A DNA stretch of 64,000 nucleotides from Gemmatimonadota bacterium (GTDB lineage: Bacteria; Gemmatimonadota; Gemmatimonadetes; Gemmatimonadales; Gemmatimonadaceae), in NCBI GenBank assembly GCA_026387915.1, contig JAPLKS010000014.1:124001-188000 (forward strand), in the 5' to 3' direction. Positions 1 through 64,000 of this stretch are shown piece by piece; positions within the stretch are counted from its first letter, which is position 1; every line of letters begins with the position of its first letter. The translations under genes were made by a program, and so were the position numbers. The notes under the pieces are model-generated. The model worked only from the letters and a program-made list of their open reading frames with translations. It searched no databases and was not told where the DNA came from.

Positions 1-2577
1 CTCGCCGAGGTGCGCCTTGGTCATCGGGTCGGTTGCGCGTCCCTGCGCCGCCGCGATCTGTCCGTCGAGCGTCTTGAGTTCGGCGCGGAACATCGCCTTC
101 GCGTCCGCCGTTCGGCGGGTGAGCTGCGCAATGAACGACGCCGGAATCCCAGCGGGAATCGGACCAAGGTTAATCGGTTGCGGATTCACCTTGCTGCGTG
201 CCAGATCGATATACGAGGTCTGGAGTCCGCGGCGATAGGCATCGATTTTCACCGACGGGTGCGACAGTTCGCCCCACACGCCGCTCCGCACATCCGCCAA
301 GAGTTCAGCAAGCGTGTAGACCGTCTCGCCGGCCTTGGCGTCTGCCTCAAACGACACGAGGCGCGACAACCGGATGTCGCTGAGCACCGTGGACAGCACG
401 CCGCGCTGTGCGCCGTTGATGCGCTGGATCGAACCTTCCGGCTCAATGCGGCGCAGGATCGCGGGATCCAAGAAATACGTCGGCGTCGCAAACGCATTGT
501 CGTTCAGGAACTTTACCGCGGAACGCTGACGCGCCGCGCTCGTCGGCGTGAATCGCACACCGGCTTGCCCACCGAGTTTTTCCTGCGTTTCTGCCGAGCC
601 CACAATCACCGCCACGTGGCGGAGTTCGGTGGCCCACTGACCAATCAACCGGCCGTAGATCTCCGACGTCTGATCGTTGTTCTGCAAGTCTTCCTGCGTG
701 GCCGGCAACAGCATCGGCACGAGGCGCTTGAGATTCTTGATGCCGAGCGCGGTGCTCTTGACGGCGTCGGCGTCGCCCACGGCTTCGGTGTTGTTGTACG
801 GGTCAGCACCCTGATCGTCGTCGGTGGAGAAACGCAACCACGGCTTGGTGTCCTGCTCACGCGCCCAGCTGTCGAGCGTCTTGCGCTCCTCGTCGGGTGT
901 CTTGGCGCCAGCAATCGGCGCGTAGCCCCAGTGCGTGGCCCAAATGTCGTACGGGCCGATCTTCGGAATGAGATCGCCGAGCGCGATGCCGTCTTCCGGC
1001 TGCGCCACATAGTTGAAGCGCGAATAGTCCATCAGCGTGGAGACGTGTCCCATGCGATGCACAAAGTCCTTGTTGCGAATCGAGTCGGCCGGGTACATGC
1101 CGCTGGCTTTCATGTTGTGCTGGAAGCCGAGCGAGTGGCCGATTTCGTGCGCAATCACATACTGCATCAAGCGCCCGCCCAGCGAATCCGGGAAGGGGAG
1201 CTTCTTGGCGCGCGGGTCGACGGCGCCGGCCTGCGTCCAATACCAGTCGGTGTTGAGGTTCATCACGTTGTGGTAGATCTGCAGATCGGCTTCCATAATC
1301 TCACCCGAGCGCGGATCGTGCACGTGCGGTCCCACCGCGTTCTCGATGCTCGATGGCAACCACATAATCACCGAGTAGCGCGCATCTTCGGCGGCCCAGT
1401 CCGGATCTTCTTCCTTGGTGGGTGCGTACTTGGCCACGATGCCATCCTTGAAGCCCGCGGCTTCGAAGGCCGGCTTCCAGCTATCAATGGCCTTGGCCAC
1501 CCACGGCTGCAGCCACTTCGGCGTGCCGGGGTCTACGTAGTACGCGATCGGCTTCTTGGGATAGCAGAGATTGCCTTCCTTGCGATCGCTGCACTCCAGG
1601 CGATAGCGCGTAATGAACGTGCGTGTTGCGGCCTTCAGTTCTTGGCGGCTAAAGTCCGTGGTGCTCGTGGAGAAATAGCCCACGCGCTCATCCATCAGAC
1701 GCGGCATCATCGGCGTCTCGGGGAGCTTGAGCATCGACCAGTGCACGAGGAACGACGCCGACGGCGGGAGCGCGGGGCCAAAGCCCCCAGGCGCACCCGG
1801 AAGGGCGGGCGTCGAGTTCACGGTGAGCGTGGCTTCGACTTCAATGTTCGTCGGGTAGGTCGCCACACGCTCGAGGAACGAACGCGTCGCGTCAATCGCG
1901 CCGCGGTACCGCGTCGTCACGTTCAACTCGGCGGGTGGATTGGTATACATACGCGAGACGTCAATCACCGGCGCCGAGTCGGCACCGTAGGCCTCAACGT
2001 TGAACGCCGCGAGAATCGCGTTGTAGTTCGCGGCCTCAACGGCGCGGTAAATCGGATCGGTCGAGTCCGCGCGAATCTGATAGCTCACGCTCTTGAAGAG
2101 CACGCGATTGTTCTTGAGCTCCCAGCGCACGACGCGGTTGCCGAGCGCCTGGCCGCCGTAGCCAGCGCCGACGGTCGTCTTGGCGATCTGGCTGACCAGC
2201 AGCATGTCCTTGCCCAACTCACCGCGCGGAATCTCATAGAGCACGCGCGATCCAATGCGGTGCGTCTTGAAGAGCCCTGACTTGGTTTTCACGTCGCCGC
2301 GAATGACCGTTGCGTAGGGACGTGGGTTCGGTTCAGCCGCGGCCGCCCCGGGAAGGCCGCCCGGCCCGCCAGCGGCACCGGCGCCTGGTGCACCGGCGGG
2401 CGGCGTGGGACGGGTGGTGTCGGCCGGAGTGGCCGGAGCGCCGGCCGGACGGGCGGCACCAGCCGCTGCAGACGGAGTGGGCGAGGGAGCGGGTGCCGGA
2501 GTCTGCACCGTCGCCGGCTGGCAGGACGCGAATACCAACGCGGCCGCGAGGGGCAGGGAGGAGCGCAGTCGAGTCAT
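1..2577 (-). CDS. Secreted zinc-dependent metalloprotease (DUF5117/DUF5118/DUF4953 type), 3' end cut by window
   Basis: This is a predicted exported zinc metallopeptidase of the family with DUF5118, DUF5117 and DUF4953 domains. The first 859 codons are present and the frame is open to base 1, so the C-terminus is missing. The N-terminus is a lipoprotein signal with lipobox VFASC (Cys19), followed by a Pro/Ala/Gly-rich spacer to about residue 85. The zinc site HEIGHSLGFQHN starts at His477, and a downstream MDYSRFNYV looks like the Met-turn of metzincin-like enzymes. It probably acts on the cell surface or in the periplasm in peptide scavenging, in line with the three S9 peptidases in this window; the substrate is unknown. 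The start is the ATG that opens the lipoprotein signal; no strong Shine-Dalgarno is visible. The long reading frame on the opposite strand is a shadow. Confidence 0.9.
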   Translation of the reverse strand, partial: MTRLRSSLPLAAALVFASCQPATVQTPAPAPSPTPSAAAGAARPAGAPATPADTTRPTPPAGAPGAGAAGGPGGLPGAAAAEPNPRPYATVIRGDVKTKSGLFKTHRIGSRVLYEIPRGELGKDMLLVSQIAKTTVGAGYGGQALGNRVVRWELKNNRVLFKSVSYQIRADSTDPIYRAVEAANYNAILAAFNVEAYGADSAPVIDVSRMYTNPPAELNVTTRYRGAIDATRSFLERVATYPTNIEVEATLTVNSTPALPGAPGGFGPALPPSASFLVHWSMLKLPETPMMPRLMDERVGYFSTSTTDFSRQELKAATRTFITRYRLECSDRKEGNLCYPKKPIAYYVDPGTPKWLQPWVAKAIDSWKPAFEAAGFKDGIVAKYAPTKEEDPDWAAEDARYSVIMWLPSSIENAVGPHVHDPRSGEIMEADLQIYHNVMNLNTDWYWTQAGAVDPRAKKLPFPDSLGGRLMQYVIAHEIGHSLGFQHNMKASGMYPADSIRNKDFVHRMGHVSTLMDYSRFNYVAQPEDGIALGDLIPKIGPYDIWATHWGYAPIAGAKTPDEERKTLDSWAREQDTKPWLRFSTDDDQGADPYNNTEAVGDADAVKSTALGIKNLKRLVPMLLPATQEDLQNNDQTSEIYGRLIGQWATELRHVAVIVGSAETQEKLGGQAGVRFTPTSAARQRSAVKFLNDNAFATPTYFLDPAILRRIEPEGSIQRINGAQRGVLSTVLSDIRLSRLVSFEADAKAGETVYTLAELLADVRSGVWGELSHPSVKIDAYRRGLQTSYIDLARSKVNPQPINLGPIPAGIPASFIAQLTRRTADAKAMFRAELKTLDGQIAAAQGRATDPMTKAHLGE

Positions 2578-2729
2578 CGGTGTACCGAGAGGTTGGTGGA
2601 TGCTTCGGAGGGTAGCTCGCTGGTCAGCAGGCCAGTCCGAAAGCCGAGCGAATCCAGCACGGTGCAAGATGCGCTCCCAGCCCACGGCCGCGCCAGCGGA
2701 GCGCGGCACTCTTCCACGATCGAGGGCGG

Positions 2730-3974
2730 TTACCTGGGGCGGCGCGCCCCTTTCTCGCCCAGCGGGCGCTCCCGTTTTGGGCCAGAGCCAATGGCCTCGT
2801 CGCCAAACTTCTCGCGCACGCGGTCCAGCGCCCGCGAGAGGTCTCGGTCGCGGGGCAACTCCACTGCCGGCGTGCTCGTCGCGAACATTGTGAGCTGCTC
2901 CGCGTCCCGCGACGAGGCAAAGTTCGAGAGCGCCACGCCAACGAGGCGCGCCGGTTTACGCTGTGCCACCCGCAACTTGCGAAAGAGCTCCAACGCCACG
3001 TCCGTCACCGCGCGGTCCGATTCTATTCCCTCACGCAGGGTGCGCCCGGCGGTGCGGGTCGTCCAATCGTTGGTGCGGTATTTCACAGTCACCGTGCGCG
3101 CCGTGAGCCCGTCGCCACGCAGGTCGGCCGAGACCTTGGCGCAGAGGCGCCGTAGTTCCGATTCCACCTTGGTCACCTCCGACACATCGCGGTCAAAGGT
3201 TTCTTCGCGGCTCACCTGTTTGGCTGGCGCGTGCGGTTCTACGGCCGAAACACTGTTGCCGCCCACGCGCGCACGAAGCCACGCGGCGGTTTTGGCGTCG
3301 AGCCAGCGCGCGAGCGTCGCGTCGTCGTGTTGCAGGACGTCGGGAACCCGGTCGAGCCCGAGGTCGTGCAGCTTGGCCGTCAGTTTGGGGCCAATGCCGG
3401 GGATGTCGCTGAGGGCGAGCGTGGCCATAAAGTCGCGCACGCCGTCATCAGGGACGATGTGCACGCCGCCCGCCTCTGGCGCCTTGGTGGGTTTGGCACG
3501 CTCCGCCGCCAACTTGGCCACAAGCTTGTTGGGGCCGCCGCCAATCGAAAGGGCCATTCCCGTTTCGTCGAGCACAGCGGCGCGAATGCGTCGAGCCGTG
3601 GCCTCGAGCGATTCGTGTTGATAGAGCGCTTCGGTGCCTGATAAATCCAAGTACCACTCATCAATGCTCGCCCCTTCCACGGCCGGCGTGAATCGCTCGA
3701 GCACCCGCTTGATCGCGCGACTGGAATCGCTACACGCCTGCCGCGGCACCGGCACGCAGAGTGCATCGGGGCAGAGCTTCAACGCGAGCGTGATCGACAT
3801 GGCCGACCGCACGCCGAACGCGCGCGTTTCGTATGAAGCAGAGCAGACCACGCCGCGCGAGCCCGGACGGCCGCCCACGATCAGCAGCGGCGCGCGGCCA
3901 GCGCCCTCGGGGTCCTCCTTCCGCGCGACGGCCACAAAGAACGCATCAGCGTCGGCGAGCAAGATGCGCGACAT
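2730..3974 (-). CDS. dinB: DNA polymerase IV (Y-family translesion polymerase)
   Basis: Y-family polymerase for DNA synthesis across lesions; 414 aa, slightly longer than the usual 350-400. The palm motif DADAFF (residues 8-13) supplies a metal-binding Asp and the Phe steric gate. YETRAFGVRSAMS (48-60) is the conserved fingers segment. SIDEWYLDLSG (103-113) carries the catalytic Asp-Glu pair; a Trp stands where Ala or Phe is usual. A helix-hairpin-helix stretch with DIPGIGPKLTAKL follows, then the little finger domain. QLTMF at 360-364 resembles the sliding-clamp binding pentapeptide, and a basic tail of about 50 residues follows it. No LexA-like box was recognised upstream. It lies alone between the metalloprotease and the ompA-like gene. 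Confidence 0.95.
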   Translation of the reverse strand: MSRILLADADAFFVAVARKEDPEGAGRAPLLIVGGRPGSRGVVCSASYETRAFGVRSAMSITLALKLCPDALCVPVPRQACSDSSRAIKRVLERFTPAVEGASIDEWYLDLSGTEALYQHESLEATARRIRAAVLDETGMALSIGGGPNKLVAKLAAERAKPTKAPEAGGVHIVPDDGVRDFMATLALSDIPGIGPKLTAKLHDLGLDRVPDVLQHDDATLARWLDAKTAAWLRARVGGNSVSAVEPHAPAKQVSREETFDRDVSEVTKVESELRRLCAKVSADLRGDGLTARTVTVKYRTNDWTTRTAGRTLREGIESDRAVTDVALELFRKLRVAQRKPARLVGVALSNFASSRDAEQLTMFATSTPAVELPRDRDLSRALDRVREKFGDEAIGSGPKRERPLGEKGARRPR

Positions 3975-4004
3975 ACTGGAAGCTACTCACCGCGGCGCCA
4001 ACGC

Positions 4005-4042
4005 ACACGGCGGCGGCCGGGAAAACCCGACCGCCGCCGTGT
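4005..4042 (-). terminator. Hairpin terminator behind the OmpA-family gene
   Basis: A 17-bp stem closed by a four-base loop lies about 40 bases past the stop codon at 4081. On the minus-strand transcript the single imperfect pair is a G-U wobble and the loop is UUUU; on the plus strand it would be a C-A mismatch. The structure therefore fits minus-strand transcription. No U-tract follows, so termination strength is uncertain. Confidence 0.6.
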
Positions 4043-4080
4043 GACACGCTGCAGCGCCGCGTGAGCGGCACCGATTGTCT

Positions 4081-5151
4081 TTACGGAACTTCGATGATCA
4101 CCGCGCGACGGTTCTGCGCACGGCCTTCCTTGGAAGCGTTGTCGGCCACCGGCTTCGATTCACCAAAGCCCTTGATCGCAATGCGGCTCGCGGCAATACC
4201 GTGAGCGGCCAAATAGTTCTTGACCATCGTCGCGCGGCGCTCCGAGAGACTCTGGTTATACGCGTCCGTTCCGATGTTATCCGTGTGCCCCTGGATTTCC
4301 ACCTTCGTGTCGGCGTGCGCCTTGAGGAACGCCACGCCCACATCGAGCGTGTCCTTGGCGGCCTTCGTCAAATCGGCCTTGTCGAAGGCAAAGTTCACAT
4401 CATGCAGCGTGAGCAGTTCGCGCGGCTTGGCCGGAGCCGGTGCCGGCGGCGCTGGCGGAGCCGGAGCGGGCGCTGGGGCCGGAGCCGGAGCAGCCGCTGG
4501 GGCCGGTGCTGGCGCAGGAGCGGGAGCCGGCGTCACCGGAGCCGGCGGCGGGGGCGGCGCCTGCGGAGCCACGTAGCAGCTGTTGTTCTTGACGTGGCCA
4601 CCAAACATGCGGCTAATGCCGGCCGTCAGGCGGTACGTCGTCGTACGCTGGCCACTCGGCGTCTGGTCCGACGGATCCTTGAAGTCCGCCGTGCCGCCAA
4701 AGCGCCACGACCAATCTTCATTCACGCAGTACCGGAAACCGATGGACGCATTGCCGCCGGAATCGTACTGGTTCTTGGTGGTGTCCGACTCATAGCGCGA
4801 GCCCGTCCAGCCGCCCCCGATCAGAAACTTCCACTGATCGTTGATGGGGTGCGTGTAGATAAGGTTGATGCGGTTGTTCAGCGCGTTCAGATTGCCCACA
4901 CGCGAACTCTTGGTCTTCGAGTAGTCCACTTCGTACTCGAGGGCCACGCGATCAAGCGGCCAGCCATTCCACGCGTCGAACGGCGAAATGCCGACGCGGG
5001 CGCCAATGCCGAGGGGGTTGTCGAGTTTGGTGAAATCATCGTACTTGGTCCACTGGGCCATGACACCAATTTCGCCGACGGTGGCACGCTGGGCGGCCAG
5101 CGGTGCAACGGTGGCAAGTACGAGCAGCGTCGCGAGAGCGAGTCGTCGCAT
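4081..5151 (-). CDS. OmpA family outer-membrane protein with peptidoglycan-binding C-terminus
   Basis: 356 aa. A signal peptide ends near LAAQ (residues 1-21). The N-terminal region to about 195 is rich in alternating aromatic strands typical of a small beta-barrel. A Pro/Ala repeat linker spans about 200-242. The OmpA-like domain occupies about 250-356, with FAFDKADLTKAAKDTL, GHTDNIGTDAYNQSLSERRA and AQNRRAVI, including the Asp and Arg that bind diaminopimelate in this family. It should tether the outer membrane to peptidoglycan. AGGAG upstream of the ATG supports the start. A TATTAT -10-like element lies at 5249-5254 in the divergent intergenic region, without a convincing -35. A hairpin terminator follows the gene. 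Confidence 0.9.
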   Translation of the reverse strand: MRRLALATLLVLATVAPLAAQRATVGEIGVMAQWTKYDDFTKLDNPLGIGARVGISPFDAWNGWPLDRVALEYEVDYSKTKSSRVGNLNALNNRINLIYTHPINDQWKFLIGGGWTGSRYESDTTKNQYDSGGNASIGFRYCVNEDWSWRFGGTADFKDPSDQTPSGQRTTTYRLTAGISRMFGGHVKNNSCYVAPQAPPPPPAPVTPAPAPAPAPAPAAAPAPAPAPAPAPPAPPAPAPAKPRELLTLHDVNFAFDKADLTKAAKDTLDVGVAFLKAHADTKVEIQGHTDNIGTDAYNQSLSERRATMVKNYLAAHGIAASRIAIKGFGESKPVADNASKEGRAQNRRAVIIEVP

Positions 5152-5328
5152 TGCGGGGAGCTCCTGTTGTGCTGTGAACGTTCGCCTCAGTTGAGGCGCT
5201 TAGTCTGGTGCCTTACCCATTACGGCGCACAGACTTAAGACATGTAAGATAATACCGATTCGAAAATCCGTCTGCCATCACTTTCCCGAGTCCGCCGGAC
5301 ACATATTGGACTCGACCTGCCTCCAGCA

Positions 5329-7383
5329 ATGACCAATCGCTCTGACCATTCTCTCGATCAGAACGCTCCGCTCTGGGCGCCGGTTCCCGCGCAGGCGCTG
5401 GAGACGCAGCTCTTCGCGTTCTATGAAAACGCGGCTCGGCGGTGGGCAGGCACGCCCGCTCCAGACGCGCCGTATGCCCGCTGGCACGCTTGGTCGTGCG
5501 ACCGGCCGGAGCAGTTCTGGGCGTCGGTGTGGGAAGAGACGGGCGTTGTCGCCGAGTCGCGCGGTGAAGGAACGCTCCCGTGGGACGAGGTCCTCGTCGG
5601 CGGTACGCGCATGGCGCCGCCATCCACCGACGCTGGCCCGCATTGGTTCCCCGGCGCACGGCTCAACTTCGCCGAGAATCTGCTTCGGCACCGCGGGCCC
5701 GAGCTCGCACTGATCTTTCGCGACGAACGAGGCCGCCGCCGCACCCTCACGCGTGATGCACTCGCTGAGCAGGTCGCGGCACTCGCCGCCACATTGCGCG
5801 CCCTCGGCGTTCGGCCCGGCGACCGCGTGGCAGGATTCCTGCCGAACGTTCCCGAGGCGGTCACCGCGATGCTCGCAGCCGCGGCCTGCGGTGCGGTCTG
5901 GTCTTCGTGCTCGCCCGACTTCGGAGCCAAGGGCGTGCTCGATCGCTTCGGACAGATCGCACCGCGCGTGCTCTTTGCCGCGGACGGCTACACATACGCG
6001 GGCAAAGCCATCGATCTCGTGGCGCGCGTGGCGGACATCGCGGAGGCCATCCCCGAGCTCGAGCACGTGGTGCTCATTCCGTTCCTGCGCGACAGCATCG
6101 ACGCCGCGTCCATCGCTGCCGTGCGCGGCAGCGTGCCGTGGAGCGACTGCCTCGCACGCAGTGCGGGCGCCGCGCTGTACTGCGAGCAGCTCCCGTTCAA
6201 CCATCCGTTGTATGTGATGTATTCGTCGGGTACCACCGGGCTCCCCAAGTGCATGGTGCACGGCGCGGGTGGCACGCTGTTGCAACATCTCAAGGAACAC
6301 CGGCTGCACGTGGAGCTGCGCGCGGGCGAACGCATCTTCTACTTCACCACCTGCGGGTGGATGATGTGGAACTGGCTCGTGAGCGCGCTCGCCTCGGGCG
6401 CCACCGTGGTGCTCTACGACGGTGCGCCGATGCCACCATCGCAGCCCGACGCGCTCTGGACGCTTGCGGCCGAGGAGCAGGTGGCGGTGTTTGGCACGAG
6501 CGCCAAGTTCTTAGCCATGAGCGAAAAAGAAGGGATGCACCCAGCGCGCACGCACGATCTCAGCGCGATGCGCACCATCCTGAGCACGGGGAGTCCGCTC
6601 GCCGAGCACAGCTACGATTTTGTCTACCGCAGCGTGCGCAGCGGTGTGCATCTCGCCAGTATTTCGGGCGGCACCGATCTCATTTCATGTTTCGCGCTCG
6701 GGAATCCCATGCTGCCGGTGTGGCGCGGCGAGTTGCAGTGCCGTGGTTTGGGAATGGCAGTGGATGTGTTCGATGCGGCGGGGCAGTCCGTTCGAGGAGA
6801 GGCCGGTGAGCTCGTGTGCACCACGCCATTTCCCTCAATGCCGGTGGCCTTCTGGAACGACGCCGACGGCGCCAAGTATCACGCGGCGTATTTCGATCAG
6901 TATCCCAATGTCTGGCGCCACGGCGATTGGGCCGCGATCACCGCGCACGACGGTCTCGTGATCTACGGCCGAAGCGACGCCACCCTCAATCCGAGTGGCG
7001 TGCGCATTGGCACCGCCGAGATTTATCGGCAGGTGGAGCAACTCGAGGAGATTCTCGAGAGCGTGGTGGTGGGGCAGGAGATTGTCGCGGAGGGAAGTGC
7101 CGATGTGCGCATCGTACTGTTCGTGCGGCTCCGTGCCGGCGCGGTGCTCAACGACGCGCTCCGCGACACACTCCGCCGCCGCATTCGTGAGGCCGCGAGT
7201 CCGCACCACGTGCCCAAGGTGATCGTGCAGGTCGCGGACATTCCGCGCACAATCAGTGGTAAGATTACCGAGATGGCGGTGCGTGATGTGATCCACGGCC
7301 GCGAGGTGAAGAACACCGATGCGCTGGCGAATCCCGCCGCGCTCGATCTGTACCGGAACCTGCCCGAGTTGAGGTTGACATGA
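5329..7383 (+). CDS. aacS: Acetoacetyl-CoA synthetase (acetoacetate-CoA ligase)
   Basis: 684 aa, full length for the acetoacetate-CoA ligase branch of the ANL adenylating enzymes (typical length about 650-680). It converts acetoacetate, ATP and CoA to acetoacetyl-CoA. The P-loop-like motif YSSGTTGLPK is at about 297-306, followed by TTCGWMMWNW, which is characteristic of this subfamily. GDWA and YGRSDATLNPSGVRIGTAEIY mark the adenylate-binding hinge, and GKITEMAVRD near the C-terminus contains the catalytic Lys. Acetoacetate is an end product of the homogentisate pathway, whose genes lie two positions downstream, so this enzyme probably salvages it. The stop overlaps the next gene by 4 bases (ATGA), implying coupling. 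Confidence 0.93.
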   Translation: MTNRSDHSLDQNAPLWAPVPAQALETQLFAFYENAARRWAGTPAPDAPYARWHAWSCDRPEQFWASVWEETGVVAESRGEGTLPWDEVLVGGTRMAPPSTDAGPHWFPGARLNFAENLLRHRGPELALIFRDERGRRRTLTRDALAEQVAALAATLRALGVRPGDRVAGFLPNVPEAVTAMLAAAACGAVWSSCSPDFGAKGVLDRFGQIAPRVLFAADGYTYAGKAIDLVARVADIAEAIPELEHVVLIPFLRDSIDAASIAAVRGSVPWSDCLARSAGAALYCEQLPFNHPLYVMYSSGTTGLPKCMVHGAGGTLLQHLKEHRLHVELRAGERIFYFTTCGWMMWNWLVSALASGATVVLYDGAPMPPSQPDALWTLAAEEQVAVFGTSAKFLAMSEKEGMHPARTHDLSAMRTILSTGSPLAEHSYDFVYRSVRSGVHLASISGGTDLISCFALGNPMLPVWRGELQCRGLGMAVDVFDAAGQSVRGEAGELVCTTPFPSMPVAFWNDADGAKYHAAYFDQYPNVWRHGDWAAITAHDGLVIYGRSDATLNPSGVRIGTAEIYRQVEQLEEILESVVVGQEIVAEGSADVRIVLFVRLRAGAVLNDALRDTLRRRIREAASPHHVPKVIVQVADIPRTISGKITEMAVRDVIHGREVKNTDALANPAALDLYRNLPELRLT

Positions 7384-8348
7384 CCAACGAAGCCACCGTT
7401 GCTCCTCTCGTGACACTCGACGCGGTGCGTGCCGCGCGCACCGTCATTGGCGACCGTGTGCGCCGTACGCCGATGATGGCCTCGGCCACGCTCTCTGCGA
7501 TGACCGGTGCCGATATCTTTCTCAAGCTCGAGCTCTTTCAGAAAACGGGATCGTTCAAAGTGCGTGGGGCGCTGAACCGAATGGATCAGCTCACGGCAGA
7601 AGAGCGGAAACGCGGCGTCGTCACGCTCTCGGCGGGCAACCACGCGCAGGCCGTGGCGTGGGCCGCGCGCGCGATGGGAGTGTCGGCCACGGTCGTCATG
7701 CCAACCACGGCCGTGCGCAGTAAGGTCGAAGCCACGCGCGGCTACGGCGGCGATGTCGTGCAGACGAGCGGCGATCTGCTCGGCACCGCACATACCCTAC
7801 AAGCAGAGCGCGGCCTGACGCTCGTACATCCTTTTGACGATGACCGCGTGATCGCAGGCGCGGGCACGCTGGCTCTTGAGGCGTTCGAGGATGTGTCCGA
7901 TCCAGACGTGCTGCTCGTGGGCTGCGGCGGTGGCGGTGTGCTGAGCGGCATTAGCGTGGCCGCGCGGGGGCTACGGCCTGCCGCGCGCGTGATTGGCGTC
8001 GAGCCAGATGGTGCTTGCGGAATGCGGCAGAGTCTCGACCACGGCTCCCCAGTGGCTCCGGACCGCCTGTCGACCATCGCGGACGGCCTTGCCGCGCCCT
8101 TCACCGGCGTGCGCAACTTTGCGCATGTGAAGGGACTGGGCGTTGAGATGGTCACCGTGCCCGACGAAGCGATTGTCGAGGCGATGTGGCTGCTGATTGA
8201 GCGCTGTAAGGTGCTAGCCGAGCCTGCGGCGGCGGCTGGGCTCGCGGCGTTGCTGGCCGGAAAAGTGACCGTCCCCAAAGGCGCGAAGGTCGTGCTCTTT
8301 GTGACGGGCGGCAATGTGGACCGGGAATGCCTGCGCACGCTCGGATGA
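7380..8348 (+). CDS. Threonine/serine dehydratase (PLP-dependent, catabolic type)
   Basis: 322 aa fold-type II PLP enzyme that deaminates threonine or serine to 2-oxobutyrate or pyruvate. The PLP lysine is Lys60 in FQKTGSFKVRGA, and the phosphate-binding glycine loop is GCGGGGVLSGI near residue 180. There is no C-terminal ACT domain, so it resembles the short catabolic TdcB type rather than the allosterically regulated biosynthetic IlvA. Some members of this short group are serine racemases or hydroxyaspartate dehydratases, so the exact substrate is open. The start ATG overlaps the aacS stop by 4 bases. No terminator is evident before the long leader of the HPPD gene. Confidence 0.85.
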   Translation: MTNEATVAPLVTLDAVRAARTVIGDRVRRTPMMASATLSAMTGADIFLKLELFQKTGSFKVRGALNRMDQLTAEERKRGVVTLSAGNHAQAVAWAARAMGVSATVVMPTTAVRSKVEATRGYGGDVVQTSGDLLGTAHTLQAERGLTLVHPFDDDRVIAGAGTLALEAFEDVSDPDVLLVGCGGGGVLSGISVAARGLRPAARVIGVEPDGACGMRQSLDHGSPVAPDRLSTIADGLAAPFTGVRNFAHVKGLGVEMVTVPDEAIVEAMWLLIERCKVLAEPAAAAGLAALLAGKVTVPKGAKVVLFVTGGNVDRECLRTLG

Positions 8349-8583
8349 GTGCCGGAGTGGGCGCCAGTTCCTTGCCCTCCGACGAACCGTCCCACCGGAC
8401 ACTATATTAGGGAAATGAAAGGCGCCCTCTGTCTCCTCCGGCAGGCTTCCATCGGACTCGAGTGGTCCCGGTGGTGGACGTGCGCCCGCACGGGTTCCCG
8501 CGGCGCCTAATTCTGCGCGTGTGGCACGTGAACGGTTCGTACTCGACTGTCTACTGTCTACCCGCCCATTATCAGGAGCCCCC

Positions 8584-9707
<1,124 letters not shown>

Positions 9708-9708
<1 letters not shown>

Positions 9709-10889
9709 TGCCGATGTATCACATCCTGGGGCAGGTGCCACGAAAACGGCATATCGTGTTTCGTCGCCCCGACGGCGGGCTGTACAGCGAGCAGTTGATG
9801 GGCAACGAAGGCTTCACCGGACCGTCGGCGTTGCTCTATCACATTCATCCGCCCACGACCATCAAGTCCGTGCGCGAACTCAAGAAGCTCGTGTGGGAAG
9901 CCGACGACAGCGCAGCGCTGCGGCACCGGCACTTCCGCACGCGCCAACTGCCAAAGGGCGGATCGCCTACGCTCGACCGCATTCCGTTGATGTACAACAA
10001 CGACATCGCGATGCTCTGGGTGGAGCCGGATAAAACCGACGAACATTTTTATCGGAACGCGCAGGCGGATGAGGTGGTGTACGTCGCCGAAGGAGAGGGC
10101 ACGGTCGAAACGCAGTTCGGCCCGCTCGCCATTAAGCCCGGCGACTATCTGATGCTCCCGCGCGGCATCATGCATCGGTATCGCTTTACCACGCCGGCCA
10201 AGTTGCTCTGCTTTGAGAGCCGCGGCTATGTGCGCACGCCCTCGCGGTATCGCACGGAGTTCGGACAGATCGTGGAAGGCGCGCCGTACAGCGAGCGCGA
10301 CTTCCGCCGTCCCACGGAACTCGTGACGCACGACGAAAAGGGAGATTTCCCCATCATCGTCAAGCAGTACAACGCCCTCACCGAGATGGTGCTCGATCAC
10401 CATCCGCTCGACGTCGTGGGCTGGGATGGTTTTTTCTACCCATGGGCGTTCAACATCCACGACTTTGAACCGATCGTCGGCAAGGTGCACCAGCCGCCGC
10501 CAGTGCATCAGACGTTCCAAGGCGACGGATTCGTGATCTGCTCTTTTGTGCCGCGTCCGTACGACTTTCACCCGCAGGCGGTGCCAGCGCCGTACAATCA
10601 CAGCAACGTGGACAGCGACGAGGTGCTCTTCTACGCCTCGAGCGAGTTCATGAGCCGCAAGGGGATTGAGTACGGCTCCATCACGCACCATCCGGATGGT
10701 CTGCCGCATGGTCCGCATCCGGGGCGCGTTGAAGCGAGCATTGGCGCCAAGGAAACCAACGAACTCGCGGTGATGATGGATTCATTCCGGCCCATGAAGA
10801 TTGCCAAGCCGGCGCTCCCTGCTGAAGACGAACAGTATTTCCGCAGTTGGATCGAAGCCGGCGACGGTTTCAATCCGCCGACGTCCTGA
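9708..10889 (+). CDS. hmgA: Homogentisate 1,2-dioxygenase
   Basis: 393 aa cupin-fold Fe(II) dioxygenase that opens the homogentisate ring to maleylacetoacetate, the step after HPPD. Recognisable family stretches include a start in MPMYHILGQVPRKRH, RRPDGGLYSEQLMG near residue 20, PGDYLMLPRGIMHRYRF near 145 and a His/Glu-rich iron-site region, NVDSDEVLFYASSEF followed by HHPDGLPHGPHPG, near 300-335. It is somewhat shorter than the proteobacterial enzyme (about 430-440 aa) and matches the compact bacterial form. Its start overlaps the hpd stop by one base, so the two are co-translated. Maleylacetoacetate isomerase and fumarylacetoacetase are not in the window. Confidence 0.92.
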
Positions 10890-10896
10890 GTCCGTC

Positions 10897-11517
10897 ATGC
10901 TCACGTTCGATATTCCGGCGCTCCCCATCCCCGAGCGGTCTCGACTGCTCGCCCGGGTGGTCGCGCCGAGGCCGATCGCGTTTGTCTCCACGGTCGGCGC
11001 GGACGGTGTCGGCAATCTCGCCCCCTTCTCGTACTTCACCATGGGGGGCGGGAATCCGGCCTGTCTCACCTTTTGCACGGTCAACCTGCGCGACGGAAAG
11101 GAAAAGGATTCGCTGCGGAATATTAAGGCGACCGGTGAGTTCGTCGTCAATGTGGTCACCCGCGCGATGGCGGAGCAGATGAATCGCACCGCCGTCGATT
11201 TCAGCTCAGACGTGGATGAGTTCGACGTCTCCGGCTTTACGCGCACCGCCAGCGTCCGCGTCAAACCGCCGGGTGTGGCGGAATCTCCGGTGCGCATCGA
11301 ATGCCGCCTCGTGCAGGTGGTGCGCGTGGGCGAAGGCGCGTCGGCCAGCAACTTTATCATTGGCGAAGTGCTCTACGTATCAGTCGACGCCGCCGTATGC
11401 ACGGATGGTCTCCCCGACAATCACAAGCTCGACCAACTCTCCCGGCTCGGTGCCGACCTGTATCTGCCCATGACGCCCGACGCGCTGTTTTCTATGGCGC
11501 GTCCCGCCAAACCCTAG
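10897..11517 (+). CDS. Flavin reductase-like (FMN-binding) domain protein
   Basis: 206 aa protein of the flavin reductase-like split-barrel family (RutF/HpaC relatives and their stand-alone FMN-binding homologues). PRPIAFVSTVGADGVGNLAPFSYF (residues about 24-47) and the NIKATGEFVVNVV segment are the typical FMN-binding core. The ATG at 10897, 8 bases past the hmgA stop, is chosen because the sequence MLTFDIPALPIPERSRLL starts as family members do. It may reduce flavin for an oxygenase or act as an electron carrier. Its place between hmgA and an aminotransferase suggests a role in aromatic amino-acid degradation, but this rests on location only. Confidence 0.85.
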   Translation: MLTFDIPALPIPERSRLLARVVAPRPIAFVSTVGADGVGNLAPFSYFTMGGGNPACLTFCTVNLRDGKEKDSLRNIKATGEFVVNVVTRAMAEQMNRTAVDFSSDVDEFDVSGFTRTASVRVKPPGVAESPVRIECRLVQVVRVGEGASASNFIIGEVLYVSVDAAVCTDGLPDNHKLDQLSRLGADLYLPMTPDALFSMARPAKP

Positions 11518-11520
11518 ACT

Positions 11521-12699
11521 ATGCCAACGTTCTCGCGCCGTTTCGCGTCGTTGCCCCAGTACCTGCTGGCCACTATCCCGCAGAAGAAGCGCGACTTGAT
11601 CGCGCGCGGCATCGACGTCATTGACTTAGGCGCAGGAGATGCGGATCTCGCGCCACCGCCAAAGGCTGTCGAAGCCTTAGCGGCCGCCGCGCGCGATCCA
11701 GCCATGAGTCGTTATGGTTTTGGCCTCGGACTGCCAGCGTATCGCGATGCCGTGTCTGCCTGGATGCTCAAGCGATTTGGGCATCAGTTCGACCCGCTCA
11801 CGGAAATCGTTCCGCTCATCGGCTCCAAGGAAGGACTCGCGCATCTCGAACTCGCCTATCTCCAAAAAGGCGACGTCGCGATTCTTCCCGATCCGGGCTA
11901 TCTCGCCTACCTCGGCGGCGCGCTGCTCTCTGAAGCAGAACCGTATATGTATCCGATCACGCCGCGCACGAACTTTCTCGTAGAACTCGACGATGTGCCA
12001 GCCGACGTGCTCGCGCGCACCAAGTTGCTCTACCTGAATTATCCCAATAATCCCACGGCTGCCGTCGCACCGCTCGAATATCTCGAGCGCGTGGTGGCGC
12101 AGTGCCGTGAGCGCGACATCGTGCTCGTCTACGACAACGCCTACTCGGAGATGACCTTCGACGGTTATGTGGCGCCGAGCATCTTTGATGTACCGGGCGC
12201 GCGCGACGTGGCGATTGAGTTCCACTCGCTTTCGAAGACGTACAACATGACCGGCTGGCGCTGCGGCTGGGCCTGCGGCAACAAGACGGTCGTTGGTGCG
12301 CTGGCCAAGGTGAAGAGTTTCCTCGACACCGGTCAGTTTATGGCGGTGCAAAAGGCCGGCATCGCCGCGCTCGACAGCTGGGCCGAGTGGGTGCCGGGCA
12401 ACATTGCCGTGTTTAAGGAGCGGCGCGATGCCGCCGTGGCGGCGTTCCGTGCGAATGGATTTTCGGTGGAGCCGCCCAAGGGCTCGATGTATCTCTGGCT
12501 TCCACTCCCGGCTGGCGTGTCGAGCCGCGAATTCCACGAACGGATGATGGAAGAGCAGGGCGTCATCGTGCTCCCTGGCGCCGGCCTCGGCGCGGGCGGC
12601 GAAGGGTTCTTCCGTATTTCGTTTATCACAAGTCCCGAGCGCATTGCCGAAGCGGCACGTCGCGCCGGCGCGGTGCTCAGGGCGATGACGGCGGCGTAG
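11521..12699 (+). CDS. Class I/II aminotransferase (DapL-like or aromatic aminotransferase)
   Basis: 392 aa fold-type I PLP aminotransferase. The PLP lysine is Lys239 in SLSKTYNMTGWRCGWA. YPNNPTAA near 180 and the Asp-x-Ala-Tyr segment VYDNAYSEMTF near 205 bind the cofactor. IGSKEGLAHL near 100 is typical of LL-diaminopimelate aminotransferases and their relatives. The neighbouring hpd and hmgA suggest it could instead supply 4-hydroxyphenylpyruvate from tyrosine; sequence alone does not decide. It starts 4 bases after the preceding stop. Its last 23 bases overlap the convergent thioesterase gene, and no terminator separates them. Confidence 0.88.
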   Translation: MPTFSRRFASLPQYLLATIPQKKRDLIARGIDVIDLGAGDADLAPPPKAVEALAAAARDPAMSRYGFGLGLPAYRDAVSAWMLKRFGHQFDPLTEIVPLIGSKEGLAHLELAYLQKGDVAILPDPGYLAYLGGALLSEAEPYMYPITPRTNFLVELDDVPADVLARTKLLYLNYPNNPTAAVAPLEYLERVVAQCRERDIVLVYDNAYSEMTFDGYVAPSIFDVPGARDVAIEFHSLSKTYNMTGWRCGWACGNKTVVGALAKVKSFLDTGQFMAVQKAGIAALDSWAEWVPGNIAVFKERRDAAVAAFRANGFSVEPPKGSMYLWLPLPAGVSSREFHERMMEEQGVIVLPGAGLGAGGEGFFRISFITSPERIAEAARRAGAVLRAMTAA

Positions 12700-13102
12700 G
12701 CGCGGAAAAACGTGCGCGCACCTCGGCGCTCACTCGGGTCAGTTTTCCGGTGGCGCGATTGATGGGGCAGTAGATCGTGAGGGCGCGCGCGAGCAGTTTG
12801 TCATCGCTCGCGCGCCGTACCTCGGTGTTGCGCTCAAATCGGTGCGAGTCCGCGCTGCCAACCCAGGTGCGCGCGACCACTGAGTCACCAAGCACGGCAG
12901 GGTGCTTGTAGTCGATTTCATGCCGGATGGCGACCCACGCCACCTCTGCTTGCTCCTCTGGCGGACAGGCGGCATTCCAGTGCGCGATGGCCACATCCTG
13001 CACCCAGCTCAGGTACACTACGTTGTTCACGTGGCCCAGCGTGTCGATGTCGCTCGGCGTGACCGCGATGGTGAGTTCGAAGCGTTCTACGGGCGCGTTC
13101 AT
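12677..13102 (-). CDS. Acyl-CoA thioesterase, 4-hydroxybenzoyl-CoA thioesterase (hotdog) family
   Basis: 141 aa single hotdog-domain protein. [26 protein letters not shown], read in parts near residues 17-42, contains the family signature Asp-x-x-Gly-His-x-Asn-Asn, with the Asp/Asn region as the likely catalytic site. It should hydrolyse a short- or aromatic-acyl-CoA in the cytoplasm; the substrate is unknown. The start overlaps the stop of the upstream luciferase-like gene by 4 bases, so the two form an operon. The 3' end overlaps the convergent aminotransferase gene by 23 bases. Confidence 0.87.
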
Positions 13103-14130
13103 CCGATGGCCTTCCGCACAGCGGGCGCCACTTTGGTGCCGAACAGTTCTATGGAGCGCATGAGTTGCGCGTGCGGAATGTGTCCCACCGCCATCTGCGC
13201 GAGAAAACGGTCGTGTCCAAAGAGCTCATGCTGAAAGAGAATCTTCTCAACGACTTCCTCTGGCGATCCTACCGCCAGCGCGCCGTGCAGCGAGCGTCCC
13301 GCCTCGAACTGCGCGCGCGACATCGGCGGCCATCCGCGCTCTCGCCCAATGCGGCTCATCGTCGCGGCGTAGCCCGGAAAGAACTGATCGGCCGCTGCCT
13401 GTGATGTGTCGGCCACAAAGACATGCGAGTTGATTCCCACGCGAGCAACTGACGCGTCGTGCCCCTCAGCAACCACGGTGTCACGATAAAACTTTACCAT
13501 TGGCGCGAAGTTCTCTGGCATCCCGCCAATGATCGCGATGGCGAGCGGCAGCCCCAATGTAGCCGCGCGGTGCACCGACGCCGGCGTGCCGCCAACCGCA
13601 ATCCATATGGGGAGCGGGTCCTGCACGGGGCGTGGATAGACGGGCTGGTCACGCAGGGGCGCACGGTGCTTGCCTTGCCACGTGACGCGCTCGGAATCGC
13701 GAAGCGCGAGCAAGAGATCGAGTTTTTCGGAGAAGAGCGAGTCGTAGTCGTCGAGCGCGTAGCCGAATAACGGAAACGATTCAATAAACGATCCGCGGCC
13801 CGCCATAATCTCGGCGCGGCCGCCCGACAGCAGATCTACCGTTGAAAATTCCTGAAAGACTCGGACCGGATCGTCCGAGCTCAGCACCGTGACCGCGCTG
13901 GTGAGGCGAATCCGCTTGGTACGAGCCGCAGCGGCAGCCAGAACGACCGCTGGCGCGGACACCGCGAAATCTGGGCGATGGTGCTCGCCGATTCCGAATA
14001 CGTCGAGGCCGAGTTGATCGGCGAGCTCGACTTCTTCGAGGAGGTCGCGGAGCCGCTGCGCCGCACTGATGGGCGTGCCCGTCAGCGGATCGGCCGACGT
14101 GTCAGCGAATGTGTAGAGTCCAAGTTCCAT
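13099..14130 (-). CDS. LLM class flavin-dependent oxidoreductase (luciferase-like monooxygenase)
   Basis: 343 aa TIM-barrel flavoprotein of the bacterial luciferase superfamily. [11 protein letters not shown] opens the first strand. [15 protein letters not shown] near 46-60 and the [18 protein letters not shown] stretch near 77-95 are the standard flavin- and substrate-site segments, and [14 protein letters not shown] follows. Members oxidise diverse substrates with reduced FMN or F420; the substrate cannot be read from the sequence. It precedes the thioesterase gene with a 4-base overlap. The flavin reductase-like gene at 10897 could supply reduced flavin, though it belongs to a different transcript. 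Confidence 0.88.
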
Positions 14131-14181
14131 CGCGAATAATCTCTGGCTGCAATCTTGGGGGGAAGGTCAAAAGCGCCTTCG

Positions 14182-14216
14182 CTAGCCGCAGAGGCAACGC
14201 TTCCTTGGGCGGCTAG
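14182..14216 (-). terminator. Possible terminator hairpin after the thr operon
   Basis: Two perfectly complementary 8-base arms (ctagccgc and gcggctag) enclose about 19 bases just beyond the thrC stop at 14244. No U-run follows. It may terminate the thrABC transcript, but this is uncertain. Confidence 0.35.
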
Positions 14217-14243
14217 GGAGGGTGCGCGTGCGGACGGCCAGAG

Positions 14244-15548
14244 TCAGCGCGCCGGTGCCGACAACACCCGCGCAACCTCTGCCAGCGTCGCTCCAATCTC
14301 CACCGGGCGGTTCGCGCGTGCTGGCGCGGGATCTCGCTGCTGGTGGTACTCAATCAACGCGCCGGGGTCCTTCAGGACGTGACCGGTCAGCACCGCTACC
14401 ACCGTGGCGTCCGGCGCAATCACACCGGCGGCGCGGAGTTTGCGCACGCCCGCTACGCTGGCCGCACTCGCCGGCTCGCAGCCGACACCTGCGGCATCGA
14501 TCACCGCTTTAGCGTCGAGAATCTCGTCGTCGGTCACAGACGCGACGGCACCGTTCGTTTCGCGAATCGCACGAATCGCACGATCCCAGCTCGCGGGGTC
14601 GCCAATCCGGATGGCCGTCGCGATCGTCTCGGGCTTCACTGTTGGGTGCGTCGCAAAATCGTCGGCGAACGCCGTCGCAAATGGCGCCGCCCCGGCCGCC
14701 TGCACCGCGAGCAAACGCGGCACGCGATCAATCAGCCCGAGCGCATGCGCCTCGCGCAATGCTTTTCCGAACGCCGATGTGTTGCCGAGGTTTCCTGCGG
14801 GCAACGCAATCCAGTCTGGAGCCTGCCAGCCGCGCTGTTGAAGCAGTTCAAAGACAATCGTCTTTTGCCCTTCAATCCGCCACGGATTCACCGAGTTCAC
14901 CAGATACACGCCAAGCTCAGCGGACGCTTCGCGCACGAGTCGAAGGCAGTCGTCAAAGCTTCCGTCCACGAGCAACGTGCGGGCGCCGTACGCGAGCGAC
15001 TGCGTCAGCTTACCCATGGCCACCTGACCGCGCGGCACCAGCACGAGGGCAGGGATGCCCGCATGCGCGGCATACGATGCCAGCGACGCGGAGGTGTTTC
15101 CCGTGCTCGCGCATGCCACCGCACGTGCACCGACGCGAGCCGCCTGCGTCACGGCAACCGTCATTCCACGATCCTTGAACGATCCTGTGGGATTCTGCCC
15201 TTCGTGCTTCAGCCAGAGTTCTGCGACCCCTGCGTACGTCTGCACGGCCGTACGGCGGAGCAACGGCGTGTTCCCCTCAGGATGCGTCACGTGCGAGGTC
15301 GCCGACGGCATCACGAGTTCAGCAAAGCGCCACACGCCGCTGGCCTCGCTCCCTGGGTGCGTGCAGCACCGCGACCCAAACCGTTGGAGCAGCGCAGCGC
15401 CGTGCGCCGTGGGCGTCGGCTGTACAATGGCCAGGAGGCCGTCGCACGTGCGACAGGTCGCGCTCGCGTCGAGCTCGGGCCAGGTCGCGCCGCACGATTC
15501 GCAGCGCTGCACCGATGGCGTCCCTGCAACAGCAAATAGTTCAGACAC
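14244..15548 (-). CDS. thrC: Threonine synthase
   Basis: 434 aa PLP enzyme that converts O-phosphohomoserine to threonine, the last step of the pathway encoded here. An N-terminal zinc-ribbon-like module has CESC (Cys16, Cys19) and CRTC (Cys32, Cys35), as in class I-type synthases of many bacteria. The PLP lysine is Lys125 in NPTGSFKDRG. ACASTGNTSASLASYAA binds the cofactor phosphate region. I chose the GTG at 15548, which overlaps the thrB stop by 8 bases, because GAGGA lies 8 bases before it. An upstream ATG at 15593 or 15650 would extend deep into thrB and give unrelated N-terminal residues. Confidence 0.93.
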   Translation of the reverse strand: MSELFAVAGTPSVQRCESCGATWPELDASATCRTCDGLLAIVQPTPTAHGAALLQRFGSRCCTHPGSEASGVWRFAELVMPSATSHVTHPEGNTPLLRRTAVQTYAGVAELWLKHEGQNPTGSFKDRGMTVAVTQAARVGARAVACASTGNTSASLASYAAHAGIPALVLVPRGQVAMGKLTQSLAYGARTLLVDGSFDDCLRLVREASAELGVYLVNSVNPWRIEGQKTIVFELLQQRGWQAPDWIALPAGNLGNTSAFGKALREAHALGLIDRVPRLLAVQAAGAAPFATAFADDFATHPTVKPETIATAIRIGDPASWDRAIRAIRETNGAVASVTDDEILDAKAVIDAAGVGCEPASAASVAGVRKLRAAGVIAPDATVVAVLTGHVLKDPGALIEYHQQRDPAPARANRPVEIGATLAEVARVLSAPAR

Positions 15549-16485
15549 TGGTAGAATCCTCGCTAAGTCCAATGGCGCCGTGCGTGGCCACATGTGCCAC
15601 GCGCGTGTCACAGGCAATGCCGAGTGCCGCGTACGCATCGCGCACCGCATGCGCGACGCGCTGGGCGCTCAAGTCGTTGGTCGCAAAATAGAAACTGGTT
15701 GGGCCAGCGCCGCTAATGGAACCGCCCAGTGCGCCCGCTTCCATCGCCGCCGTTTTCGCGGCGATGAATCCTGGGAGCAACGGCGCGCGCGCCGGCTCAG
15801 CAATCTGATCTTCGAGGCCGCGACCAATCATTTGCAGATCGCCGGTCCAGAATCCCGACACCATCGCGGCGACATTCGCCATCTGCGCAACCACGAGCGC
15901 GCGATCAATCGACTGCGGCAGCGCCGCGCGCGCATCTGCCGTGCGCAGCCGTTGATTCGGATGCGCCATCACAATGCGCAGCGCCGCGGGCACAGGTAAA
16001 GCAATCACCTCGAGTGGCGCCACCGATCGAATGAGCGAGATGCCGCCGAACATGGCCGGCGCAAGATTGTCCGCGTGGCGCCCCGACACCGTCGCTTCTG
16101 CTTCCAGCGCGCACGCGAGAAGCGTCATCGGGTCGAGCGGGTTGCCGAGAAGTCGGTTCACGGCCACCGCACCGGCAACGGCCGACGCAGCGCTTCCGCC
16201 CTGACCACCGGAGAGCGGAAGCCCTTTGATGACGGTCAGGCTTACACCCACGTTTTCCGCGCCCGCAAACGACAACACCTGCATCGCGGCAATGCCGGCG
16301 GTGTTGCGGTCGGCCGCCGTCGGAAGTTCTGGGTGCCCCGCATCGGCAATCGTCACACCGCGCCCGAGCACGCGCTCCGCAATCACACGATCGCCGGGTC
16401 CACTCACGGCCATCCCGAGCACGTCGAGCCCTGGCCCGATATTCCCAATGCCGCCTGGCGCGATGGCAGCGGCGCGCGCGGTCAT
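15541..16485 (-). CDS. thrB: Homoserine kinase (GHMP family)
   Basis: 314 aa GHMP kinase that phosphorylates homoserine with ATP. The N-terminal segment PGGIGNIGPGLDVLGMA (10-26) is the first GHMP motif, and LPLSGGQGGSAAS (89-101) is the phosphate-binding loop, with GQGGS in place of the usual GLGSS. The C-terminal GGSISGAGPTSFYF motif is present. The gene lies between thrA and thrC, overlapping thrA by 4 bases and thrC by 8, so the three proteins are made from one coupled message. Confidence 0.93.
   Translation of the reverse strand: MTARAAAIAPGGIGNIGPGLDVLGMAVSGPGDRVIAERVLGRGVTIADAGHPELPTAADRNTAGIAAMQVLSFAGAENVGVSLTVIKGLPLSGGQGGSAASAVAGAVAVNRLLGNPLDPMTLLACALEAEATVSGRHADNLAPAMFGGISLIRSVAPLEVIALPVPAALRIVMAHPNQRLRTADARAALPQSIDRALVVAQMANVAAMVSGFWTGDLQMIGRGLEDQIAEPARAPLLPGFIAAKTAAMEAGALGGSISGAGPTSFYFATNDLSAQRVAHAVRDAYAALGIACDTRVAHVATHGAIGLSEDSTSV
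15557..15561 (-). promoter_or_regulatory. Ribosome binding site that fixes the thrC GTG start
   Basis: GAGGA on the minus strand, inside the end of thrB, lies 8 bases before GTG 15548. None of the upstream in-frame ATG codons has a comparable site. Confidence 0.6.
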
Positions 16486-18974
16486 CGCGCCCTCCGCGCC
16501 AGCGACAGGATGTCGTTCATCACGCCAGCGGCGGTCACGTCGGGGCCAGCGCCTGGGCCCGTGACCACCAGCGGGCGGTCGCGATACCGATCTGACGTGA
16601 ACACCACCTGATTATCCGTGCCGATGAGCGACGAGAATGGACTCGAGGCATCCACCGCCACGAGCCCCACGCGCACGCGCCGCGCGGTGACCACGGCCAC
16701 ATAGCGGAGCACGCGCCCCTTGGTGCGCGCAGCGGCGACGCGAGCCGCCCAGTCCTCGTCGAACAAAGCGAGTGACTTCAAAAACTTGGGCAACGGCCAC
16801 GTGCGCGCGCGCGCCGGCACGAGTGACTCAATGGCGAGGCTTCCAAGCTCTCCGCGGAACCCAAGCAGTCGGCCAAGCGTGAGTGCCTTTCGCGCCACAT
16901 CCATACCGCTCAGATCTTCGCGCGGGTCTGGCTCTGTGTAGCCCAGTTGCATGGCTTCGGCCACGGCCTCGGAGAACCGCGCGCCACGTCCCATGCGATC
17001 AAAGAGAAACCCCAGTGTGCCGGAGAGGCATCCTTCAATTTTGCGCACGCGATCACCAGACTCCGCGAGCTTGCTGAAGGTGTCGAGCACCGGCAAACCC
17101 GCACCCACGGTGGCCTCGGCTAACAGATGGCGCCCACGATCACGCGCGGTGGCGAGCAGTTCGTCGGCGCGTGCCGCCGAGCCGGTCATCGGACGCTTGT
17201 TGGCGAGCACGATGTCCATGCCGCCGCGCAACGCCGCCATGAGTGCCGGTACGGTTTCGTCCGCGGTCACATCCACCGTGATCGGATGATGCAGGGCATG
17301 CGTCGCGGCATACGCCACAGCGGCGGTCGCATTCATTGTGAGTGCGCCGCGCGTTTTGGCAATCGGTACGCCGCGCTGCTTCGCGTGTGCGAGCGCATCG
17401 AGGCGCTGCGGCGAAATCCCCGCCGGGTCAAAGAGCACGCCACTCGTGTCGCACACGCCGACAACGCGCAACGCAAGGCCCCGTTGCCGCACGCGTGGCG
17501 CCATCGTTGCGACGCGACGACCAATCTGCCCAAATCCCAAGAGAAAGAGATCGGTGCGCGCAGGCTCACCCACCGCGCCCCCGCCAATCTTGTCGAGCTG
17601 AAAAGCGCGGTGAATGGCGCGTTGTGCATCGCCGGCGCGCGCGTCCTCCACCACAATCGAGATATTGAGTTCCGACGAACCCTGCGCAATCGCAATCACA
17701 TTCACGTCGGCATCGCGTAGCGCGCCGAAGGTGCGCGCCGCCACGCCCTTGGTGCCCGCCATCCCCAACCCCACCACGGCGATGATGGCGATCGCTGGTT
17801 GAATCGTCACGCCGTCAATTTCGCCGCGGCGAATGTCGTCGGCGAACACCGACTGGAGCCGCAGCTGCGCGGCGCGCGCGTCGCCTGCTGGCACGGCAAT
17901 GCAGAGCGAGTGCTCACTCGACGCCGCGGTGATCAATGGAATCGAGAGCCCCAGCTCTTGCAGACTCGACAGCGTTCGCGCCGCGACGCCAGGCAGCCCG
18001 AGAATTCCGTTTCCTTCCACCGTCAGCATCGCTTGCCCGCGCAGTGCCGCGAGTGCGCGCACCGGCGAGCGGCCGGCTACGCGTCGCGTGGACACTTCCG
18101 TGCCCACCGACGCGGGGTCGAGTACGGGACGCACCCGCACGGGAATGCGGCGTCCCGCAATCGGAATCATGGACCGTGGGTGGAGCACCTTGGCTCCGTG
18201 ATACGCCAACTCCGCCGCCTCGCGAATGTGAACGTGCGGGAGCACGCGCGCGTCGGGCACCACGCGCGGATCGGCCGTCAGCAGACCAGGGACGTCCTTC
18301 CAGAGTGAGACCTCGCGTGCACTGAGTGCGCGCGCGATAACCACAGCCGTTAAATCCGTGCCGCCGCGACCGAGCGTTGTGACATCGCCACTCGGCGCCT
18401 TGCCGAGGAACCCCGGCACCACCGGCACCAACCGACGACGTAGGAGCGGACGTAGGACGAGTCGAGCCGCACGGTCCGTCGCTGGGAGCTGGGGCACGGC
18501 GTCGCCGAATCGCGCGTCCGTGTGGAGGAACGTCGTCGCATCCACGTAGCGTGCGCGACGTCCGATGGCGGCCGCCACGAGTGCGGCGCTCAGCCGCTCA
18601 CCGCGAGCCACAATCAAGTCGCGCGTGCGTGGCGTGAGTTCGCGCAGTGCGGCCAACCCGCCGAGGACGGCGAGGCAGTCGTTGAATTCGCCGGTGACCA
18701 TCTGTTCGTATGCGCGCCGCGATGCGCCAGCGAGCAACGCCCGCGATGTGGCGCGATGGCGTTGTGCGAGCGGCGCGAGCAGCGCCGCGGCGCGCGTGCC
18801 GTCGCCAGCGAGTGCGGCGTCGGCGGCGGCAAGCAGTGCGTCGGTCACGCCATGCATTGCCGAGACCACCACGACCAATGGTTCGCGGGTGTTCTCGATG
18901 ATGGCGAGCGCGCGTCGGATTGCCGTGGCATCGGCGAGGGCGGCGCCGCCGAACTTGTAGACGAACGGTTTCAT
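16482..18974 (-). CDS. thrA: Bifunctional aspartate kinase/homoserine dehydrogenase
   Basis: 830 aa fusion of aspartate kinase (about 1-290), two ACT regulatory modules (about 310-465) and homoserine dehydrogenase (about 470-830). It carries the first and third steps from aspartate to threonine. The kinase begins YKFGGAAL, where most kinases have KFGGTS. VARGERLSAALVA and GRGGTDLTA are further kinase motifs. The dehydrogenase has the nucleotide loop LLGFGQIGRR near 478, VLANKRPMTG, and GYTEPDPREDLSGMDVARK near 676-694. ACT domains suggest feedback inhibition by threonine. It is the first gene of the operon. A 12-base perfect palindrome lies 14 bases upstream of the ATG. Confidence 0.95.
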   Translation of the reverse strand: MKPFVYKFGGAALADATAIRRALAIIENTREPLVVVVSAMHGVTDALLAAADAALAGDGTRAAALLAPLAQRHRATSRALLAGASRRAYEQMVTGEFNDCLAVLGGLAALRELTPRTRDLIVARGERLSAALVAAAIGRRARYVDATTFLHTDARFGDAVPQLPATDRAARLVLRPLLRRRLVPVVPGFLGKAPSGDVTTLGRGGTDLTAVVIARALSAREVSLWKDVPGLLTADPRVVPDARVLPHVHIREAAELAYHGAKVLHPRSMIPIAGRRIPVRVRPVLDPASVGTEVSTRRVAGRSPVRALAALRGQAMLTVEGNGILGLPGVAARTLSSLQELGLSIPLITAASSEHSLCIAVPAGDARAAQLRLQSVFADDIRRGEIDGVTIQPAIAIIAVVGLGMAGTKGVAARTFGALRDADVNVIAIAQGSSELNISIVVEDARAGDAQRAIHRAFQLDKIGGGAVGEPARTDLFLLGFGQIGRRVATMAPRVRQRGLALRVVGVCDTSGVLFDPAGISPQRLDALAHAKQRGVPIAKTRGALTMNATAAVAYAATHALHHPITVDVTADETVPALMAALRGGMDIVLANKRPMTGSAARADELLATARDRGRHLLAEATVGAGLPVLDTFSKLAESGDRVRKIEGCLSGTLGFLFDRMGRGARFSEAVAEAMQLGYTEPDPREDLSGMDVARKALTLGRLLGFRGELGSLAIESLVPARARTWPLPKFLKSLALFDEDWAARVAAARTKGRVLRYVAVVTARRVRVGLVAVDASSPFSSLIGTDNQVVFTSDRYRDRPLVVTGPGAGPDVTAAGVMNDILSLARRAR

Positions 18975-18987
18975 TGGGCTGGGAGGG

Positions 18988-18999
18988 CAGGGTACCCTG
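18988..18999 (-). promoter_or_regulatory. Perfect 12-base palindrome just upstream of thrA
   Basis: cagggtaccctg reads the same on both strands and ends 14 bases before the thrA ATG. It could be an operator or simply chance; no matching second copy was seen upstream. Confidence 0.25.
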
Positions 19000-19099
19000 T
19001 CAGGTTAGCCGATCACACGCCTAGTGTCCATCAGGGCATACGCGGACTACATTCTCACGCGATCGATTTTCCGCTCAATCCTCGATGGAGATGTCGGCC

Positions 19100-21286
19100 A
19101 TGCGTTTCGCCGCGATTCGTCCAATCCTCGCCGTTCTGTCCCTCCCTGCAGCCTTGGCAGCGCAGGCGGCTGCCCCAGCGGCGGCTCCGCGCGCCATGCA
19201 GCCCAACGACTGGCACCGCGTGACGACCCTGAGCACGCCGGCGCAGTCACCCGACGGTCGCCGCGTGGCCGTTACGGTGACGACGGTGGTAGAGCGCGAG
19301 AACAAGCGCCATTCGGAAATCTGGGTCGTGCCCACCACCGGTGGGGCGCCCGTCCGCTGGACCTCACCCGGCTATGAGAGCAGCAATCCACGTTGGAGCG
19401 ATGACGGCAAGTTGCTGTTCTTTACCTCCACACGCCCCGGCGGGCGCGGAGCAAGCTGGGCGCTACACGCCGACGAATCGGGCGGCGAAGCCTATCAACC
19501 GGAAAATGCGGAACCAGTGGGATCAAGCCCGAAGGACCACGCCGTGATCGTGTACACGGCGGCCGATACCGCGTCGAGCGCCGGTGCCGGTGGCCGCGGC
19601 GGCCGTGGCGGTGGAGCCGGTGCGGCCGGTGGCCGCGGCGACGGACCGGGCGGCATGAACACGCCTCCGTACGGCGCCATCACCAAGCCGGTCGATCAGG
19701 CGCGCTTTGACGGACGTCAAATTGTCAACTTCCCGTACAAGGCGAACGGAGTTGGCTTCGTCCCCAATGCCGCCAACGCTCCGGTTCGGCCGCGGCCGCA
19801 GCAGATTATCAGCTTCGTTCGCGCCAGCCATGCCCGCACGGCCCTTACGAGCACCGCGTACTCGCACCGCGACGTCACCATTTCGCCCGACGGCAAATGG
19901 GTGACGTTCGTCGCCGACGCGCAGCTGCGCAGTGATTCGCTCGTCACCGCCATCAACGATTCGACTGCCAAAGCGCCGTTCGACCGTGCGCGCGACGAAG
20001 CCCCGCGCAACGACAACGACGTGTACGTCATGCCCGCGACCGGCGGCACACCCCGCAAGGTGCTTTCGCTGCAGGGCGACGAATCCGATGTGCAGTGGTC
20101 GCCCGACTCCAAGCGCTTGTCGTTCGTCTCGCGCCCTGGCCGTACCAAGAACGCCGTGCTGATGACCATCGATGTGGCCGGTGGCGCTCCGCAGAACCTC
20201 ACCGAGGGATGGCAGTATGAGCCGGCCACGCACGCGTGGCTCCCGTCGGGCGAAATTGAAATGAGTGCAGTCATCGGCGGTCGGACCGCGATGTTCGTGG
20301 TCACGCCGAAAACCGCCAAGATGCGCGAAGTTATCGCTGGTCGGCGCGAAGTGCGCGGCTGGAGCTTCGACGATAAAATGAAGACGGTGGCCTTTGTGGC
20401 CTCTGGTACCACCACCCCGACCGAGCTGTTCATCGCCGACTGGGACGGCAAGAACGAACGCAAACTCACCAACTTCAACGACAAGCTCAACGCCGAACTC
20501 GCGTGGAGCGATGCCGAACGTATCACCTATCCGAGCGTCGGCGGCCGCACCATCGAAGGCTGGCTGATGAAGCCGTTCGGGTACACGGCCGGCAAAAAAT
20601 ATCCGCTCGTCCTCTACATTCACGGCGGCCCACACTCGCAATACGGCGAAGGGTGGTTCGACGAATTCCAAAACCTCGCGGCCGCGGGCATGTTCGTGTT
20701 GTATACAAATCCGCGTGGCTCGAGCGGCTATGGCGCCGACTTCACCTACGCGAGCCGCGGCGACTGGGGCGGCGACGACTTGAAGGACATGATGAAAGCC
20801 GTCGACATCGCCGCCGCACGCGCCGACGTCGACAGCACACGCATGGGCGTCACCGGCGGCAGCTACGGCGGCTTTATGACCGCCTGGATCGAAACCAAGA
20901 CCACGCGCTTCAAGGCCGCCGAAACCGACCGCATGATCAGCAACTGGGTGTCGTGGTATTCCACGAGCGATGCGCAGGGACTCACCGAATGGGAGTTCTA
21001 CGGCAAGCCCTGGGAAAACCCGGCGATGTACGACACGCTCTCCCCCATCAAGTACGTGGCCAAGGTGCAGACCCCCACGTTGATGGTGCAGAGCGAAGAA
21101 GACTTCCGCACGCCAATGCCAGAAGCCGACCAATGGTTTATGTCGCTCAAGAAGCGCGGCGTGCCCGTGGAATGGGTGCGGTACCCGCGTTCCAACCACG
21201 ATCTCAGCCGCACTGGCGAGCCCTGGCTGCTCGTGGATCGGCTCGGGCGTATTCGCCAATGGTTCACGCATTGGCTCAAGCCGTAA
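19100..21286 (+). CDS. Secreted S9 family peptidase (prolyl oligopeptidase/dipeptidyl peptidase type)
   Basis: 728 aa. A signal peptide covers residues 1-23 (ends LAAQA), followed by a WD40-like beta-propeller with repeated DG(K/R)-containing blades, then a C-terminal alpha/beta-hydrolase domain from about 490. The catalytic triad is readable: Ser588 in GGSYGGFM, Asp668 in SEEDFRTP and His700 in NHDLSRT. A glycine/arginine-rich insert interrupts the propeller at about 158-188. I chose ATG 19100 over 19085 and 19091 because GGAG lies 9 bases upstream. The enzyme should cleave oligopeptides in the periplasm or outside the cell, matching the amino-acid permease that follows. A hairpin terminator separates the two. 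Confidence 0.92.
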   Translation: MRFAAIRPILAVLSLPAALAAQAAAPAAAPRAMQPNDWHRVTTLSTPAQSPDGRRVAVTVTTVVERENKRHSEIWVVPTTGGAPVRWTSPGYESSNPRWSDDGKLLFFTSTRPGGRGASWALHADESGGEAYQPENAEPVGSSPKDHAVIVYTAADTASSAGAGGRGGRGGGAGAAGGRGDGPGGMNTPPYGAITKPVDQARFDGRQIVNFPYKANGVGFVPNAANAPVRPRPQQIISFVRASHARTALTSTAYSHRDVTISPDGKWVTFVADAQLRSDSLVTAINDSTAKAPFDRARDEAPRNDNDVYVMPATGGTPRKVLSLQGDESDVQWSPDSKRLSFVSRPGRTKNAVLMTIDVAGGAPQNLTEGWQYEPATHAWLPSGEIEMSAVIGGRTAMFVVTPKTAKMREVIAGRREVRGWSFDDKMKTVAFVASGTTTPTELFIADWDGKNERKLTNFNDKLNAELAWSDAERITYPSVGGRTIEGWLMKPFGYTAGKKYPLVLYIHGGPHSQYGEGWFDEFQNLAAAGMFVLYTNPRGSSGYGADFTYASRGDWGGDDLKDMMKAVDIAAARADVDSTRMGVTGGSYGGFMTAWIETKTTRFKAAETDRMISNWVSWYSTSDAQGLTEWEFYGKPWENPAMYDTLSPIKYVAKVQTPTLMVQSEEDFRTPMPEADQWFMSLKKRGVPVEWVRYPRSNHDLSRTGEPWLLVDRLGRIRQWFTHWLKP

Positions 21287-21307
21287 CGGTGGTTCGTTCG
21301 TTGCTCC

Positions 21308-21347
21308 GCGCTGAGCGCCGACCTCTCCGAGGCTCGGCGCTCAGCGT
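21308..21347 (+). terminator. Hairpin terminator after the S9 peptidase
   Basis: A 13-base perfect stem (14 with a G-U closing pair) with a 12-base loop starts about 20 bases after the stop at 21286. The RNA continues with gtcgcttt, a short U-run. Confidence 0.55.
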
Positions 21348-21380
21348 CGCTTTGCGTGGCGCGTCACCGCGGAGTGTGAC

Positions 21381-22694
21381 GTGCTGAAGCGCACGCTTAC
21401 TACCACGGCCCTCGTGTTCGTGATGTTCTTCACGACCTCGGGCGGCGCGTACAGCATGGAAGGGCTCGTGGTGGCGGCGGGCCCGGGGCTCGCCCTCGTA
21501 ATGCTGCTCGCGCTGCCGCTCGTGTATTCAGCGCCAGAGTCGCTCATCATCGCGGAGCTGGCGTCTGCGATGCCAGAGGAAGGAGGCTATTACCGCTGGG
21601 TGCGCCGCGCCTTCGGGAGTTTCTGGGGCTTTCAAAACGGGTGGATCACCTACCTGTATTCGCTCGTGGATATGGCGATCTATCCGGTGCTGTTCAACAC
21701 GTACCTCTCCTGGTTCGTGCCGAATATGTCCGCGGGCGCGCACTGGGGCGTTTCGCTCGTGCTGATCTGGGGTGCCACGGCGATCAATCTGAGCGGCGCG
21801 CTGAATGTGGGGCGCGTGTCGATTGCCGCCGGTGTATTCGTCCTCACGGGCTTCGCGGTGCTGGCGGTGGTCGCACTGCCGCAAGTCACGCATGCGCCGT
21901 GGACGCCGTTCGTCGTCCCAGGCTCTACCGTTGGCGCTGGGCTCGCCGTCGCGCTCTCAACGGCGCTGTGGAACTACATCGGCTGGGACAATGCCTCCAC
22001 GGTGCAGGGCGAAGTGGTGGATGCGTCACGGGCCTATCCGCGCGCACTCAGCTTTGCGGTGCCACTCGTCACGCTGAGTTATTTCATCCCGCTACTGCCG
22101 ACGCTGGCGGCGACGAATTTGGGTCAGTGGAAAGAAGGCGCGTGGCCCGCGGTGGCCGTGGCGCTGGGCGGACGCTTCGGTCCCTTCCTCGCGGCATGGC
22201 TGGCGATTGGCGGCATGATTAGCGCGATGGCGCTCTTGAATGCGTTGCTCATGACCTACTCCCGCGTGCCGCACGTGCTCGCCGTGGACGGACTCCTTCC
22301 GCGCGCACTAGCCGTGACTGACGCGCGGGGCACACCGCGTCGTGCGGTGGTGATATCGGCCATCGCGTATTCCATTTTCGCGTTACTGCCGTTCAGTCGG
22401 CTCGTGGTGGCCGACGTGCTCCTCTATTCGCTGGCGCTCATTCTGGAGTTCTGTGCACTCCTCGCACTGCGCCGCCGCGAACCGGAACTGCGTGGCGTGT
22501 TCCGCATTCCGCTGGGCTGGGGAGGCGTCGCGGCAATCGCGACGTTGCCGACGCTTGTCCTCTGCGTCGTCGTCGGACTGGCGGTGCACGACGGGGAACT
22601 CGCCATGCCGTCGTTGATTGGCAGCGCCGTGGGCGTGGCGCTCGGGCCACTGTTCTACTTCATCGCAAAACGGAGCGGGCGAACCACCGCGTGA
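21381..22694 (+). CDS. APC superfamily amino-acid permease
   Basis: 437 aa integral membrane protein with about 12 predicted hydrophobic helices. The first helix contains FFTTSGGAYSMEG, which matches the unwound substrate-binding glycine motif of APC transporters (G-x-G or SGGAYS type). SAMPEEGGYYRWVRRAFG near 60-80 and the WNYIGWDNASTVQGEV segment near 200 are also typical. It probably imports amino acids or another amine by proton coupling. The start is GTG at 21381, with GGAG 6 bases upstream. Behind the peptidase at 19100 it completes a plausible peptide-scavenging pair. Substrate is unknown. Confidence 0.9.
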   Translation: MLKRTLTTTALVFVMFFTTSGGAYSMEGLVVAAGPGLALVMLLALPLVYSAPESLIIAELASAMPEEGGYYRWVRRAFGSFWGFQNGWITYLYSLVDMAIYPVLFNTYLSWFVPNMSAGAHWGVSLVLIWGATAINLSGALNVGRVSIAAGVFVLTGFAVLAVVALPQVTHAPWTPFVVPGSTVGAGLAVALSTALWNYIGWDNASTVQGEVVDASRAYPRALSFAVPLVTLSYFIPLLPTLAATNLGQWKEGAWPAVAVALGGRFGPFLAAWLAIGGMISAMALLNALLMTYSRVPHVLAVDGLLPRALAVTDARGTPRRAVVISAIAYSIFALLPFSRLVVADVLLYSLALILEFCALLALRRREPELRGVFRIPLGWGGVAAIATLPTLVLCVVVGLAVHDGELAMPSLIGSAVGVALGPLFYFIAKRSGRTTA

Positions 22695-22725
22695 CCACCG
22701 TCGCCTCGCGTTCGGGCGACGGTGG
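22695..22725. terminator. Bidirectional hairpin terminator between convergent genes
   Basis: An 11-base perfect inverted repeat (ccaccgtcgcc / ggcgacggtgg) with a 9-base loop begins immediately after the permease stop and ends 9 bases before the amidohydrolase stop on the other strand. It can serve both transcripts. Confidence 0.6.
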
Positions 22726-22734
22726 CGGTCGGCG

Positions 22735-24084
22735 TTACGGCTTGCGGTACACCACGCCGTTCTTCATGACGAATTTCACGTTGGCGGCGCGCGTGCGCGA
22801 AATATCCTTGGTCGGATCACCGTCCACGGCAATGACGTCGGCAAGGAGGCCAGCCTTCACCGACCCGACCCGCGAGTCCACGTGCAAGACTCGCGCGTTC
22901 ACGCTCGTGGCTGCCTTGAGGGCGGCCACTGGCGTCATGCCATAGTTCACGAGCATCTCAAGCTCGCGCGAATTTTCGCCGTGCGGAAAGACGCCCACGT
23001 CGCTCCCGTTGCAAATCGTCACACCGGCGTCGAGCGCCAGCTTGAACGAGGCGCGCTTCGCGGTAATGCCGCGCGGCTCGGGGTCTACACCCTTTTTCCA
23101 CCCAGCGTATTGTGACGTGGCGTCACCCGCCGCGAGGGTGGGGCAGAGCGCCACGCCCTTCTCCTTCATGAGGGCAAAGATTTCCGGCGTGCCAGCGTCG
23201 CCGTGATCAATCGTCTCCACCCCCGCCATGATGGCGCGCCGCATCCCTTCGGGCGTGCTCGAGTGCGCCACCACCGCGCGTCCACTTGAGCGCGCCGTTT
23301 CGACCATCGCGCGGAGTTCCGCTTCGCTGAACGTCGGCATCGTTTCGCCGCGCGGGCCCCAACGATAATCGGCATACACCTTCACCCAATCGGCGCCGTG
23401 CGCAATCTGATCGCGCGTCACGCGAATCACATCTTCCACGCCATTCGCTTCTTCTGCACCCTGCGGCGGGTCAAACGAAAAATCCACGCGACGCGGGGCG
23501 TAGCTTCCCGTCGCCACAATAGCGCGCGTCGTCACGAGCATGCGCGGACCGGGAATAATCCCTTGGTCAATCGCCTGCTTGAGTCCGACGTCCGCGTAGC
23601 CAGCGCCCTCGGTGCCGAGGTCGCGCACAAAGGTCCAGCCGGCCATGAGCGTGTTGCGCGCGTGGTTCGTGGCGCGTGCCACGCGTAGCGCGAGCGGCTC
23701 CTTGAGCACCTGATCGTTCCACTGCGCTTCGTTGTACGGATGCAGCAGGAGGTGCGAGTGTGCTTCAATCAGCCCGGGCATCAACGTGGTGCCGGGCAAC
23801 TCCACCACCGTCGCACCGCGCGAGGCGGGCGCATCCGATGCCGCGCCCGCGAAGGCAATGCGATCGCCGCGCACGAGCACCACCCACCCGGCATGCGGCG
23901 CGTCCGCGATCGCGTCCCACACGGCGGCGGGGCGCAACAACACGAGCGTGTCGCGCGGCTGCGCCTGAGCTGACGCGGTCACCGCGAATGCCGCGATCGT
24001 CGCGCCGAGCAGCGGCGCGCCCAGCGCAACTCGCGTCACCAGCGTCGTGCGCATCACAGACCACCCTTGAGAGAGCACTCGCAT
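22735..24084 (-). CDS. Secreted amidohydrolase-family metal-dependent hydrolase
   Basis: 449 aa. A signal peptide ends near TASAQA. The amidohydrolase TIM-barrel begins with AHSHLLLHP (His-x-His metal pair near residue 108). Further candidate metal ligands lie in [19 protein letters not shown] and [13 protein letters not shown], and WVKVYADY contains the candidate carboxylated lysine. The C-terminal [18 protein letters not shown] returns to the small beta-domain. Such exported enzymes include Xaa-Pro dipeptidases and imidazolonepropionase-like proteins, so peptide or N-acyl amino-acid hydrolysis is plausible. Start ATG 24084 overlaps the upstream stop (TAATG) and has GAGG 5 bases before it; ATG 24054, preceded by AGGGTGG, is an alternative with a shorter signal. 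Confidence 0.87.
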
Positions 24085-24647
24085 TACGACCTCGAAAGCA
24101 AATGGGGAATGTCGGTCACGCCACCCGATACCACAAAGGCCATCACATCCGCACTGTCGGCGCCGAGTGGCGTCACACGCGACGCCGGCACAACAAAGGT
24201 CCAACCCGCAAAGGCATACGACTGCGGAAAGTACACCACCACGGAGTCTGCGAGTCCCATCGCCTCCATCGATTCCTGGGTGACAAATCCGAGGGCACGC
24301 ATGGCGCCGTCAGCCGTCATCGACACGAGCACGGGCTTGTCGAAGCGCCGCTTCTCGCCAACAAAGGCGTTCAATAAGTCTTTCGTTGCGGAGTAGACGA
24401 GCCGCACCAGCGGCAAGCGTCCCATCAGTCCTTCAAAGCCGGTCAACGCGGTGCGCGTGAGGAGGCTTGTGCCGAGGAATCCAACGGCGATCACCATCAG
24501 AATCGTGGCCACGAACCCGGCCCCGGGCACCGAGAGGCCCAGCCAGCTATCGAGCCGGCGGAAGAGCTGCCAGAATATCCATCCGGTGACCACTAAAGGG
24601 ACGGTGATCAGCAAACCCTGCACGAACCATTTGAGCAGTCGCGTCAT
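24084..24647 (-). CDS. DUF502 family membrane protein
   Basis: 187 aa. The start ATG at 24647 gives [18 protein letters not shown], the usual opening of DUF502 proteins, with two N-terminal transmembrane helices (about 8-30 and 44-68) separated by a short loop. The rest is a soluble domain with [20 protein letters not shown] and [19 protein letters not shown]. The longer upstream frame is arginine-rich and lacks family features. Function is not established for this family. It overlaps the amidohydrolase start by one base, so the two are translationally coupled. Confidence 0.88.
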
Positions 24648-24817
24648 CGTGGGGCACCCGTGGGGGAAACAGCGCCGCAAGCAAGGCGCGCGTACATTCA
24701 TCATCGGCCGCGGTACTATCGGCGAGGACGGCAGTCGTGGCACATGGAGTGCCGGCGCCCGCAGACGCCACCGCGGCAGGGTGGAACGTTGGTGCAACAT
24801 AACCCGAACGAGGTCGA

Positions 24818-27760
24818 ATGATGAGAGTGCTCGCCTCCCGCCTCGCCGCCGCTGCGGTGACTGCCGTCTTGGCCGCGGTCGCCCCACTAGCTGCGCAATC
24901 GGCGAAGAAGCCCATCACGCAGGACACCTATGATCTGTGGCGCTCCATCTCCGGCGCCACACTCTCCGCCGACGGCAAGTGGGCGATGTACACCGTCTCG
25001 CCGGTTGTTGGCGAGGGGGAACTCATCATCCGTTCCACCGCTGGCGCTACCGAATACCGCGCGCCCCGTGGCTACACCGGTCGCCCGCAGTTGCAGGCGG
25101 CCGCTGATTCCGCCGCTCAGTTCTCGCCGGCGGGCGCCCAGTTCAGCGCCACGTCGCAGTTCGCGGCCTTCATTCGCTACGCCTCGCAGGCCGACGTCGA
25201 AGCCGCACGTCGCGCCCCACGCGGTCGTCCGCTGCCACAACCGCGGAACTCGCTCGGCATCGTGAGCCTTGCCGACGGGAAGGTCACGGTTGTTCCGCGC
25301 GTCCGCTCGTATCGCTTTGCGCGTGACGGCGGAAAGTTCATCGCGTATCTGCTGGAATCTGACACCGCGTCTGGCGCGCCGGGCGGCGGCGGTGGCGGAC
25401 GTGCCGGTGGACGTGGTGGTGCCGCGGGTGGCGCCGCCCCCGGCGGCGCCCGTCAGGAACCGGGCGCTCCGCTCATTCTGCGCGATCTCGCCAGTGGACA
25501 GGAAACGCGCATCGAAGACGTGACCAGCTACCTGTTTGACGACGCCGAACATTGGCTCGCCTACAGCGCGCAGAGCGCCGACTCCACCAAGTCCGGCGTC
25601 TATGTGCGCGACCTCGCCGCGGGATCGATCATCACGCTGGCCAGCGGCAAGGGCAACTACCGCTCCCTCGCCATCGACAAGAAGGGCACACAAGTCGCGT
25701 TTGTGTCTGACCGCGACGACCAAGGCACCGCCAAGCCGCGCGCGTCGCTCTACTACGCGTCGCTCGTTATTGCCAAAGGCAAAAAAGAACTCACGCCCAC
25801 GGCCAAAATTGTCGCGGCAGGCAGCGTAGGAGACGGTCTGCTCATCGCTGATCGCGGCCGCGTGGATTTTGTGCGCGACGGATCCGTGCTGCAGTTTGCG
25901 CTCGCTCCAGTACCCGCCGACTCCATTCCCGCCGACTCGCTGAGCGACAAGGCCGTGTACGATCTCTGGCACTGGAAAGACACAAAAATCCAGCCGCAAC
26001 AGAAGATTGACGCCGCGCGCGATCGCAATCGCACCTATGTCGCCGCCTACACGCCGGCCTCCGGCAAGTGGGCGCGCCTCAGCAACGACTCGCTCAACTC
26101 CGTCACCATCGCGGATAACGGCAAGGTCGCCTTGGCGTTGAACCCGGTGGAATACGCCATCGAGCAAACGTGGGGCGACGGCGGCAGCGACGTCTATCTT
26201 CTCGATCCCACCACGGCCGCGCGCACCCTCGTGGCCAAGAACCTGCCGTCGCGTCCGCAACTTTCGCCGGGCGCCAAGTACATCACCTGGTTCGAAGGCA
26301 AGAAGTGGTATGCCTATGCCACCGCTGGCGGCAAGAAGGTAGAACTCACCGCCGCCATCAAGAATGTCGCCTTCGACAACGAAGAGTTCGACATGCCCGA
26401 CAACGTGCCAGCCTACGGTGCCGGCGGTTGGACGAAGGACGACAAATCCGTACTGCTCTATGACCGCTACGACGTGTGGGAAGTCGATCCCACCGGCGTC
26501 GCCGCGCCGCGCAACGTGACCGCCGGCGCAGGCCGTCAAAAGAAACTCACCTACCGCGTCGTCAATCTCGACGTCGAAGACCGCTTCCTCGATCCGGCCG
26601 AACCGCTCGTATTGAGCGTGCTCGACAGCGTGACCAAGGACGGCGGCTTCGCGCGCGCCAAACTCGGCGCCTCCACCGCTCCCGAAATGATCGTGCGTGG
26701 CGCCCGTCGCTACGCGGGGCTACAGAAGGCGCGCAAGGCCGAGCAGTACCTGATGACGCAACAGACGTATCGCGAGTTCCCCGATCTCTGGACCGGCACA
26801 TCCATCGCGAGCGTCGCCAAAATCTCCAATGCCAATCCGCAGGAAAAAGAATATCCGCGCGGCGACGTGGAACTGGTCAACTGGCTCAACGACGACGGCG
26901 TCCGCTTGCAGGGCATGCTCTACAAGCCGGAGAACTTTGATCCGTCCAAGAAGTATCCCCTCATTGTCTATTACTACGAGCGGTTGTCCGACGGCCTCCA
27001 TAGCTACGTCGCGCCGAGCGGTCGCAATGTGATCAATCCGCTCGTGTACACCTCGCTCGGCTACCTCATCTTTGAGCCGGACATCGTCTACACCGAAGGC
27101 CAGCCCGGCAAGAGCGCACTCAAGGCCGTGGTGCCTGGCGTGCATTCGCTCATCGCGCGCGGCTTTGTGGACGAAAAGCACCTCGGCCTGCAGGGGCAGT
27201 CGTGGGGCGGCTTCCAGACGTCGTACATCATTACGCAGACCACGATGTTCGCGGCCGCCGTGCCAAACGCCACGGTCGTGAACATGACCAGCGCGTACGA
27301 TGGCATTCGCTGGGGCCCTGGCGTGCTGCGTCAGTTCCAGTACGAACACACGCAGAGCCGCATTGGGGGATCGCTTTGGCAGTATCCGGAGCGCTACATC
27401 GAAAACTCCGCGCTCTTTTATCTCGATCGCGTCACCACGCCGGTCCTCTTCATGGCGAACGACGCGGATGATGCGGTACCGTGGTATCAGGGCATTGAGT
27501 TCTACGGCGCCATGCGTCGCTTGAAGAAGGAAGCGTACCTCGTTGTGTATAACGGCGATGTGCACAATCCCACCAAGCGCGCGAATCAAAAGGACATCGA
27601 CAAAAAGATGATTGAGTTCTTCGGCAACAAACTGCAGGGGAAGGCCGCGCCGGAATGGATGGTGCGCGGCGTGCCGTACCTCGAGAAGGGACGCGATCAG
27701 GTGAAGATGACCGGTGCGCCGGCGGGCAGCGGCGGCCGTGATCCGGAGCCGCAGCAGTAG
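24818..27760 (+). CDS. Large secreted S9 family peptidase
   Basis: 980 aa, larger than most S9 peptidases (700-850). A signal peptide ends at LAAQ (about residue 27), then a long beta-propeller-like region runs to about 690, then a hydrolase domain. The triad is Ser795 in LQGQSWGGFQTS, Asp884 in NDADDAVPW and His916 in YNGDVHNP. A Gly/Arg/Ala-rich insert spans about 187-212. GAGG lies 4 bases before the first ATG; a second ATG follows directly. The gene is divergent from the DUF502 gene. It should act on peptides outside the cytoplasm. The very similar layout of the three S9 genes here suggests a diversified set of exported peptidases. Confidence 0.92.
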   Translation: MMRVLASRLAAAAVTAVLAAVAPLAAQSAKKPITQDTYDLWRSISGATLSADGKWAMYTVSPVVGEGELIIRSTAGATEYRAPRGYTGRPQLQAAADSAAQFSPAGAQFSATSQFAAFIRYASQADVEAARRAPRGRPLPQPRNSLGIVSLADGKVTVVPRVRSYRFARDGGKFIAYLLESDTASGAPGGGGGGRAGGRGGAAGGAAPGGARQEPGAPLILRDLASGQETRIEDVTSYLFDDAEHWLAYSAQSADSTKSGVYVRDLAAGSIITLASGKGNYRSLAIDKKGTQVAFVSDRDDQGTAKPRASLYYASLVIAKGKKELTPTAKIVAAGSVGDGLLIADRGRVDFVRDGSVLQFALAPVPADSIPADSLSDKAVYDLWHWKDTKIQPQQKIDAARDRNRTYVAAYTPASGKWARLSNDSLNSVTIADNGKVALALNPVEYAIEQTWGDGGSDVYLLDPTTAARTLVAKNLPSRPQLSPGAKYITWFEGKKWYAYATAGGKKVELTAAIKNVAFDNEEFDMPDNVPAYGAGGWTKDDKSVLLYDRYDVWEVDPTGVAAPRNVTAGAGRQKKLTYRVVNLDVEDRFLDPAEPLVLSVLDSVTKDGGFARAKLGASTAPEMIVRGARRYAGLQKARKAEQYLMTQQTYREFPDLWTGTSIASVAKISNANPQEKEYPRGDVELVNWLNDDGVRLQGMLYKPENFDPSKKYPLIVYYYERLSDGLHSYVAPSGRNVINPLVYTSLGYLIFEPDIVYTEGQPGKSALKAVVPGVHSLIARGFVDEKHLGLQGQSWGGFQTSYIITQTTMFAAAVPNATVVNMTSAYDGIRWGPGVLRQFQYEHTQSRIGGSLWQYPERYIENSALFYLDRVTTPVLFMANDADDAVPWYQGIEFYGAMRRLKKEAYLVVYNGDVHNPTKRANQKDIDKKMIEFFGNKLQGKAAPEWMVRGVPYLEKGRDQVKMTGAPAGSGGRDPEPQQ

Positions 27761-27825
27761 CGCTGGGCAAGTATCGACCGCACGGTAGCCTTTCGTGCGG
27801 CGATAGAGAGAAAGACGGAAACCAT

Positions 27826-27854
27826 GAAGGGCCCGAGCGTCGCTCGGGCCCTTC
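27826..27854 (+). terminator. Strong hairpin terminator after the 980-aa S9 peptidase
   Basis: A 13-base perfect, GC-rich stem (gaagggcccgagc / gctcgggcccttc) with a GTC loop lies 66 bases after the stop. A shorter 6-base hairpin (cgcacg / cgtgcg) lies between the stop and this one. No long U-run. Confidence 0.6.
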
Positions 27855-27966
27855 GTGATTCACCCCGATCCTCGACTGAATCGCGCGTCGAGCCACGCGT
27901 CGAGCGCAGGCGCCCAGTCCGTGCCCGTCGTCCCGGTGTGAAGAGTTCGAAGTGACGGCTTTATAG

Positions 27967-27995
27967 TTGACTACATGAGCATACGGTGTTATATA
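27967..27995 (+). promoter_or_regulatory. Near-consensus sigma-70-type promoter for the DUF302 gene
   Basis: TTGACT at 27967-27972 and TATATA at 27990-27995 are separated by 17 bases, in an AT-rich patch that stands out against the GC-rich background. The start codon lies 28 bases further on. Confidence 0.6.
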
Positions 27996-28023
27996 TCCAA
28001 CATCCCCTCTGCGGAGCCCTGTC

Positions 28024-28449
28024 GTGAACGTGCAAAACTCGTCGTATGGCTTCTCCCGCACCGTGCCACTCGCGTATGACGAAGCCGTGGCCGCCACGCG
28101 TGCCGCACTCGCCGTCGAAGGCTTTGGCATTCTCACCGAAGCCGACATTCGCGCCACCTTCCGGGCCAAACTCGGCATCGACTCGCGCCCGTACGTCATC
28201 CTCGGCGCCTGCAACCCCGGATTGGCGCGTCAGGCGCTCGATATTGAACCGCAACTGGGGTTGCTCCTGCCATGCAACGTCATCGTTTACGCGGCCGAGG
28301 CTGCGGGTGAGAGTGTCGTCGCCATGATGGACCCCGTCGCCGCAATGAGTCTTGCCGGAAATCCCGCGTTGGCCGCATTTGCCGCCGACGTCAAAGAGCG
28401 CCTCGAGCGCGCGCTCAGAGTCATCGGCAGCGCCACCGTCGCTGCGTAG
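28024..28449 (+). CDS. DUF302 domain-containing protein
   Basis: 141 aa, a single DUF302 domain. The pattern YGFSRTVPLAYDEAVAATRAAL near residues 8-30, LGIDSRPYVILGACNPGLARQAL near 50-72 and LGLLLPCNVIVYA near 79-91 is typical: the family has the conserved Asn-Pro and LPCN motifs. Its biochemical role is unknown; members often occur near redox or metal-related genes. The start is GTG at 28024 with GGAG about 7 bases upstream. It is a single-gene unit bounded by a good promoter and a bidirectional hairpin. Confidence 0.88.
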   Translation: MNVQNSSYGFSRTVPLAYDEAVAATRAALAVEGFGILTEADIRATFRAKLGIDSRPYVILGACNPGLARQALDIEPQLGLLLPCNVIVYAAEAAGESVVAMMDPVAAMSLAGNPALAAFAADVKERLERALRVIGSATVAA

Positions 28450-28469
28450 CAAGCGCCGTCGAAGGTTGC

Positions 28470-28500
28470 CGCGGTGCTCGGCGGTCGGCCGAGCACCGCG
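28470..28500. terminator. Bidirectional hairpin terminator
   Basis: Thirteen-base perfect arms (cgcggtgctcggc / gccgagcaccgcg) with a 5-base loop lie between the convergent DUF302 and diheme cytochrome genes, with 5 bases left before the cytochrome stop codon. Confidence 0.65.
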
Positions 28501-28505
28501 TTCCA

Positions 28506-29402
28506 TTACCGCCCGCCGTACGCCTTGGGCGGCACCGTCTTGAGATAGGCCCACACGGCCTTCAACTCATCATCGGTCATCTCCGCCGTTGCTTTCCACG
28601 GCATCGGAAAGTTGATGGCGCCGCCGTTGGGTCGAACGCCGGTGCGCAGTGCCGTGATGAACTTCTCCTCGGTGTATCCGGCGAGTCCCGTCGGTGTCAG
28701 GTTCGCGGCCGGCAGCCACGACGGATCGCCCTGCGGAATCTTGCCGCCCGAGAGCGTCTCACCGTGGCAGCCGACGCAACCACCGACCTTGGCGAGATAT
28801 GCGCCGTACTCAGCGGTCGCGCCCGCCGCCGGAGCGGCCGTCAGCGGCACCTCTCGCCCCACGACATCCGCGGCAAAGAGCGGAGCCGCCGACGTCGCAA
28901 TGAGGACACGCGCCACCGGCCCAAAGGTTGGGCGCGCAACGTCGCGGTCCACCGGCGCCAGCGACCGCACATACGCAATCACCGCGCCGAGGTCCTCGGC
29001 GCTGAGGCTGCTGTACTCGACCGATGGCATGATGACGAGTTTGTGTCCATCAGCGGCCACACCATGTCGAATCGCGCGCACCATCTGGGCGTCGCTCAGC
29101 GTCGCGCCCAATCCGCCCTTGCCGCGCGTGAGATTCATGCCAGAGAATTTTCCCATCGGTGGCGCGTCCACAATCGTGGCGCCTCCGAGGTCATTGCCGT
29201 GACAGTCCACGCATTTGGTAATCGCGCGGGCTAAATGCCGGCCACGTTCAATGGACGCGGAGTCGGTGGGAATCACCACGGAATCATCGGCGACCGTGAC
29301 GGAGGCGCGAATCGCGCGCTCGCTCATCACGTACACGCCCATCGCTACGATCACGACCAGCGCGCCGACCACAAGGGCCAGCCTTCGAAGCAGCTTGCTC
29401 AT
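28506..29402 (-). CDS. Membrane-anchored diheme cytochrome c
   Basis: 298 aa. One N-terminal hydrophobic segment (about 7-27) probably anchors the protein to the inner membrane. Two class I cytochrome c domains follow, with heme sites CVDCH (near 63) and CVGCH (near 213). Met-containing loops such as LVIMPS and FPMPW are candidate axial ligands. It should move electrons in the periplasm, for example between a dehydrogenase and an oxidase, but the partner is not in the immediate neighbourhood. It is transcribed divergently from the ABC exporter genes. Heme attachment would depend on the ccm genes at 44847-50712. Confidence 0.88.
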   Translation of the reverse strand: MSKLLRRLALVVGALVVIVAMGVYVMSERAIRASVTVADDSVVIPTDSASIERGRHLARAITKCVDCHGNDLGGATIVDAPPMGKFSGMNLTRGKGGLGATLSDAQMVRAIRHGVAADGHKLVIMPSVEYSSLSAEDLGAVIAYVRSLAPVDRDVARPTFGPVARVLIATSAAPLFAADVVGREVPLTAAPAAGATAEYGAYLAKVGGCVGCHGETLSGGKIPQGDPSWLPAANLTPTGLAGYTEEKFITALRTGVRPNGGAINFPMPWKATAEMTDDELKAVWAYLKTVPPKAYGGR

Positions 29403-29526
29403 ACCGGGGGGACTCCTGAGCGTCAGTTGTCGTTGCCAGCCATCGAGGCCGGAAACGGTTGGGTAATTCGCTGGGGCAAAAACCTACTGACTGGTTGCCC
29501 CTTGCGCGAGTCATCATATTCGAAGG

Positions 29527-30546
29527 ATGCCGCCGATGATCGAAACGCGCGCGCTTACCAAGGTGTATGCGGCGCCCTCTCCACGAAAAACTCCCGTGGG
29601 AACCACGGGCTCAACCGCGCGCGCCCCAGTTGGGCGCGGTGCGCGCGCCTCGGCCAGCATCGTCGCACTCGACGGCCTCGATCTCGATGTGCGCGAAGGC
29701 GAAATGTTCGGGCTGCTCGGGCCCAATGGCGCCGGCAAGACCACGACGATCGGCATTCTGACCACGCGCGTGCGCGCGACGTCCGGCGAGGCCTTCGTTG
29801 CCGGGCGCAATGTGTCCACGCACGACACCGCCGTGCGCCATCTCATTGGCGTTGTGCCGCAGCGCCCAAATCCGGACCGCAGTCTCAATGTCATCGAGAA
29901 CCTCGTCTTTCACGGCGCATACTTTGGCATCGGCACCGCTGAGTCCACGCGCCGCGCGATGGCGTTGCTTGAGAAGTTTGAGATTGCGGAGAAGGCCACG
30001 GCCAAAGTCGACGATCTCTCGGGCGGCCAGCAGCAACGCCTGATGATCGCACGCGCGCTCTTGCACGAGCCCGAGGTGATGTTTCTCGACGAGCCCACCG
30101 TCGGACTCGACCCGCAAGCTCGCCATGCACTCTGGGATGTGTTGCGCGCGCTGCACCGTGAAGGCCGCACCATCGTGATGACCACGCACTACATGCAGGA
30201 AGCGGACGCCCTCTGTGACCGCATCGCGATTGTTGATCGCGGCAAACTCCTTGCCTGCGACACGCCCGCGGCACTGACCGCGCGGGCGCCGGGCGCCACG
30301 CTCGTGGATCTCACCGTCGAGGGCGATCTCGCCGCGGCCGCCGCGCGCTGTCGGCTCGTGGATGGCATTTCTGCGGTCGATGTGGTGGGCTCCGATCTGC
30401 GCGCGCAAAGTCTTCGGGGCGGGGAATCACTTCCCGCGCTCATTCGCGCCGTGGAGGACGCGGGGTCGCGCGTGCAGAACATCAATCTCGCCAAGCCCAG
30501 CCTCGAAACACTCTTCATCTCTCTCACTGGGCGGAAACTCGATTGA
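29527..30546 (+). CDS. ABC transporter ATP-binding protein (drug/ABC-2 exporter type)
   Basis: 339 aa. The ATPase core has Walker A GPNGAGKTT (about 65-73), signature LSGGQQQR (near 164), Walker B VMFLDEPTVGLDP (near 183) and a switch His in MTTHYMQEAD. The long C-terminal extension ending NLAKPSLETLFISLTGRKLD is typical of DrrA/NodI-type exporters that pair with ABC-2 permeases. A Ser/Pro/Gly-rich insert (about 16-45) sits between the first strand and the core, which is unusual. The stop overlaps the permease start by 4 bases (TTGA). Substrate unknown. Confidence 0.92.
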   Translation: MPPMIETRALTKVYAAPSPRKTPVGTTGSTARAPVGRGARASASIVALDGLDLDVREGEMFGLLGPNGAGKTTTIGILTTRVRATSGEAFVAGRNVSTHDTAVRHLIGVVPQRPNPDRSLNVIENLVFHGAYFGIGTAESTRRAMALLEKFEIAEKATAKVDDLSGGQQQRLMIARALLHEPEVMFLDEPTVGLDPQARHALWDVLRALHREGRTIVMTTHYMQEADALCDRIAIVDRGKLLACDTPAALTARAPGATLVDLTVEGDLAAAAARCRLVDGISAVDVVGSDLRAQSLRGGESLPALIRAVEDAGSRVQNINLAKPSLETLFISLTGRKLD

Positions 30547-31343
30547 CCGCCGTTGCCACGGAACGCGACGTTCCCACCTCCTACGTATTTTTTGCGATGC
30601 TGCGCCGCGACATTCGCGTGGCGCGTCGCGAACTGCCGTTCTTCCTCGTCCGCACGGCGATGCAGCCGTTGCTCCTCATGATCGTCTTTGGCTACCTCAT
30701 GCCAAAACTCGGCGTCATGCAAAAAGGGTATACGGCCACGCTCCTCCCAGGTGTGCTCGCGCTCTCCCTCGCACTGTCGTCGGTGCAGAGCGTCGCCTTG
30801 CCGATGGTCACGCAGTTCGGCTTCTCAAAGGAGATTGAAGATCGGCTGCTCGCCCCCATCCCCAATCACCTCGTCGCCCTTGAACTGATTGTGGCCGGAA
30901 CTATTCAGGGAATGATCGCGGGGATTTTCGTTCTCCCGGCGGGACGCCTGATTATGGGCGCCATTCCAGGGCTCGCCCTTTCAAACCTGCCGCACATCCT
31001 CGGCATCACCATCCTCGGCGCTGCCACGTTCAGCGCGCTCGGATTGGTGATGGGCTGCGCCATTCAGCCGCAGCAGATTGGACTGATGTTCAGTTCCATT
31101 ATTAGTCCGATGATATTTTTCGGGTGCACCTACTATCCGTGGAAGGCGCTCGACAAAGTGCCAGTGATGAAATACGCGGTACTCGTGAATCCACTGGTCT
31201 ATGTGGCGGAGGGGATGCGCGGCGCCATCACGCCTGATGTGCCGCACATGGATCCGCTCGTCGTGGCGCTGGTGCTGGTGGGGCTGCTCTACGTCTTTTG
31301 GTATTTTGGGAAACGCGCCTTTCTCAAACGCGCCGTTTCGTGA
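30543..31343 (+). CDS. ABC-2 type transporter permease
   Basis: 266 aa membrane protein with about six hydrophobic helices and the ABC-2 family motif near the C-terminal half (IISPMIFFGCTYYPWKAL, then NPLVYVAEGMRG). It forms the channel for the ATPase encoded just upstream. The start is TTG at 30543, overlapping the ATPase stop in TTGA, which forces coupled synthesis. The gene is followed after 25 bases by a small exported plug-domain protein that may belong to the same transcript. Confidence 0.9.
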   Translation: MTAVATERDVPTSYVFFAMLRRDIRVARRELPFFLVRTAMQPLLLMIVFGYLMPKLGVMQKGYTATLLPGVLALSLALSSVQSVALPMVTQFGFSKEIEDRLLAPIPNHLVALELIVAGTIQGMIAGIFVLPAGRLIMGAIPGLALSNLPHILGITILGAATFSALGLVMGCAIQPQQIGLMFSSIISPMIFFGCTYYPWKALDKVPVMKYAVLVNPLVYVAEGMRGAITPDVPHMDPLVVALVLVGLLYVFWYFGKRAFLKRAVS

Positions 31344-31368
31344 CCCCGCATCGCGGGTGCGACGCCGC

Positions 31369-32184
31369 ATGACCAGCTTTCTGCGCGGGGTTTGGATCCT
31401 GCTGATCGCTGCAGCACCGCTGGCGGCGCAGCCACGCGCCGTGTTCCGCGGCAACGTGCTCGTCGATGGCAACGATGCGCCCATTGTAGGCGCCGAAGTG
31501 TCGCTCCCGCAGTTGGCGATCATCGTGCATACCGATTCCACTGGCGCCTTTCGCATTCCCGGTATTCTCGCCGGACGCCATCAAGTGAGTGTGCGGCGCG
31601 TCGGATTTCAGTCACTCGTGACGGTGCTCGATTTCGTCGCCGGAGATTCCGTGGATACCGATCTGCTGCTCGCCCCAGTCGTCACGACCACGGGCGCGAA
31701 CGGGCAGGCCCTACCCGGCGTCGTGGTCACCGCGGCCGCACCGGTGCGGGGCAAGCTCTCCGAGTTTGAGGAGCGGCGGACCATGGGCGCCGGCGGCCAC
31801 TTCCTCACGGAAGAACAACTCTCCAAGATGGAAGGGCGCCGCATGTCGGAAGCCCTCGCGACAGCCGGAGTCCCCGTGGTGATCGGCAGTACCAATGCGG
31901 CGTGGGTCGCGTCCTCGCGCGGCACCCAGTCGGTGCTCCGAGGACCAAAGCCCACAAAGTGGGACGTCTCGAAAGGTGCCAAGCCCAACGCCTGTTACGC
32001 GGCCGTCGCGGTCGACGGGGTGCTCGTCTATCAGGGGCACGAAGAGGAGCCGCTCTTCGACATCAACTCGCTCGCGCCGAACGCGATTGCGGGGGTCGAG
32101 TTTTATGCGGGCGGCGCGTCGATGCCGGCAAAGTTCAACGGCACGCGCAACAGCTGCGGCCTGGTGCTGGTCTGGACGAAGTAG
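31369..32184 (+). CDS. Exported carboxypeptidase-regulatory-like/TonB-plug-like protein
   Basis: 271 aa. A signal peptide ends at LAAQ (about 1-19). A carboxypeptidase regulatory-like beta-sandwich (about 22-95) contains GNVLVDGNDAPIVGAEVSL and DSTGAFRIPGILAGRHQVSVRRVGF in parts. The remainder resembles the plug of TonB-dependent receptors, with LTEEQLSKMEGRRMSEAL and a C-terminal VEFYAGGASMPAKFNG, but there is no beta-barrel. Such barrel-less proteins occur in Gemmatimonadota and Bacteroidota, and their role is unclear. I chose ATG 31369 because the signal peptide begins there; the longer frame runs back into the permease gene. Confidence 0.8.
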   Translation: MTSFLRGVWILLIAAAPLAAQPRAVFRGNVLVDGNDAPIVGAEVSLPQLAIIVHTDSTGAFRIPGILAGRHQVSVRRVGFQSLVTVLDFVAGDSVDTDLLLAPVVTTTGANGQALPGVVVTAAAPVRGKLSEFEERRTMGAGGHFLTEEQLSKMEGRRMSEALATAGVPVVIGSTNAAWVASSRGTQSVLRGPKPTKWDVSKGAKPNACYAAVAVDGVLVYQGHEEEPLFDINSLAPNAIAGVEFYAGGASMPAKFNGTRNSCGLVLVWTK

Positions 32185-32296
32185 CCACACGACTCACGGT
32201 CGGCAGTCCTGCGCGCGGTGCAGCGCGGCCGCCTCGCTCCGCGCGATAGCGCCAGCGGTTCCCTCAGCGGCTCCGACGCCCTACTGTTAAACGTCT

Positions 32297-34366
<2,070 letters not shown>

Positions 34367-34406
34367 GCCTAGGGAAGCCCGAAACCGGACCACCGACAAC
34401 GAAGAA

Positions 34407-34430
34407 CGGAAAACGAAAAACGGCCCACCG
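34407..34430. repeat. Left copy of a 24-base direct repeat flanking sodA
   Basis: This A-rich 24-mer matches the segment at 35160-35183 in 22 of 24 positions and in the same orientation. Its A-run supplies the U-tract of the sodA terminator, so terminator function may explain this copy. Confidence 0.5.
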
Positions 34431-34449
34431 CAGTTATCAGTGGGCCGTT
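34419..34449. terminator. Rho-independent terminator for sodA (also usable by speA)
   Basis: Ten-base perfect arms (aacggcccac / gtgggccgtt) surround an 11-base loop between the convergent speA and sodA stops. On the minus strand the stem is followed by a run of U residues, giving a classical terminator for sodA. Confidence 0.75.
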
Positions 34450-34471
34450 CACCGTTCTAAGTACACCAGAC

Positions 34472-35080
34472 TTACCGCGCCGCGTACCGCTTCGCCACTT
34501 CCGCCCAGTTCACCACGTTCCACCACGCCCCGATGTAATCCGGGCGACGGTTTTGATACTTGAGGTAGTAGGCGTGTTCCCACACGTCGAGCCCAAGAAT
34601 CGCGGCCTTGCCCGCCATCAGCGGGTTGTCCTGGTTCGGCGAACTTTCAATCGTCAGCTTGCCGCCCGAGTCCGTCACCAGCCACGCCCATCCCGAGCCA
34701 AAGCGACCGACGCCCGCGGCGGCAAACTGCTCGCGGAACTTCGCAAAGTCGCCCGAAAGCGCGTTGATCGCGGCGCTCAGGTTGTCACCCGGCTCACCGC
34801 CCGCATTCGGCGCCATCAACTGCCAGAACAGCGAGTGGTTCCAGTGCCCGCCGCCATTGTTGCGCACGGCGCCGCGTACGGCTTCGGGCACCGCGTCAAT
34901 CTTGCGGCACAGATCGTCGAGCGACCACGTGGCCAGCTCCGGCGCCTTCTCAATAGCCGCGTTCAGGTTGTTGACGTACGCCTGATGATGCTTGCCGTGG
35001 TGAATCTGCATCGTCTGCGTATCAATGTGCGGCTCCAACGCCTCGTGAGCGTAGGGCAGGGCAGGAAGTGTATGTGCCAT
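34472..35080 (-). CDS. sodA: Superoxide dismutase, manganese type by residue signature
   Basis: 202 aa, normal length for the Fe/Mn family. Metal ligands are His27 (MQIHHGKHH), His82 (HWNHSLFW), Asp165 and His169 ([10 protein letters not shown]). The outer-sphere Gln sits in SPNQDNPL (Gln150), and Gly occupies the position before HWNH, which is the manganese-type arrangement; cambialistic use cannot be excluded. There is no signal peptide, so it acts in the cytoplasm. GGAG lies 8 bases before the ATG. The upstream region carries short tandem repeats. The gene is flanked by nearly identical 24-base direct repeats. Confidence 0.95.
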
Positions 35081-35106
35081 GGGGTGATCTCCAAAAAGTG
35101 AAAATG

Positions 35107-35183
35107 GTTGACCGTCGTTGACGGTCGTTGACGGTCGTCAGCTATCCGTGGGCGGAAAACGGAAAACGGAAAACGGCCAACCG
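35107..35183. repeat. Short tandem repeats and right 24-base repeat upstream of sodA
   Basis: Three head-to-tail 10-base units (gttgac(c/g)gtc) occupy 35107-35136, and three 7-base units (ggaaaac) occupy 35154-35174. The second set lies within or next to the 24-base repeat at 35160-35183 that recurs at 34407. The segment lies in the 137-base gap between sodA and the dedA-like gene, where a sodA promoter would be expected. Confidence 0.6.
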
Positions 35184-35217
35184 TAAACGACCGACAACCC
35201 GCTGTACCAAGAACCAT

Positions 35218-35859
35218 CTATGTACCCGACTTGTTCCCAACCCGCGACCGCAGCCACGCAATCCCCGCCGGCGTCACCGAAATCAGCACAATCACCACAA
35301 TCAATTTCTCAATGTGCTGCCCCACAATCGGGAACTGCCGCGCCAGAAAATAGCCGAGCAACAACATCGACCAAATCCACGTCACCGCGCCAATCACGTT
35401 GTACGTGATAAAGCTCAGGTAGCGCATCTCGGCCGCTCCAGCCACCACCGGCGCAAAGGTGCGCACAATCGGCATGAACTGCGCAATCGTGATCGTTTTG
35501 CCACCATGCTTTTCGTAAAACTCGTGCGCGCGAATCAGATGGCTGCGCTTGAACCAGCGCGAATCCTCGCGCGTGAACAAGGCACGCCCCGCTCGGCGCC
35601 CAATGAAATATCCGGTGGAGTTTCCAAGTATGGCCGCCGCCGTACAGAGGCACCCCAGCAGCCATACGTTGAGACGGACTGGCCCGTCCGTCTGCGACGC
35701 CAGCAGTCCCGCCGTCACAAGCAGCGAATCGCCGGGGAGCATTGGAAAGAGCAGCCCGGTCTCAATGAAGATGATGGCGGTAATCCCCACGGTTCCCACG
35801 GCGGCAATGAGCGCGGACGGGTCGCGGAGCGCATGCAAGAGGTTGATGATCGTGTCCAT
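35218..35859 (-). CDS. DedA family inner-membrane protein
   Basis: 213 aa with about four to five hydrophobic helices. The DedA/SNARE-associated signature is present: FIETGLLFPMLPGDSLLVTAG in parts near 30-52, STGYFIGRRAGR near 83-94, then HGGKTITIAQFMPIVRTFAPVVAG in parts near 116-140 with the conserved Arg and Pro. Proteins of this family act as proton-dependent flippases or scramblases, for example for undecaprenyl phosphate or phosphatidylethanolamine. A GGAGG directly abuts the ATG at 35859, too close for standard use, so the start is slightly uncertain. The longer frame upstream has no family similarity. It is divergent from the methyltransferase gene. Confidence 0.88.
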   Translation of the reverse strand: MDTIINLLHALRDPSALIAAVGTVGITAIIFIETGLLFPMLPGDSLLVTAGLLASQTDGPVRLNVWLLGCLCTAAAILGNSTGYFIGRRAGRALFTREDSRWFKRSHLIRAHEFYEKHGGKTITIAQFMPIVRTFAPVVAGAAEMRYLSFITYNVIGAVTWIWSMLLLGYFLARQFPIVGQHIEKLIVVIVLISVTPAGIAWLRSRVGNKSGT

Positions 35860-35962
35860 CCTCCAAAACTCGACGGGCGACCACCGCAGGGCAACCCGCC
35901 CTCGGTAGAAAAAGCGCCCCCGCCCAATGCCGCACGTCCCGCCATCACACCAGATTTCCTTC

Positions 35963-36712
35963 GTGTCCATTCTCAATAAAATCGTCGTCGTCTTCCATCG
36001 GCCGCAGGACCCCGTCAACATCGCCGCCACCGTGCGCGCAATGAAAAACATGGGCGTCGAGCGGTTGCGCCTCGTGCAGCCCGAGCCATACGACCCCTGG
36101 CGCATTGAAGGCGTGGCCCACGGCACCCGCGACGTCGTCAGCAAGATCGAACACTTCGACAGCCTCCCCGCCGCCCTCGCCGACTGTGTAAAAGTCGTCG
36201 CCTTTGCCGGAAAGCGGCGCGCCTCGCGCTGGCCCCTCGCCACCCCGCGCGAGATGGCGCCGATTGTCCTCGAGGCCGCCGCCGAGGGAAACGTGGCGCT
36301 GCTCTTTGGCCAAGAAGATCACGGCCTTCCCAACGAAGCGCTCGATCTCTCGCAGCTTATTGTCACCTTTCCTACGACCGAGCACAGCTCGCTCAATCTC
36401 GCGCAGGCCGTGATGCTGGCGCTCTATGAGCTCCACGTGGCCGCCGGTGACGCCACGCGCAGCCTCAATGGCCCCAAGAAAGCCACCGGCCCCGCCACCC
36501 ACGAAGAGTGGGAGCAGGTGTACGCCGACATTCGCGAAGCACTCAGCGCCATTCGGTTTTTCCGGACGCGCAACGAAGATCAGATCATGCGGGCGGTGCG
36601 CTCCCTGCTCGCGCGCACGGAGCCAGACAAGCGCGAACTGATGCTGGTTCGCGCCATGGCGATCGAGGTCCTACGCACCTTAGACCGTGCCCACCGAGGG
36701 TTACTGGACTGA
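35963..36712 (+). CDS. TrmH/SpoU-family RNA 2'-O-methyltransferase, TrmJ-like
   Basis: 249 aa SPOUT methyltransferase. Motif 1 is NIAATVRAMKNMG (near 18-30), motif 2 is ALLFGQEDHGLPNEAL (near 112-127) and motif 3 is TTEHSSLNLAQAVMLALYEL (near 137-156), which together form the knotted AdoMet site. A helical C-terminal domain follows, as in TrmJ, which methylates tRNA position 32. TrmH-like rRNA targets are also possible. The GTG at 35963 gives the family-like start MSILNKIVVVFHRPQDP; an ATG at 35927 would add 12 residues. No clear ribosome binding site is seen for either. Confidence 0.85.
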   Translation: MSILNKIVVVFHRPQDPVNIAATVRAMKNMGVERLRLVQPEPYDPWRIEGVAHGTRDVVSKIEHFDSLPAALADCVKVVAFAGKRRASRWPLATPREMAPIVLEAAAEGNVALLFGQEDHGLPNEALDLSQLIVTFPTTEHSSLNLAQAVMLALYELHVAAGDATRSLNGPKKATGPATHEEWEQVYADIREALSAIRFFRTRNEDQIMRAVRSLLARTEPDKRELMLVRAMAIEVLRTLDRAHRGLLD

Positions 36713-36773
36713 CTCCTTTTCGCGTGAGCTTGCGGTAGCGCTGCGCGGCAATCATTATTCGTGGTTTCCCACT

Positions 36774-36795
36774 CCTTGTGAAACGTTTCACAAGG
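36774..36795. promoter_or_regulatory. Perfect 22-base palindrome with CRP-type consensus before actA
   Basis: The core TGTGA-N6-TCACA (36777-36792) matches the CRP consensus exactly, and symmetry extends three bases on each side. It ends 38 bases before the actA ATG. If transcription starts near 36824, downstream of a TTAAAC-like -10 at 36811-36816, the site would be centred near -40 as in class II activation. A second candidate promoter, TTGCGG-17-CATTAT at 36730-36758, would place it as a downstream operator. Confidence 0.6.
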
Positions 36796-36833
36796 CCTTC
36801 TGTTGAGCCCTTAAACACACCCGGATTCAGTCG

Positions 36834-37556
36834 ATGACCGGACTCAGGAAGTGGGTCGTCATCCCCGGCGTCGCCGCCATTGCATTGGTTGCGACGATGA
36901 TGTCCGCATATGCGGGCTCGCAGCAGGGCGCTGGTGCGCCGGCTGTCGGAACTAAGGAGACGGCGACTCAGATCGCGAATCGCGAGGCGGCCGGTAAGGC
37001 CGTCCCAGGACCGTGGGCCTACTCGGGCGCCTCCGGTTACACCAACTACCTGGGACAGGGTACCGGCCGTTCGCCGGTACAGCCGATCAAGTTCCCGCAT
37101 CCCGTGCACGTGAACACGCTCAAGATGAATTGCGTGTTCTGTCACAGCGCGGCGTTCAAGTCGAGCGATCCGGGGCTCCCCGCCACCGGAACCTGCATGG
37201 GCTGCCACACGATCGTCGCTGGGGATCGCGCCGAAGTGAAAAAGCTCGCAGACTACTCCGCCAAAAAGTTGCCCGTGCCGTGGGTGCGCGTGCACAAGGT
37301 GCCGGAGTATGTGCGCTTCCCGCACATGCGCCACGTCAACGCCGGTGTCACCTGCCAGACCTGTCACGGCCAAGTCCAGAACATGCCGCAGGTCTATCAG
37401 TACGCCTCGCTCAACATGGGCTGGTGCGTCACCTGCCACGTAAACGGCTACTCGCCCGCCGAAGGCCTCAAGGCCGCCGGATACGAACCTGACAAGGCGG
37501 CGCTCGATGCGCCGCGCAAAAAGGCTTCGTATGACTGCACCAACTGCCACTACTAG
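36834..37556 (+). CDS. actA: Alternative complex III subunit ActA, pentaheme cytochrome c
   Basis: 240 aa. An N-terminal hydrophobic helix (about 7-27) anchors the protein or serves as a signal. Five CXXCH heme sites are present: CVFCH, CMGCH, CQTCH, CVTCH and CTNCH, the last right at the C-terminus. Several His residues spaced before the sites (FPHPVHVNT, FPHMRHVNA) are candidate distal ligands. This is the composition of ActA, the pentaheme periplasmic subunit of the quinol-oxidising alternative complex III, and the gene order actABCDEF supports it. No obvious Shine-Dalgarno precedes the ATG. actB follows after 9 bases. Confidence 0.93.
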   Translation: MTGLRKWVVIPGVAAIALVATMMSAYAGSQQGAGAPAVGTKETATQIANREAAGKAVPGPWAYSGASGYTNYLGQGTGRSPVQPIKFPHPVHVNTLKMNCVFCHSAAFKSSDPGLPATGTCMGCHTIVAGDRAEVKKLADYSAKKLPVPWVRVHKVPEYVRFPHMRHVNAGVTCQTCHGQVQNMPQVYQYASLNMGWCVTCHVNGYSPAEGLKAAGYEPDKAALDAPRKKASYDCTNCHY

Positions 37557-37565
37557 GAATCGACG

Positions 37566-40616
<3,051 letters not shown>

Positions 40617-40625
40617 GGGGCTACC

Positions 40626-42023
<1,398 letters not shown>

Positions 42024-42024
42024 C

Positions 42025-42528
42025 ATGATGCAAGGCATGATGGGCGCCTTCCAGGAGCTCGACGCGACGGTTGCCGCGATCGAAGAACTCAAGCACAAGA
42101 AGATCGGGCAGATCAGCGTCTTTACGCCGACGCCGCGCCACGAGCTGGAGCATGCGGTGCATGCACCACAGAGTCCGGTGCGCCGCTACACGCTTATTGG
42201 CGCGCTCTCCGGCATGGTGTTCGGCTACTGGATGGCGGTGTGGGCCTCGGAGTATTGGCCGCTGATCGTAGGCGGCAAGGCCGTTTCTACTTGGATACCG
42301 TACACGATTTTCGGCTTCGAGGTGATGGTGCTTGTGGGCGCCCTCTCTACGGTGGCCGGCATGTTCATTCACGCGCGCATCCCGCGCCTCACGTTGACCG
42401 TGGGTTACGACGCACGGTTCAGCCACGGCGACTATGGCATTTGGGTGGAATGCGCGCCCGACAAACTCAAGGACGCGGAAGCGATCCTGCGCCATCATGG
42501 CGCGGTGGAGGTGCGTGGTGACCGCTAA
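42025..42528 (+). CDS. actD: Alternative complex III subunit ActD (DUF3341)
   Basis: 167 aa DUF3341 protein with two transmembrane helices (about 57-78 and 92-113), a soluble N-terminal domain and a C-terminal segment with RFSHGDYGIWVECAP. This matches ActD, a small membrane subunit of alternative complex III with no cofactor. The start ATG lies one base after the actC stop, preceded by GGGAGG. A second ATG follows one codon later. The last 11 bases overlap the GTG start of actE. Confidence 0.93.
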   Translation: MMQGMMGAFQELDATVAAIEELKHKKIGQISVFTPTPRHELEHAVHAPQSPVRRYTLIGALSGMVFGYWMAVWASEYWPLIVGGKAVSTWIPYTIFGFEVMVLVGALSTVAGMFIHARIPRLTLTVGYDARFSHGDYGIWVECAPDKLKDAEAILRHHGAVEVRGDR

Positions 42529-43246
42529 CGTGTTTCGTCGCAGCGTCGCACTGGCGCTCCCCATCGTGCTGCTTAGCGCATGCAAAGGGTGGATCACCGA
42601 CTTCAAGCAGCAGCCGTCGGTCGGCACTTGGCAGGAGTTCAAGGCTGACTCGGGTGAACTGCAGGGCTTCCGCGGCCAGCCGGCGGGTTCTGTGAACACC
42701 AACGGCACCTTGATGGCCGACTGGCAGGTGAGTCATTCCAATCTCCCGGTCACCATCGATTCAATGAGCGGCGTACAGAATCCCGTGGCCGTGGACGAAC
42801 GCTCGCTCGCGAGCGGGCGCAAGTACTTCTCCATCAACTGCGCCGTCTGTCACGGCGACCTCGGCGACGGCAACGGCGCGCTCAAGCAGCTCAGCCCGAT
42901 GTACGCCTTTCCGCCGAGCCTGCTGATGGACATCACCAAGAATCGCACCGACGGCTACATCTGGGGCATGATGCGCAATGGGCGTGGCCTGATGGCCGCG
43001 GCTAATCGTATTGAAGAAACCGAGCGGTGGGACGTCGTGAACTACGTCCGCGGTTTGCAGGGCAGGTACCCGGTCGCGACAGGCCCCGTCGGTCGCCCCG
43101 GCGAAACGGGCGACAAGCTCCCGGGCTTCACCAAGCTCGGACCGCAGGTGCCCTCGCAGTACTTCCATCCGGTCGTCACTGAGCGGCCGATCAAGAAAGC
43201 GGAGGGCGCCGAGGGCGCTCCCGCGGCCAAACCGGAGGGCAACTAA
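42518..43246 (+). CDS. actE: Alternative complex III subunit ActE, monoheme cytochrome c lipoprotein
   Basis: 242 aa. The N-terminus is a lipoprotein signal with lipobox LLSAC at residues 18-22. One class I heme site, CAVCH, lies near residue 110, followed by GDLGDGNGAL and a Met-rich stretch (YIWGMMRNGRGLMAAA) that may supply the axial Met. The GTG at 42518, inside actD, is chosen because GGAGG lies a few bases upstream and it opens exactly at the signal peptide. An ATG at 42434 would add 28 out-of-character residues. ActE is a peripheral heme subunit at the periplasmic face. actF starts on the base after the stop. Confidence 0.93.
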   Translation: MTANVFRRSVALALPIVLLSACKGWITDFKQQPSVGTWQEFKADSGELQGFRGQPAGSVNTNGTLMADWQVSHSNLPVTIDSMSGVQNPVAVDERSLASGRKYFSINCAVCHGDLGDGNGALKQLSPMYAFPPSLLMDITKNRTDGYIWGMMRNGRGLMAAANRIEETERWDVVNYVRGLQGRYPVATGPVGRPGETGDKLPGFTKLGPQVPSQYFHPVVTERPIKKAEGAEGAPAAKPEGN

Positions 43247-44575
43247 ATGAGCGCGCATGAAACCGCCGCTCCGTCGCGTGAGCGTGTGATTGCCGCCGGC
43301 GCCAAGCCGATGCCGGCCATCCTCAAGCCGGCCTCGCTTGGGCTCCTGCTGCTCGGACTCGTGATTTTCATCTATGGAGTCGCCACCGGTAACAACCGGG
43401 CTTGGCACGCCTTTCAGGTGAACTGGCTGTTCTTCACAACCATTTCCTCGGCCGCGGTGATGTTTGTTGCGGTGCAGCGCATTACCACGGCGCGTTGGTC
43501 GCGCGGGGTGATCCGCTTCTTCGAGGGCTATGTCGCATTTTTGCCGGTCGCGTTCTTGGGCCTGTTGGTGCTGCTGTTCTTCGGTCGCGATCACGCGTAT
43601 CCGTGGTGGAACGAACTCGGCGCGCTCAAGCACGAAAAGCAGTTGTGGCTGGGGCACCGCTTCTTTGCGATTCGTGATGCGGCGGTGTTCTTCGTCATCA
43701 TGGGCATTCAGCTCTGGTATATCTGGACGTCGGTGCGACTCGACGTTGGTGTGTCGCCTGAGGCCGGTGCCGGCTGGGCCGCTGGCATCCGCGCTCGCAT
43801 GCGTGCGACCTTCGGCGAGGAGCGCCGCGAACTGCACTCCACGCACTCGCTGCAGGGCAAGCTCGCAGTCTTCATGGCGCTCATCTTCGGCTTCGGCTGG
43901 TGCGCGATCGCGTGGGATCAGTCGATGTCGCTCGACCCGCATTTCTTCAGCACGATGTACGGCTGGCAGGTGTTCATGGGCGGCTGGCTCGTGGCGCTGA
44001 TGACGCTTGCCGCGCTCGTGCGGTTCTTCCGGAATCACTTGCAGGCCGAAGACCTCGTGACGGACGCCCATTATCACGATCTCGGCAAGCTCTGCTTTGC
44101 CTTCACGGCGTTCTGGGGCTACCTGACGTTCAGTCAGTTCTTGGTGATTTGGTACGGCAATATGGTTGAAGAAACGCACTTCTTTACGCTGCGATTGAGC
44201 AACGCGTGGAAGGCGTGGACTCTTGGGGCCGGCGTGTTGACCTTTGCGCTGCCGTTCTTTGGCTTGCTGTCGGTGAAGGCCAAAATGTATTCGCCGGTCA
44301 TGTTGTTCTTTGCCGCCTGCAGCTTCGTGGGACTCTGGATCACCCGGTACGTCGAGGTGTATCCGTCGGTCTACGGGGTGTCGTACAACGCGCCGTTCCA
44401 TTTCTGGGAAGTCGGTATTTTCCTCGGATTCCTCGGCGCCTGGGGCTTCTGCTACACCTCGTTCATGGACGCCTTTCCCAAGTTTCGTGTGCTCCTGATC
44501 ACATCGGAGTTCCGGGACGAGGTGCAGATTCCCGTGGATGCACGCACGATGGAGCCGCTACCGGCGCACGAATAG
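43247..44575 (+). CDS. actF: Alternative complex III subunit ActF, second NrfD/PsrC-like membrane protein
   Basis: 442 aa polytopic protein with about ten transmembrane helices, distantly related to ActC. Conserved blocks include WHAFQVNWLFFTTISSAAVMF in parts near 53-73, FGWCAIAWDQSMSLDPHFFSTMYGWQVFMGG in parts near 215-245, and FWGYLTFSQFLVIWYGN near 288-305. ActF lies beside ActC in the membrane and is proposed to form a second proton path. It ends the act operon. A 10-base inverted repeat overlaps its stop codon, and a tRNA gene follows. Confidence 0.93.
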   Translation: MSAHETAAPSRERVIAAGAKPMPAILKPASLGLLLLGLVIFIYGVATGNNRAWHAFQVNWLFFTTISSAAVMFVAVQRITTARWSRGVIRFFEGYVAFLPVAFLGLLVLLFFGRDHAYPWWNELGALKHEKQLWLGHRFFAIRDAAVFFVIMGIQLWYIWTSVRLDVGVSPEAGAGWAAGIRARMRATFGEERRELHSTHSLQGKLAVFMALIFGFGWCAIAWDQSMSLDPHFFSTMYGWQVFMGGWLVALMTLAALVRFFRNHLQAEDLVTDAHYHDLGKLCFAFTAFWGYLTFSQFLVIWYGNMVEETHFFTLRLSNAWKAWTLGAGVLTFALPFFGLLSVKAKMYSPVMLFFAACSFVGLWITRYVEVYPSVYGVSYNAPFHFWEVGIFLGFLGAWGFCYTSFMDAFPKFRVLLITSEFRDEVQIPVDARTMEPLPAHE

Positions 44576-44584
44576 CCGGTAGCG
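44556..44584 (+). terminator. Possible terminator hairpin overlapping the actF stop
   Basis: Perfect 10-base arms (cgctaccggc / gccggtagcg) enclose a 9-base loop; the stop codon sits at the loop-stem junction. No U-run follows, so its role could also be message stabilisation. Confidence 0.4.
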
Positions 44585-44712
44585 CGTAGGACTGTGTCAG
44601 TCAACCCACCACAGAGGTTAGGGTTGTCGCCGACTTCAGTTGGACGGGCGTACCCTTATTATCCGGTTACGCCTCCGATAAGTTGTTATGGAGTCTGCTG
44701 TTGTTGTCGTTG

Positions 44713-44785
44713 GGGGCGTTAGCTCAGCTGGGAGAGCACCTGCTTTGCAAGCAGGGGGTCACCGGTTCGATCCCGGTACGCTCCA
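44713..44785 (+). tRNA. tRNA-Ala (anticodon TGC)
   Basis: A 73-base cloverleaf. The acceptor stem GGGGCGT pairs with ACGCTCC, including the G3-U70 pair that identifies alanine tRNAs; the discriminator is A. The D-arm is AGCTCAGCTGGGAGAGCA and the anticodon stem is CCTGC/GCAGG with loop TTTGCAA. The T-loop TTCGATC is present. CCA is not encoded. The gene stands alone between the act and ccm operons. Confidence 0.96.
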
Positions 44786-44846
44786 TGGAGCCGCGTGCGC
44801 GGCGATGGCAGGAGGCTCTCTCCACGTCTTCGCACCGGAATAAAGA

Positions 44847-45551
44847 ATGTCGGTTGCTTTGCGGGACCAAATCGCGATTGATGCAGTAGGCGTGGCTCGG
44901 CGCTTTGGTGCGCGCTGGGTGCTGCGCGGCGTTGACCTACAGGTCCGCCCCGGTGAGATGGTGGGTCTCCTCGGCGCCAACGGCAGCGGCAAGAGTACGC
45001 TCCTGCGTATTCTCGGCACGCTGCTCAAGCCCAGCGCGGGCGGTGCCACGGTCTACGGCCATGACGTCGTGAAGTCGCCTGATGATGTGCGCCGGCAGAT
45101 TGGCTTCCTGGCACATACCCCCGGCCTCTACGACGACCTCACCGCGCGCGAAAACCTGCAGTTTGCTGCGTCCATGCTCGGCCTTGAGAACGCGAAGCTC
45201 GACGAAGCGCTCGATCGCGTCGGCCTTGGCGGCGTGCGCAACGAACGCGTGCGTGGCTTTTCGGCGGGCATGCAGCGCCGCCTGTCGATGGCTCGGTTGC
45301 TCCTGCGCAATGCGCGAGTACTGCTGCTCGACGAGCCCTACAGCAATCTCGATGTGGCCGGCATCTCGCTGATGAATGAGTTGATCGGGGAGTCGGTGAA
45401 GGGCGGGGGTGCCGCGTTGGTGGTGCTCCATGAACTCGCGCCGGCCGCCGCGGTACTCGACCGTACGGTGACCATCCGCGAAGGGCGCATTGATGAACCG
45501 GAAGGCGCAGCGCTCGATGCCGCGAACTTCGCGGTCGCCGGAGAGGGCTGA
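44847..45551 (+). CDS. ccmA: Heme exporter ATP-binding protein CcmA
   Basis: 234 aa ABC ATPase. Walker A is GANGSGKST (near 43), the signature region FSAGMQRRLSMARLLL, and Walker B LLLDEPYSNLD. FSAGM instead of LSGGQ is characteristic of CcmA. With CcmB and CcmC it forms the complex that releases heme-loaded CcmE on the periplasmic side. The gene begins the ccm operon, which continues through ccmH at 50712. Its stop overlaps the ccmB ATG by one base. Confidence 0.95.
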   Translation: MSVALRDQIAIDAVGVARRFGARWVLRGVDLQVRPGEMVGLLGANGSGKSTLLRILGTLLKPSAGGATVYGHDVVKSPDDVRRQIGFLAHTPGLYDDLTARENLQFAASMLGLENAKLDEALDRVGLGGVRNERVRGFSAGMQRRLSMARLLLRNARVLLLDEPYSNLDVAGISLMNELIGESVKGGGAALVVLHELAPAAAVLDRTVTIREGRIDEPEGAALDAANFAVAGEG

Positions 45552-46237
45552 TGTCCGCGCACGAAGACTGGCGCCGCGTTCGCGCAATCGTCTGGAAGGA
45601 CCTCACCACGGAGGGGCGTTCCAAGGCGGGATTCAACTCCGTGGCCGCGCTTGGCGTGACAATCCTGGTGTTGTTCGGCTTTGCCCTCGGCCCCGACGCG
45701 CAGGCACTGCGCGACGCAGCCGCCGGCGCGCTCTGGCTCGCGGTGCTCTTTGCCGGGGTATTGGCATTCAATCGGTCGTATCAGGTGGAGTTGGAGAGCG
45801 GTGCACTCGAACCGCTGCTGCTGTATCCTGGCTCCCGCTGGACGATTTTTGTGGGCAAACTGTTTGCGAATCTGATTTTCGTTGGACTCATGCTGGTAAT
45901 TGTCACCTTGGTGGGCATCGTGCTCTTTCAAGTGACGATTCCCCCCTCGTGGCCCAAGCTCGTCGCGGTCCTCGCGCTCGGCACCATCGGGCTGGTGTCC
46001 CTCGGCACGTTCTACGCGGCGATGGCGAGCCGTAGTCGCGCGCGCGAAGTGTTGCTCCCGTTGCTGTTGTTTCCAATGCTCGTTCCCGTGCTCCTCGCGG
46101 CCATGCAGGCCTCCAAAGTGTTGCTCAATGGCGATATGATGCACGAGGCAGGCGCGTGGATGAGCATGCTCATGGCGTACGACGTGATTTTCGTTGTGGC
46201 GCCGCTGCTCGCATTTGAACACGTCATCGAGGTCTGA
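45551..46237 (+). CDS. ccmB: Heme exporter membrane protein CcmB
   Basis: 228 aa with six hydrophobic helices and an N-terminal cytoplasmic start typical of CcmB (WKDLTTEGRSKAGFNS). Conserved stretches FNRSYQVELESGALEPLLLYPGSR (in parts near 75-98) and the AMASRSRAREVLLPLLLFPMLVP region near 157-180 identify the family. It partners CcmA in the cytochrome c maturation ABC complex. The first base of its ATG is the last base of the ccmA stop codon. Confidence 0.94.
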   Translation: MSAHEDWRRVRAIVWKDLTTEGRSKAGFNSVAALGVTILVLFGFALGPDAQALRDAAAGALWLAVLFAGVLAFNRSYQVELESGALEPLLLYPGSRWTIFVGKLFANLIFVGLMLVIVTLVGIVLFQVTIPPSWPKLVAVLALGTIGLVSLGTFYAAMASRSRAREVLLPLLLFPMLVPVLLAAMQASKVLLNGDMMHEAGAWMSMLMAYDVIFVVAPLLAFEHVIEV

Positions 46238-46243
46238 TCCCCT

Positions 46244-46954
46244 GTGACTCAATCTGTCGACACCAATCCTGATCTCCCGAAACCCGGCTACTGGCCGTGG
46301 TACGGGGTCTTCTGCTTCCTGTTTCTGATCGGGTCGCAGGCCTCTGGCCTGTTGCTCTCGGTGCCCGATCGCGACATGGGGCATCTGCAAAAAATCATGT
46401 ACGTGCACGTGCCAGCGGCGTGGATTATGTCGCTCACGTTCGTCGTCGTCCTCTATTACAGCTTCCGCTATCTGTGGAAGCAGCAGGAGAACGACGACTT
46501 GGTCGCGGCGAGCGCGGCGGAAGTCGGCGCCGCGTTTTGCGGACTCACGCTGGTGCTCGGCATGATTTGGGGCAAGCCGACGTGGGGCGTCTGGTGGACG
46601 TGGGACGCCCGCCTCACCTCCACGCTCGTGCTGTTCCTGATCATGGTCAGCTACCTCGCGTTGCGCGCCTTCATTGACGATCCGCATCGCCGAGCGCAGT
46701 GGAGTGCCGCCGTGGGCATTTTGGGCGCGATCAATGTGCCGATCGTGTACATGTCCGTGAAGTGGTGGCGGACGCTGCATCAGGTGCAGTCCATGCCGTC
46801 GACGGTGGACCCCATGTACGTGATCAACCTGCGCCTGAATGCGTTCGCGTTTTTGTTCCTGATGATTTACTTCATTCGCCGTCGGTACGAAGCCGCGCGG
46901 TTTGAGCGGGCGGCAGAACTGGCGGTGCAGGCCGCCGCGCTCGGGAGGCGCTGA
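46244..46954 (+). CDS. ccmC: Heme-handling membrane protein CcmC
   Basis: 236 aa with six transmembrane helices. The tryptophan-rich WGKPTWGVWWTWDARLTS motif near 106-123 is the periplasmic heme-binding loop of the heme-handling family. Conserved His residues lie in MYVHVPAAWIM near 50 and VKWWRTLHQ near 168, flanking that loop. CcmC loads heme onto CcmE. The start is GTG at 46244. ccmD follows with two bases between. Confidence 0.94.
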   Translation: MTQSVDTNPDLPKPGYWPWYGVFCFLFLIGSQASGLLLSVPDRDMGHLQKIMYVHVPAAWIMSLTFVVVLYYSFRYLWKQQENDDLVAASAAEVGAAFCGLTLVLGMIWGKPTWGVWWTWDARLTSTLVLFLIMVSYLALRAFIDDPHRRAQWSAAVGILGAINVPIVYMSVKWWRTLHQVQSMPSTVDPMYVINLRLNAFAFLFLMIYFIRRRYEAARFERAAELAVQAAALGRR

Positions 46955-46956
46955 CC

Positions 46957-47118
46957 ATGGGTGCCATTGGGTCGGAGAACAACTGGTCGTATGTCGCGGC
47001 CGCCTTCATCATTTCGTGGTGTGTGATTCTGGGGTATACCGTGCATGTGCATCGGGTGTTGGCGCGCGCACGGAAAGCATACGAAGACGCATCGGCCTCG
47101 CGGCCGAAGGGGGCATAG
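46957..47118 (+). CDS. ccmD: Small heme-exporter accessory protein CcmD
   Basis: 53 aa. A single transmembrane helix (about residues 10-32, SYVAAAFIISWCVILGYTV) is followed by a basic tail with HRVLARARKAYED. Length, topology and position between ccmC and ccmE are those of CcmD, which helps release holo-CcmE. ATG 46957 lies two bases after the ccmC stop with GGAGG nearby, and the stop TAG touches the ccmE ATG. It is too short for typical ORF listings. Confidence 0.88.
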   Translation: MGAIGSENNWSYVAAAFIISWCVILGYTVHVHRVLARARKAYEDASASRPKGA

Positions 47119-47574
47119 ATGGCTGGCATTTCGCGGAAACAGGTATGGATGATCGTCGCCGGCGCCGTGTTGGTGAGCGCGTTCGGCTGGTTGCTGATCG
47201 GTGGGCTCGACAAGAACGTCGTGTTCTTTTTGACTCCGAAGGAGCTGCTGGCCAAGGGGAACTCCGGCTATGAAGTGCCGGTGCGTCTCGGCGGGCAGGT
47301 GAAACCCAAGAGCGTGCAGTGGGACGACAAGGCATTGGATTTGCGCTTTGTGCTCACCGACGGCGCCGGCGATGTGTCGGTGCACGCCAAGGGTGCTCCG
47401 CCGCAGATGTTCCGCGACGGCATGGGCGTGGTGGTCGAGGGCAAGTATGGCCGCGACGGCGTCTTTCAGTCGAGCAGCCTGATGATCAAGCACTCCAACG
47501 AATACCGTCCGCCCAAGGCCGGTGAAAAGCCGCAGGAAATGTACAAGACGCTTATCAAGGGGAGCGGCGCGTGA
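47119..47574 (+). CDS. ccmE: Periplasmic heme chaperone CcmE
   Basis: 151 aa. One N-terminal membrane anchor (about 9-28), then an OB-fold domain. The heme-attachment motif is IKHSNEYRPP, with His125 as the covalent heme ligand and Tyr129 as the axial partner, the His-x-x-x-Tyr type. GQVKPKSVQWDDKALDLRF is a typical strand pair in parts near 57-75. It receives heme from CcmC and passes it to CcmF. It starts directly after ccmD and overlaps ccmF by 4 bases (GTGA). Confidence 0.95.
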   Translation: MAGISRKQVWMIVAGAVLVSAFGWLLIGGLDKNVVFFLTPKELLAKGNSGYEVPVRLGGQVKPKSVQWDDKALDLRFVLTDGAGDVSVHAKGAPPQMFRDGMGVVVEGKYGRDGVFQSSSLMIKHSNEYRPPKAGEKPQEMYKTLIKGSGA

Positions 47575-49517
47575 TTGGAACGCTGGCTCGCGACGCCCTC
47601 CTCGTCTCGCTCGCTGTTATCACCTTCGGTCTGTTGATTGGGCCGATCGCCATCGCCAAGGGACGCCGAGACTGGATTCCGTTGTCGTACGCGGCGGTGT
47701 ACACAAACTTTTTGCTCATCACAATCGCGACGGTTGCGATGATTGTGGCGCTGGTCACACACGACTTTTCGGTGTCGTATGTGGCGCAGGTGGGCAGTCG
47801 GGCCACGCCGCTCCTGTATACGGTGATCTCGCTCTGGGGCTCGCTCGAAGGCTCCATCTTGTTCTGGGGCTGGGTGCTGGCCATGTACGGCGCGGCCGTG
47901 GTGTTCATCAACCACCGCCGCCCAGGCGACCTCGTCCCGTACGCGTCCACCGCGCTGCTCGCGGTGTCGCTGTTCTTCACCATCCTGCTCGTCGGGCCGG
48001 CTGATCCATTCAAACCGGTCTTCCCGGTGCCGTTGGATGGCCCAGGTCCCAATCCGCTGCTGCAGAATCACATCCTGATGGCGGTGCACCCGCCGCTGCT
48101 CTATTTGGGCTACGTCGGCATGGCGGTGCCCTTTGCTTTTGCGATTGGTGCGATGCTCTCCGGTGAAGTGGAGCACGACGATTGGATTCGCATCACTCGC
48201 CGCTGGACACTCGCCAGCTGGGCGTTTCTCTCGGCAGCCATTATTGCCGGTATGTGGTGGTCGTATGAAGTGCTCGGATGGGGCGGCTACTGGGCGTGGG
48301 ATCCCGTTGAAAACGCGTCGTTCATTCCGTGGCTGACGGCGACCGCGTTCCTCCACTCCGCGATGGTGCAGGAGCGTCGCAAGATGTTGCGCCTCTGGAA
48401 CGTGAATCTCGTGGTGGGCACCTTCGTGCTCACGATCCTCGGGACGTTCCTCACGCGTTCGGGCATTATCTCGTCGGTGCATGCGTTTACGACGGGCGTC
48501 ATCGGCTATTACTTCTTGGCCTTTATTGCGGTCGTATTGCTCGTGTCGCTGATTTTTGTTGCGGGCAACTCGCTCAAGCTCAAGACGGTGGGACGGTTCG
48601 ATTCGCCGGCGTCGCGCGAGACGGTGTTTCTGCTCAACAATCTGTTCCTCACGGTGTTCATGTTCACCGTGCTCATTGGCACGCTCTTTCCGCTGGTGGC
48701 GGAGGCGGCGCGCGGCGTGAAGGTGAGCGTGGGTGAGCCGTTCTTCAATAAGATGACGCTGCCGGTGATGGTCACGCTGCTGTTTCTGATGGGCGTGGGC
48801 CCCGCCTTGCCGTGGAAGAGCGCGTCGCCAGAGCTGGTGAAGCAGAAGTTGCTGCCGCCCTTTGCGTTGGCGGCCGTCTTTGGCGCGATCGCGCTATTGA
48901 TGGGTATTCGCAATGTGTACGGCGTGCTCGCGTTCACCTTTACGGGCTACGCGTTGTTTGCCAATCTTCGCGAGTTCTACATCGGTGCGGCAGCGCGTCG
49001 GCGTGCGCATGGCGAGGGATGGCTGACGGCGCTCGTGTTGCTCGTGGGCGGAAATCGTCGTCGCTATGGCGGCTACGTGGCGCACATGGGCGTGTTCATG
49101 GTGGCGCTCGGCATTGCGGCCAGTTCGTCGTTGCGTACGGAGCAGGAAGCCACGCTCGAGCCCGGCAAGTCGTTGACCATTGCCGGACGTACGATCACGT
49201 TGCGCAATGTGTGGGGGCGTGAGGAGCCGCAGCGTTCGGTGATTGGCGCCACGCTCGATATTTCGACCGGTGGCAAGGTGGAGCCGCGCATGAACTTTTA
49301 TCCCACCTCGCAGCAGCCGGTGCCCACGCCTGAGGTTCGGAGCTATTGGTCCGGCGATCTCTATGCGAACCTGCAGGCCTTCCAGCCGCAGGGAAAGAAC
49401 GCGACGGTCAAAATGATTTGGGAGCCGCTCGTGCCGTGGATTTGGCTCGGCGGGGGCGTGGTGGTGCTCGGCGCACTCATTGGAATTATGCCGGCGGTTC
49501 GCCGGAGGGACGCATGA
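47571..49517 (+). CDS. ccmF: Cytochrome c heme lyase subunit CcmF
   Basis: 648 aa polytopic membrane protein. The WGGYWAWDPVENASFIPWL motif near 234-252 is the periplasmic heme-binding signature, and the N-terminal half contains the SLWGSLEGSILFWGWVL and HPPLLYLGYVGMAVPFAF helices. GRRRYG-type NRRRYGGYVAHMGVFMVALG near 495-515 precedes a periplasmic domain. It ligates heme to apocytochromes together with CcmH. The GTG start overlaps the ccmE stop, and the TGA stop overlaps the ccmG ATG by 4 bases. Confidence 0.96.
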   Translation: MIGTLARDALLVSLAVITFGLLIGPIAIAKGRRDWIPLSYAAVYTNFLLITIATVAMIVALVTHDFSVSYVAQVGSRATPLLYTVISLWGSLEGSILFWGWVLAMYGAAVVFINHRRPGDLVPYASTALLAVSLFFTILLVGPADPFKPVFPVPLDGPGPNPLLQNHILMAVHPPLLYLGYVGMAVPFAFAIGAMLSGEVEHDDWIRITRRWTLASWAFLSAAIIAGMWWSYEVLGWGGYWAWDPVENASFIPWLTATAFLHSAMVQERRKMLRLWNVNLVVGTFVLTILGTFLTRSGIISSVHAFTTGVIGYYFLAFIAVVLLVSLIFVAGNSLKLKTVGRFDSPASRETVFLLNNLFLTVFMFTVLIGTLFPLVAEAARGVKVSVGEPFFNKMTLPVMVTLLFLMGVGPALPWKSASPELVKQKLLPPFALAAVFGAIALLMGIRNVYGVLAFTFTGYALFANLREFYIGAAARRRAHGEGWLTALVLLVGGNRRRYGGYVAHMGVFMVALGIAASSSLRTEQEATLEPGKSLTIAGRTITLRNVWGREEPQRSVIGATLDISTGGKVEPRMNFYPTSQQPVPTPEVRSYWSGDLYANLQAFQPQGKNATVKMIWEPLVPWIWLGGGVVVLGALIGIMPAVRRRDA

Positions 49518-50167
49518 ACTGGAAACGGGCGTCGATCGCATCATTGTTCGCGATTCCCGTCGTCCTGCTGTTGGCATGGGGGATGACGCGCGATCCCAAG
49601 GACATCCCGTCTCCGCTGCCGGGGCGAGAGGCGCCGACGTTCACGTTGCCGGTGTTCGCGCCGGGGCAGCCACCGTTGCAGCGCAGCGTGGGCGACACGA
49701 TTCGCCTCGCGGATTATAAGGGCGAAGTGGTCGTGCTGAATTTTTGGGCGTCGTGGTGCCTCGCGTGCCGCGATGAACACACCACGCTCAGCGAAGTGGC
49801 GGCGACCTATGCTGGCAAACCCGTGCATTTCTACGGGGTGCTCTACAATGACTCTCCGCCGAATGGCACCAAGTGGATCGCGGAGATGGGCGGGCAGAGT
49901 TATCCGTCGCTGAATGATCCAGGGGCGCGCACGGCCATCGACTACGGGCTGTATGGTGTGCCCGAGACGTTCTTCCTGGACCGCAACGGACGGGTCGCGT
50001 ACAAGCACACGGGCCCAGTGTCGCCGGCGGTGTTGCAACGTGTTGTGGATTCATTGATGGCGGTGCCTGCCGCAGGAGCACCTACCGCGCCGGCCGCGCC
50101 CACCGCGCCGGCCGCTACTACTCCCGCCACTGCTCCCGCCACTGCTCCCGCCACGAAGGGGATGTAA
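49514..50167 (+). CDS. ccmG: Thiol:disulfide interchange protein CcmG/DsbE
   Basis: 217 aa. An N-terminal anchor helix (about 7-26) is followed by a thioredoxin fold with active site WCLAC (Cys82, Cys85) in FWASWCLACRDEH. The cis-Pro segment GVPETFFLDRNG is present. It keeps the apocytochrome CXXCH cysteines reduced for heme ligation. The C-terminal 35 residues are an Ala/Pro/Thr repeat tail not usual for the family. ATG 49514 overlaps the ccmF stop; the longer upstream frame is internal to ccmF. Confidence 0.93.
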   Translation: MNWKRASIASLFAIPVVLLLAWGMTRDPKDIPSPLPGREAPTFTLPVFAPGQPPLQRSVGDTIRLADYKGEVVVLNFWASWCLACRDEHTTLSEVAATYAGKPVHFYGVLYNDSPPNGTKWIAEMGGQSYPSLNDPGARTAIDYGLYGVPETFFLDRNGRVAYKHTGPVSPAVLQRVVDSLMAVPAAGAPTAPAAPTAPAATTPATAPATAPATKGM

Positions 50168-50169
50168 GG

Positions 50170-50712
50170 ATGTCACGTCACCTGAAGGTGGTGCTCGCCG
50201 CTTTTGCTCTCGCCGCCACCTACGCCAGCGCACTCGGAGCGCAGCAGAGTGCCTCCGATTCGGCGAAGGCTGCCGCCGCTGCATCTATTGCTTCTGGCGC
50301 TCCGCAGGAAGGCGCGCAGAGCGCGGAGCAGCGGGCCGCGCTCAACTTGCGCACCGCCAATGACTCCGCGCTGGAGCGGCTCACGACGACCGTGGCCTCC
50401 GAACTGCGTTGCCCTGTGTGCCAAGGGCTCTCCCTGCAGGCGTCGCCGTCTGAGCTGGCCCAGCAGATGCGTGGCTTAGTAAAGGAGCAACTCGCAAGCG
50501 GAAAAACCCCCGATCAGGTAAAAGCCTACTTCGTCAGCAAGTACGGGGAGTGGATCCTGCTGGCGCCGAAAGCGCAGGGCTTCAACCTGTTGGTGTATCT
50601 GCTTCCAGCGCTTGTAGTTGTCGGCGGTGGGGCGTTCGTTTATGTTATGGTACGGCGGTGGAGTAGCCCGTCTGGGAGTGATACCGTAACTACACAGGAC
50701 CACGAGTCATAA
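50170..50712 (+). CDS. ccmH: Cytochrome c maturation protein CcmH
   Basis: 180 aa. A signal peptide (about 1-25), an Ala/Ser-rich spacer, then the CcmH/CycL domain with LRCPVCQG (Cys81, Cys84) and the helix pair ELAQQMRGLVKEQLASGKTPDQVKAYFVSKYGEWILLAP, read in parts. A transmembrane helix lies near 138-158, followed by a short cytoplasmic tail. It holds apocytochrome c by mixed disulfide for CcmF. The TPR partner CcmI is not found as a fusion or as the next gene. It is the last ccm gene. Confidence 0.94.
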   Translation: MSRHLKVVLAAFALAATYASALGAQQSASDSAKAAAAASIASGAPQEGAQSAEQRAALNLRTANDSALERLTTTVASELRCPVCQGLSLQASPSELAQQMRGLVKEQLASGKTPDQVKAYFVSKYGEWILLAPKAQGFNLLVYLLPALVVVGGGAFVYVMVRRWSSPSGSDTVTTQDHES

Positions 50713-50737
50713 CGCTGTTCTGTAAGCACTTATGAGC

Positions 50738-50767
50738 TTGTGAAGTCAGGTAACAAACTCCTAAAAT
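50738..50767 (+). promoter_or_regulatory. Candidate promoter for the multiheme cytochrome block
   Basis: TTGTGA (50738-50743) and TAAAAT (50762-50767) are separated by 18 bases; the -10 differs from consensus at one position. It lies in the 167-base AT-richer gap between ccmH and the first multiheme gene. A hairpin at 50782-50806 would fall at the very start of the leader RNA. Confidence 0.4.
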
Positions 50768-50781
50768 TCAGGGAATTACCT

Positions 50782-50806
50782 ACGGTGGGGCAGTTCCCCC
50801 ATCCGT
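50782..50806 (+). terminator. Hairpin between ccmH and the multiheme cluster
   Basis: A stem of about nine pairs with one bulged base (acggtgggg / cccatccgt region) and a short loop, followed by aaac. It may end the ccm transcript or act in the leader of the next one. Confidence 0.4.
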
Positions 50807-50879
50807 AAACTTACTCACAGTACATGTGGGTTCTGTTCGTAGTGTCAACATCGAACTGTAGGTCGGAGGCTTGAGTCAT

Positions 50880-52370
50880 ATGATGCGTTCCCGGGTCAAT
50901 ACATTGGCGCTGCTGTCGCTTGCGTCGCTCCTCGTAGCCGCCTGTACGTCTGAGAAGGTGGTGTACCGCGACGGGCCGAACTACGCGCAGCCGACCACCG
51001 GCGCCGCCAGCTTTGTCGGCTATTCCGACGAAGCGAGCAAAAAGACGGTGTGCGGTTCCTGCCACGTCGAGAAGCAGTCCAAGTGGGCCACCACCAAGCA
51101 TGCCAGCGCGTGGAAGGATCTCTCCTCCAGTGGCTCCATGCAGACGTACTGCCAGCCCTGCCACACGGTCGGACAGAATGGCAATCCGAGCGCGGATGCC
51201 AAAGCTGGTTTCGGCGACGCGGCCGCGGCGCAATATCATGACGTGCAGTGCGAAAGCTGCCACGGCGCTGGCCTCTCGCACGTGTCGAACCCGAGCTTGA
51301 CCAACTATCCGTTGGCTTCGATCGCGGCTGACACCTCGGCAAAGAACGGTTGCGGCGAATGCCACAGCGGCACGCACAACCCGTTCGTGAACGAATGGCG
51401 CGTCTCGGGTCACGCCGCCACCTGGGAAGTGTCGCACAACAGCGTCGACCCGTACTGCCAGGGGTGCCACACGGGCCAGGGCGCGCTTGCCACGTGGGGC
51501 ATTACCAGCAACTACGTCGAGAAGAACAACACGGCCGGCGGAACGGTGAAGATGCTCGCCGCCACCTGCGCCACCTGCCACGATCCGCACGGCTCGGCCA
51601 ACAAGGCGCAACTGCGCTTCCCGATCAACACGGCCAGCACCGAAACGAATCTTTGCATGAAGTGCCACCAGCGTCGCGGCACCTTCCAGGACGCCATTGC
51701 GCAGGGTCGTAACTCCGTGCACTCGCCGGAAGGCCCGACCCTCCTCGGACAGGCCGGTTGGTTCCCCCCGGGCATGAGCATTTCGGACTCGATCGTCAGC
51801 ACGCACGGCAACGTCTCCAAGAATCCGAATCTCTGCGCGACCTGTCACGTGTCGAAGTACGCGGGCACGGACCCGCTCACCAAGGCCGCCGTCAACAGTA
51901 CGGGTCACCGTTTCCTCGCCACGCCGTGCGTCGACGCCTCGGGTCTCCCGACGCTCACGCAGACCTGTGCCGTGACCGCCATGAGCTTCCGCTCCTGCGT
52001 CGCCAGCGGTTGTCATGGTACGGAATCGCTTGCTCGCGCTGCCTTCAACACGGCAACAGCTCGCGTCACGTTGCTGAACAACGAAGGCACGCGCCTCGTC
52101 AACCTCATCAAGGCGATCCCGGCCAACGCCGCCGACTGCACCTTCTCCGCCACCAAGCCGTATAACAGCTGCTTGGGGCTCCAGTTCAACCAGAGTGTGG
52201 TCACGAAAGTGGGCGGCATTATCCACAACCCCTTCCTGCTCGAACAGCTGATGGTGGCTTCGATCACGCAGGTCAAGAAAGATTACGGCGTCACTGTGTC
52301 GGCGAACATCAGCCTAGAGCCGCAGCTGAAGCGGCCGCCCACGGTTCCGCTCAGTGGAACGCAGCACTAA
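50880..52370 (+). CDS. Lipoprotein multiheme cytochrome c (8 CXXCH plus one CX4CH)
   Basis: 496 aa. A lipoprotein signal has lipobox VAAC near residue 22. Eight canonical heme sites follow: CGSCH, CQPCH, CESCH, CGECH, CQGCH, CATCH, CMKCH and CATCH. CVASGCH near residue 373 is a ninth site with four spacer residues. The sites end there; the last 115 residues have no Cys-His motif. It is probably anchored to the outer or inner membrane. No named family was recognised beyond decaheme/octaheme-like cytochromes. ATG 50880 has GGAGG 10 bases before it; ATG 50883 and TTG 50871 are alternatives. It opens a cluster with two more multiheme genes and a beta-barrel, suggesting a role in long-range electron transfer. 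Confidence 0.87.
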   Translation: MMRSRVNTLALLSLASLLVAACTSEKVVYRDGPNYAQPTTGAASFVGYSDEASKKTVCGSCHVEKQSKWATTKHASAWKDLSSSGSMQTYCQPCHTVGQNGNPSADAKAGFGDAAAAQYHDVQCESCHGAGLSHVSNPSLTNYPLASIAADTSAKNGCGECHSGTHNPFVNEWRVSGHAATWEVSHNSVDPYCQGCHTGQGALATWGITSNYVEKNNTAGGTVKMLAATCATCHDPHGSANKAQLRFPINTASTETNLCMKCHQRRGTFQDAIAQGRNSVHSPEGPTLLGQAGWFPPGMSISDSIVSTHGNVSKNPNLCATCHVSKYAGTDPLTKAAVNSTGHRFLATPCVDASGLPTLTQTCAVTAMSFRSCVASGCHGTESLARAAFNTATARVTLLNNEGTRLVNLIKAIPANAADCTFSATKPYNSCLGLQFNQSVVTKVGGIIHNPFLLEQLMVASITQVKKDYGVTVSANISLEPQLKRPPTVPLSGTQH

Positions 52371-52379
52371 GTAGGCCTC

Positions 52380-52419
52380 GCGTGCACGGTCGGATCGACC
52401 CGGAGTCGACCGTGCACGC
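52380..52419 (+). terminator. First of two tandem hairpins between multiheme genes
   Basis: Thirteen-base perfect arms (gcgtgcacggtcg / cgaccgtgcacgc) surround a 14-base loop, starting 10 bases after the stop of the upstream cytochrome gene. No U-run follows, so it may act as an attenuator or a processing site. Confidence 0.5.
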
Positions 52420-52424
52420 AACGA

Positions 52425-52463
52425 CGCGGGACCGGCGGGTCACATTGCCCCGCTGGTCCCGCG
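52425..52463 (+). terminator. Second of two tandem hairpins between multiheme genes
   Basis: About 15 pairs including one G-U wobble (cgcgggaccggcggg against cccgctggtcccgcg), loop of 9 bases, ending 28 bases before the next start codon. A short gtttc follows. Confidence 0.5.
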
Positions 52464-52491
52464 ACGCCGTTTCAACCCTGAGCCAACGACC

Positions 52492-54474
52492 GTGATGATC
52501 ACGCCGCTGCTCTACCTGCTGAGCCAAGCGCCCGAAGTGCATTACAAGGGCGGTGCCTCTGGAACGACGGTGGAGGGAGTCAATACCGTCGCCAAACTGT
52601 TCCGCTTTCTGTTTTCCACGGTGCCACAGTGGGTGCAGCTCGCCGGAATCCTCATTGGCGGCCCACTCGCGCTGATCGTCGCGTGGCAGTGCTGGAAGCA
52701 CCGCCAGCAGATCATTGGCTGGTTCAAGGCCAAGTCGCGCCTCTACAAAATGCTGCTGGTGGGCAGCGTTGGCGTGGTGGGACTCGCCGGCGGCGGCACG
52801 GGGCTCGTGGGGTACAACTACATGATGACGAACAACGACTTCTGTCAGTCGTGTCACGTCATGGATACGGCGTGGAACCGCTTCCAAGCCAGCGCACATA
52901 AAGAACTGCAGTGCCACGCCTGCCATCGGCAGTCGATCTTTGTCAGTAGCATCGAGCTCTACTGGTGGGTCACCGAGCGTCGCATGGCGGTGCCAGCGCA
53001 CGACAAAGTCCCCACCAAGATCTGCACCGAATGCCACATGCGGGCACAAACCGACTCGACGCGCACGAACGTGCTCAAGTCGGCCGGCCATCTGGTGCAT
53101 CTCAAGTCCGATTCCAGCGCGCTCAAGAACGTGCAGTGCGTCAGTTGCCACGGCCGCGACTTCCATCTGTTCCGGCCCAACAACAGCACCTGTATGCAAA
53201 GCGGCTGTCACACCGACAAGCGCATCAAGCTTGGCGTGATGTCCGACCAAGGCTTCATGCATTGCACGGTCTGTCACGCCTTCCGCGGCAAAGTGGCCGA
53301 TTCGTCCACCGTCAAGCAGGGCGAGCAGCGCCTGGCTCCCAACGCCACGCAATGCACATCGTGCCACGAAATGAGCGACAAGTTCTCCAAGTACAACTTC
53401 GCGGCCGATCCACATAAGGGCGGCTGCGGCAGTTGCCACAACCCGCACAAACAGGTCGAACCCAAGGAGTCGTACAAGACCTGCGCCACCGCGCAGTGCC
53501 ACGCCAATGCCGATACGCTCACCGCGTTCCATCGCGGGCTCGGCGGACACGCACTCGAGGATTGCGGCACCTGCCACAAGCCGCACACCTGGAAGGTGCA
53601 GGGCACGCAGTGTCTCGACTGTCACAAGACCATCTACCAGGATCGCCCGAGTCTGCGGCACCTGCTCAAACCGTCCAGAGCCTCCGCGAAGACGGCGTCG
53701 GCGATGACGCAGGCCGGGCCTTCCACTGTTCTCTTAGCGAGTGACCCGTCGCGTCGCTCGTCTCACCGCTCGCCCCGGCGAGCGCTCCCTCGCGCGGTGA
53801 CGGTTGCCAACGCGCGCTGGGTGCCGCAGGCGCCGGTGTCGAACGCCAAGAATTCAGCGCAGAGCGCCGCACCGGCTACGGCGCCGATAACGGCGCCAGC
53901 TGATTCCGCCGCCTTCCCGCACTCGCGCCACAAGTCTGTGAAGTGCGCCGAGTGCCATGGGGCGGGGGATTACCACGGTCAGTTGAAGTTCACGGCCCCC
54001 GACGGCTGTCGTGGCTGTCATCACGCGGCCGCGCAGAAAAGTGCGTGCGCCAAGTGCCACGCCACCGCACCAAAGCCGCGCGACGTGAGCGTGACGCTTA
54101 ACGTCACGCCGCGCAAAGCGCCCGTGACGCGCGGGTTGCCGTTCCGTCATGAGGTGCACGGCAAGCTCGAGTGCGCCAAGTGCCACGGCGCCGATGCCAA
54201 TAAGACGGTCGTGCAAAGTTGCACGTCGTGCCACGCGGAGCATCACGCGGCTGCACGCGATTGCACCAGTTGCCACACCGGTGCGCAAAAGGGGCATGAT
54301 CGCGCGTCGCACGAGAGCTGCACTACCTGTCATACCGGTGCCAAGTCGGCGGCGCTCACGCTCACGCGTGCGCTCTGCTTGACCTGTCACGAGAAACAAA
54401 AGACCCACGAACCGGGCGGCAACTGCGCCGCTTGTCACGCCATTTCGTCGCACGCGACGGGAGGGCGACACTAA
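52492..54474 (+). CDS. NapC/NrfH-like membrane-anchored multiheme cytochrome c (about 20 heme sites)
   Basis: 660 aa. Two N-terminal transmembrane helices (about 44-66 and 85-107) lead into NNDFCQSCHVMD, which resembles the quinol-oxidising heme of NapC/NrfH proteins. The first half carries nine CXXCH and two CX4CH sites (CMQSGCH near 234, CATAQCH near 331). The second half (about 475-660) is a c7/c3-like module with nine CXXCH sites. Between them, about residues 392-470, lies an Arg/Ser/Ala-rich linker with rare codons AGA and TTA, where another frame is also open; a frameshift or gene fusion is possible. A role taking electrons from menaquinol to periplasmic hemes is inferred. The stop overlaps the beta-barrel start (TAATG). 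Confidence 0.82.
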   Translation: MMITPLLYLLSQAPEVHYKGGASGTTVEGVNTVAKLFRFLFSTVPQWVQLAGILIGGPLALIVAWQCWKHRQQIIGWFKAKSRLYKMLLVGSVGVVGLAGGGTGLVGYNYMMTNNDFCQSCHVMDTAWNRFQASAHKELQCHACHRQSIFVSSIELYWWVTERRMAVPAHDKVPTKICTECHMRAQTDSTRTNVLKSAGHLVHLKSDSSALKNVQCVSCHGRDFHLFRPNNSTCMQSGCHTDKRIKLGVMSDQGFMHCTVCHAFRGKVADSSTVKQGEQRLAPNATQCTSCHEMSDKFSKYNFAADPHKGGCGSCHNPHKQVEPKESYKTCATAQCHANADTLTAFHRGLGGHALEDCGTCHKPHTWKVQGTQCLDCHKTIYQDRPSLRHLLKPSRASAKTASAMTQAGPSTVLLASDPSRRSSHRSPRRALPRAVTVANARWVPQAPVSNAKNSAQSAAPATAPITAPADSAAFPHSRHKSVKCAECHGAGDYHGQLKFTAPDGCRGCHHAAAQKSACAKCHATAPKPRDVSVTLNVTPRKAPVTRGLPFRHEVHGKLECAKCHGADANKTVVQSCTSCHAEHHAAARDCTSCHTGAQKGHDRASHESCTTCHTGAKSAALTLTRALCLTCHEKQKTHEPGGNCAACHAISSHATGGRH

Positions 54475-55916
54475 TGCGGCGCCATCTCCTCCGTCTCGCG
54501 CTCGTGGTCGGCCCCGCCTGCGCTGCTGCGCAGGGTGTGCGGGTGACGGGCGTTACCTATGTGCAGGGCATTGAGCTTCGCCCCCTCGTGTACGATTCCA
54601 TCGCTCCGTATTTCACGGTCGGTGGTGGCGAGTGGCGCCTTACGCCGGACGGAACGCCGGCGCGTTGCTTACCGAACGCGGACTTCTGTGTCTTTCAGCG
54701 ATCGGGCGAGCGCATTCAGGCGGCTCCACTCCTGCAGGACCTGTCCGTGAGTTCTTGGGGCCTCGGCGAGGGCGTCAGCGTGCACGTGGATCTGCGCGGG
54801 CGCACGCAGCTCACCACACAGGGGCTGATCTATCCGCGGTCGGACACGCACTTCGAAGTGATGGACGCCTACGCTGACGTGGATCGGCAGTGGGGTCGTG
54901 CACGCATTGGACGCCAGTGGATTGCCGGTGGACTCGGCGTCTACAATTTCGACGGCGCCAATCTCGTGTATCGGCGGTCGCGATATTCTGTGGAAGGCTG
55001 GGCGGGTCGCGCCCTCGAGGCGGGGCTCAACGTTGGCTACAGCAGCTCTGAGTTGGCCGCCATCGAAAACTTACCCCCCGATCAAAACGGATACATTTTC
55101 GGCGTGCGCGGGCGTATGCGCCCCAATGCGGTGACGTCGGCAACCGCGACGTATCAGCGGGTGTTGGTTGCTGACCGCAGTGGACTCTATTCCGAGCGCG
55201 CCGCGTTCGACGCCACCACGCGCGCGTACGGCGCCAGTATCGACATGGCGCTGGCCTACGATTTTGCGAGCGGCGCGTGGAACGAAGCGCGGCTTCGTGT
55301 GGGGCGCGCGGGGCTGCACACCCTCGGCGTCTCGGTTGAAGCACGGCATTCCGCTCCGTTCTTTGAGACCTGGACTATTTGGGGTGCGTTCTCTCCGGTC
55401 GCGTTCAACGAAGCACGCGCCACGCTCGATTGGCGCCCCGGGAGTGTGCCGGTGATTCTGTCGGCGCATGGCGCGTATCGGCGCTACAACGAGTCCGATG
55501 CGGGCTTTACGCTCCGCAGCAATGGATGGCGAGCCGGTGCGTCCGCGCTGTTGACCGGGTCTAGCGAGTTTTCTGGGCACGCGAGCTATGACGTGGATAT
55601 TGGCGACGGCGCCTCGCGGAACGATGCGCGCGTATCCGTGCGCTGGAATCCAAGCACCGAACGCTCCATTGGCATCACGGGTTCTGCGCTGCAGAACATC
55701 TATGAGTTCAAGATCGGTACTGGACGCGTGATGGGGCTCGCGCTTGACGCCGCCACGCCCATTACCAGCGACGTTCGCCTGATGGCCGATGTTGGCTTTT
55801 ATCGACAGCTGTTCTCAAAGGGTGCGCCAGGTCCCGATTGGACCCAGCGGCGCGCCTCGCTCCGGCTTGAGTGGACGCTAGGCCGCGACCCCGGCCAGAT
55901 GGGGAAGGCCCAATGA
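54474..55916 (+). CDS. Predicted outer-membrane beta-barrel protein (porin-like partner of multiheme cytochromes)
   Basis: 480 aa. A signal peptide ends near CAAAQ (residue 19). The rest is made of alternating hydrophobic/polar strands with many Tyr, Trp and Arg residues and short turns, for example VSVHVDLRGRTQL, ARIGRQWIAGGLGVYNF, ARLRVGRAGLHTLGVSV and DARVSVRWNPS, typical of a transmembrane barrel of roughly 18-22 strands. The C-terminal strand RASLRLEWTLG is followed by a short tail. No Cys-His heme motifs. No family was recognised. Its 1-base overlap with the upstream 20-heme gene and 4-base overlap with the downstream 16-heme gene suggest a cytochrome-threaded porin, as in MtrB or OmbB systems, but sequence relationship to those is not shown. 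Confidence 0.78.
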   Translation: MRRHLLRLALVVGPACAAAQGVRVTGVTYVQGIELRPLVYDSIAPYFTVGGGEWRLTPDGTPARCLPNADFCVFQRSGERIQAAPLLQDLSVSSWGLGEGVSVHVDLRGRTQLTTQGLIYPRSDTHFEVMDAYADVDRQWGRARIGRQWIAGGLGVYNFDGANLVYRRSRYSVEGWAGRALEAGLNVGYSSSELAAIENLPPDQNGYIFGVRGRMRPNAVTSATATYQRVLVADRSGLYSERAAFDATTRAYGASIDMALAYDFASGAWNEARLRVGRAGLHTLGVSVEARHSAPFFETWTIWGAFSPVAFNEARATLDWRPGSVPVILSAHGAYRRYNESDAGFTLRSNGWRAGASALLTGSSEFSGHASYDVDIGDGASRNDARVSVRWNPSTERSIGITGSALQNIYEFKIGTGRVMGLALDAATPITSDVRLMADVGFYRQLFSKGAPGPDWTQRRASLRLEWTLGRDPGQMGKAQ

Positions 55917-57415
55917 AACGTCTCATGCTGATCGTCCTGTTGGCGTTTGTGCCCGGACTGCTGTCGGCGCAGGGGGCGGAGCCATTTCCGCACGCCAAGC
56001 ACGCCAAGCTCTTTCCCGTGTGCTCCGGCTGTCACGTGGGGATTACGGCTGGCGATGCATCGCGCGTCTTTCCGCAAGCCGCGCAGTGTCAGTCGTGCCA
56101 CGACGGCAAAAAGCAAAAGGTCGTGGTGTGGTCCGCGCCTGCCGCGCGTGGTGCTGGATTGCTGACCTTCTCGCATCCCAAGCACACGGAGCGGAGCGCC
56201 GACGCCAGTTGCGCGTCGTGTCATGGAACGAACGGTGATCGCTCGCCGTGGATGAATGTGGGGCGCGTGGCGCAGTCGCGTTGCGCAAGTTGCCACACGC
56301 ATCAGGCGTCCGAGCACTACGCGGACGACAATAAGTGCGCGACCTGTCACCGCACGTTGGTCTCGGCCAGCGCGCTCACCGATGCCAAGATTGCGGCGCT
56401 CCCCAAGCCGTCGTCACACGCGCGCGCGGACTTTGCGCAATCGCACGGGGCAGCGGCAGCCGCGAGCACCGCGGCCTGTGCCACCTGCCATGCACGCGAG
56501 AGTTGCGCGCGCTGTCACGTCAATTCGGGCCGTTCTCCCACCATCGCGTCGTTAGCAACGGATGCGCGTGTGGCGCGCCTCGCCGCAACCAAGCCGGCCG
56601 TGTATCCCGTGCCGAGTGACCATAAGGACATCGGGTTTAGTTTGTTGCATGGCGACGCGGCGCGCACCAACACGACGCGCTGCGCGGTTTGTCATGCGCG
56701 CCCGAGTTGCGCCACCTGCCATGTCGGCGACGGCGCGGCGAAAGTGATCGCGCTCCTTCCCGATGCAGCCGAAGCCAAGGGACGTGGTGTGCAGTTGCGC
56801 CACGTGGCCACGCTGCTGGCCCGCAACGCCATTCCCGTTGGACTCGCGCGACCGGGCGAGTGGATTCCCAAGCCGCATGCCAACGACACCACTGTTCGGC
56901 GCGTGCGCGTGCACCCCGCTGGCTTTGCCCGAGGCCACGGTCCCGCAGCCGCGGCCGAAGCGCTCAGCTGCCAGGGCTGTCATGCGCAGTCGTTCTGCAA
57001 AGATTGCCATGTGGGCGAGAAGGTCGGTCCGCGCCGGTACCACGTCGCGAACTTCGTTACGGGGCACGCGGCCGAGGCCTATGGCCGCGACACCGAGTGC
57101 AGTACCTGTCATAACACGACGGCCTTCTGCCGCGCCTGTCACCAGCAGGCGGGGTTGGCCTCGCAGGGGAATGGCCGGAGCATCGGCTATCACAACGCCC
57201 AGCCGCAATGGTTGCTCGAGCACGGCCGCGCGGCCCGGCAGGAACTGAACACCTGCGCGTCGTGTCACCAACAGCGTTATTGTTTGCAGTGTCACTCGGA
57301 TCTGGGCTGGCGCGTGAGTCCGCATGGACCGAACTTCGATGCGAGGCGTTACGCCAACCGCAATCGGCAAGAGTGCCTGCGGTGTCACTTCAAAGATCCG
57401 CTCGCCGGTAAATAG
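55913..57415 (+). CDS. Periplasmic 16-heme cytochrome c
   Basis: 500 aa. A cleavable signal peptide ends at LLSAQG (about 1-22). Sixteen CXXCH sites were counted. From the middle onward they occur as close pairs, CXXCH-x4/5-CXXCH, five times (for example CATCHARESCARCH, CAVCHARPSCATCH, CASCHQQRYCLQCH), separated by spacers of about 40-90 residues. The density, one heme per 31 residues, suits an extended heme wire. It could sit in or next to the barrel encoded upstream, as MtrA sits in MtrB, although MtrA has 10 hemes. The start overlaps the barrel stop by 4 bases (ATGA). No transmembrane helix besides the signal. Confidence 0.86.
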   Translation: MKRLMLIVLLAFVPGLLSAQGAEPFPHAKHAKLFPVCSGCHVGITAGDASRVFPQAAQCQSCHDGKKQKVVVWSAPAARGAGLLTFSHPKHTERSADASCASCHGTNGDRSPWMNVGRVAQSRCASCHTHQASEHYADDNKCATCHRTLVSASALTDAKIAALPKPSSHARADFAQSHGAAAAASTAACATCHARESCARCHVNSGRSPTIASLATDARVARLAATKPAVYPVPSDHKDIGFSLLHGDAARTNTTRCAVCHARPSCATCHVGDGAAKVIALLPDAAEAKGRGVQLRHVATLLARNAIPVGLARPGEWIPKPHANDTTVRRVRVHPAGFARGHGPAAAAEALSCQGCHAQSFCKDCHVGEKVGPRRYHVANFVTGHAAEAYGRDTECSTCHNTTAFCRACHQQAGLASQGNGRSIGYHNAQPQWLLEHGRAARQELNTCASCHQQRYCLQCHSDLGWRVSPHGPNFDARRYANRNRQECLRCHFKDPLAGK

Positions 57416-57437
57416 GCGAGCGGAAGAGGAGAGGTTT

Positions 57438-57902
57438 ATGCTGACGATGTATCGCCCGTCGCTTCGCGGGTTGCTGGTTGTCGCTGCGGTCGGAGTGCTG
57501 GCCTGCGGGAAAAAGGATGATGCCAGCAAGATTCCGCTTGGCGCCAACGCTAAGATGCCGGCGGACAGCGTCCACAAGGGCATGGTCGCACCTGCCGGTG
57601 TGGCACCGGAACTGACCGCGGCCTCCAAGGCGGCACTCGACAGCGGGAATGCCCTCTTCCGCAAGAAGGCGTTCGCGGATGCGTTGGCGCAGTACCGCAA
57701 AGCAGCGGCGGGTTCGCCGGGGCACGCGTCGCCGGCCTACGGCATCTACATGGTGGCGCGCGCGACGAACAACGTCCCACTCGCCGACAGCGCGCTCGCC
57801 GATATTCGTGCGCACAACACCATCACGACGGACAATGTGCCCGACACGGCGGCGTTCAAGGCCGTCCCAAAGAAATCCGACGTCAAACTTCCCAAGGCCT
57901 AG
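57438..57902 (+). CDS. Small lipoprotein with TPR-like helical region
   Basis: 154 aa. A lipoprotein signal has lipobox VLAC near residue 23. A Gly/Ala/Pro-containing spacer follows, then a helical repeat-like segment (about 63-115) with SGNALFRKKAFADALAQYRKAAAGSPGH in parts, which reads as one tetratricopeptide-like unit. GAGAGG lies just upstream of ATG 57438. It follows the 16-heme gene after 22 bases and may belong to the same transcript; a scaffold role is possible. No known family was identified. Confidence 0.75.
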   Translation: MLTMYRPSLRGLLVVAAVGVLACGKKDDASKIPLGANAKMPADSVHKGMVAPAGVAPELTAASKAALDSGNALFRKKAFADALAQYRKAAAGSPGHASPAYGIYMVARATNNVPLADSALADIRAHNTITTDNVPDTAAFKAVPKKSDVKLPKA

Positions 57903-57906
57903 CGCC

Positions 57907-58374
57907 TTGAGTGGTCTCACGCCCGCCGTTGGTCAACCGGCTCCAGATTTTACCCTCGCCTCGACGGGCGGCCCCGTGTCGCTCGCCAGCTTCAAGGGCA
58001 ATCGGAACGTATTACTCGCGTTCTTCCCACTCGCATTTACCTCCGTGTGCACCGCGGAGCTGTGCAGCTTTACCGATGACTACGCGAGCTTCACGTCGCA
58101 GGACGTGGCGGTCATTCCGATCAGTGTGGACGCGGTGCCGAGTCTCAAGGCGTTCAAAGCCCAACACCAGATGGGTGTGGAGCTTGCTAGCGACTTCAAA
58201 CGCGACGTCTCGCGGGCGTACGGCTTATTGGACGAACAGAAGTTCTTTGCCAACCGCGCGTATTTCCTAATCGACAAGGCCGGTATTGTGCAGTGGAGCT
58301 TCGTGGAGGCCGCGATCGGCGACCGGCGGTCGAATGCCGAGATTCTCGCCGAAATCGAGAAGCTGCGCGGCTAA
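57907..58374 (+). CDS. Peroxiredoxin (AhpC/TSA family, BCP/AhpE-like)
   Basis: 155 aa thioredoxin-fold peroxidase. The peroxidatic Cys48 lies in PLAFTSVCTAELCSF, with a second Cys53 five residues later, a spacing seen in BCP-type enzymes. GQPAPDFTLAS opens the fold. It reduces hydroperoxides, probably in the cytoplasm since no signal is visible. The start is taken as TTG 57907, with AAGG 9 bases upstream. There is no in-frame ATG or GTG before the conserved region, and longer upstream readings run through the lipoprotein gene in another frame. It follows that gene with four bases between. Confidence 0.85.
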   Translation: MSGLTPAVGQPAPDFTLASTGGPVSLASFKGNRNVLLAFFPLAFTSVCTAELCSFTDDYASFTSQDVAVIPISVDAVPSLKAFKAQHQMGVELASDFKRDVSRAYGLLDEQKFFANRAYFLIDKAGIVQWSFVEAAIGDRRSNAEILAEIEKLRG

Positions 58375-58397
58375 CCAACGAACGGTGAAGTAGCGAG

Positions 58398-58429
58398 GCG
58401 GGCGATTCTTCGCGGAATCGCCCGCTTTT
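58398..58429 (+). terminator. Rho-independent terminator after the peroxiredoxin gene
   Basis: Eleven-base perfect arms (gcgggcgattc / gaatcgcccgc) with a 6-base loop are followed by TTTT. The arms share the core gggcgattc/gaatcgccc with the terminator at 63186-63217. Confidence 0.85.
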
Positions 58430-58513
58430 CCTGTACCCCACCCTCGGAGGTAACGTGGCTGATCCGGCATCGTGTCCTTGCGACGGCGCCCCCAACCGCC
58501 GCACGTTTTGAGC

Positions 58514-59404
58514 ATGAAAATATCTCTCTTCGCGCGAGTCGTGCGGTGCATCGCGGTTGCCATCGCGCTCGTTGCCGCACTTCCGAATCGCGCACACGCC
58601 ACGTGGTCGGTGATTGCCGTGGATATGGCTACCGGCCGTATCGTGATTGCGTCGGCGACCTGCGTCAACAGCAACGATCGCTTTCTTATGGGTGTCCAGG
58701 CCGTGGTGGTGCCTGGGTTCGGCGTTTCCGCCTGCCAAGCGGGTGTCGATGGCACCCATGCCAATCAGATGCTCGTCTTCGAGGAACTGAAAAAGGGGAC
58801 AGACCCCAAACGCATCATCGAAATGCTCAGCGCCGATCCGGCCTATCAGTCTCGGCAGTTCGGCATCGTCGATCTCAAAGGACGCATGGCCGGCCATTCG
58901 GGCCTCACCAACGGGTATGTGTCGCAGGACATGCACGGCCAAGTGCCGGGCACGCAGATCTACTACTCAATCCAAGGCAATATTCTGCGCCCGGGTGAGG
59001 TGGTCCCCAACGCCGTGCGGGCTTTTGTGAATACGAAGGGCGCGATCACCGACCGTGTGATGGCTGCGCTGGAGACGGCGGACAAGTTCGGAGGCGATAG
59101 CCGATGCACGTGCCCCGCGTTGCCAGACGGCTCGATGCCGGCGATCCCCTGTGAAGGGCGTACCGCGTATGTCGCGTATATCCTGATGGCCGAAAAGACC
59201 GACAAAGCCGGGGAAGGCGCGCTCCGGATGTCCGACTCCACGTGGGCGCACAATAACGGCAACTACACGATGTACCTCACGGTCACGCAACCCGAGCAGG
59301 GTGGGCCGAACGTGATTAAGCCGAACGAGAATCTAAATCCCGTGAAGACGCTTCGGATGCGCTACGATGCGTGGCGGAACCTCCAGCCGGCGTCATTCAA
59401 ATGA
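58514..59404 (+). CDS. Exported DUF1028 family protein
   Basis: 296 aa. A signal peptide ends near AHA (about residue 29), after which the DUF1028 domain starts with TWSVIAVDMATGRIVIASATC, read in parts. GVSACQAGVDGTHANQMLVFEEL (in parts near 76-98) and GRMAGHSGLTNGYVSQDMHG (near 136-155) are conserved in the family, which has an Ntn-hydrolase-like fold. If processing resembles Ntn hydrolases, the Thr at the mature N-terminus is a candidate nucleophile; this is speculation. ATG 58514 was chosen because it begins the signal peptide. The stop overlaps the next start by 4 bases (ATGA). Confidence 0.87.
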   Translation: MKISLFARVVRCIAVAIALVAALPNRAHATWSVIAVDMATGRIVIASATCVNSNDRFLMGVQAVVVPGFGVSACQAGVDGTHANQMLVFEELKKGTDPKRIIEMLSADPAYQSRQFGIVDLKGRMAGHSGLTNGYVSQDMHGQVPGTQIYYSIQGNILRPGEVVPNAVRAFVNTKGAITDRVMAALETADKFGGDSRCTCPALPDGSMPAIPCEGRTAYVAYILMAEKTDKAGEGALRMSDSTWAHNNGNYTMYLTVTQPEQGGPNVIKPNENLNPVKTLRMRYDAWRNLQPASFK

Positions 59405-60108
59405 GGACGGCATCCATGCTACGGACTTTCGGGGGAGTTGCACGCAGCCATCGCTTGGCGCTCCTGGTTTTCTGCTTGATAAGCGCCACCACGGCAGTCC
59501 AGGCGCAGGCCACGGCCGCTCGCGGTGGCGGCGGTGGCGGGGGTGGCGGGGGTGGCGGGCGTGGTGCCATTCGTATCATGACGCTGACGTCGTCAGCGTT
59601 CCACGACGGCGGGATGATTCCCGAGAAGCACGCGCAGGCTGGTCGCGATGTGTCGCCGCCGCTCGCGTGGAGCGGCCAGCCTGATACCGTGGTCAGCTAC
59701 GTGCTTCTTGTCCACGACCTTGATGCGCCGGCCGGTGATGGCACCACCGACACGCTGCACTGGATGGTGTGGGGGATTCCGGGTTCCGTGACCGCGTTGG
59801 CAGAGGGACTGCCGCAGGGCACCACACTGGCACTCCCCGGTGTGGCGCCGAGTGTCAGTGGGGGGCGCGGCGGAGGCGCGACGCGGCAGCTCAGTGTGAC
59901 GGGTCCGAACTACCGTGGACCGGCGGCGCCGTCCACGGGTCCGGCACATCACTATCTCTTCGAGTTGTACGCGCTCGACATCAACGTCAATGTGCAGGCG
60001 GCGGGCCAGCAGACAGTGCCCACCCGCGAGGCGGTGTGGGATGCGATGAAAACACATATCCGCGCCAAGGGCACGTTGGTTGGGATGTACCGCAGGCCAG
60101 CGCCATAG
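59401..60108 (+). CDS. YbhB/YbcL family (PEBP) exported protein
   Basis: 235 aa. A signal peptide (about 1-36, ending VQAQA) is followed by a run of 12 glycines, then a phosphatidylethanolamine-binding-protein-like domain: IPEKHAQAGRDVSPPLAWSG, YVLLVHDLDAPAGDGTTDTLHWMVWGIPG (in parts) and TGPAHHYLFELYALD. The Asp-x-Asp-Ala-Pro and His-Trp residues form the PEBP ligand site. Bacterial members are called Raf-kinase-inhibitor-like by homology; their function is not settled. It overlaps the DUF1028 gene by 4 bases, so both are exported products of one message. Confidence 0.88.
   Translation: MRTASMLRTFGGVARSHRLALLVFCLISATTAVQAQATAARGGGGGGGGGGGGRGAIRIMTLTSSAFHDGGMIPEKHAQAGRDVSPPLAWSGQPDTVVSYVLLVHDLDAPAGDGTTDTLHWMVWGIPGSVTALAEGLPQGTTLALPGVAPSVSGGRGGGATRQLSVTGPNYRGPAAPSTGPAHHYLFELYALDINVNVQAAGQQTVPTREAVWDAMKTHIRAKGTLVGMYRRPAP
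59521..59570 (+). repeat. GGC/GGT trinucleotide-rich tract coding for polyglycine
   Basis: Repeated ggtggcggc and gggggtggc units encode twelve consecutive glycines directly after the signal peptide of the PEBP protein. Such tracts are prone to length change. Confidence 0.7.
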
Positions 60109-60237
60109 GTCGGCTCTACGTACGAGTATCGGTAGATCGAGACACACCGTCGCCCCTTTCTCCACGCCGACCATCTGGGGCATGGCATTTGTCGCGAGAC
60201 AGTGTCCGGTCAGCACCTAATCGCAGGGATTCCTCGC

Positions 60238-63126
60238 ATGAGATCGCCACGCTGCTTCGCGCCGTCCGTACGTCGCATTCTTCAGCTCTCGGCGGGGATG
60301 GCGCTCGTGGCGTGCGCGGCCACGGCGTCCGTCGCCCACGCGCAGGTGCTCCCGCCGAATCCAAACGGCCCCCAGGCCAACTGGGCGCTCTTTGAAAAGT
60401 TTAGTACTCCGAATGCGCGGTTGCTCTCGTATAGCACCACGATTTCCCCACGGTGGATCGGTCAGACCGATTCGCTCTTTTATAGCTGGCGCGATCACAC
60501 GGGCGAGCATTGGTACCTCGTGAACGCCACTACGCACGTCAAGAAGCCGCTCTTTGATCAAGCCAAGCTGGCCACCCAGCTCACCGTGCTGCGCAAAAAG
60601 GCCATCGACGCCTTCGCCCTCAACGAGCTGTTCACCGTCGTGAATATCACGAAGGATCACAAGCATTTCCGCTTCGCGGTTGACAGTCAACGCTTCAACT
60701 GGAACATCGCCACCGAAACGCTCACCAGCATGGGGCTGTATCGCGGTGCCCAGGATTCGCTGATGACGAAGGATGAAGAAGTGGACGCCGCGTTGGCGGC
60801 GAATGGCCGCGCCGGCGGAGGCGGTGGGCGCGGGGCAACAGCTGCCGGTGGTCGAGGCGCGGTTCCCGATATTCGTAACTGGGCGCCCGACAGTTCGGCG
60901 TTCGTCTTTGCGCGCAACCACAATCTGTATCTGTGGGAGAAAGCGAAGGGCGATACCGTCCAGATCACGCACGATGGTATGGAGAAGTTCAGCTACGCGG
61001 GCGGAGGCGGCCGTGGTGGGCAACAGGACACGACGCAGCAGGTGGTTGAAGAAACACTAGATGCGGCGGCCGCGGCCGCGCGCCCGTCTCGGCCGACCCT
61101 CACTTGGTCGCTCGACTCAAAGGCGTTTCACATCACCCGCACCGATAACCGCGGCGTCAAAAACATGTTCCTCGTGCGCTCGCTCACGGCGCCGCGCCCC
61201 ACGCTCATGCAGTACACGTACCCGATGCCGGGCGAAGACAGCATCCCCAAGCCGGAGCTGTGGACGTACCTGCGCGGGGAGAAAGAAGTGAAAAGAGCGC
61301 CGCTGGATCGGTGGCGCGATCAGCGCATCGTTGCCTCCGGCCAGGTGGGCGTGACACAGCAGGGAGGGCGTGGTGGCGGCGGTGGCGGCGCAGGCGGCGC
61401 GCAGGCGGTCACGAACTACTGGATGGGGAAGACCAGTTCGACCATCCGGGTGGTACGTCGCGATCGCTTGCAACGCAATGTGGAGTTCGTGGAACTCGAC
61501 GTCGCGACCGGCAAGACGAAAGTGTTGTTGACCGACTCCAAGGGCGACGTTGGATCGCTGGAACTGCAATCGCCGATCTACGTGAAGTCGGGCGGCGACT
61601 TCCTCTGGTTCTCCGAGCGCGACGGCTGGGGGCACTACTATCTGTATAGCTACGATGGCACGCTCAAACGGCAGTTGACGTCGGGCGAGTGGCGCGCCGA
61701 TGCCATTATTGGCATCGATAGTCTGAAGGGCGTTGCGTACATCCGGGGGCAGGGCCGCGAGCCGGGTGAGAATCTCTACAATACGCATTTGTATCGCGTG
61801 AATCTCGCGGACGGCGCCACGACGCTGCTCGACCCAGGCAACGCCTCGCACGCATCCACCCGTTCAGAGAATTTCCGTTGGATCGTGGATCAGTCGTCCC
61901 GCGTGGACACCGTGCCGCGTGTGCAACTGCGCGATGGAACCACGGGTAAGGTGGTGCTTGATCTCGAAACCGCTGATCTCTCGCGCCTGCGGGAAGCGGG
62001 GTGGAAGTTTCCCGAGACGTTCGAAACGCTCGCCGCCGATGGCGTGACGAGAATCTTTGGCAATCTGTGGAAGCCATTCGACTTCGACTCCACTAAGAAG
62101 TACCCGGTGATTGCCAATGTGTATCCGGGGCCGCAGACCGAATCGGTCAACGGAACCTTCAATGCCACGGCAGCGCCCCAACAGTTGGCGCAGTTGGGCT
62201 TCATCGTCATCCAAATCGGGAACCGCGGCGGCACGCCCGCGCGCTCGAGCATGTATCAGGACTTTAGCTACTTCGACATGCGCGATTACGCGCTCGCCGA
62301 TAAGAAAACCGGCATCGAACAGCTCGCCTCGCGCCATAAATGGATCGACCTCGATCGCGTGGGCATCTTTGGCCACTCGGGCGGCGGCTTCCTGACGGCA
62401 GCCGCATTGCTGCTGCCGCCGTACAACGAGTTCTTCAAGGTGGGCGTCAGCGAATCGGGCAACCACGACAACAACATCTACAACAACAACTGGTCCGAGC
62501 AGTACCACGGCCTGAAGTGGGTCGCGGCATCGGACACGGCGCGTCTCACCGCAGAAGCACGCTCCAAGGGACGTTCCGCCGACTTCGCGGCAGGCGCCGC
62601 CATCGTCACCACGGAACTTGGGGGGCGCGGAGCTGGGGCTGGTCGTGGTGGCGTCGGCACGGGTGGCCGAGGAGGCGTGGGGACAGGAGGTCGCGGTGTG
62701 GTGACCGGCGGGAGAAGTGGTGGCACCGGGGGCACCGGGGGCACCGGCGGAGCCGCAGGGCGTGGAGCGACCGTCGCGGACACCACGGCGACGCGTGCAG
62801 CCGGCGCACCCGTTGCAGCACCAGACAGCGTGTTCTGGATCTACGTGCCCACGAACATCGACATTGCGAACAATCTCAAGGGCAAGCTGCTCCTCGAGAC
62901 GGGCGATGAAGACAACAACGTGAGCCCCAGCAACACGATCCGCCTGATCAATGCGCTCATTCTGAGTGGCAAGCGGTTCGACTTTATGCTCTATCCTGGC
63001 CAGCCGCATGCGTACGGTCCGATGGCGCCATACGCATTTCAGTTGCAGGCGGAGTATTTCGCGGAGTTCCTGCTCGGCGATCGCAGTTTCCGTATGAGCG
63101 CGGATTTCAAGAAACACACGCCCTAA
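60238..63126 (+). CDS. Large secreted S9 family peptidase (DPP IV-like) with glycine-rich inserts
   Basis: 962 aa. A signal peptide ends near AHAQ (about residue 36). A long propeller-like domain runs to about 590, then the hydrolase domain. The triad is Ser714 in GHSGGGF, Asp892 in GDEDNNVSP and His924 in GQPHAYG. Glycine-rich inserts occur near 192-207, 250-265, 375-390 and, largest, 798-850 inside the catalytic domain between Ser and Asp, where GGRG and GTGG repeats predominate. ATG 60238 with AGGGA upstream starts the signal. It should digest peptides outside the cytoplasm. The gene ends 60 bases before a strong terminator. Confidence 0.92.
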   Translation: MRSPRCFAPSVRRILQLSAGMALVACAATASVAHAQVLPPNPNGPQANWALFEKFSTPNARLLSYSTTISPRWIGQTDSLFYSWRDHTGEHWYLVNATTHVKKPLFDQAKLATQLTVLRKKAIDAFALNELFTVVNITKDHKHFRFAVDSQRFNWNIATETLTSMGLYRGAQDSLMTKDEEVDAALAANGRAGGGGGRGATAAGGRGAVPDIRNWAPDSSAFVFARNHNLYLWEKAKGDTVQITHDGMEKFSYAGGGGRGGQQDTTQQVVEETLDAAAAAARPSRPTLTWSLDSKAFHITRTDNRGVKNMFLVRSLTAPRPTLMQYTYPMPGEDSIPKPELWTYLRGEKEVKRAPLDRWRDQRIVASGQVGVTQQGGRGGGGGGAGGAQAVTNYWMGKTSSTIRVVRRDRLQRNVEFVELDVATGKTKVLLTDSKGDVGSLELQSPIYVKSGGDFLWFSERDGWGHYYLYSYDGTLKRQLTSGEWRADAIIGIDSLKGVAYIRGQGREPGENLYNTHLYRVNLADGATTLLDPGNASHASTRSENFRWIVDQSSRVDTVPRVQLRDGTTGKVVLDLETADLSRLREAGWKFPETFETLAADGVTRIFGNLWKPFDFDSTKKYPVIANVYPGPQTESVNGTFNATAAPQQLAQLGFIVIQIGNRGGTPARSSMYQDFSYFDMRDYALADKKTGIEQLASRHKWIDLDRVGIFGHSGGGFLTAAALLLPPYNEFFKVGVSESGNHDNNIYNNNWSEQYHGLKWVAASDTARLTAEARSKGRSADFAAGAAIVTTELGGRGAGAGRGGVGTGGRGGVGTGGRGVVTGGRSGGTGGTGGTGGAAGRGATVADTTATRAAGAPVAAPDSVFWIYVPTNIDIANNLKGKLLLETGDEDNNVSPSNTIRLINALILSGKRFDFMLYPGQPHAYGPMAPYAFQLQAEYFAEFLLGDRSFRMSADFKKHTP
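62630..62770 (+). repeat. Glycine-rich coding repeat within the S9 catalytic domain
   Basis: Imperfect GGT/GGC-rich units, including three 9-base copies of ggcaccggg at about 62722-62747, encode a Gly/Arg/Thr stretch between the catalytic Ser and Asp of the peptidase. Confidence 0.7.
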
Positions 63127-63185
63127 CCATCCGTTCCGCGTCCGAGGACGAGGCGCGGGACCGGAAACTTCTATAAGGCTGTTCG

Positions 63186-63217
63186 AAAACGGGCGATTCC
63201 TCAGAATCGCCCGTTTT
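63186..63217 (+). terminator. Rho-independent terminator after the third S9 peptidase
   Basis: Fourteen-base perfect arms (aaaacgggcgattc / gaatcgcccgtttt) with a CTCA loop end in TTTT. The inner stem is the same as in the terminator at 58398-58429, although the downstream and upstream genes differ. Confidence 0.9.
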
Positions 63218-63329
63218 CTCGTATTATGGCGGCATCGGTCATCTTGTCCGATCCGACGTTCAGGCCTAGCTTCTTTACAGGTAAGGCGGCTGTTCGCCGC
63301 GCCTCCCTTTCCGTGCGAGCCAGCGCCCT

Positions 63330-64000
63330 GTGAGTCCATCGGCCACCTCATCGTCGCATCCGGGCGGAGCTCCCGCCGGCGCATTGCCAGCGCTGGTTGA
63401 GATGATCTCCGAGCTGGCCTCGAGTCGGTCACTCGAAGCCAACGTGGTGCGTTGCCTGACGATCCTCAGCAACGCATTGTCGGCGACTGAGGCAACCGTG
63501 TGGCTCCGCGCGGGTGACGCGCTGGTGCGCGCGTGGGGCGTCGGGGAAAGCTCGCTCGACGTCGACACCGTCATTGCTGCGCTGCAACCGGCGTCCGGCG
63601 ATGTGTTGGTGCGTGCGCTCTCCATTGGCGAGACCGGTCATGCGGGCGCCGACGACGCCGTAACGGCGGGTTTGCTCGCCGTGCGAACACCACGCCCGCT
63701 GACCACGGACGAGGTCGTACTCATGACGGCGCTGGCCAATCTGCTGTGGCCTGCGCTGGCCCATGCGGAACGCAGCCGGATGCTCGAGGTTGAGGTCGAG
63801 GCGCGCACCGCCGAAATCGAACGCGAACGGCGCTTTACCGAAAAGATCATCGACGCGCTGCCGGTGGGCTTGTACGTGATCGACCGCGAATACCGAATCC
63901 AAGCGTGGAATCGCAAACGCGAAACGGGGATGCAGGGTGTGAGCCGCGAGGAGGCCATCGGCCGCACCATCTTTGAAATTCTCCATCGCCAGCCGTCCGA
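63330..64000 (+). CDS. Sensory protein with GAF-like and PAS domains (3' end outside window)
   Basis: The frame is open from GTG 63330 to the window end, giving 223 codons. Residues about 20-145 look like a GAF-type domain (LVEMISELASSRSLEANVVRCLTILS in parts, then TVWLRAGDALVRAWGVG). Residues about 150-175 form a charged helix likely to be a coiled coil (VEVEARTAEIERERRF). A PAS domain begins at IIDALPVGLYVIDREYRIQAWN, read in parts, near 178. This layout is usual for sensor histidine kinases or diguanylate cyclases, but the output domain is not visible. The GTG start is the first in-frame start in the conserved region and has no strong ribosome binding site, so it is tentative. Confidence 0.75.
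   Translation, partial: MSPSATSSSHPGGAPAGALPALVEMISELASSRSLEANVVRCLTILSNALSATEATVWLRAGDALVRAWGVGESSLDVDTVIAALQPASGDVLVRALSIGETGHAGADDAVTAGLLAVRTPRPLTTDEVVLMTALANLLWPALAHAERSRMLEVEVEARTAEIERERRFTEKIIDALPVGLYVIDREYRIQAWNRKRETGMQGVSREEAIGRTIFEILHRQPS

Follow-up and report, generated by a model that had tools for sequence, protein, structure and literature searches.

A block of four adjacent genes in a genome of the phylum Gemmatimonadota is likely to encode a porin-cytochrome conduit that leads electrons from the quinol pool through the periplasm and across the outer membrane to the cell surface. The block lies at positions 50880-57415 on the plus strand of the window, by which we mean the whole stretch of 64,000 nucleotides that was analysed, and the genome comprises 3.58 Mb in 23 contigs. 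An earlier note on this DNA had recognised in these genes the parts list of an extracellular electron-transfer route. This is supported by the predicted barrel, by the co-occurrence of the genes and by the fact that the cytochromes match no known soluble nitrogen- or sulfur-cycle enzyme at curated cut-offs. The best reading of the sequences is that the conduit family is new and so far confined to Gemmatimonadota.

Layout and heme content of the block

The four open reading frames were recovered exactly where the earlier note had placed them. They are listed here with their surroundings:

36834..44575, + strand: alternative complex III ActA-F, another quinol-oxidising complex (5-heme ActA, molybdopterin/FeS ActB, NrfD-type ActC, ActD at 148.5 bits, mono-heme subunit)
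44847..50712, + strand: ccm genes, System I cytochrome c maturation (CcmB, CcmC/CcmF-type cytochrome c assembly proteins, CcmE, CcmH)
50880..52370, + strand: cytA, lipoprotein nonaheme cytochrome, candidate cell-surface terminal cytochrome (8 CXXCH and 1 CX4CH, lipobox LVAAC)
52495..54474, + strand: cytB, NapC/NrfH-like head, 20 heme sites, candidate quinol oxidase and periplasmic bridge (18 CXXCH and 2 CX4CH)
54474..55916, + strand: barrel, 480-aa predicted outer-membrane beta-barrel, heme-free (signal peptide, ~22 long strands, C66/C73)
55913..57415, + strand: cytC, exported 16-heme cytochrome, proposed to thread the barrel (16 CXXCH, signal peptide)
56912..57388, + strand: C-terminal heptaheme core of cytC, proposed barrel-embedded segment (7 CXXCH and 7 further invariant His)
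57438..57902, + strand: TPR-like lipoprotein, probable fifth block gene (start inferred from homologs)

Counting of motifs in the open reading frames gave exactly the 45 heme sites claimed before (9 + 20 + 0 + 16, composed of 42 CXXCH and 3 CX4CH). The 42 CXXCH motifs from 51051 to 57374 all fall within the frames of the genes on the plus strand. Since the remaining ~57 kb of the window hold 12 such motifs, 5 of these in the 5-heme ActA, the cluster in the block is not due to chance. The description of the genes as mostly overlapping applies to two of the three junctions: the stop codon of cytB and the start codon of the barrel gene share one base (TAATG at 54472), and the barrel gene and cytC share four (ATGA at 55913), but cytA and cytB are 124 bp apart. 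Each of the four genes is present as a single copy in the genome. Homologs of the TPR-like lipoprotein adjoin cytC in at least 10 loci.

The block had been reported to sit directly behind ccm genes and alternative complex III. Indeed, the ccm genes listed above, a gene for a CcmA-like ABC ATPase and an ActD-containing alternative complex III were found upstream; the assignment of CcmG refers to a redoxin-domain open reading frame at 49346-50167. It is chiefly in the family to which the window belongs that homologs of the ccm genes lie next to the block, and this neighbourhood of ccm genes and alternative complex III is mostly a trait of that family, not of the conduit system.

The barrel and the 16-heme cytochrome

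The barrel sequence had no match in Pfam and NCBIfam, nor among PDB sequences when searched as a single sequence and as a profile. An AlphaFold2 model built from a 35-sequence alignment (A1) reached a mean pLDDT of 83.8 and a pTM of 0.77, and consists of a signal helix followed by ~22 long strands. The model thus agrees with the prediction that the gene starting at 54474 encodes an outer-membrane barrel. When this model was compared with known structures by Foldseek and VIA-align, the top matches were outer-membrane barrels. TonB receptors (Z up to 19.5) and OprD-type porins headed the VIA-align list, ushers were also among the structural matches, and MtrB (6r2q_B) took rank 8 in Foldseek with an E-value of 4.9e-9 and a TM score of 0.43. 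As these matches are generic, they back the term barrel but point to no particular family. Two cysteines, C66 and C73, are near-invariant across the barrel alignment and may form a disulfide. Apparent barrel-cytC fusions of ~1000 aa at three loci (L033, L040 and L041) were rejected as over-extended frames in GC-rich DNA, and the same holds for barrel reading frames of 800-1020 aa at three others (L042, L064 and L081).

Among 32 aligned homologs of cytC, the last seven CXXCH motifs and seven more histidines (residues 334-492) are invariant in every sequence, and the N-terminal heme modules are variable. This heptaheme core is kept even in short versions of cytC with 9-12 hemes, in which a large part of the N-terminal region is missing. 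MtrA of the MtrAB pair touches MtrC at the surface through its C-terminal heme (PMC7198977). If cytC is arranged alike, its invariant core would span the membrane and the variable N-terminal part would face the periplasm. The structure model of cytC is weak, with a pLDDT of 69.6 and values mostly below 70 in the part proposed to be embedded, and a fold search with this low-confidence model gave no match. No NCBIfam model matched cytC, including TIGR03508 (MtrA/DmsE decaheme) and TIGR03507 (MtrC/OmcA decaheme).

To assess the conservation of the block, 298 genomes of the phylum were sampled. The barrel was found in 84 and cytC in 87 of them, with 83 genomes common to both (Fisher p ~1e-67, a value that ignores kinship between genomes). 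In all 52 loci examined, cytC follows directly 3' of the barrel gene. The distances in the barrel tree and the cytC tree correlate with r 0.78 overall and r 0.91 within taxonomic families. All four genes stand in the full order cytA-cytB-barrel-cytC in 29 of the 45 untruncated loci, four of which (L031, L032, L048 and L058) have a cytB reading frame that matched in part only. The co-occurrence of the genes in related genomes that had been proposed is therefore seen across the class.

Candidate cytochromes for the quinol side and the cell surface

For cytB, two transmembrane helices were predicted at about residues 47-65 and 88-106. The cytB profile aligned with NrfH (2j7a) over the head region at 44 bits, and the head carries a CxxCHxM motif; the score against the Pfam family NapC/NirT (PF03264) was 20.9 bits, with a curated cut-off of 24.1. 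Behind the head follow c3/c7-type modules, and the 20 heme sites are conserved among homologs. Thus, cytB resembles NrfH in its head but carries its 20 hemes in a single chain. CymA, in contrast, has 4 hemes, and ImcH has 3 transmembrane helices with a CX3CH motif beside them and 6-10 hemes (both PMC6295460), whereas the first site of cytB, with its two predicted helices, is a CXXCH.

Other inner-membrane partners were searched in ~20 kb of sequence fetched per locus. Ten of the 16 untruncated loci without the full gene order encode one or both of two other proteins: a CbcL-like one, whole or fragmented, that has 19 hemes and a cytochrome b561 domain, and a NapC-like cytochrome with 21-24 hemes. 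These alternative clusters resemble CbcL in joining a cytochrome b to 19 hemes, and both substitute partners are of the quinol-oxidase type. Two more loci (L052 and L066) keep cytB outside the full order, and for 4 of the 45 untruncated loci (L046, L055, L059 and L060) no recognised inner-membrane partner was seen within ~10 kb. As barrel and cytC stay while the inner-membrane modules differ between loci, the outer-membrane pair is constant and the quinol-facing partner is swapped.

The cytA family has nine heme sites, mostly eight CXXCH and one CX4CH, and the nine proximal histidines as well as the lipobox cysteine are near-invariant in the alignment. The cytA profile matched 6qvm with 68.5 bits over profile positions 61-386; from its title, 'cytochrome cf', we take this entry to be OmhA of Carboxydothermus ferrireducens. 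A match of 55 bits, spread over several stretches, was obtained with 6i5b, which is OcwA (PMC6703420). The sequence relation to OmhA and OcwA thus extends across most of the heme domain; many of the matched residues are heme motifs. Both proteins serve Gram-positive Fe(III) reducers as reductases at the cell surface (PMC7829351, PMC6703420), OcwA is likewise a nonaheme cytochrome, and the nearest relatives of OcwA are Gram-negative nonahemes (PMC7829351). On the other hand, OmhA and OcwA come from monoderms without a barrel, whereas cytA is a lipoprotein of a diderm. The NCBIfam model for MtrC/OmcA decahemes (TIGR03507) did not match cytA. On sequence grounds, cytA is a candidate for the terminal cytochrome at the cell surface.

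Lower-ranked matches of the cytA profile (MtrA with 35 bits, octaheme nitrite reductase with 32 and HAO with 21-23) raise the question of whether the block encodes a periplasmic or surface enzyme, in which cytA, as a member of the OcwA/ONR/HAO superfamily, would reduce nitrite or hydroxylamine and the barrel would be an ordinary substrate porin. The cytA alignment shows at least nine more conserved histidines, a number sufficient for bis-His ligation. However, OcwA reduces nitrite in vitro although its histidines suffice for nine bis-His hemes (PMC6703420), so the conserved distal histidines of cytA leave an open heme possible. We nevertheless consider such an enzyme very improbable. The invariant pairing is that of barrel and cytC, not of barrel and cytA, and in some loci no cytA adjoins the barrel. 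Furthermore, cytB and cytC are of heme-wire types without a catalytic domain, and no curated enzyme family scored above its cut-off: none of the cytochromes matched a known soluble nitrogen- or sulfur-cycle enzyme at the curated cut-offs of Pfam and NCBIfam.

For the conduit, we infer the insertion of cytC in the barrel, the exposure of cytA at the surface, an outward direction and the substrate. Anchored in the inner membrane, cytB would oxidise menaquinol or ubiquinol with its NapC/NrfH-like head and relay the electrons into the periplasm through its remaining hemes. The variable N-terminal heme modules of cytC would accept them, and its heptaheme core would cross the outer membrane with the ~22-strand barrel as an insulating sheath. 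On the outer surface, cytA would hand the electrons to a metal oxide, a humic quinone or another cell.

Given a conduit, electrons would probably flow outward from quinol. Neither RuBisCO nor a photosynthetic reaction centre was found in the genome, which encodes several heme-copper oxidases, and together these observations favour a heterotroph that exports electrons. It seems rather unlikely that the conduit instead works inward in a lithotrophic or mixotrophic organism, with extracellular Fe(II), Mn(II) or a partner cell as the electron donor and the quinone pool or the oxidases as the recipient. The presence of several oxidases would also suit this direction, one barrel-positive MAG (L133) bears the isolate name MnB_13, and both directions have been proposed for NapC-type (CymA) and CbcL/MtoC-type cytochromes (PMC6295460). 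The missing RuBisCO and reaction centre argue against it, as does the finding that the nearest matches of cytA are the surface reductases OmhA and OcwA.

Relation to known conduits and distribution

The block resembles Mtr, Mto and Pio systems in that a barrel and an exported multiheme cytochrome are encoded adjacently, together with a surface lipoprotein multiheme cytochrome. The proposed working principle, a barrel-sheathed heme wire, is also that of MtrCAB, MtoAB and PioAB; in Mtr, a 26-strand sheath surrounds the wire (PMC7198977). However, the block barrel is shorter (480 aa) with ~22 predicted strands, the 16-heme cytC does not belong to TIGR03508, and cytA is not an MtrC/OmcA protein. 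The same genome allowed a direct comparison, as a separate MtrAB-type pair is encoded on another contig (locus L157), neighboured by cytochrome b6- and Rieske-like genes. Its MtrA-like decaheme cytochrome matched TIGR03508 with 253.6 bits, and its barrel of the MtrB/PioB family matched PF11854 with 252 bits and TIGR03509 with 189 bits, the latter below the cut-off of that model. PF11854 thus detects the genome's own MtrB-like protein, yet neither model matched the block barrel. Alignment of A1 with the MtrB-like protein by hhalign gave a probability of 0.6%, and the cytC profile aligned with the MtrA-like protein over just 52 columns around heme motifs. In these profile comparisons, no relation of barrel and cytC to the L157 proteins was detected beyond heme motifs, which confirms that the block is not an Mtr or Pio system.

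Porin, periplasmic multiheme and outer-membrane multiheme genes are also combined in the Pcc clusters of Geobacter (OmbB-OmaB-OmcB, ExtABCD). The exported cytochrome has 16 hemes here versus 8, the surface cytochrome 9 versus 12, and the block includes a dedicated 20-heme quinol module; this comparison covers parts lists and heme counts. We consider it unlikely that the block belongs, as a strongly diverged member, to this or another named porin-cytochrome family. The parts are the same, with an outer-membrane lipoprotein among them and the genes adjoining, and heme numbers vary among Pcc systems, with up to 14 hemes in the periplasmic cytochromes of Ignavibacterium (PMC4245776). Against this assignment stand the negative searches, in which no porin family of NCBIfam or Pfam and no PDB chain was matched, and the distribution of the barrel. 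A scan of 84,980 species with one conserved 10-residue barrel pattern, by which the spread beyond Gemmatimonadota was judged, yielded 74 loci that were confirmed; every one comes from a Gemmatimonadota-type MAG, one of which has no title beyond 'uncultured bacterium'.

The PCC3 and PCC4 systems of Fe(II) oxidisers likewise combine a porin with unusually heme-rich cytochromes (PMC5566968). Their defining inner-membrane protein with 5 transmembrane helices is not among the four block genes, none of whose products was predicted to have more than two such helices. PCC3 porins and surface cytochromes are also much larger, with up to 42 strands and a median of 34 hemes. Judged by sequence, the block lacks the tested defining features of Mtr (the barrel, decaheme and MtrC families) and of PCC3/PCC4 (the 5-TM protein). 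Going further, one may regard the block as an independently evolved, Gemmatimonadota-restricted class in which a 22-strand barrel of TonB-receptor size holds an invariant ~160-aa heptaheme segment in place of a plug and serves as a fixed socket. Different lineages would fit this socket with their own surface cytochromes and with inner-membrane quinol oxidisers of either the 20-heme NapC-like or the CbcL-like type, and some cells would have a separate MtrAB as well. This proposal is tentative, and we rate its chances as slightly less than even.

Soils, sediments and lakes commonly harbour Gemmatimonadota, and the host itself is a bacterium of the soil and lake type. A literature search outside subscription journals and preprints returned no description of this gene set. 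A figure in a 2026 karst study gives porin-cytochrome clusters by phylum (PMC13264449) and may hold an earlier sighting of it, and the supplements of the MHCscan survey (PMC11475568) may include such loci. In the literature searched, mentions of the phylum in connection with extracellular electron transfer are limited to one genome with MtrCAB (PMC8805035), a handful of CbcL/ImcH homologs (PMC6295460) and overall tallies of multihemes or Cyc2 (PMC9769843). If our reading as a conduit is true, more than a quarter of the sampled genomes carry one that escapes the MtrB/PioB models, and surveys based on such markers miss much of the electroactive potential of the phylum. The block also bears on the question of whether outer-membrane wires arose several times, and permits a comparative test of a fixed part (barrel and heptaheme core) versus a modular part (quinol and surface cytochromes).

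Within the phylum, the distribution of the barrel is patchy even in the window's genus. The window's family contains two barrel lineages, one of which is nested among the barrels of another family. This pattern suggests that the block was transferred or anciently duplicated.

Genes following cytC

In the window, the gene for the exported 16-heme cytochrome, cytC, is immediately followed on its 3′ side by a lipoprotein gene, which overlaps a redoxin ORF:

57438-57902, TPR-like lipoprotein
57649-58374, AhpC/TSA-type redoxin

The lipoprotein gene is kept in at least 10 loci, and its product may be an assembly factor for the conduit. The real start of the redoxin ORF probably lies at about 57900.

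Neighbours of the block and its barrel family in other loci

In three barrel-family loci (L075, L077 and L082), ActB/ActC-like genes (molybdopterin/FeS, NrfD-type) adjoin the block and are accompanied by a tetra- or pentaheme cytochrome, which suggests a second quinol-linked complex of the ACIII or Qrc type. Large multiheme clusters were observed close to the barrel family in L049, L050, L056, L062, L068 and L073, and pieces of such clusters in L043-L045, L063-L065 and L078. These clusters encode a CbcL-like protein of about 950 aa, carrying 19 CXXCH motifs and a cytochrome b561 domain, as well as 21-24-heme NapC-like, 11-heme and 9-heme cytochromes.

An MtrAB-type pair in the same genome

Separate from the block, another contig of this genome (G000:C9, locus L157, 1408-7822) carries a 10-heme TIGR03508 cytochrome adjoining a PF11854 barrel. 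This MtrAB-type pair is accompanied by a gene for a 4-heme cytochrome and by genes of the cytochrome c6-like, cytochrome b6-like and Rieske types, an arrangement in which an Mtr-type conduit appears to be linked to a bc-type complex.
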